Both the position numbers and the translations under genes were made by a program. Positions 1 to 64,000 of a stretch of DNA of 64,000 bases are shown here, in pieces. The first letter of the stretch is position 1. Every line of letters begins with the position of its first letter. A model generated the notes under the pieces. The model had not been told where the DNA came from. It saw nothing but the letters and a program-made list of their open reading frames with translations, and did no database searches. The DNA lies in NCBI GenBank assembly GCA_022829145.1, contig CM040742.1, positions 44,037,682-44,101,681 of the forward strand. The letters are read 5' to 3'. The DNA is from Albula goreensis. Taxonomy: Eukaryota > Chordata > Actinopteri > Albuliformes > Albulidae.

Positions 1-1276
1 TTCAGAGCAATTTTGCGGCAACCTCTGAATTTATAGGGACCCTTTAACGCGGAGGGATGTGCGACTCGCAGCTGCTGAGCACTGTCAGATCGTCTGACTC
101 ACTCTGACAGACTTTAAGCCCAAACGCGTGATTAATTTCAAAATCCCCACCAAGTGCATGTGGGGATGAGTCTCAAAAGCAGCAGAAATCCCGCCGGTAT
201 TGTCACAAGAACAGACTACCATACCTTTCCACAACCCCCCTTCTTCCTTCCCCTTTCCCCCTCTCCTGTTTTACACTCATAAGGCATGACTTCCTACAGA
301 GATGTTTGAGGGTGTCAAACACACCAGCCATCTCAATGACAAACCCTTCAGCCTCAGCTCCACATCACTTCAGTCCTCAGCCTTTTCCCGAGCACAGTGC
401 TGTGGGACTGTTTTTTCCTTTGTGAGCTTGTGAATCTTTGTAAAAAGCAGGGAGTACATTGGCCTCTGAATCATCACGCTCTTGAGACCAACCCGCCCAG
501 CGGAGCCAACAACGATAGACCTCAACACCGTCTGCTCGTCTGTTCAAGCTCCTCCTCAACACTCTTTCTCTCCCAGAACCGCTATGTGTTCAGCCCCTGC
601 TCCTCGAGGTTAACTCTGCACTTCAGCTGTATTAAAGAGGTCACGATGTTATTATCGTTCAAAGACGCTGCTCGCGGCTGGGTTCGAGCGAGTCTTGTTT
701 TTCTGCATCACAGAGGAAAATCAGGGGGCGTAGAAGTGGTCAGCGAAATTACGCTGACGGAAACTTTTGACAAGTTAGACACACAAATCAGGCGCCGGTG
801 AGAGGGACTTCATGACAATAACAGATGAACTGATAGTGGAAACTGACACCCCATAACTTGTCAGTGCAAGTGATCACCTTTTTGTTTTTGTTTTGTTTAT
901 TTTACAAAGGCGGCTTCACAGACAAAGAAACAATGGCAACATACAACCATACTCATTTGTCTGAACCATCATTCCAAACATGAGGATGCTTCTCTTTGTG
1001 TCCCCTTACATAACATTGACACAAAAGAACATCCTTTTGTGTCAGCCACCAAGAGCCAAGAAGAATGTTTGTCCCAAATATGTCTGATTTCCTGCTACTG
1101 TAGACAGGTCAGCCACTCCCACAATCACATGAGCAACATGATTGGTTGATGGTCAGCTGATTCACATGAGCAGGAAAAGTACTCTACTGTATGGCCAGAT
1201 GTCCAGTAAATTAGCCATGTTTCAGCTGCTCTAAAAATCCTTACAAAATACAATAAATAATAATAAGATGCTCTAA

Positions 1277-1311
1277 AGAAAAAAAAAAAAAAAGAGAGAG
1301 AGAGAGAGAGG
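1277..1311. repeat. poly-A plus (AG)n microsatellite
   Basis: A run of about 17 A is followed by about nine AG dinucleotides. Confidence 0.95.
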
Positions 1312-1598
1312 TAAATTCTATCCAGCTGCAAAGCTCATTATAAATTCCTTTCTTGGTCACTTGATTCATTATTAAAGAGTCCACAGGCAAAATGTTTTTA
1401 ATTCCAGAAACAATTCCATTTGATTAAAACACAAAAAGCACGTCCGCATTAAAGCAAATGTCTTATTTTTGTAAAGATTATATCAGTAAAGTGGTTGACA
1501 CTGGAATGTAGTACAATGCCTGCATTGGTCGTAATGTAATTTAATATTGAGCAAATCCCCCAAGTTTCCAAAAACAAGGCTAATCTCCACATATCCGA

Positions 1599-1632
1599 AC
1601 ACACACACACTCACACAAACACACACACACAA
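1599..1632. repeat. imperfect (CA)n microsatellite
   Basis: Two CA runs are separated by short interruptions (CTCACACAAA). Confidence 0.9.
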
Positions 1633-2315
1633 AGTCATCCCATATCTGTTTTTCTTAGAAACACCCCAAAACATACCCATTCAAATTCATTGTCAGTACA
1701 TCAGTATTAAAATACATTTGCAGCAGTGACATTAAGGGCTCAAGAACAACTTCCTCAATACTAAAATAAATTCCAAAAGTTGCTACAGGACTCAATGAGC
1801 TGTTATATATGAATTAACTGAATAACATCTTTGCAATAACCATGGAAGCATGACTACTGACATAAATTTTGCCTTTCAAAGATGTGCTCTTCTGAACGGG
1901 TGTTGGTGATGGGGAGCATAGAAAACAAAATGGCACTAATATTTTAAGAGGAAATGTGGCTCCACAAAATGGAGTGCATGTCCACCTCATTTATTCGAAC
2001 CCAAGCCTTTTCACTTAAAGAGCGAGGAGATGCAATCCAAGGCCAATGCACAGTACAAATTAAAACACCACCCAAATTTAACATTCACTTTGGGGTTTGC
2101 ACACGTTAACACAGTGATTATTGTACACCAGCCAAAGGGCCTGCCCATTGTTATTCAGGGGGTGCGTTCTCTATTTTTCCCCATGTGATGCAGATGAGCT
2201 TTTATGTCACCTGTCCTGGAAAATGATGTGCTGCTTCCTAAAAATAATTGCTATTACAGTGAATGGGGATGCTCGTGGATGGAGTAGTGGAGTTGGTGGG
2301 GCGGAGGCCTCCTAC

Positions 2316-2911
2316 CTTAAGCCGTTGGCACTGGTGGCGTAGGACTGCGAGGCTCCGGGAGAGGGTCCCGCCGATGTAGCTGGGGTCCAGGGCCCCCCCC
2401 AGGCCATGCCTCCCACAGACAGCGGCCTGCGGGGGTAGGGCGAGTACACGGAGTTGAGGTTCCCGCCCGTGGCCGGCCTCCCCATGCCCTGCAGGCTCGG
2501 CCTGTTCATCTGGGCGGCGGAGAAAGAGTGCCGCGAGCGACTGGACACGGGGCCCGCCGAGCCGCTTCCCAGGCACTGGTGGCAGGAGCAGGAGGGCCCC
2601 GAGTGGATCACCGAACCGGACCCGGACTGGGCCAAGGGGTATGGCTGATTGGCCTGCCGTCGCACCTGCCGCTTGAAGCCCGAGGTCTTGTTGACCTGGT
2701 AGAGCGCCGTCAGGTCCACAATGTAGTTGTAGCCGTGTGGCACCAGGTCTGCCGTGGCCTGCCGGGCCTGGTAGCTGTGCTCCAGCATGATGGAGGTGCG
2801 TGTCTCGTACGGTGTCCAGCTGCCCTCGTCATTGGCCCACTCCCAATACACGCCACTGCCCAAAGCGGAAGACTGGGGAAACAGACTTCCGGCGCACGGA
2901 CCGCATCTTCC
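2316..2911 (-). CDS. dtx2: dtx2 coding exon 2 (WWE domain 2 and Ser/Pro-rich linker)
   Basis: The acceptor is CACAG before GGAAGATGCGG; the donor is GTAGGA after TTAAG. The exon is 596 nt. Entry in phase 1 and exit in phase 2 would need 595, so it carries one extra base. The exon reads GKMRSVRR in one frame and LFPQSSALGSGVYWEW in the next. The two pieces are continuous in human DTX2 as I remember it. The rest (WWE2, the CSCHQC motif, the Pro-rich tail) is open to the donor. Confidence 0.85.
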
Positions 2912-4182
2912 CTGTGTGTGGGGGGAGAGGGCCCTGTCAGTTCTTGTCAGTGTGAATTTTTAATGCTTGTTGCTGTGTTTTTTTCTGTACTTATTATAAG
3001 TTAAACCAAATGAACAACACACATCAATCAACATATCAGCAAATCAATCTGTACAGTACCGGATTAAGCTAGGAGCTCATTTACATCTTGCCCATTTGTA
3101 TGGGATCGCAAAATCTTTGCTGCTTCTTGGCCAGTTTCCCTTTGGAAAATATATCTCTGTGGGACTACTTTGTAAGTAGTTTGTTCTCAGTTACAATGAA
3201 ACTTACAACTCACACAGCTGTCTACATCTAGATCTAGACATCTAGAGTAATTCTTTTAACAAAAAAAAAAACCTTCACAATCCTTTCCGTTCACAATCCT
3301 TTCTGTATCATTGATTATTAAGTGAAACAATACTTCTTGTGAGAAACAAATGGGTAATTGTCCACTGAGGTCAATCAAGGCAAAAATATTATTGTGCGTA
3401 TGTTTTGGTGACTATAAAGGCAATTAAACAAGGAATCAGGATTATACACAGTAGTGTAAACTTCAGGCAAATTCTGTTGAGGTCAAGAATAATAATGGGT
3501 GTAATGCTGAATTTCCGGTTGTTTTCCCACTTTTTTATATTTCACTCTGGTGTTGTTTTCAGACAGCTACCCAGAAAACATGTTGTTGCCAAAATTTTCC
3601 ACCGCAAAAAGAATGATCAAAATCATCAATTTGACAAACGTATTACTGAACAAGCGAAAACAATAAATACAATGAAAAACTTAGCTAGTCATGGATGACG
3701 TTGGTCGATTACAAATTATGCTTTCTAGAATCGAAACCGAAGACCTGACGTCACAGATAAACCAAAGTACAGTAATTGCAACATCGATGATAGTCTACAA
3801 AGCAATACCATTAGCAGTCTGGTTGTTATGGGAAGTGATCGGATTGCCAATTACCATTAGCGACCTTACCAGTGTCTTGGCGGAACTGTTTGAGGCTTGG
3901 GATGTCAATGATATAGGGGGCCAAGCCAGGGTCTGACTGTCCCAAAGAGATGCTTGTGGTGGCGGGTCCAGCACTCCTCAGTCCTCGCTGTTGCAAAAGG
4001 CATTGTTCGATGTAGCCGCTAACCTTGCCGCTGTACGGTCGCCAGTATCCAGCATCGTCTTGCCATTCCCAGACAACCACCATAGGCTGTAACTGTCCCG
4101 GTGTACCGGAGGGCGTTGTGGTAGGTGGAGGTCCGGCCCAAGAACCGCTAACCCCCGGCACAGAACCAGATGCTGCAGCCAT
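2316..4182 (-). CDS. dtx2: dtx2, Deltex-family E3 ubiquitin ligase, N-terminal part (2 exons)
   Basis: Two coding exons, 4182-3870 and 2911-2316, encode the two tandem WWE domains typical of Deltex proteins. In the family these domains bind the Notch ankyrin region and ADP-ribose-type ligands; the RING and DTC catalytic part would lie left of the window. The first exon opens with an Ala/Ser/Pro-rich leader, then VVVWEWQDD, then APYIIDIPS and QFRQDTG before a GTAAGG donor. The second holds VYWEWANDEGSWTPYE, GYNYIVDLTALYQVNKTSGF, VRRQANQPYP and a CSCHQCL motif followed by a Ser/Pro-rich stretch. The NKTS and CHQCL motifs fit DTX2 better than DTX1 or DTX4 as I remember them. The start ATG at 4182 follows a plausible acceptor, so a 5' non-coding exon is likely. 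The second exon has one base too many for a continuous frame near 2885-2888. Confidence 0.9.
2912..3869 (-). other. dtx2: dtx2 intron 1
   Basis: The donor is GTAAGG at 3869-3864 and the acceptor is CACAG at 2916-2912. It is mostly AT-rich with an A-run near 3260-3270. I saw no other feature. Confidence 0.75.
3870..4182 (-). CDS. dtx2: dtx2 coding exon 1 (WWE domain 1)
   Basis: This exon has 104 codons plus one base and ends in ACTG with donor GTAAGG. The start ATG is in MAAASGSVPG. WWE domain 1 covers about residues 33-104, with W-E-W near its start and YIIDIPS / FRQDTG near its end. The next exon supplies the G-K-M-R-S-V-R-R continuation expected of Deltex proteins. Confidence 0.88.
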
Positions 4183-4194
4183 TCCGGCTAGCTA

Positions 4195-4900
4195 GCGTGC
4201 TCACAAACCTGCAAGCTCCAGACGTTGGTCTAACTGGCTAGCTAGCTAGCAAGAGCTACCTAGGTAGCCAGTTAGTTTTGCCACCTAGATAAGCGCTAGT
4301 TACACCACAGAGATAGCTAGCTAGTGAAGTATCTCCTGTGAAAGCTAGCTAGCTATAATGTGTACATATCATGGATAGTTAGCAAACGTCAGTTACTGCC
4401 TGCCAATACGTATGCGGGCGAGCCAGACACATAACGTCGACATTAATTATGGGAATCTGAAACTAAATCTAAAACAGTTAGCCAACTAGCCAGCTAATCT
4501 GGTTAACTGGCAAGCTAGGACTATGTGTAGCAATCTAGCTACCTCGCTCGATCCCGTGCAACTTCGACTGCCTTTGAAAAAACATCAATGTAAAATCTAG
4601 ACAAATTCCTTGCCACATTGACCAGTTACGATTAATTATCAGACAAGTTAATGCTACAAAATTTCCCCGCAAAGTAATGAGGAATGTGACAAACTAGTGA
4701 AAGTTAAATAGCTAGATACTAATCCAGATTCCATTTTAAAATGAATATGAAACCATAGAAAAAGCTAGGTAGATACCAAGCAAGCTAGCTACATTAGCTA
4801 CACTAATTCCACATGACAGCTAGCTAGTCAGCTAATATAGGCTTCTCGATTAGCTTGGCGGCTAATTAACTGAAATTTCAACTCCATTTAAATGTATAAA
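4195..4900. repeat. scattered GCTA/AGCT tetranucleotide clusters upstream of dtx2
   Basis: GCTAGCTAGC-type motifs recur at about 4188-4260, 4314-4350, 4480-4520, 4765-4800 and 4818-4865, with unique sequence between them. They lie in the putative first intron or 5' leader of dtx2. This is a low-complexity enrichment rather than one clean array. Confidence 0.7.
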
Positions 4901-4938
4901 AAGGAAAATGGCCTAATTGCTAGCCTGCTACCTACTCA

Positions 4939-5010
4939 CGACCGATCAAAACACAGCAATCTCTTTAAAGCTTCGGTATCTGGGGACCTTCCGTCTTGGG
5001 TAAACATTGC
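4939..5010 (-). promoter_or_regulatory. dtx2: possible dtx2 5' non-coding exon and promoter area
   Basis: On the minus strand a strong donor, GTGAGTAGG, begins at 4938. It is preceded by sequence without a clear ORF, and an acceptor-like TTGCAG lies just upstream of the dtx2 ATG. This suggests a leader exon ending at 4939, with transcription starting a little to the right. No TATA box was identified. Confidence 0.3.
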
Positions 5011-8000
5011 AATGGGTAAACTGTGTGCACTTCAGAAGTGCACACGGAAATACTCGTCAATAAAATGACGTTTCGGTTAGACTTGTAGGGATTGTAGTTT
5101 TTTGTACTGCACCCATATTTTACGTCACCCCTGCTGTACAGCTGGGAAATGCAGTACGGTATTGCCATACGATGACAGGCATACTGCTGAGTGCAGAATA
5201 TGCGAAGCTCAGTGAACATGTTACTCGACTTTTCCGAAGCCTGATATTACTCGACTAAAATACGCTTTACATCTAAAACCCATTTGTTCCCCTTATACAT
5301 ATTTGTATTATATCTTTAAAATCTCATGAAACATGGGACAGCTCCCATCGATACTCTCCAGCTTAGCCTGCATCAAATAGAGAAAGAATTTCAGATGATC
5401 TGTTGGTGATGCAAACAAGTTGGTGTCATCCTCGTTTGTCACATAACCCTACTGCATTTGTTACTGTTCTCGATACAATTGCCTGCTAAATGCCTAAATG
5501 CAATGTAGTGTAATGTAGGCTAATGTATTGCCTGTAATGGCCTGCTATTCCTCCCCTCCCCACATTGTTTCTGGAATGTAACAGATCGGGTCAGTGCAAA
5601 CAAGATGGTGCTGAATGAAGGTTAAACAGCATGCTATCCAGTACAAGGTCCACACAAGTTGGCAGCTCAACAAATAGTCTGGAAATGTATTTTTTTTTTT
5701 TAGGTTATCATTCAAAAATATTTGGTTATAATGCAAAAAATGGCACAAAGCTAAGTGATACAATCTACTGAAAATGGGAATGTTTAAAAAATGTAGCCTT
5801 TTCATGACAAACATTTAGTTGTCCCAGTCAGAAAAGCCTTAGGTGGCTCTTTTCCATCATCCTGGAAATATTTGTTCAGCGATTCACAGAGAGGAACAAG
5901 ATGACTGTGAGGTGAATTAGTAATGTGCAAAATACTGAGGCTTAGTTTATTCATGTAAACACTGAATGCCATATTTATATCAAGAATTTAATATATTATA
6001 CCGACATTACGAACACTTGGTACAGATTTACATTCACAGAAGTAACATGAGACACTACACCATGCAGATGTAATTTACATAAAATATATACTTAGACATT
6101 TTCATCCACACAAGATTTGTAACTTGTAACAACTGTTTGTAAATATGTTATGAAAGAAAATGGTTATTACCGACACTCAGCCTTTTAGTTTGTCAATATT
6201 CAGTTAACATGAAGCAGCAGGTCTCTACAGTGTTTCACATGTTTAAACAACAACAGTGTATTGGGTAATATGGAGAGCTTTTCATGTAAGCAAATGTAAT
6301 CAGTTCAGGATAGGAGCATCTGCCAAACATCTTAAATAATGTGTAAAGAGTAGCTTAAAGTACATAATTTGTTCAAAATAACAAGGTAAGAATTTCACTG
6401 AATCCTTTAACTTCTATGAGTTAGTACTGTGCCTTCAGGCCTAATGAGAATTTAAGCATATTCTTTTATAGCACAGTCCAGCCTCACTTACTTTCTGATT
6501 TTATCTCAAGACATAGCCACAAAATTCCTCTGCAATGTCTCTGTTACTTTGTGTACAGAACAGCTATGTCACATCTATAATTGCTCTACATCTAAATAAT
6601 AAAGCAAATGTCGGGGCATGGGGGAAATTGTTTCAGGATGAAGTCATGAAAATTGAATTTAGGGAACAATTGCTCATACTTTCACTGATGTCATTTTTTG
6701 GACTCGGATCATTGTGCAAAAACATATTTAAATTATGGGATGTGATGTTTATAACAATAATCATCAAGATGAGTCAAATGGACCTTGAAATAAATGACAA
6801 GCGTCTGAAGCCGTTATGGCCTGTTCATCAATCACTCCTTTAAAAGGCCTACTAAACTTACCCTGACATTTATCAGTTATATATCACATCATATCCATTG
6901 ACAATGGCATTGCACAATAATCTCAATCCAAAAATGGACATCCCAGAAAAAACAATGGTATTTAGGCCATAAAAATCAGAATTCCTCCTGAATAATTTCG
7001 CACATGCTGGGGTGTACATTTTTGCATACATTAAAGATGTGATGAGACTATACTGTTCTTGTGGTTGCCTTGCCAACAAGGAGGGTGTAACATTTCCAAA
7101 TAGTTCCAAACAGAGATTCTACAGAACCACTCTCTTTGTGAGTATACTTTCGATTGAAAATCAGGATGCAAGTTTGATTGGGGTGGGTGTTTAAGGCGTG
7201 AGGACCTTACACAAGGTATAAACCCCATGGGAGGAATTTTATTTCCTATCATCAGTCAAGATACATTATTCCTCAGCAATCACAGGACACTTCATATGCA
7301 TATAGTGTATTGAATTCAATCTAATATTTCAGCACTCTATATTTACAAAGTGTTTGACCAGAAGAAGAGGAAAGCCCTACTGTGTGACGTAAGAAATGTT
7401 CTTGTCTGTGGCAAACCAAAGGAAAATCTGAATTGGCAATAGCAAAGGCCTACCCACTGCAGATTGTGAAAAGGCTCAAGCAAGCATCCCCGTGATCACT
7501 GACTGAATGCAATGTAGTATGCCCTTCCCAAAAATGAAACTCAAAGAGTGAATAATTGGGCTTCTTGTCTAAATTGATTCTATAAACCCACTAGGCTATA
7601 AAAACTCTGCACAGATGGAGAACAGTCACAATAGACCTATTTGTAAAAGAAGGCTATTTAACAGTTGAGTGCAGAGTGAGCGTGTTGTTCTGGAATCTGA
7701 AGATACTGTACAGAGGTGAAAACATTGTTCCATTCCCACGTACACCGTGTACATATTCTCCCAGGCACTGTTTAGCATTGGTTTTTGAACGACAATGTAG
7801 ATACCTGCACAAAAGAGGACAAGCAATATGTTTAGTCAAGCTTTTACACTGGTTTTTAAATGAGTGAATGTAGCAATTTCTATAGTCTGGTGTATCCTTG
7901 ACAAAATGACACCTTGCTTTGCCGTGGCAGAACAAAATATGTTAAGTGAAAATCATCAATTGGGATTTCTTTACCCAGCTGACAGCTTTTCCAAAAATTA

Positions 8001-8040
8001 AGTCATTCCAAAAAAATCTGCTCAACATACACTAGATAGT
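5011..8040. other. intergenic region between dtx2 and the TFII-I/Crypton gene
   Basis: No exon was recognised on either strand. It contains a SINE-tail-like fragment near 5460-5530. A minus-strand polyadenylation signal (AATAAA, plus-strand TTTATT) at 7238-7243 could serve the gene ending at 8411, but that would require a 3' UTR of about 1.2 kb. Confidence 0.6.
5460..5530. repeat. SINE 3'-tail-like fragment
   Basis: The sequence TGCCTGCTAAATGCCTAAAT followed by repeated TGTAATGTA-type words matches the tail seen in many fish tRNA-derived SINEs. Related tails occur near 34670-34745 and 40350. Confidence 0.55.
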
Positions 8041-8049
8041 CTTGCGCAA

Positions 8050-8342
8050 CAGGGCCGAAACTAACATCTATTTTCATTATCGCTGAATCTGCTGATTATC
8101 TTCTCGATTAATCGTGTGGTGTATAAAACATCGGAAAGCAGTGGAAAATGCCCACAAGGTGACATCATTAAATGTCTATAATGTAAGACCCAAAAAAACA
8201 GCAAATTCCCACATTTAAGAACATAGACCCATCAATTTTTTTGGCAATTTTGCTTCAGAAATGACAAACGATTAATCAATGATCAAAAAAGGCCATTCAC
8301 TTTCTTTCGATCGACTAATCAATTAATCGACTGAACCGGCTG
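8050..8342. mobile_element. non-autonomous hAT-like element (MITE)
   Basis: It begins CAGGGCCGAAACTAACATCT and ends in the opposite orientation with AATTAATCGACTGAACCGGC. It is rich in ATTAATCGAT-type words, as in the common fish hAT MITEs that start CAGGGCTGCAACTAACGA. The termini are partly complementary and no clear 8-bp target duplication remains, so it is an old copy. It lies 69 nt beyond the stop codon of the fusion gene and may be part of its 3' UTR. Confidence 0.65.
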
Positions 8343-8410
8343 ATATTCCAATTCAGGTGGAAACAACAACCAATACAGAGTCACTGCAGCAGTTGAAAGA
8401 GGCAAATATT

Positions 8411-8538
8411 TCACAGTACCTTTGTACTAGGGGTCTGCAGAATTCCCTGTAACAGGGGAATTGGGGTCATTCTTATGCTGTGGTTGGAGTAGACAAAGGA
8501 AAGCTGGGCTTCCTTAGAGAGGCGAGGCATCATGCTAC
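8411..8538 (-). CDS. fusion gene exon 12, end of YR domain and stop
   Basis: It encodes SMMPRLSKEAQLSFVYSNHS, then IRMTPIPLLQ, and ends PSTKVL with TGA at 8413-8411. NHSIR is the expected HxxR catalytic box. The segment that should follow, with a G-H box and the nucleophilic tyrosine, is absent, so the domain looks catalytically dead. A donor-like AAGGTACTG at the end leaves open a further unseen exon. Confidence 0.8.
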
Positions 8539-11500
8539 CTGAGAGAAAACACAAACACACTTCCACATTAACCTGAACAGAAGTCGGTCCTGTATGCTGC
8601 ATACTTTCAACAGGTGGCTACAGTCCAGGCGTGAATCCTGACTGTACTGGAGCAGACTGTGACATACAATTAGGCATAGTGTCAGCAAAACTGGACAAAC
8701 CATCAGCCAAATGAGTTATATTTCAGCCATGTGCTCTCTCCCACACTGACAGAGCACCCACTGTACATATTTAAATGGACTGATGTTTGAATAAACATAT
8801 AGACAGACTGACCGAAACAGACAGACAGACTTGTCACTTACATGTGAGTACAGCCATACCTAAAACATTGACTCCCACTGGCTTGGTGTTGTACCATATG
8901 TCTGTGGAGGGGTGGAGTATGGGGTGCTGGAACAGGGCGCTGCTGAAGGGGTTGAGTTTGGAGAGGTAGAGCTGGAAGGCAGACACGGGACAGCATGGAT
9001 CTCCTGGCAGAGCATACATCCTCATCCTCTGACACGCTCGACGCATCAATTCGCTCCGCTCGTCCTTTGCCGCATACACAAACTCTCTGCCTGGATGGAC
9101 AGACAGAGAACACAGAAACAGAGACACACTGAGTCCTGCTGCAATAGATATCTCTTTGTAATGGTCTCCTTGACAGAGGTGTCTGCATAAACAAACACAA
9201 CATAAAATTCAATAAAGCAAAGTAAAATCCAAAACAACAGCTGTAAAACAGAGAAAGTCATTATGAACACAATCTAGAATAGCACTAATGCATATCAACA
9301 GCAGCTTCCAAGGGAAACAATAATGAGATTTTTAAAAAAGCACATTTAAAAAAAAGCACATTTAAGACATGAATAAATAAAATATATGAAAGAATAATGG
9401 TAACGGGGAGTTGACTGAAGACTGTATGAGACTTTGAAGTCCTGAAGTTGACAGGTGGTTCAATCCCAGCACGGCAGAGCTCATGAAAATGGAAGAACGA
9501 GATGCAACTACCTTGCTCGTCGATCCCGAAGCTGAAAGACTCCCGGGTGAACTCCCGTTGGGTGTACCGGCCCCCACCTCCATCCCGCGCCAGGAAGAAC
9601 ATAATGTCAAACCACACTTTGTTGAGCAGCGTCTGGGGGGAGGTGGTCCTCAACGCGGCGCTCTGGTAGAGCTTGAGTAGGTCATCTGGGGCCAGGGGGA
9701 CCATGTGCCGGGTCAAGGCCTTGCCCTCCAGCTTCAGGGCCCCGCATACCTGGCGGTAGGTGCGATTGGAGGCCGGGAACTGGGACTCACAGAGGATGTT
9801 GATGTGCCGGCGCAGGGGCGGTCCACGCAAGTAGCGGTTGATGCTCTTGCGGATGGCGTTGAGCGAGTTCTTGGTGTAGGGGTCCTTCTTGCTGGTCTTG
9901 GCGTTGAGGTAGAACTCCCGGAGGATGTCGTCCAGCTCCGGAGGGGACATCAGGTCGATCGCGCGGCCGGTCGCTGGAAGCGAGCCTGGTACCACTTGCG
10001 GAGGACAGTCATGCCCCACTTGGTGCTACACAGGGTGTTCCGGCTGCCCTGGCCGGGGTGGAGGCCTGAGTCAGGGGGCTCATGGCTGGGGGTAAGGCCC
10101 AGGTCTATCCCGGTCCTTGGCCAGCAGGCAGCTGAGGCTGTAGAAACAGGGGAAGGAGGTAATCTCCACTCTGTAGAATGCTAGTAGAATGCTCACTCTC
10201 TGACAGTCTGTCAAGAAAACATGCATTAGTGTTTTTTTTTTTTCGGTACAGGTTGCCTGCAAGCTCTCTTGGACCCTCAGATTTCTGAGGGTGTATTTGG
10301 TTGGCCCTGAAGTTTTCCCATGCCTGCATTTATTAGATAAGACTGCCCAAAGACATTTCCAGCTCTGAATAGCTGTTTACATTTCACAGTCCAGCCTACA
10401 TGTGATGAGTTGAACTAGCAAGTGTTCTGGCTATATGCATGTCACTACAGTGTGTTTTGACACAAAGTTATATAATACATACATCTGAGATCCAGATTTT
10501 AACATACCTTTGGCTACATTTTAAGAAGTGGTGGATCATAGAAAATGTTACCCCTGGTTTAGGGGGTTTTACAGTTTGGGTACCCCTCATGGACGATCGC
10601 ACTCACCTTCGATAGTCACCTCCACCTCAGGGTCTTCCCTCATCTCTGAAATAACTGATGGGGTTGAGCCTTGTGAAACATTAAACAGACATTAAACATT
10701 CTGAGCAATGAACTGAACTGAACAAACCCATACATGCTGGGTCACGTGCATGTACTCTATTCATCAACCATATCTTTACAATCAAATCAGATTGTCTGAG
10801 ATACTGAAATAAAATCCTATAACACTCATTTCCTGAGTTCTTTTGTAGAATGTCTATTATATCCAAGCGTGCTTTATTCCTCTGATGTTTAAAAAAAAAA
10901 TGGGTCCAATGACTCATTGTGTTATATCCAAATTCGCTTTAAATCGGGGCACGTAAAATCGGGTTTTCACTGTATATACACTACACTGTACTACATATTA
11001 TAAATTCAAGAGGAAAGAAAAAGTACACAGGTAACACAAAAAAAACAAAAACACCAACGTAAAGTTACTTATTAGGGTGTTGAAACTGTTTTGTCTTTTT
11101 ATTCTTTTTATTTTCTCCTTAAACTCAAGCAAATTGAGAAACACTTTCCTGCCCATACAGGAGGAGGAAGCAGTGAACATGTGACTCCTCCGATACACAA
11201 CTACACCTCACTTCTTTCCACACTGCAGATGCACCAGCGATTACACACTGCATAAGTCAACGGGATAAAGAGTCTATATATGCTAGGATATTATGTACTT
11301 AATGTAAGTAAAGTGTAATGTAGTAAAGTGTACTTTGTGTAAATTTGTTTTTTTGCAATGTCCTTCTTTACCAAGACGTTTCCTTTTTGTCACTACCAGT
11401 ACACACACATAGACAAAGAATGATTATTATTATTTTTGAGTATATTATCACATATACTCTAAAAAAGGACTGAATGAAAACCTTCACTATGATCTGAGGT

Positions 11501-14348
11501 GGAGCTAACCTAATCATTAACTCCATTCATAGAAGGCAGCATTCTGCAGGGATTAGCAGTCTGTGGCATTAGCCTAGAGGTGTCAGCATTTTCATTCACC
11601 CTTCATCAAACCGCAGACACAAAAGAGGGGGTCGAGAGAAGATCCTTACCCACTATTGCAAGTAATCTGTCCGCCTCTTCTCTCGTTTCCCCGATGCAAC
11701 GGCTGCCTGTGGAAAAGACACAAGCTCCAATGCACCGTCTAATACCATCAGGCTGGAAGATGGGACTGATTTTTAAAAAATGATTTACCTGTCAGGGGAT
11801 ACTGAGGGTCAACGTGCTCTTCCTTCACAGAGTCAGCCACCGTTTCTGGTTCCTCTGTCGAAACAGGCAAAATGTACTTGTCATTTCATCACTGTACATT
11901 GCCCTGACAGCTGTTCCATTAAACTAAAGAGAGAATTTCACAAGCTGCAAGAGTGACCTGGCTACAGCAGTGGTTTTTATTCACATTTATGTTACATCAG
12001 ACATACCCTGGATTTCATGTGGCTCTGCTTTCACACGCACTGCTACAAAGCTGGAAGAGAAAGAATTAATCGGCATTGATGGTCTCCGCATGACCATTTT
12101 TTAAAATGCATAAAAGCCTGCAATGCCAAACACTAAATATTGCATGTGTATAACCTGAAAGAGAATGCAATACAAATTCATCAGGTGGTGCAAAGAACTT
12201 AGTTACAGTATTCAGTCTGTGAATAAGTAGGATTGTGCCATGCAGAGAAGATTATATGAATAATGGATTTTTTTCAATAGAAGGCTTTTATATGAGCAGT
12301 ATTGAAAACATTGTAGCTCTTAGAAGTTTCAGAATCTTCTGAAATCTTCTTCAGAAGTTCTTTCAGAATCATTATTCCTTATATTGATGTCTGTGTAGTA
12401 CAGAACACACCAGGTCCCCTTGTAAAAACACATTTGTAAAGAACTTGCCGAACCAGTCTTCCTAATTTTGATTTACACATGCCTTTTCTTTTCCACATAA
12501 TATTCTACTAAGTGACAATAGTTTAATATATTAAAAAGTTTAAAACTACAAACATAAAAACATTCTTCAAAGGAAGAGAAATTTTGGCACCTTTTCACTT
12601 GTTAAATTCAACTGGCTATCTTTGACCCATTTACACCAACCTTATATTTACTCAAATGACATTTTAATTTTTTCAAAGACCGAGGATATAAATTGACTGT
12701 TCAGTTTGAGACCTTTGCAAATGATAAATGTTGTCCTACCTTGGCAGCCACGACTGTTCACAGCATTTTTCATATTTGTTTTTTCGGTGGGTATGAATTA
12801 TATTTACCGATCTGGTGAACTGTTTTCACACTTGACTGCCTGACTGATATCCTTTCCTGCAATTCAAATAGAAAACAAATCCTTGTTCAGAAGTGCAAAT
12901 ATTCTGGCTCAGTGTGACTATGTAAACACGCCATTCGGACACTATTTTTCTGAAGCAATTCTTTGCCTTGAAAAATCTTGAGGTACAGCTAGAATTACCC
13001 CCAACACAAGCCTCCATTTCTGAATTATGGATATATAAGACACAACTGAGATGCAGTCAAATTTGATTAAACTGGAAAAGATTCCCCCACCTTTCAGCTT
13101 TCTTTGTACCAAAACCGGCCTGAAAATGAAGTTGGAGGGCAATTAGACAGTCGTTAGAGCCAGTGAAATTCAATTAAATACATCTCATACAGGCAGGCAT
13201 ACGGAAAGTGGCACCACCTTCTCAAAACAAAGCTAATGTGGGACTTCTTTTCTAGAATTTTCTTCAGTGTTGATACGTCATAGTTTTCAGGCTCCTGCAA
13301 AACGATTCCATCAGGAAGACCTTTCACTTCCACATTCGAGGGGTCCTCCTGAATCTTGCTGTAAGGCACAGGCAACAAACTGGACTCCCCAAAAGCTTTT
13401 CCTAAACCGAATGAAACATTGACCGTTACCACCCTACATTCTCATTACCGAGTGAATTTTAGACATACAACAGGCCAGTGCGTTTGATTAGACTGGCATT
13501 ATTATTAATTGGGGGAACAAACAGTGATGTATTATTGCCATTATGCTAAACATTTATACTTTATTGTCCATTTGCCATACATGACAGTACATTGTCATAT
13601 ACCAAGTCTAATTAATGTGTTGTCAGTCCTTTGCTTGCATATTCAAAATGAACAGCTTCGCCTGAGTGTCCTCCATTTTACTGCACCCTACTGTACTAGA
13701 CATCTTACTGTTACCATATGCTCATTTTCTAAGTTCATACACGGCTAGTGTTCCACTCCAAGAATCGCATATGCAAATGAACTGATTGTCAGTTACTACT
13801 TCTTATGAATCATGATTCTCAGGGGGTGTGTGAGAGACATGAACATCTTTGCCCAACCAAATCGGCTGTCAGAAATCTGTTGGCTCTAATCTGAATGCAT
13901 AAAGCCCAGGCCAATACACTTACTGAAGCTATCCAAACGCTCTGTCAGACACTGAGTGTCTGGAGAAAGAGAGTCCGGCTCCAGTTACCGTAACATGAAG
14001 AGAAGACATCCTCCACTGCCTTTTTCAGTTTTTCCCTGTTCAGCTTGTCTGAAGCGTGCGGGAAAGGAAGGTGTTTTATCCTCACTTGCTCTCTGTCTCT
14101 CTCCTCCTCAGAAAGACCTACAAGTCAAGGGGAGACATATGTCTACAGATTTCAAGGAAGAGGAAGAAGACAGCCCTTCACTTAATTCACCTCGGTAAAC
14201 GTAGTTCATTCTGGTATGACTGTCAGAAGTGGTACAAATAAATATGACTCTATTCAATAATTACATGCTGTATTTAATTTACTCCATGATTACCCATATT
14301 GTTGAATTCAACTTCCTTCAACACTTTTTACATACAGTTCATTGCTGT

Positions 14349-14380
<32 letters not shown>

Positions 14381-15153
14381 AAAAGAAAGAAAGAAAGAAA
14401 GAAAGAAAGACAGGACATCTAGAATGTTTCTGCTGACACTGAATTTGAACAGGCTTAGATTTGCTGAGCTTTTGCAAACAAAGACTTACAGTATGTGACA
14501 AAGTCTCTCTGGAAGTCCGACCTGATGTTGGCGTATCCTTTCCCCCTCTCCGTGCCCACCACAAACACCTCCTTGTTGAACACAGCCAGGCAGGCCACCT
14601 CTACGCTTGACTTGGCCAGCTCCTTGCACTGAAAAGTCATCACCCACTCGGTTAACGCACATTTAGGAACATCCACACTCTTTACGATTTCAGCAGGTCC
14701 ACTTTTTAAACATCAAATTAAGAAAAATGGAAATAAAAGCACCAAAATGGTCTCGATCTGATTCCATATTATTCCTATATAACGAAACAAATGGTCATTA
14801 ATTGTACTTCTTTTTACATTAGAATTTCTCGAGCACTGTATGAAATAAGTTGGTTTCAATTAGGTTCTTCAGCAGAGGAGCGTGAGGTACTGAACTGCAA
14901 ACTGCAGGAATGAGCTACAGCAATATTTTATGGCAAGTGAACACTGGCCAACATTTGGTTTTTAAACCTCCAAAATTACAGCATCACATAAAATGTCTCA
15001 AACAGCGTATCAATCACCTTAATTTTTCATTATTAAAAGTACTGACGAATTTACCATAGAGTCGAGCGCTGACATTAGGAATGTCACCACAAGGTGACTG
15101 TCTGATGACCGTAGCTCCCCAGAGGGTTGTGGCAAGACCCCAGTCTGTGCCAT
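8411..15153 (-). CDS. TFII-I-like protein fused to a Crypton-derived tyrosine recombinase (DUF3504-like) domain
   Basis: Twelve coding exons: 15153-15055, 14628-14490, 14048-13989, 13401-13218, 13119-13091, 12042-12007, 11854-11789, 11706-11650, 10645-10607, 10137-9512, 9090-8860, 8538-8411. All junctions agree in phase, except a one-base deficit inside 10137-9512. The product is about 564 residues. Residues 1-99 match the TFII-I N-terminal leucine-zipper region (VVTFLMSALDSM, CKELAKSSVEVACLAV, FVVGTERGKGYANIRSDFQ). Residues 100-160 are I-repeat 1 (PVPYSKIQEDPSNVEVKGLP). Linker exons then give VRVKAEP, VKEEHVDPQYP and DPEVEVTIE, as in TFII-I. From about residue 260 it becomes a Crypton-type YR domain: TKWGMTVLRKWYQ, ELDDILREFYLNAK, LYLSKLNP, DIWYNTKPVGVN, YSNHSIR. 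TFII-I proteins are nuclear DNA-binding transcription regulators. No further I-repeats follow. Two separate genes are possible, but no stop, promoter or poly(A) signal was seen between the parts. Confidence 0.8.
8860..9090 (-). CDS. fusion gene exon 11, Crypton YR middle region
   Basis: It is 231 nt, phase 1 to phase 1. It encodes REFVYAAKDERSELMRRACQ, MYALPGDPCCPVSAFQLYLS, KLNPFSSALFQHP and DIWYNTKPVGVNVL. YxLPGDxxCPVxxxxxYLSKLNP is a strong signature of animal Crypton-type recombinase domains. Confidence 0.9.
9512..10137 (-). CDS. fusion gene exon 10, Crypton YR N-terminal and core region
   Basis: It has acceptor TTTCTACAG and donor GTAGTT. It encodes LCSTKWGMTVLRKWYQARFQ, then ELDDILREFYLNAKTSKKDP, SLNAIRKSINRYLRGPP, LKLEGKALTRHMVPLAPDDL, KVWFDIMFFLARDGGGG and FTRESFSFGIDEQ. 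The pattern matches animal Crypton-like YR proteins and DUF3504 of KIAA1958-type genes. The R-rich stretch after FLARD probably corresponds to the first catalytic arginine box. The exon is 626 nt, whereas matching phases require 627; the frame changes near 9955-9972. Confidence 0.85.
10607..10645 (-). CDS. fusion gene exon 9, bridge exon between TFII-I part and recombinase part
   Basis: It encodes EMREDPEVEVTIE with phase-1 ends, acceptor TTATTTCAG and donor GTGAGT. It resembles the human TFII-I inter-repeat motif VPEIEVTVEG, so the last TFII-I-type exon is only about 470 bases from the recombinase exon and joins it in phase. Confidence 0.7.
11650..13119 (-). CDS. fusion gene exons 5-8, acidic/KxEP linker
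   Basis: Four short exons: 13119-13091 (PVLVQRKLK), 12042-12007 (VRVKAEPHEIQ), 11854-11789 (EPETVADSVKEEHVDPQYPL) and 11706-11650 (SRCIGETREEADRLLAIV). The VKxEP and VKEExxDPxY motifs parallel the TFII-I linker after repeat 1, which carries SUMO-type VKxE sites. All have phase-1 outer joins. For 12042-12007 the acceptor TTTGTAG was preferred over TTCCAG eight bases upstream because only it keeps the frame. Confidence 0.78.
13218..13401 (-). CDS. fusion gene exon 4, I-repeat 1
   Basis: This 184-nt exon (phase 1 to phase 2) is the size of the other I-repeat exons in the window. It encodes KAFGESSLLPVPYSKIQEDP, VKGLPDGIVLQEPENYD and LKKILEKKSHISFVLR. The P-E-N-Y-D motif and KSHISFVLRR match repeat 1 of human TFII-I ([20 protein letters not shown]) rather than later repeats. 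Confidence 0.92.
13989..14048 (-). CDS. fusion gene exon 3, helix before I-repeat 1
   Basis: It encodes KLNREKLKKAVEDVFSSCY and ends in a phase-1 G before GTAACT. It corresponds to the human TFII-I stretch ETLRKTVEDYFCFCYG. The acceptor is GCTTCAG. A preceding alternative exon (the human VEEEEKAAEM segment) was not found. Confidence 0.75.
14350..14410. repeat. (GAAA)n microsatellite
   Basis: About 15 GAAA units with one longer A run, in intron 2 of the fusion gene about 80 bases after the exon 2 donor. Confidence 0.97.
14490..14628 (-). CDS. fusion gene exon 2, TFII-I leucine-zipper/dimerisation region
   Basis: It starts TGC (CKELAKSS) after TTTTCAG and ends with TAC T before GTAAGT. It reads EVACLAVFNKEVFVVGTERG and SDFQRDFVTY, closely matching human TFII-I residues around [20 protein letters not shown]. 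Confidence 0.9.
15055..15153 (-). CDS. fusion gene exon 1, TFII-I N-terminus with start codon
   Basis: It is 33 codons, starting MAQTGVLPQPSGELRSSD and ending VVTFLMSALDSM before donor GTAAAT. Human TFII-I begins MAQVAMST and has VVTFLMSALESM at the same exon end, which fixes both start and frame. The upstream sequence runs back to an acceptor near 15181, so at least one leader exon lies further right. Confidence 0.9.
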
Positions 15154-16137
15154 CGTCTGTAACCGAGGACCAATTGTTCTGCAAAGATGGAGGCAAAGAA
15201 AACCTTAAAAATATGACAATGTATATAACTTTTCTGTAGGAAACGTTCCGCAAGTGGAAAAGAACCGCATTTGAATCTCGTGCCGTTCTCTTGACAGGCA
15301 CTTTAATTGATGTGGAAACCTTTGTACTTTCGAAAACTATATTTACATTATGCACATGCTAAAAAGGGAAGGATGTGTAGCTCATGAACGCGTTTAACCA
15401 AAGCGGTTCATTGGTTTAACATCTGCGAGAATGTTTCAGAGAAATAAAGAATTCAAATGGCTAAGGTGTCAGGGTGTTTGTCTATTTAGTCAATAGGCTA
15501 TAGTTAGCTCACAAAATGTAAGACCTTAAAGTAAAACAACATGTCTGATGTAAAGACATGCACTATTGCAATATTGATTATTTTATATAAGGAACAGCGA
15601 GCTGAGCTATTGACAACTGCAAAAGGCATGTCTGAGTGATGACGTGACCAACTGGCCTTATCACAGGACCTTTCGAACTCATGTTATTTCCTATGCATTA
15701 TGACAGTCGACTAAACTGAAAATGGCTATGTGCCACCCAATGTCTCAAAGCACCTACGATGTAACATTCACATAATCGGGAGCTAGCAGAAAAAGGCAAC
15801 CTGTGGCGACGCATTCATGCATAACGTTCGCTTTCTGGATAGCGCGTATACACGACTAACGTTTGTAAACATCAATCATGACTCATGACCAACAAGTAGG
15901 GTAGATAACAAGCAAAAAGTACAATTATCTGCCTTCTATTATGGAAATGAGAATACTACAGCTATCAAGCCAGCTAACCATCACGTTCCCACTCAGACAT
16001 GTGTAAGTGATCGGGCCATTTAATCAAATCAGACCTGGACTGAAATAAACAGTTCCACGCTGTCGGAAATTGCATGCGAAGATTGCATCTGTATTCTCAG
16101 TTTCAACATAATTCCCGGCATAGCTAGCTAACTTAGC

Positions 16138-16500
16138 TACTTACACAAATCAAGTGGAATGGTAACTGTTGCGTTGCTGATGCGTTCAGTTGTCACTGGT
16201 CAAACAGCAGATGTTAATAACAGCTATGTCGTTAATGTCGTTTGCTTTAACTGTGCATACTGTCTACCTGACTATGCTTATTATCGCGCTAAACAGATTG
16301 ACAAAAATCAAGACACATGTCGCCGACAATGGCCACGTTAGTATTTTATCAGCTTAACATTGAGAGGTCTTTTCAGATGTTTTCAGTCATTTTTTCCTAA
16401 TAACACCTCCTTCTTCGCAACCTGTCTGAGCCACACTCAGTATCGCAGGAACTTGAACTGGTGGTCATGTCTACGAGCGTCATGCAGCGCGGATCCACCG
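16138..16500 (-). promoter_or_regulatory. possible leader exon and promoter area of the fusion gene
   Basis: On the minus strand a GTAAGT donor lies at 16143-16138, preceded by ATTTGT. The coding exon 1 has an acceptor near 15181. A non-coding exon starting somewhere between 16150 and 16500 is therefore likely. This is placement by splice site only; no core promoter motif was confirmed. Confidence 0.3.
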
Positions 16501-18080
16501 ATCTGCTTCTTAAACGGAACGTCGCTGTCAAAGATCCAAACGCATCTTTTCAAAATTACTGCCGTTTATTTAAGCTTTTAATAAATGCTGTCCACATATG
16601 TAATACGTTGTAGTTGTTTACGTAAGTGGTTCGTTTTATATAATGTGCTCAGTGAATCAGATGAAAAAGATTATTTAGTGGTCGTACAATATTCACACCA
16701 CAAATCCATTTGAAAGGGAATCCTTCCTGTGGAATTGAGCGAAACCGTAAGCTGCACACCCAATCAGTGACAAGGCCGAAAGCGCGTTGCATTCTTGGAG
16801 TTGTGGTTTCCACCACCAAATATTCCCGAAAATATTACTTTGATCCAAGTTTCTGAGAATAGGAATTTCACTGCTTGTGGGTGTGTTGGTTCTCAGTGCT
16901 GGTAGTCGCAGAAAAGTCAGAATATTGAATCATTATGACTGCATTTAAATAAAATACTAATTATTCTTCTACTATTGTTACCTGCGTCTTTCTGTTGAGT
17001 AACTGTGGTTTCATCGATGAGTGTGTATTTGACAAATTCAACACAATAATATTAAACACAAATGCAAGGCAACACATTTTATTTCAAAGGCCTAAATGGC
17101 GTTAAGGTACAGCGTAGAAATACTTGTGAATCCAGAGAGACAGTTGCAACAGGATATCATACATAATTCTCCTTTCCTTTACACAAAATTACATTCATAA
17201 TGACTTTTTTCCTTAGTGTAACTATTAACTTAGTTTTGATATGTTACAAAAAAGACCAACTTAGGGCCGAATCCAGGCATGAGTTACGCACTGCTGGAGT
17301 GTTTTTTTTTTCCACGTAAAAATCTGGCTTCTAAGAATTACCACAGTGTGGAAAACGCACTTAAATGGCCTGACTTGGATTTGGATTTGACCCTTAGGGA
17401 ACAGTAAAAAATATCTGACTGTTTTTGCTCTTGAATGAGATTACTCCTTTGTGGGAAAACACCCACATCCTTACAATCAGGTCTCAAGGAATGTCACTGC
17501 ACAATAAACACTGCTGCAGGTGCTGCAGGGTGTGACGGGTTGGACAATCCTGCTGGTAAAGGAGGTCTGCTGAACCCACTATCCTGATATTGTTTTATAA
17601 GTAAATGCATTTTAGTGAACATTTAATTCTATGTCCCTGCAAATACGCAACATGTTTCTTTAAATAAATAAATAAATAATTTTACAGACAACGTAATAGC
17701 GTGAAACCAGATTATTAGTGACAACATCATGACTTGGGTAGATTTTATACCACCAGCAAAAAAAAAATAAAAAATAAAACAAAACATAACAACAGAAGGT
17801 TTCTATGGGCTGAAGTTTATGAAAAACAATCCCTAAAAACCTTTCCTTCTGTAGCAGAAGAGCACACATTTTGAAATCTCCTTACAGGACTGTGCATAAA
17901 TATGTTAAGACAGTATAATTGTGTAGTGGGAAGGAGAATATTTAATCTTAAGGAGTGTTTCAAATGGAAAAATCCATGAAAGAAAACCTATGATATAGCA
18001 CACATTCAAGAGGTTCTGAACAGAAGCTGTGGGCGCTGTTCCGCACAGAACCATCGCAAATTAGTGTCTGTCAAGCACGG
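16501..18080. other. intergenic region between gtf2ird1 and the fusion gene
   Basis: About 1.6 kb without a recognised exon. It has AT-rich stretches and a T-run near 17301-17310. The two TFII-I family genes are therefore tight tandem neighbours on one strand. Confidence 0.6.
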
Positions 18081-18088
18081 AGCAAATC

Positions 18089-18094
18089 TTTATT
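18089..18094 (-). terminator. gtf2ird1: candidate polyadenylation signal of gtf2ird1
   Basis: Minus-strand AATAAA (plus-strand TTTATT), about 215 bases after the stop codon at 18310 and beside an (ATT)n run. It would give a short 3' UTR; other AATAAA copies lie further left (for example near 17079). Confidence 0.45.
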
Positions 18095-18309
18095 ATTATT
18101 ATTATTATTTTTTTGTTGCCACAAAAAATGAAACAAGCACTCCTTCCACCTCTCTTATGTGAGTCTTCCTTTTTTTACGTGCCATTTAAAAAAAGTCACA
18201 CAAGCCCATTTTGACTAAAAGCACTCAGGTTCATCTCATAACATGTTATCAAGCACTCCTTGGCAGATATCCTTTTTTCATTTGAGAAGACAACTTTTCC
18301 ACTGGTCTT

Positions 18310-41659
<23,350 letters not shown>

Positions 41660-42929
41660 TCCTTCCTGGGCGGAAAACGCAGCGACATTTACAAAACCGA
41701 CATTTACAAAACCCACCATGCACACTAAACACTCTGCCAAGACAGAGACCAACACTGTGCAAAGAGATGCTTTACTACACTGCAACAATGAAATCAGAAT
41801 GGGTACTGTATACTCAAATTTCCATAATAACTCTTGTTATTGTGGTTTTAACATAAATTTTCATACCTAATATTTTACCAACTAGATTATTTTCCTTAAA
41901 TCAAAGTTACATTCCTTGCTTTAAGACATCTTATCCTTGCTCCCCCATGTATATGATTATTTAAAAATTCAAGTATATTATTGAAATTTTAAAATATTTT
42001 TACAGTGCATTTATTAATGTGGAAAAAAATCTAACCATATTCTCCTTTAGTTTAAATGTCTTGAGGCATGCTTCTCCATGAGGGCACTGATTTGACTGTA
42101 GTTTTACTGCTCTCTAACTCTCGCACTGGTTTTCTACCCATTTTATATCCAGCAAGGTGCCTTAGCTAATAGAGCTTGCAATTATGCCAAAATTCTAATT
42201 CTGATTAATTAAAATGATCACCTGCCCAGCAACAAGCCATACAGGATACTGCAAGGCAGCGATCTGGAATCTCATTGGCCATATATGCTTGTGCGAGGGA
42301 GCCTGGTTGCGTAGCTAGGGACTGCTTCTGTAATGGTAACCTGAACAACTCAGGTCAACTGAAGCTCTCTCTGGCTCCAGGCCAGCTAGGTCCCGCTGCC
42401 ATAGGCCTTCTGGTCACAGTCAGCCAATGACTGGCAGTGTCTAGGTTATACAACTCATAGCAAGAGTGCTACTCAATTGCCGTCCTAAAACTACCCTGTC
42501 TGTTGGCTGTCCGAGATCCTCTTTCAGAAGATTATAGGTATATTGGATATGGACAGACATACAAACTGCTGAGTGAAACTCACACCAACCCTGTTATAAT
42601 TGTTTCATTATAATTCTCCATTGTGGATCAAAGGCCATTTTTCAGGTGAAACTGAGGCCCAATAGCCTAGCCTGTTAGGTATCCGTATGATATGTACTCA
42701 TTACCAACAGGCCTCTACTTCTTTCCCATAATATTATTTTTGTATATCCTGTATAACTGTTCAGCGACCACACAACAGGATATACAGAAATAAGATCATG
42801 GAACATGACAAAGTGCAAAAGCAAAGGCCTACTGAAAGAAAGGTCATGCATCTAACAGGTTGGCTTTTGAGCATAAACACTAAAGAGGCTAACGCTATAC
42901 AGTGATTTTAATGGGGAAGGGAGGGGGCA

Positions 42930-43105
42930 AGCTGATTAAGAGGCTTTAAAAGTGCTAGTACGATCCACCATGCAATATGCTAATACAAAAATCTGTTACA
43001 CACATGTGAAAGCAGCTAATTACGATAAGCTTTTGTCAGCCAATTAAAGTTGGCCCAGATTATGTCTTAAAGCCCCTTCATCCTTAATTTGCTCTGCCGT
43101 AAAAT
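42930..43105. promoter_or_regulatory. candidate conserved non-coding element in gtf2ird1 5' intron
   Basis: A non-repetitive AT-rich block with homeodomain-type words (GCTAATTACGATAAGC, CAGCCAATTAAAGTTGG, GATTAAGAGGCTTT). This is inferred from texture and location only; no alignment was possible. Confidence 0.25.
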
Positions 43106-44374
43106 GGCAGAAGAGCCAGAAACTTGAGAGACCCTGTTTGGTACCGACAGGAATCTCAATTGAAGGAAGAAAACACCATAAAACCCTCAAGCTCTTCTTT
43201 TCTTCCTCCTCTTCCCTCCCCCTTCCAAACTCTCCCCCACTTTCAGTGTCATTTGGGCCATCCGTCTGTCTGCATCCCCAAGCAAAACTGTTCCAGCGGC
43301 TTGTTCCCTCGCCTCCAACTCTCTCAGCATGACCAGTTCAATATAATAAATAGGCCCGCATTTCTTTTTTTTAATGGGTACACAGGGAATCGAAGACAAA
43401 GAAAGAAAGAACGTGGAGAAAAAAAAGAAACGAGGGAAGGAGAGAGGGGGCATAAAAATCGCAATCCTAATTCCTGGCCCCTCGCGTTCTCATGGCAACC
43501 GCAATCCGTCTCCTTGGAAACTAATCTCGAGGCATTTGAACAATGTAGCTTCGGCCTTTAATCTCTGCAGACACTGTGAGCCATTATCCTAGCCTCCGGG
43601 CAGCCCAAACCACAGACTCCACACAGGGGGGAGAGAGAGAGAGAGACAGTCCCTACTGCACAACTGCCTGTCTGATTCTGCCTCGCTTCTGAGCAGAATC
43701 CAAACACATACCCCCACCCACCTCCCCACAGCTCCCCCCACCTCCCCAAACAGCTACAGCACAGAAATAGATGTCCTTTTTTTCGATTACATCTTTCAGG
43801 CGTGCGCACAACTGCACACACAAACATACACAGACACACAGCAAAGTTGGAAAAAAAAAGATGGGGCTATTGTCTAGTAGTCTTACGGTCAGCCAATGAC
43901 TGATTGACTTTACTGCTACAGGAAAGTCTTTGTTGTATGATTAGTAAAACAGTGAAATCTACCTTGCAATTCAAGGTTCACCAAATGGGATTTGTTACAA
44001 ACATGTATGGACATATTAACACTACAATTCTGAAAATGTATCATAACAGCTTGTTAAGCATACATTTTAATTTATGCAAAATTCTCATCTTACATGTTAC
44101 AGTTGTTGTTTATTTTTTTCACATACGAGTTGCTGGTAATTCACATTTGTTCAGGTAGAGGCACAAATCACCGTTAATTTCACAATGTAAAAGCGAGATG
44201 GACACATCCTGTGTCGCCTGGATTCTGTAATTCTATCCCCTGCAGTGACCGCTTCTGCCGGCATACAGATGAACTCAAGGTCAACTATCTGTCAGCCCAG
44301 GAGTTAACCAATTTAGTGGGAAATGAGCAACGCCAATGATAGAGGGACTGGTTCGCAAAAAACAGTCCTTTCTA

Positions 44375-44392
44375 CCCCCCCCCCCCCCCCCA
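44375..44392. repeat. poly-C run
   Basis: About 17 consecutive C; its true length in the genome is uncertain. Confidence 0.9.
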
Positions 44393-45592
44393 AGCCAGAT
44401 CTCATATCTACATAAGTGCTCTGGTTAAAGTCTGGTCCAAAGACACATCTGGCAATAATGTAATCTAAAACAGAGCATGCTCGCTACAATTACCAATCAC
44501 CCAGGCATCCTCTTTCTGTTTTGACTCCTGCTTGGATTCGGAGACCGCGCGTCCCTTCCAACCATACATCTTCCATCCAAACGCGTGAACAGAAAAACTG
44601 TCCAACCAGGGGTTACAAAATGCTGAGTGCTGGGCTCAAAACTGTCCCAAGCTCTTCACCCAAGCGCACAAAAATAATAATAACAGCGGTGGACTTGGAA
44701 CATGAAGGAAACATATGATTTCAAGAACCCGTTTGATGCAGGTCTTACCATTTTACAAACACCCACCCACATGCTGCACACACGAGCTAAAGGTATCGGT
44801 TGGGGGGGGTTGTGTATGTTGCAAAAAAATATAGAAGCAGCTTTTGTTCCCCCATAATTCGTTCCCTACCCCTGCACATAATTCCTTGAGAAAATGGGGG
44901 AACACAACCATGGACAATTATGAACACGCCCTGATGTCATCGAGACAAAGTGGGGGGTTTTTTTTGGCAGAAATGCTCCACTGCGCTGCCTAATGACAGT
45001 CTGACCAATTTTGAGTTCTCCTGGGGATATACAGTGATTTTATTTGTCCTGACTTTTCCAAGCCTGTGGGGGCACAGTTGATCCTTACTTGTTGATTAAT
45101 TCCCCATATGGTGGTTAGAGATATTACAGTGATCTCAAAGAGGGTATCATGGATTTCTGAGCGGTTTTTCTCTAAGAAGCTTGTGGCTCTTGCTTGCCAT
45201 TGATACACAATACTTTGCTTAATACCCTAAACAAGAGGTTCTGGGCACTGAGCCCTCTGAATAACACTGCTGTATCTAAATCGTTTAGCTCAATGCTGAT
45301 CATTGACTTTTAATTACCTTTAACCCCTCATGCTCCGAAACGTGAACACACAATCCAAGTGTGCCTCCACAGACATGACTTTGGCCATACACAACTGGCT
45401 GATACAGCAACACTATTTTCTTCAGTCTCTCTTTGTGTGGTGTTAGTTAGTGTTGGTAAAATGAGGTTTCATAAACCCCAAAATAGATGGGGCTTAAATA
45501 AGATGTCAATCATTGAATTGACTTAACCAATCTGAACATGCAGCTCTTCACAAACTGGTTCAGTCAGTCAATGATATCATCCCTGTGTCCTG

Positions 45593-45954
45593 AAAGTGCA
45601 CTACATACGCTACACTATTGTGTATCCTCTGTGTACTATTCTAGAAAGAGCATGTTTTCAGTAGTTCATGTATGAGAGTGAACACACTTGGTAGTATTTT
45701 ACTATCCAGAAAACACGTCACCAGTGTTGATGACGCTTCTGCGTTTACCGTTTTGTTTAAAATGTTTGGTTGCAGGAGGAGCCTCCCTTTCCATTTCGTG
45801 TTGCATTCTGGGACAATAGTGTCCATGCAAACCACACTTTGGATCGCCGCCATTGTTAGTGCATATACTTGTACTATCTAGTGCATAGTGTGTGACAAAA
45901 ATTAACCACACTATGTACTACACACTCAAAAAATGTCTGTATGTAGTGCACTTT
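45593..45954. mobile_element. MITE with 16-bp perfect terminal inverted repeats
   Basis: AAAGTGCACTACATAC at 45593-45608 is the exact reverse complement of 45939-45954. The ends also share AGTGTA/TACACT-type words with the interior (GTACTATCTAGTGCATAGTG, CACTATGTACTACACACTC). It has no coding capacity, and a target duplication is not evident. Confidence 0.75.
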
Positions 45955-48446
45955 AGGGTCACAGTACACAAGTCTCATTCGCCTGCCACTAAGAATCACT
46001 GCACTAAAATGTCAGTCACTGACTTATCCAAACCAATGAAAAGGTTTCTCTCCAGAGCAAGCCTGAAATCAGGGAGTGACTGACAGTATGTAGAGACACT
46101 TTTGGTTTCACTAAAACCTTTGCAATAGCAAGAGCTTGTACCCCATTACAAGGGAGTCAGACATTTGCTTCTGGTTAGCTTTTTTCTTTTCCATCATGTC
46201 ATTACATATGTATAAAACTGTTGCATGATAATACTCTAGGGTTTTTTTAATTAAATACTGCCATTACTTTAGGATTCAAACCCAGTGTCTGAGCACAGTA
46301 ATACAGAGTATGGAGAAACCCCTTGCTCAAGTTTGTGTTAGTATTACTATACTGTATAAACCAATGAAAATTACTTTAATAAATATTGCCTTTTGTGTGT
46401 TGCTGGTGTGGCCATGTTTTATATTTATATATTTTTATATTTTGACTGAAAGGCATTTTAAAAGAACAGCTTTCGATATTTTTCATCAAAGGAATGGATT
46501 TATATCAGCCAATGAAAACTTAAAAACATAATGGAAAATCAAACGACTTCGCCCTCATATGCATTTGCCTTTAATTTAAACCACAAAGCCACAGGCTCTG
46601 CGCAATTATGTTTAAATAAGCAATTTACAGCATACAGCCATTGCTTGAAATGTCGTGTAAAATGTGTCAATACTAAGATAACCCTGTGAACGATTATGAT
46701 TAACTTATGAACTAAAATGGTAAATCGGCTGAACTTCACATTCCTGTTTCATACACAGATGTAAGATAAAAATATGTTTACGTTTGTTACGGCGTAGGAA
46801 TTGCTTTAATAACCAAACTCATCATACCCTTTATGCTGTTGTGCTTTTACAAACAGGCAACATCCTTTTCAAATCGTAAGTTTCGTCACCTGATGGTTAT
46901 TAGTTTTGAACCTATATCTATGAAATGTGTGACTGGGCTAGGGAGTGGTAAAAACACCAACTGGATGAAACCTTTGTGTGACCACTTTATTGGAGTGTAT
47001 GTCAATGGATTTTAGGCTAATTATGTAAGTCAGCTCCATGGATATCATATGTTTTTCGAGGAAACAAGATATAATTCAAACTGATTTGGCACTCCTGAGT
47101 GCAGCAAACCAAGCAGACGTGTTTCCTCCCGGTTTCTGAGCGAAAGTCTCTAAACTGTAATAACCTCCAACAGGAACATAATTTTAACCCGGTCTTTGTT
47201 CCAAACCTTACAGCTGTCATTTTAAGCATATAATCTATCTTGTTCTGTTCTGCAAGAGATTCACTAAATTTTGATTCAGCTCCCCCTGCATCCTGTTCTA
47301 CTCGATCACATCAAATTAAGACACGTCCTGTTATGCAGCAAACTAAGACTGTATTTTTACAAGTAGTTGTTATGTTAACAAAGAACTGTGTAGGAATATA
47401 AACCGTTCAACAAATGGGAAACGTGCAATAACCAATGAACGCTTGTCATGTTAATAGCCAGAACGAATTTAGTATACACTACTAGCTAGAATACTTTTAA
47501 ATGTTTGCAGAATTTTTCCACGAAAAAATGCCATGTGTTTCACTCTGAACTGCAACCTTTTTCACAACCGCCACAAAGCCAACTGATCAAATAATAGGAA
47601 AAACCAAAAACATGTTTTGTTCTGCTTACTTAGTAAACGATTGATCAGTAGAGGCGTTAACCTTAGCTTGCTAGCAAGTGAGCTAGCTAATAACAACGCA
47701 ATTATTATGTTGTTGAATCAAAACAGACATTTGGGATGAACTATTGACTGCTCCTTTGCGCTGATTGTTTCATTGTTAGCTGAATGACATTCGGTCACTA
47801 CTGTTACAGTCTAATCAGTTAAAGAGAGAATTATCTAGCTAATTTAGTAGTTAAGAAAGCAAGCATGGCCCACTGCTTTGCACACCTCTATTCTAAACCC
47901 CATTACAATATCTTTATTTAAGTGCCAGCGTTCTGCTTTCGAACAGACGGCAGACGACTAAAATCCAGAACATGACATTGTAAACTCGACCTTCCAGGTT
48001 CATAAAAAGTGTCTCCCGCCTCAACAACATGAAATGTTTCTTTCCTACAAAACAATGACCTCAAGTAACCATGTCACACACCCACACACGCTCCATTTCT
48101 TCAACTACAATATATCGTTGTTAGTTTATGCAATCGCGGTACCTAGCTTCACTATAATTCTATATTCCAGTGTCTGTTCCGTAAACAAACGAATGTTTTA
48201 GAAAACCTCGGATACAGAGACACTTTGTTGCTTCTTGCTATGATTAGATGTTGCCTTTTCCTTGCGGAAACCATGTTAGCTAGCGATACAGCTACCTATG
48301 TTAGCTAGCAATCCATCCTCTCCCCCAGAATTATAATCCGTAATTTCACAATTTGTATATCATTCATAAAAGTCACGTGCTCAAACTAAATGTTATTTGA
48401 ATGTTATAAAATGCTATAGAAAGGTTAAAACATGGCCGATCCTTAC

Positions 48447-48800
48447 CAAAATGACCGTTTATAATTTGTTTATGCTGTCAATCCCGGAATACACGCAGGT
48501 TTATTCTCCCTTTAATCCAATTGGAACTGCTTGGTAGATCTTCCCATATATGATATACGGTTAATTAGGTCCCGAAATTTTATAATCCGAAGCATTTTTC
48601 TGTCGCCATCGGTTGTTTGAAAATACTGTCCACTAGATTATTCGCCTGTTTAACTCGTTTCTTTCTGTTTTCTTTAACGGAGGAGAGTGTCCCCTTTCCC
48701 CTTTCTTTGTTCTGTAATCCAGTAAAATTGAAACTCATTCGCCTCCGCTAATCCCAGCCCAACTCAACAACAGCATCTATTGGCTGTAATTTACATATAG
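48447..48800 (-). promoter_or_regulatory. gtf2ird1: possible gtf2ird1 leader exon and promoter area
   Basis: A strong minus-strand donor GTAAGG sits at 48446-48441 after CATTTTG. A minus-strand CCAAT box (CAGCCAAT) lies near 48779-48786. The start would lie between them. I saw no TATA box. Confidence 0.35.
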
Positions 48801-51800
48801 GATTAAGGAACCTCTGCAAAACCATGGGGGAAAACTGGTTTTGAAGCGGACATAGGTAACTGGTAAATAGAAATCACCCAATTTGACGAATTAGAAGCAT
48901 TTCCTCAGTCCTGAATTACTTTGCAGCCAAGTTTAATAACACAAAATGTTTTGTTTGAGTGGTGCAATGGTCTGCAAAGTGAGTTTGTGAATCTCAGATT
49001 ACAAGAACACAGATTATTGTTCTAATAGACTTTGTATCTTTTTCATTAACACCTTTCAAAACCACTTATATGGGTTTATTTCGGACACAAAAACCCCATT
49101 TCTCTTCCCTGAGGCATTTTGTTGCCTTTTCTACTTTTGTTGAAAACGAAAAAAATGTGAGTTTAAAATGGTTATGTTGCCTTTAAAACGCTACAGTAGT
49201 TAAACACATATGCTTAAAAGCACACATTTCAGAGGTCTGTACCCGCCGGGAATAGGTACCACACCGGGGCTGACATGTTCTTGTATAGCATGAGATTTTT
49301 GCTTTGCCCGTTCCGCTGATCCGGTTGATCCCCAATGATATGATCTATGGCCAACAGGAATCTTTCCCCGAGTTTCGGCGCAGCATGTTCATGATTCGCA
49401 AATCACATTTTCCCGATGCATATGGGATGGTAATAGTTTATATGTAATCTGAAGTGCTATGGAATATAACCTTCAGATCAGAATAAAACTTTTTGCTGCT
49501 GGTTTATTTATTAACGTCCATATTTTTATTTTTAGATATAGAAGAACCCAAATGCCACGCAGTGTGAGCGGAGTCTGGCTGCCCCCTACTGTCATTCAAA
49601 CCACCTTTCACCTTAATACCGAATGACCAGCGTTGTGCGGTCTTTCACTGTCTAACCTTTTCAGCTATAGGAGGTAGCAGTTCGTTTTGTACTAGCACTT
49701 TATTAACTGTAGTGTTTCATTAAAATATAGGATGTGGCGGTTCCCTTGATTTTAGGAGCTCGACTGAAAATAGCCTGTTCGTTCCGTTTGCATCTTATGG
49801 GCCAACAAGTTAGGCAATAAGCTAAAATCATACAAAATATAAATGAGGATGTTAATTTTGTAAGTAAAATTATAAATATACTCACGCTAGGGTCTGTTGC
49901 TAGTATCATTGGCATACGCGTGTGATTTGCTTACTCTTTCCTCGCTCTGCATTGTCCAGTGCTGTTTTGTTTTCGAGCACTGGTCACGGAACAGCAGATT
50001 CCGTTTTGTAAGCAACCGACTTGCATCCTTCTGAACTACATTCACCGTCATCTCTACATGTAGCCCAAAACCGTATTTCTGCTACGACTTGTTAACTTTC
50101 TCCTTGGTGTTTCTTATTTTAAAAGGCACACGTTCCTACGGGACGTATGATTTGAGAGGGGACATGCTGAGTAAGACAGACAGAATTGTTATTAATATGT
50201 TATTAAAAACAAGATGTCCCATATGATAATCGGTTAAAGCATTACCATTGAGTATGGGCACAATAGAAAGGAGAAATCATTGTCCGAATATGTTACAAAG
50301 TACTTTAGACATCAGTTGGATGAATTACCATGGAAACCAGCATGGATGAATTTCCTGTGGTACCCGCCTGTTGGAGAGATGTCTTAACCACTCTCCTAGA
50401 CAGGAAACATGGAAAGAGGGTATTTCCAGTCATTGGCCGTGGTTGTAGAGCGTGTATTCCCCATTTTCCGTCGTTATTTTCACATTCCTTTAGGAAGGAC
50501 AAGCACTGAAAAATAAGCACCACTTCCTAAAATAGACAAGAAGGACTGATCCAGGGTCACCATTTGTGGTCCGGCCCCTGGAAGCATATAGGAAATGCAG
50601 ATGAAATAACCAGTTGATGGAAGTTTGCTCCCTTGTTGGCCACTTTTGGGGCAGAGGTGGTAGCAGATGTAGATTGAGAACCATTAGCTAAATGGATTTT
50701 TTTACCACAATGACTAAAGACGTTCAGTGGCTCACAAATTTAAGCTACTAGGAAGTATTTTTATACAAAAAAGGGGCCGTAAATGCATCAAACATCTTTT
50801 AAAGAGCATGTATTGAAGCAGAGGAGTAATAGCCAGGTCCTGGAGGGCCACAGTGTCTGCAGATTCTTGTGGTTTTCTGTCAATTAGAAGCTAATCAAGG
50901 CCTTGGAAACAAGGTGTCTAGACTCCTTAGCTAATCAATGACATCAATAGAGAATCTAAGTGCTGAAGCACACCAAAATTATTAGGCACTTGAAGCCTGG
51001 AGTCTGTCATCCAGGTGAAGTAGAGACCCTTGACATATTCAGAACCTGGTGTGGATATTCTCTAGACAGGGGTTCTATTATAAACCTGTGTCAGCTGAAT
51101 AGCCTGATCTAACATTCTTATGTTCTCACAAGTTAATTCACACTTCCTTTGAACTACACTCTTTAAAGGGTGGTAAGCCCATTCTAGACTCTGCAAATAC
51201 CTTACTAATGTGACAAATCAACACCTTGGCAGTAGATTAAAATATACCTTCCTGTTGCCTGGTGTTTGAAAACCTGAATGACAGATTTTACAAGCATTAT
51301 TTATTGTAATATGGAAATACCCAGGTGGATGATATGGTAACTAACTTTTAGATATTACAGCTCACAGTGCCAAAAGAAAGTGAAACAGACAAATTACCTT
51401 TTTAAAAAGAGGACAGTACTATATCTCCTTCATAGCCATTTTTCCTGAAAAATGTTTTTACTCCAAGACATGATATATTCTGTATTGACATACATTTAAT
51501 ATAATGTAATTATATATGTTATAATTTACATATATATGCATATGTGTGATGAAAGAGAGAAATGAGACAGATAGAGAGAGAGAAAAATAAACTGTATGTG
51601 TGTGTTTAGGGCACACTAGTCAAAGTGGTAAGGTTGTGCTGGTATTATCCTGCGGTGATTGTGACTTGTGGTTAATGATTGTGGTAAACACACCTGACAA
51701 GCTTTTCATATGCCTTCATGAATACTAATGACTGCCATGCCATATAATATGTTTGAAATATTACCCTACCAGCATATCATGACACGGTACCATATAGGAT

Positions 51801-54018
51801 ACTAATAAGATGTTGAAAATGTTACAAAATTTAAAGATGAAAGAAAATGGTTTTGGTCTTTACTTCTAAGATGAATATGTTACCCAAGTCTACAGACAGG
51901 GTTACCCGATACTAAAACTCCAGAAGACGGGTGGAACATTTGAGAGGAAAGAAGAAAAAACAGTCGAGATGTTGCCCACATTGTTAATATTTAATGACCA
52001 AGATTCTCAAAAACCACAGAGTTACAGTACCATAGTTTATGCAGGGAGTTACAGCTGAGGGATGTGTGTAATGACACGGAAAGATCGTCAGTTCAACAGT
52101 GCTGACTGGGCCAGCCCTATCCGCGCGTACCTTAGTATTCTTAATGTCACTGAAAGATCATGGACTTTTTTGAGGGGCTGTTTTTTTTCTTGTTCAGGTC
52201 TATAAAGATTTGCAAAAAGACTACATACACCTCAGCCCTTGGAGGCTGACATCAACGAAAGGGGAGGACAAAAGCCAGCCTTAAAATGAATAATCATCCA
52301 GAACCATTTTTTGGTAGTTTCGTTTAATTGAGTGTGTGCCCTTTTAGAAGCCAATGTGGTAGCATGGCCTTTTGTGTAAATCATAACATAACTGAGACAG
52401 GTTCACAAGAAATAATAATTTCAACAATAAAGATTTAACATCAGGTTAACACTACTGACCTTTTTGTTGCAATTAAAATGTCTGTGCAATGGTTGAAATG
52501 ACAATGCCGAGATGTGGAGCGGCTGTGTCACCACCCTCAACGAACTGAAGCAGAGAGCAACCAGCCCATGGGACATACGCATACTTAAACCTACACTCTT
52601 GTCAATTACACAAAGTGACCTAAAGCAGGTTCTGGACGACTGTCGAGTTTGAAGGTGTATTTTTATCCTCCCCATCTCAAGCTTATGGGCCTGTCATTGT
52701 ACTCATATCCAGTACATGTATCAATGGGCTAAAATTAAGACCATCCAAATTATTTTTTTTATTAAAAATGGAGATAAATTAAAAAAAATGGAAGACAAAG
52801 TTTACACTGTACTTTATGATGTTCACGGTTGGAGATGAAATCCGGATTGTTTTTTCCACCTGAGGGCGTGGAATTGCTGAACAACTTCTGGTTTTGTTTC
52901 AGGCAATGCAGGGGTTAAATGAAGGCCAAAGTTGCTCCAGCCCATTGATCCTGACTGAATTGCATATGAGATGGTAAAGTGGCCGTCTAAGAGGACAGAC
53001 CGGTAATGATTTTCTAAAGCATTTATAACAAATTTTAATACTGGTGTTTAAATAAATGTTCTCTTTCTGACCCATTCATTCCGTTTCTAAGATTAAAAAA
53101 CACTAACATGGTGTGGTTTACCGATGTCAAGTCAAGCATAGCCATGGTGTAATTCCATACAGTTCAGTTAACAGCAGCTAGCAAGTCATTACGCTAAAAG
53201 CTATTAAGTGCTACTGCACCGATTCAGTTGGATTTCCTCGGTAGGATTAAATATTGTATAATGCACAGGTCCAAAGAATATATATTCAAATACTCACAAA
53301 ACAGGCCCCAACTGAATTCTGGCAGCCTTTTCATTTTTATTCACACGTACGTAACTGACGCTGGGGAGAAAATGAAGCGAAAGTCTTTTAAAGCAGATGA
53401 GGTTTCAGCCGGTTGTTCAAAAGTCGACGTGTGCTTGCCACTGGCCAATCACAAAACAGGGCGGCAGCACAGCAAATAAATTAAACAAAGAAAGTGTCAA
53501 TTGAGCCTAAAATCTGGATTAACCTCAACCGGTCTCAAAATCGCAGGAGTCTACAGAAGGCAGTCGGCGAATCATCTGTCGGTTTCAACTGAATCTTCTA
53601 GAAGGGGATCCAGGTTCGTCCAGGTTTGTGACATTGTGTGGTTCCAGTCTTCTCGCCCATTGCCCTTGACTTTAGTTTCCAATATTACTATTTTTGGAGG
53701 TAGGCTTGGAGGGTAGCTAAAAGCTGCAAATAGTCGTACGGTGACATTTTCGCCTCCATGTATATTTAATTTAAGGGTCGGGGGAGGGGGAAGTTTGATG
53801 ATCTGTTATGAGCCATTTTAGTAACAGATTATATTTGTCTCTGAATAATAGAGAGCCATGGTTTTGGTAATAACTGTAAACGCAAAATGTCTTCAAGTGT
53901 GTGGTGAAACTTCTGTACCACTCCCCAATGCCTAAACACGAGGTTGGCTGCTCCCTTTTTATGCTGCATCTCCAGAAATTTCCAGAAACCACCAAACATG
54001 GCCTGCCGCGTTTCTTCA
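48801..54018. other. intergenic region between clip2 and gtf2ird1
   Basis: About 5 kb without a recognised gene. It includes a repeat with the ends GGTCCTGGAGGGCCAC near 50830-51010. A minus-strand AATAAA at 53341-53336 could end the clip2 transcript. Confidence 0.55.
50830..51010. repeat. dispersed fish repeat
   Basis: CCAGGTCCTGGAGGGCCACA, GTGTCTGCAGATTCTTGTGG and CAATTAGAAGCTAATCAAGG match the word order of a common fish repeat. A related but rearranged copy lies at 54713-54916. Confidence 0.5.
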
Positions 54019-55913
54019 TCAGTGTTTTTCCTGGGAAATAAATATTAAGTATTTACTGGAAAACACTGCATGTTTATTCTTTGTGTTCACATTAATTACC
54101 AGTCTTTGGAAATCATACACACGCAACAGTTTGGTTTATGGTGTTCTTGCGGTCATATTAAATGCTTAAATGCAAAAGGTTTGACGTTTGAAATAGCATA
54201 ATAGTACAGTGTCTACTCTTTTCTTTCAATCTGACATTCTAGAACACATTTGAGCCATCAGACTCATTGTTAACCAAGAAGCACTAGTAAGAGACTACAT
54301 TTCTAAAAGTAAAATCAATCCTTGGTCATTCACAATAAAGGCACATTAAGATGACTCACCTCTTGTGTGAAAGGCTTATCCTGTTGATGGATCCCATTGG
54401 CTGAATTGGCACCCCCGTGTGCCTACGATGATTGTAAAGGAGAGGAAAGATACCCTTTAAATCAGTACTCTCACCATAAAATCCCCACTTTCATTATACA
54501 AATTTATAACGAACAAGGGATCACTCTGCAGAATTTAAAATTGATATGCAATGGAAAGGCATAAACATAACATCTTTAAGTTTCTTGACGGTGCATTACT
54601 AAAAGAGAAGGCACTCACATCTAGAGACTTTCCATAAGTGCATTCATAGGGAATGTGATGCACATACTCTTTCTCATTCATGAGCTTTCCCTGCTGGTAG
54701 ACTTCTCTAAGCCAGGGGTTAGCCCACCCAGGTCCTGGAGAGCTACAGGGTGTTCTGGGTTTTGTTGTTACTCAGTTCTTAATTGATCTACTAGCACAAC
54801 TGCTCACATGGTTGACTCACCGCCCCTGGTTTATTGGACCTGGATATGTTGTTGATTTTAAGGTGTAAATTAAAACCAGCTCACTCCATAGCTCTTCAGG
54901 ACTAGGGCTGACTGAGCATGCCCCGTATCAAGGCCTTTTCTGCACGCCTTAACTCTTACAGTCCTGATGGGCTAGATCCGATAACAGAAAAGCTTTTCCG
55001 CAGTCCCAGTGAATGACTGCAGACAGAGAGCAGAGCTCCCTGGTGTGTCTTAACCTAAGTCTTATTCATATCAGACTAATGTCTGTGAGCCTAACTAGCG
55101 TCACCCCACTGTGGGATAACTCTGACCGACATCCAGAGATACGCTACCACAGCTGTTTACCACAATGAATCACAATCTTCTATGACCTTGAAATGACCTT
55201 TGCTGCACTATATTGTAAATATTCAAATTTTGGAAAATGTAAGGACACATTTTCACAGCTATTTGATAACATACATTTCACGGCTAGCTTTCTTTTAAAT
55301 ATGTATTGCTATACATGAAAATGGCAACCTTTTCAGAAAAACCGATAATTTACCAAGTTACAATACGAACTGGAGAAGACTGATCTGAGATTCTGCACAC
55401 AGTTGCCTTTTACAAGTTTACAACTGACACGGTAAGGATATGAATGGGGGAATCTGATCCTAGTTCAGCAGTCCAACACTCCTTCTCTGAGACCCTTTTT
55501 GAATATCGGCCCTGATCTAGGATCAGTTTTAGCTGTTCATAACTGTCTCGGTTCAGATGTGGACCAGAGAGCCACGGTCCTAAACCAACACTCCTACTCT
55601 GTGAGGCTTATTTAATATCTGCTCTGATCTAGGATCAGTTTTAGTTATAAGCTCATGAATGCCAAGGTTAAGATGAGCACGAGGGAGACCTGACCCCAGG
55701 TCAGTGGTTCCCATACGGGGTTACCTGAACCTTGTCAGGGTAGGTGCGCATGGCCTGCACCAGCTGGTCCACGTGCTGGTTGTGCTCCAGGGCATTCCTC
55801 AGGGCATCCTCCGTGCTTAGGAGCCTCTGCTTCAGCCTCGCCACCTCCGACTCCGTGCCCGACGCGTCCAGCATGGAGTACCTGCGGTGGTCTGGAGACG
55901 ACCGCTCCCGGCC
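54019..55913 (-). CDS. clip2: clip2 last three exons and stop
   Basis: Exon 55913-55725 encodes RRYSMLDASGTESEVARLKQ, RLLSTEDALRNALEHNQHVD and AMRTYPDKVQ. Exon 54422-54360 encodes AHGGANSANGIHQQDKPFTQ and E. The 12-nt last coding exon 54030-54019 encodes EKH and TGA. All joins are phase 0. Confidence 0.92.
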
Positions 55914-58900
55914 CTGAAAAAAAAGGGGGGTTGGTGGGTGAGGCCTCTCGCTGAGCTGAGACGCTGCATTTGATGTGGGCCAGATAAATGCCACCTCAGA
56001 ACCCTCCTTTACTCTCACACTGACAGGAAACACACCCCCTCCTATTAGATCTGCAAAAGTGTTCCATGTATACAGCTTTTTAAAATGCTGAAAAACGCAA
56101 TTATTTCCATTCCGTTGCAACCCTTGATCACACAACAAGACTGCTGCCAATTTAACTTGGAAAGCAGGGCAGAATCACAACCGCCTGGGCATCACAGCTC
56201 GCTGTACAGCTATACCCACTGTGCCCCGGGGGTCTGGATCCCTGAGGTTGTTTTTGCTCTCACTGAATGTCTCTTTAAACACAAACATTCTACTCATAAA
56301 CTGAGTGCTACATCTTATTGGTTCACAGATAAAAAACCCAGAAGAGGGGGCGAGATGTTCAGAACTATGCAGATACACCCCTAACTAAACACAGGTCAGT
56401 GATATGTACTCAGATTCAAGGGAGAATGGGATGACTATAGTGCACCTACACTCAGCTGTCAATCACTGACTTGTCTGAACCAATCAGAGATGCTTCTCAC
56501 AAGCACAATTATTGGCACAAATCAGTGAGCCACTAACAGACTAACCATTTTGGGTTAAATGAAACTCCTCCTCTCATCACTGCTAAAGCCACAAGAGATG
56601 TTTACAGCCCTCTACCACTGAGCAGAAATACAGTGCTCCATATGAGTCTGGTGCATTAGTAAAGCTCAAATCTGATAGGCTGGACACAGCTTTTTTTAAC
56701 ATTGCTATTGACTGTTTTCTGCAGTTAGTCAGATACAGGCAAGTGTGCCTGGTGCCCCTTTTAAGAATGGCAAAGAACATGTTACTGTCAAAAACACACA
56801 CAGAAACACACACACACACACACACACTCTGAGAAGAAATAACATGGTTGCTGTGTTAGATCTGGTGCGTTAGTTGCCACAGTAACTATCATAAACACCT
56901 AATTCCTGTGAAGAAACCCTTATCTGAAACTCCTTTTAAGAATGGCAACAAACTTGTTTTCTTCCAAAGCAGAAACACACACAAGGCTTGGATGAGAAAT
57001 AACAACAAGCAAACTAACATAACACATGAAATTTAGTGTGTTAGTTGCTATGGTAACTAAAATAAACATTTTATTTGTGAGCCGTGTTGTAATTTCAGTG
57101 TGAATTTTCAGGGTGATTGCAGTTGAGACTGGTCCCTGCTGTCATAAACTGAAAGGAAAACCTAAACCCTATCAGACGCTAACATCACATAGTCTTCTCA
57201 GTGGGGAAAAGTGTAACGGGGTCAGCCCAGTCACAAACTGCCTGGTTTTAAGACTGATTGCAACCCCTACACTTGTGCACCCACTTTACCAACCAATTGG
57301 GTGGGTATTCCTTCATTAGCATTCTGCATAAACACTGCATCAACAGGAGATGCTCAAGGCAGGAGCCGTACGGCGCTATACCTGCCAGGCTTGTTTGTCA
57401 GGTAGGGCAGCGTCTGTTTATGAGAACGCAAAAAACACATAAATACCAGCCCAAAATACTCATGATTTATTACTCACTCTGGTACAGAAGACTGCATTAT
57501 GGATGGATGGTGATGACTGAAGAATCACATGTTGATATGATGTGTTTAGGCTTACAGGCTCTACCTGGTATCAGTAGCTGTGCAGGTGGCCTGTTTGTAT
57601 GCTGCTGTTGCCAGCGCCGTCCTTGGATGTCTACTATTGCAGTCAGTGTGAATTTCCCCATTGGGGGATTAATACGGCATATCTGCATTATTCTAATCCC
57701 TTCGGGCAATAGTGATAACACAATACAAAAGAGGCTCAACTGAGCGAGAGAGAGAGAGAGAGAGAGAGAGTGCATGTCGCCCGCCCGTCGCTCGCCCTCA
57801 CCAGCAGCAGCAGCTTCTCACGCAGGGTCTTGATGTCGTCCTGCAGTTTCTGCTCCTTCTGCCTCCATTCGGCCTTGTGCACCTCGCGGCTCAGGTCCCG
57901 GTCCAGCCCAGGGGAGTGACGGGGAGAGTCCAGGAGGAGGACCCTCAGCTCATTCAGGCTCCTGCCACACACACACATAAGATACACACACACACACACA
58001 CACACACATAAGATACACACACACACACACACACACACACATAAGATACACACACACACACACATTAGACACACACACGCACGCATGCACGCACACACAC
58101 ATAAGATACATACACACACACATAAGACACACACACACACACATGAACACACACATAAGACACACACGCACACACACACATAAGACACACACGCACACAC
58201 ACACACACACACACACATAAGATACACACACACGCACGCAAGCACGCACACATATAAGACACACACACACACGCATAAGACACACACACGCACACATGAC
58301 ACACACACAAAAACACACGCACGCATGCACACACGCACGCACATACACACACACAAACACACACACACATCCCTGTGAGTCACCATGCTTTCCTTATTAC
58401 ATCACTCATAGAACAGACTATTCACACTAAAAAACAAGTATGCCTTTCCCTTTTTCTAACTCAAAAGCAACAAATAATTATTATATTTATATACAGAACA
58501 AAGATGTAGGAGATTAAACCCATTTGGACCAAGTTATGTCCTGTAAAGTCTTCAACAAGTCAAAATGTGATCTACTGTTTGCTCTTGCCAACTGTTAAAG
58601 GGCTAAAATACATATTGTGCTAAGTGTTAGTCCTTTTCTTCACTACTTTTGTGTCTTAGAAATGGTGCTACCCATTTTCACAGCTGGTTGTAGGCAACAC
58701 TTCCATTAAAGGTCACTGTTTAAAAAAAAATGTGAATGGAAACATAATTGCAACCAGCAATAGAGTTGGTGCAAGATGGGAAAAAAACTGGGCGGTCTAG
58801 AATGTTCCTAAGTAAATCGACTGGAATGGGTTTTGGCTGTAATGCTTGCTACTTACAGCAAAATTAGTTCTGCTGAGGTTTTTGATTTCTCCAGAGCTGA

Positions 58901-61900
58901 AAGCTCACAGCGCGGAGTATATTAGCGTCCCAGGAAAGCACCAGCATGTCTTTGTGCAGCATCAGGCATCCGGCCAACTTTAGAGGTCACTGGAATGTGG
59001 GAATCTGAGGCTCTATCATACAACCTTAACCTCAGCTAATGCTTAACATAGCTCGAATTGTTTTCCCAGACGTCAGAACGGGAAAAGCCTGCGTCCAAAC
59101 CGAGAATGCCCCCACTGCGAACTGCTGCTCCCTCTACTGAAGTAGCTGACCTTGACTTGGGGAAGAAGTCCTAGAGTTGTTTATGTAGTTTTGTAATGAG
59201 TATCCTAATTATTTCCAGTAAGAAATTCCGCTAAGCCAGAGGAAAAAAAAAACCCATTGATTTAAAAGGAGGAATGACATTTTGGCCTCTGCTTTAATCA
59301 GCCTAAGTGCCCTAATTACTTCTACAGCTTTTAAGCAGAGTGGGCTGAATGCAGTGGGGTGGACGGTCAATAGTCCACAGCGTAAAGACTGACAGACACA
59401 CGAGGTCGCAAACATCAGTTCCTCATCGGTTCTAGTGCTTGTAGAAAGAATGCTTCAGACATGCTTTACATTGATGTAAATGTTTTAAAACGTTATTTTG
59501 ATATTTTTTTGTTGCTAGAAAAAGTTCACAAAGACAAAATTCGAAGTGTTTAGTTGGGCAACCCTTGTCATTGTATGTTCTTATGTCCTTGAAAGTGCAG
59601 ATTCTGTATTCTGTATGAAGGTCCTTGCTTTCTCAAGTATTTGCGTTGCCTTTTTAGAAATCGTTAGACAAATGTTTTGGTAGGTTCCGGAAAAAAAACA
59701 ACTTCTCTGGCTAATATAATTTTCAGGACACCATCAGACTAAAACTTGTGTACTTACTGTATTTTTGGTCATTTTAATGACACCAGCAATATTAAATGCA
59801 ATTCTGTAGAGTGATCAATTTGAATTATCTTGAAAGAAAGCTATGAGGAGTTCAAATCTCTCAACTACAGTAACACATGAACATGCTTTTGGACTTTTTT
59901 TGTACATGTGTGCTTTTTGTACATGAATGCACATGCACGTATGAGCCTGTATGTGCGTGTACATGTGTGAGTGCATGCACCTGTGTGTGTGTGTGTGTGT
60001 GCATGTGTGTGAGTGTGTGTGTCTGCGTGTGAACATGTGTGTTGATTGTTAAGAGATTGGAAACAGGAAGTAATTCTCATACTTTTCCTTCTTAAGAAGC
60101 TCCTGGCTAATGAGGACCAGCTGCCCCGAGGCATCATGGGATTTCTTTGTCATGGACTCCAGGTCTGCCTCCAGGCGCATCCTTTCCCTGTTCAGTCCTT
60201 CCGCTTTCTTCTCCCCGGACCGAACCTTGCTCTCCAGGGCTGGCAAAGCAACAGAGAGTGCAAGTGAGGACACCAGTAGCAAATCGGGTCCGAAGTGAGA
60301 GTCCACACTTATTTCACATGAATTTTAAAAACTGTATTACAATTCTTTTGGCAAAATGTTGTCTTTTCTTTGCGCTGTTTTTTATGATTGATAGAGACTC
60401 CTGATTCCTGACGGTGACTAATTTCCTGCACTGAAAGAATTCCTCATGTTTCAGCATGGGTTGTATCATTCATATTGCTTTGTGTCTGCTCTCATTCATA
60501 CACACACACATGCATGCACTGTCATGCATAATCATAAGAACATAAGAACATATTATGACGAGGACAGGCCATTTGGCCCAGCTAAGCTCGCCATTACATT
60601 ATTTAAAGAGTATCCAAAACTGCATCAAGTCTGGACTTGAACACAGTAAGGGTCTCTGCCTCAACTACATGACCTGGCAACCCATTCCATATATTGATAA
60701 CTCTTTGTTTAAAATAATACTTCCTTATCTCAGTGCGGAACTTACTCTTAACTAGTTTCATATAAAACCCTTCACCTGTGATTTGTGTTTTGAGGGCATC
60801 AACCTGTGATGACAGTGTGGACACTTCCTTTTCCCTTTTTGTTAGTTTCTCCATTGTCTCTGAAAAGAGAGGAGGCAAGATATTATAAGGAGGTCATTAG
60901 AATATGTTTCCGGCAGCAGTTGAGGCTTTAAACTGTGACTGAGGCCCTTGTTCTGGTAGATGTCATTTTCATAAAATGGAAAGAATGAACAAAATTCAAC
61001 AACCTCAATGTAAAACGTCCAACCAAAATATATTCTCATAATCTTGACTAGGCAATGAGGTCTTAGAGGTAATGAAACTGCAAATACTTACAGTCAATTC
61101 AAAGAGGATTTTGGGGAATATTAAAATGTATTATTTTATTAAAATGTATTACTTCCAAAGGAATAAAGGTCTGGGAAGAGTAATTTCAGTGTTTTATGAA
61201 AATATGATTGTAAAAATTCACAATAAAAATAGAACTGACTAATTGAATACATAGATAGCTACAAGACATGTTACCGTACCTTCGACAGTCTGCTTTAAAT
61301 TCATCTTTTCTTCAGAGATGTCATTGTTCTCTATCATCTGCAACGAGAGGCCATTGTCAAAGATGAGACCAGATACATATTTTGACTGTCCAAACTCATG
61401 GCACTGATATTTATGACATTAATATAAATGTTGCATAATTAATTTGAACAGATTTGAGATTTGTGTGATATCTGTGTCAGTGTCAAGTGTCAAATACAGG
61501 GTCTGGAATAGCCCTTTTGAACGTGACTATCTACCTGTAGGAAATTGACACCACACAAACACACAATCAAGGTATTTTGTTCTATTTTGACTGTTATTCT
61601 GAGCCCTTCAAATCATAGCACTGTACCATATTCAGATACCCATTCAGGGAGAACTAAACAAATCTCTTGATAACCAAATATGTCATTAAGTGATTGTAAA
61701 AAAATGCATACTAAAATCTTATAAATATCAAATATCAAACTAAATAAGCATAATAAAAATGATAAGGAGTAATGCAGAATTATGTTACTTTCTACAAAAC
61801 AAATCTCATCACTTTACATTTAAGCCTTCAGGAGACAATCTCATCCAGGGCACCATACAGAGTGGCCCACTAAAATGTTTCGGCAACATGATACGAGAGA

Positions 61901-63323
61901 AGTTATCAGTGTCATGAAGCTATATTTGGTCACATAAAGTCACATAAACAACAGTGCATATGACTTAGTACTGTATGTAAATACACCCTGGTCATCCCAG
62001 GCTCACTCACATTGGCGTCCTGGGGCGTGTCCTCCATGGCCTGCAGCCTGTTCTCCGTCACCCTCAGCTTCTCCTGCAGCCTGCTGATCTCCGTCCGGCT
62101 CTCTGCCTCCGCCTTCTGCAGGGCCTCGTAGTCCACCATCTTCTTCTCCGCCAGCGCCAGCTTCTCCTCCAGCTGCTCCTTAGCCTGGGCCTGCTCCCGG
62201 CACTCCTCCTGGAGCTTCTCCAGGTCGCAGAGCCGGAGCTCGGCCTTCTGGAGCCTGTCGGCGGCCTCCTTCAGCTCCAGGCCGTGCTGGGTGGCCTTGG
62301 CCTCCGCCTGCCTCTTCCAGTTCTCGGCGCTCTCCTCCAGCTCGTCGCGGGCCTGCTGGAGGCGGGCCCGCTGGTCCTCCTTCTCCTTGGCCAGCACGGC
62401 CGCCTCGATCTCGTGCTTGGCCTTCAGGTTCTCCAGCTCCAGCTGGTGTTCCATCCGCAGGCTCTCCAGGGCTGTCCGCAGCTCCACCAGGTCCTTGTCC
62501 TGGCCGTCCTTGGTGCCGTCGGTGGTGAGGGAGGCCTTCAGGTCCTCCAGGGACCGCTGGTGGTCATTGACCAGGGTGTCCAGCTTGGATTTCCAGTTGT
62601 CCATCATCTCCATGTTCTCGCGGGTGGCCTGTTGGAGCTTCTGCTTCAGGTCCGAGACCTCCTGAGCCTGCTTGTCCGCTGTGGCCTGCAGCCGCTCCGC
62701 CTCACGCCTGGCCACGCTCAGGTCAGCCTCGTACCTTTTTATCATTTCCACACAAAACAACAAAAGAAGATAAATAACAAGAGGAATGCTCATTTTTCTT
62801 CTCTAATGAAATACAGAACCATTCATGAACAAGGTCAAGGGAAAAATACACAACTTTTTACTGAAAAGGCCTCACCCTTCAGATATTCAGAGATTAAAAA
62901 CAAAAGTTATAACATAATGACATAAAAATCAATTAAGATGACACAAAAATATAACAACATATATCAAGATGACTAATGGGACAAGGTTTAGGAAACTGGA
63001 CATGGCGAATGGGATGTGGTCTTTGAGAAGAGGCACAGTTGCTCGATGGCCATTTAAAGTCACCCTGAAAGGAGCTCGGAGCGATGCTGATGGTACCTCT
63101 CGCGCAGCTGGCTGCTCTCCTTGTGGTGCTCTCGGCCCGCAGTCAGGAGCTGCTCTCTCAGGATAAGGGCCTCGCTGTGGAGCCCGGCCCCCGCGTCCCC
63201 CTCCTCCACAGAGCCCACATTGGGGCTCTTCAGCCTGACCTGCAGCTCCTCGATCTCGGCCTTGCGCAGGGACAGCTCCTCCTCCAGCTGTATCACCCGG
63301 CTCTTCTCCTCCTCCGTGGTTTG
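54019..63323 (-). CDS. clip2: clip2 (CLIP-115), C-terminal coiled-coil half
   Basis: Nine exons chain in phase to about 557 residues: 63323-63097, 62734-62011, 61337-61280, 60859-60776, 60239-60083, 57961-57802, 55913-55725, 54422-54360, 54030-54019. CLIP2 is a microtubule plus-end-binding protein with two N-terminal CAP-Gly domains (outside the window) and a long coiled coil, seen here as heptad-rich sequence. Diagnostic stretches are EKSRVIQLEEELSLRKAEIE, MDNWKSKLDTLVNDHQRSLE, HDASGQLVLISQELLKKE, SLNELRVLLLD, DLSREVHKAEWRQKEQKLQ, STEDALRNALEHNQ and SANGIHQQDK, all close to human CLIP2. The protein ends QEEKH, versus EDKH in human. The gene next door, gtf2ird1, is also its neighbour in mammals. 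Confidence 0.97.
54713..54916. mobile_element. dispersed non-autonomous repeat with inverted ends
   Basis: The left end has CAGGGGTTAGCCCACCCAGG then TCCTGGAGAGCT. The right end on the other strand has CAGCCCTAGTCCTGAAGAGCT-type sequence. The length is about 200 bp, and no clear target duplication was found. Confidence 0.5.
55450..55645. repeat. two tandem copies of a GATCTAGGATCAG repeat
   Basis: GCCCTGATCTAGGATCAGTTT occurs at about 55508, and a second near-copy with ATCTGCTCTGATCTAGGATC occurs near 55617. They are separated by similar CCAACACTCCT-containing sequence. Related to the single copy near 33690. Confidence 0.65.
56790..56828. repeat. (CA)n microsatellite
   Basis: CA repeat with short interruptions, in a clip2 intron. 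Confidence 0.9.
57746..57770. repeat. (GA)n microsatellite
   Basis: About 12 GA units, some 30 bases beyond the donor of the clip2 SLNEL exon. Confidence 0.95.
57802..57961 (-). CDS. clip2: clip2 exon (SLNELRVLLL)
   Basis: It encodes SLNELRVLLLDSPRHSPGLD, RDLSREVHKAEWRQKEQKLQ and DDIKTLREKLLLL before donor GTGAGG. Its acceptor GGCAG is preceded by a (TG)n tract of about 400 nt instead of an ordinary pyrimidine tract. Confidence 0.95.
57964..58372. repeat. compound (CA)n tract with recurrent ATAAGA spacers
   Basis: About 400 nt of CACACA and ACGCAC sequence broken at quasi-regular intervals by ATAAGA or ATAAGAT. Around ten spacers occur between 57978 and 58280. The long Val/Cys-rich open frames across it are artefacts of the repeat. 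Confidence 0.95.
59985..60040. repeat. imperfect (GT)n microsatellite
   Basis: GT repeat with GCATGT and CTGCGT interruptions, in a clip2 intron. Confidence 0.9.
60083..60239 (-). CDS. clip2: clip2 exon (LISQELL)
   Basis: It encodes LESKVRSGEKKAEGLNRERM, RLEADLESMTKKSHDASGQL and VLISQELLKKE. It ends phase 2 before GTATGA. Confidence 0.95.
60545..60770 (-). mobile_element. LINE (CR1/L2/Rex-type) 3' fragment
   Basis: The minus strand reads KSKFRTEIRKYYFKQRVINI and WNGLPGHVVEAETLTVFKSR, matching the usual C-terminal F-x-x-R-x-V-x-x-W-N-x-L-P motif of CR1-type reverse-transcriptase ORFs. ATAAGAACATAAGAACAT lies at its plus-strand left end, as a short terminal repeat. The fragment is truncated and starts within about ten bases of the clip2 exon donor at 60776. 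Confidence 0.8.
60776..61337 (-). CDS. clip2: clip2 exons MIENNDISEE and EKLTKREKEV
   Basis: Exon 61337-61280 encodes MIENNDISEEKMNLKQTVE; exon 60859-60776 encodes TMEKLTKREKEVSTLSSQVD and ALKTQIT. Human has MIESNDISEETIRTKETVEG and KLNKRDKEVTALTSQ. The second exon's donor GTGAAG directly abuts a LINE fragment. Confidence 0.93.
61806..61870. repeat. SINE-like fragment
   Basis: CTTTACATTTAAGCCTTCAG and AATCTCATCCAGGGCACCAT resemble a decayed head of the fish SINE-like repeat seen near 20171 and 31262. Confidence 0.4.
62011..62734 (-). CDS. clip2: clip2 large coiled-coil exon
   Basis: The 724-nt exon runs from YEADLSVARREAERLQ to RLQAMEDTPQDAN before GTGAGT. It is almost all heptad repeats rich in E, K, L and Q and includes NMEMMDNWKSKLDTLVNDHQ and LALAEKKMVDYEALQKAE, matching human CLIP2. 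The acceptor is the weak ATAAAAAG. Confidence 0.97.
63097..63323 (-). CDS. clip2: clip2 exon (coiled coil)
   Basis: It runs from acceptor GCTCCGCAG to donor GTACCA. It encodes EEEKSRVIQLEEELSLRKAE, IEELQVRLKSPNVGS, ALILREQLLTAGREHHKESS and QLRE, ending phase 2. The preceding 677 bases to the window end are intron with no exon recognised. Confidence 0.94.
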
Positions 63324-64000
63324 CTGCGGAGCCCAAGAACCACACCATCATTCCAAAACAAACAAAAAAAAACCAAGGGCAAACGCTAACATGCGTGCTT
63401 CACGAGCACACCTTTCTGAAATGCTTATTTCACAGGGTACAGGCCCAGAGGATCTGAGTGCTTTTTGTCTCCAATTTCAAAAGACGGTCATTGGGAATAA
63501 ATCCAGGGAATCAAATTCTGAGCTGAGCCTGTAGACCGATAAGCATTTAAGAGGATATCCTTTGTTCAAAGGAATCTCCGGCTTGGAAGAATTCAAAACA
63601 ATATGTGCTTCTCAACCAGCTGATAGCGGTGCAACCTAAAGGTAAAACAAGAAAAGTTCAAATCAAGAAAATGCAATAAATGGAAGCCAAGCAAGCCGTT
63701 CCGAGTAAAGCTTTGTTCTAGTAAAGCAGCCAGCAAGACATGACATGGCAGAACCCATTTCCTGGCCCCCGAAGCAAATGCAAAGGTTTGTGGGAAATGG
63801 AACCGGTTAGAGAGTATGAGGTTATCTAGCAATGGCATTCCAGCATATTCCACATAGGGAGAATCTACGAGATCTACTTTGGAGATAAGAGATATTCAGT
63901 CCGAAATGTTAGTTTTCAGAGACTCTGTTGCTATCACCACATGCTGGGATTTTGCAGTGAGGTTCAAAGCACTGTTAGTGTTATCAAACCATAGAAAGAA
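63324..64000 (-). other. clip2: clip2 intron at the right edge
   Basis: No CAP-Gly or coiled-coil coding sequence was recognised in these 677 bases. Confidence 0.6.

Follow-up and report, generated by a model that had tools for sequence, protein, structure and literature searches.

In the genome of Albula goreensis, the front of a TFII-I gene is joined, exon to exon, to a Crypton-type tyrosine recombinase domain. The best explanation of this fused gene, to which we give a probability of about 0.6, is an old domestication, in which TFII-I would have kept its dimerising front and a Crypton recombinase, catalytically dead, would have replaced the half that binds DNA. The gene comprises 14 coding exons on the minus strand of the 64-kb window (the whole stretch of DNA that was analyzed, to which all coordinates refer), spanning 15153–7772 with AG acceptors and GT donors at all of exons 2–13, and the protein read from the window is that deposited for A. 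goreensis as P0004. An earlier note on this DNA had proposed a chimeric gene here, and splice sites and reading frames place its exons, on the minus strand, where the note had put them. It had also ended the gene at 8411, which needs correction: exon 13 extends to 8420 and is joined by splicing to an exon 14 that had been missed (7804–7772).

The TFII-I part opens with exon 1 (15055–15153), which carries the start codon and the N-terminal TFII-I region (VVTFLMSALDSM) and aligns with five other N-terminal sequences; alignment likewise identifies exon 2 (14490–14628) as the N-terminal zipper-type region (CKELAKSSVEVAC), and exon 3 (13989–14117) as a linker plus the beginning of I-repeat R1. Exon 4 (13218–13401) holds the bulk of R1 and exon 5 (13091–13119) its end and further linker, which continues through exon 6 (12808–12856), exon 7 (12007–12050, with a VKAE motif), exon 8 (11789–11854, with a VKEE motif) and exon 9 (11650–11706, weakly conserved in the alignment). 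Exon 10 (10607–10669) is the bridge, and is itself a TFII-I exon, its EDPEVEVTIE residues being the same in the full-length TFII-I proteins P0009 and P0010. The recombinase exons begin with exon 11 (9512–10137) and continue through exon 12 (8860–9090, YLSKLNP and WYNTKPVGVN) to exon 13 (8420–8538, NHSIR), a remnant that stops short of the catalytic-tyrosine segment; exon 14 (7772–7804) contributes the C-terminus VSTLSFKNQC and the stop, as in P0004. The Crypton-type motifs, with REFYLNAK as the fourth, read as they had been described. Tails resembling exon 14 occur in three other fused proteins, the Amia model ending differently. Rfam and tRNA scans of the 64-kb window gave no matches.

Joining of the recombinase to TFII-I sequence recurs in six distinct database proteins (Albula P0004, those of Megalops and Synaphobranchus, P0006, and those of bowfin and, as a partial sequence, paddlefish), an association which, judged from the sequences compared, exceeds chance. 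Five of the six contain the step from exon 10 (ending EVEVTIE) to the recombinase exon, in support of the single chimeric gene that had been proposed; the Megalops model lacks exon 10 yet resumes at the same residue. P0006, which is probably a spliced transcript, runs without interruption for 617 residues on a contig of 3,259 bases. The known distribution of the fused gene, which on the strength of predicted proteins takes in several early-branching ray-finned fish, is patchy, and the reach of our three protein searches was limited to proteins of similar length sharing short exact words.

The I-repeat matches the Pfam GTF2I model at E 1e-29 (the outcome of an HMM check that the earlier note had suggested), exon 4 lies above cut-off in the genome search, and the best match of the repeat among solved chains is a TFII-I repeat (2d9b, E 4.3e-26). 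Both it and the N-terminal region align with P0009 and P0010. Of the TFII-I DNA-binding/dimerisation module previously described for this gene, the zipper region, R1 and two V-K-x-E motifs are retained, whereas the basic region (DNA-binding, in the passages of PMC8155576 that treat it) and R2–R6 of full-length P0009 are missing, leaving one repeat where the TFII-I family has several. Searching the whole genome identified six I-repeat exons, five in gtf2ird1 and one in the fused gene, such that R2–R6 are not detectable in the Albula genome; beyond the fused gene, no I-repeat was detected outside gtf2ird1. Nor did tblastn with P0009 and P0010 reveal remnants of R2–R6 in window positions 1–8400 (E up to 0.01) or over the next 30 kb (E up to 1). 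The fused gene lies directly behind gtf2ird1 and on the same strand, the position of the GTF2I family, and because five of the six genomic I-repeats belong to this upstream neighbor (both of the two tested match GTF2IRD1 chains best), it occupies the place expected of GTF2I. That the fusion partner is TFII-I proper follows from Polyodon, whose fused protein is identical to the full-length TFII-I of Acipenser at 38 of 40 pre-join residues.

The recombinase half can be assigned in two steps: the Amia region matches the Crypton-like protein P0126 at E 7.1e-51, and P0126 matches Phage_integrase at E 7.1e-10, which together establish homology to Crypton-type tyrosine recombinases. The DUF3504 search that had been suggested does return a match in the window, at 25 bits and hence below the curated cut-off of 29.7; five of the six relatives score 23.2–28.5, the sixth (partial) being unmatched. 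The fused gene is not among the 20 matches of a genome search with this model, and PF12012 is given for P0007 and P0008 in the database's precomputed labels. Among solved structures, the profile of alignment A2 found no match up to E 1, and the recombinase piece alone found only QRICH1 (E 0.17) and an unrelated chain (0.8). In a recombinase tree of 11 rows (P0125 left out and, of the 20 genomic DUF3504 matches, only L006 included), branches are long and no closest Crypton or DUF3504 gene is singled out; a comparison of intron places with three ZMYM/QRICH1-like exons of the Albula genome was based on an unreliable alignment.

The recombinase fold put forward earlier therefore stands as Crypton homology, though the domain is truncated before the catalytic tyrosine. 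This segment is absent from all five fused proteins that reach the C-terminus, and the first-arginine box is altered, so that the R-H-R-Y set of an active recombinase is incomplete; H-x-x-R is retained in four of the five. Conservation is strong: with region borders placed by hand, Megalops and Amia are 84%, 76% and 93% identical over three recombinase regions, the last long region being the most conserved part of the protein, against 61% for R1 and 60% for the N-terminal region. Conservation drops to 66% in the segment leading up to the recombinase and to 40% in the C-terminal tail. A lost tyrosine (5/5) together with a conserved domain (76–93% identity) is the pattern of a domesticated Crypton.

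The splice phases had been said to agree, and do so from exon 1 into exon 11; however, the frame is not open throughout in this assembly, since the one that leads from the TFII-I exons into exon 11 runs into a stop codon at 9952–9950, the remaining recombinase lying in another frame. The same place is open in the five other fused proteins, and the P0004 gene model bypasses it by a 44-base skip. It is conceivable, although we think it unlikely, that the break is real in Albula and that this copy yields only a shortened TFII-I front of ~348 residues, the fusion being intact elsewhere; such an outcome would be compatible with old domestication in the other fish. The break is present in the window, and the deposited Albula model dodges the very same place, but P0004 may derive from the same assembly, meaning that the two are not independent on this point. 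Downstream of the break, the remainder of exon 11 and exons 12–14 have an open frame, the place is GC-rich, and in the recombinase tree Albula has a branch of 0.18, which does not exceed the 0.19 of Synaphobranchus, all of which speak against a broken copy.

Old domestication would have begun in early ray-finned fish, with a Crypton recombinase gene landing behind the TFII-I exon that ends in EVEVTIE and being spliced onto TFII-I to form its new 3′ terminus; this lineage would have lost the basic region and repeats R2–R6. We infer this order of events, as well as expression of the gene in Albula. The product would be a catalytically dead chimeric protein, the TFII-I front of which (zipper region, R1 and the two V-K-x-E motifs) most likely forms dimers and brings in partners, and the recombinase domain of which most likely recognises DNA, replacing the lost DNA-binding half; given this putative recognition, we propose that the protein as a whole regulates transcription. 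Alternatively, and in our view doubtfully, the chimera is real and conserved and its recombinase remnant is a protein-binding or dimerising module that no longer reads DNA. The catalytic segment is indeed gone, what remains of the catalytic half is the most strictly kept region (93% between Megalops and Amia), and for other domesticated Crypton domains the relevant passages of PMC3212892 propose DNA or protein binding and leave the choice undecided; yet conservation is likewise strong in the N-terminal recombinase region (84%), and the TFII-I part that the fused proteins have lost relative to P0009 is the one with the basic DNA-binding region.

A separate start codon for the recombinase exons had been named as a sign of two genes; over its first 41 residues the frame entering exon 11 is free of methionine, and part of this stretch is conserved across all six fused proteins, so that the recombinase exons by themselves do not yield the conserved protein, making a separate start unlikely. 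That gene prediction merged a shortened TFII-I with a separate Crypton-derived gene is highly improbable: transcripts were not seen for Albula, and the annotated relatives are predictions, which one method common to them could have joined wrongly each time, but the phases are consistent across the join, the join occurs in six proteins of several sources, the P0006 contig is too short for the introns of the fused gene, and the methionine is missing.

We found no description of a TFII-I/Crypton fusion in open-licence papers, and this domestication is absent from the Crypton-derived DUF3504 genes in the gene list of PMC3212892 (KCTD1, KIAA1958, ZMYM2/3/4, QRICH1 and WOC). Like these, the fused gene has a domesticated Crypton recombinase, its tyrosine lost, inside a regulator gene. 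It differs in having a new partner protein, in keeping H-x-x-R in four of five proteins where the listed genes are reported to have lost the second arginine, in scoring below the DUF3504 cut-off, and in a recombinase domain split over exons (reported as intronless in KIAA1958 and single-exon in KCTD1). The bird ATF7IP gene also contains a Crypton recombinase within a transcription-regulator gene; PMC3212892 treats that fusion as an alternative product that is predicted and has no known transcripts, whereas the fish join is found in six proteins whose species are only distantly related.

With GTF2I/TFII-I the fused gene shares the zipper region, R1, VKxE/VKEE linker, EDPEVEVTIE exon and place behind gtf2ird1, and has the recombinase domain instead of the basic region and R2–R6. 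The transcription factor that hosts the recombinase is one encoded in the Williams-Beuren region, here at its native locus, with no detectable full-length copy in the Albula genome. Mammalian GTF2IRD2, as described in PMC10641963, likewise combines a TFII-I family front with a C-terminal transposon protein, which is a hAT transposase (Charlie8) in the mammalian gene and a Crypton tyrosine recombinase, at the GTF2I place, in the gene of ray-finned fish. The fused gene is not itself GTF2IRD2/hAT, as no hAT family appears among the Pfam matches of window pieces (E up to 10) or of the six fused proteins (E up to 0.01). The two would represent unrelated transposon captures within one small gene family. 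More speculatively, the chimera may be the only TFII-I of bonefish, tarpon, eels and bowfin, retained for what we take to be >300 million years, its recombinase reading a site related to that of the old transposon and having set up a new regulatory network; if true, this independent parallel to GTF2IRD2 would mean that the TFII-I family has trapped transposon proteins repeatedly. Full-length TFII-I is still present in sturgeon, and paddlefish, tarpon, eels and bowfin carry the fused form, so that the stages by which the DNA-binding half changed could be compared and tested directly.

The fused gene lies on the minus strand (15153–7772) and comprises 14 coding exons, with AG acceptors and GT donors in exons 2–13 and an AG acceptor in exon 14. 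As the earlier note had proposed, a TFII-I front precedes the recombinase: exons 1–10 encode an N-terminal region (taken here as the leucine zipper of PMC8155576), the single I-repeat R1 (Pfam GTF2I, E 1e-29; best solved-structure match 2d9b, a TFII-I repeat), a VKAE/VKEE linker, and an EDPEVEVTIE exon. Exons 11–13 form the Crypton-type tyrosine-recombinase domain, matching the three exons recognized previously, and splice phases agree from exon 1 to exon 11, in keeping with the consistency claimed through the bridge exon. The gene end placed at 8411 needs correcting: exon 13 stops at 8420, and a missed exon 14 (7804–7772, minus strand) supplies VSTLSFKNQC and the stop.

The claim of one chimeric gene is upheld by the join itself, the step from TFII-I exon 10 into recombinase exon 11. 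Five of six fused proteins carry A[SP]xxxW directly after EVEVTIE, with GIDL further on, and the Megalops model, from which exon 10 is absent, picks up at the same residue. A two-gene arrangement, with the recombinase starting from its own codon, finds no methionine in the first 41 residues of the frame entering exon 11. The Polyodon protein shares 38 of the 40 residues preceding the join with full-length TFII-I from Acipenser ruthenus, which identifies the recombinase partner as TFII-I proper. The fused database protein P0006 has 617 uninterrupted residues encoded on a 3,259-base contig, whereas the Albula gene spans 7.4 kb; a spliced transcript is therefore the simplest reading of P0006 (the sole, and indirect, expression evidence of this analysis), whose source label, lgn, presumably denotes assemblies of public reads. 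P0006 also has ~10 extra residues (REVYQSVVHG) before EDPEVEVTIE relative to window exons 9–10 (11706–10607), and the Megalops model lacks the EDPEVEVTIE exon, making alternative splicing just upstream of the join possible.

Candidate orthologues in other fish, which the earlier note had suggested seeking, exist as database proteins: three protein searches returned at least six distinct fused proteins, Albula included. The recombinase piece as query gave three proteins at E ≤0.001 among 592 candidates, one of them fused (a partial Polyodon spathula protein). With the conceptual protein as query, 893 of 7,998 scored candidates matched, and the top five of the best 120 inspected were all fused (Albula goreensis, Megalops cyprinoides, P0006, Synaphobranchus kaupii, and Amia ocellicauda); none of those best 120 of 893 was a full-length TFII-I from Amia or an elopomorph. 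The Amia recombinase region gave eight matches among 1,940, namely the same five fused proteins, two BTB proteins (in our reading of the KCTD1 long-form type), and one Crypton-like protein. Among the matches listed, no fused protein came from gars, bichirs, bony-tongues, or other teleosts. The BTB proteins P0124 and P0125 carry an N-terminal DUF3504 domain, and the P0124 recombinase is 37–41% identical to the fused ones, in four of six cases slightly above the Crypton-like P0126.

The fused proteins bear automatic names in public databases (that of Albula is “DUF3504 domain-containing protein”). We found no description of a Crypton fusion with TFII-I/GTF2I in the open-licence papers searched, none of which paired DUF3504 with GTF2I or GTF2I with a tyrosine recombinase; a description elsewhere is possible. 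Neither PMC3212892 nor PMC5753468 contains a word starting with GTF2, and passages in PMC3072357, PMC5638112, and PMC10641963 concern other subjects.

A whole-genome I-repeat search (932 Mb, 208 contigs) gave at least six matches from 10 scored candidates, all six above cut-off: five in the upstream gene and one in the fused gene. The five I-repeat exons of the upstream gene lie at 19700–41600 (minus strand; the last exon of the gene apparently ends near 18310), and GTF2IRD1 chains were the best match for both repeats tested. No TFII-I repeats were found in window positions 1–8400 or in the next 30 kb. The fused gene thus occupies the expected GTF2I place, and apart from gtf2ird1 the genome search finds no other gene of the TFII-I family. 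Downstream on the minus strand, two WWE domains (2315–4191; E 1.6e-13 and 1.5e-20), of a kind that occurs in deltex proteins, mark what we take to be a deltex gene. Open reading frames at 55700–63400 (minus strand) give exons of a long coiled-coil protein, presumably CLIP2-like; if so, this gene, gtf2ird1, and the fused gene would match the order of human 7q11.23. A tandem array (31945–32341; periods 48, 68, and 118 bases) sits within an intron of the upstream gene.

The frame entering exon 11 from the TFII-I exons meets a stop at 9952–9950, the remaining recombinase lying in another frame; five other fused proteins read straight through this place. The deposited Albula protein P0004 (607 residues) equals the window translation in its first 324 and last 284 residues, which jointly cover it, and the step between frames is explained by a 44-base stretch with GT…AG ends (10029–9986). 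Vertebrate introns are usually much longer than this; the stretch is GC-rich (~60%). P0004 may share its source assembly with the window (contigs of 50,196,469 versus 50,192,406 bases), so it cannot tell whether the break is real.

The recombinase is linked to Cryptons through its Amia counterpart, which matches P0126 (E 7.1e-51); P0126 in turn matches Phage_integrase (E 7.1e-10). Of the two expected profiles, the GTF2I repeat was matched and DUF3504 fell under its Pfam cut-off of 29.7 bits (25 bits for the window, 23.2–28.5 bits for five of six relatives, no match for the sixth, partial one); precomputed database labels assign PF12012 to the fused relatives P0007 and P0008. The fused gene is absent from the 20 DUF3504 matches (18 above cut-off) of the Albula genome search. 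One match elsewhere in that genome, L006 (G000:C1:46264057-46267506), is an intronless 348-residue open frame (DUF3504 E 6.6e-15), which we take to be probably KIAA1958-like. An 11-row tree unites the fused sequences (99/99) without resolving the deeper order. Catalytic residues were assigned from general features of the fold and the R-H-R-Y description in PMC3212892. By alignment, all five proteins that reach the C-terminus end ahead of the catalytic-tyrosine segment, the first-arginine box is altered, and H-x-x-R is retained in four of five aligned fused proteins.

According to PMC8155576, TFII-I combines its zipper and nuclear signal with six repeats that bind proteins and a basic region that binds DNA. 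The chimera retains the zipper region and R1 without the parts that come after. The TFII-I front would dimerize and recruit partners, possibly Gtf2ird1, while the recombinase domain would recognize DNA. Since PMC3212892 suggests that domesticated Crypton domains bind either DNA or proteins, a protein-binding role for the recombinase domain is a serious rival to DNA recognition.

Constraint was measured as Megalops–Amia identity, region by region. Identity is 60% (48/80) in the N-terminal region, 61% (50/81) in R1, 26% and 45% in the two linkers, 66% in the segment entering the recombinase, 84% (92/109), 76% (65/85), and 93% (81/87) in the three recombinase regions, and 40% (4/10) in the tail. 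Judged by these identities, constraint on the protein is strongest in its transposon-derived part, despite loss of the catalytic segment.
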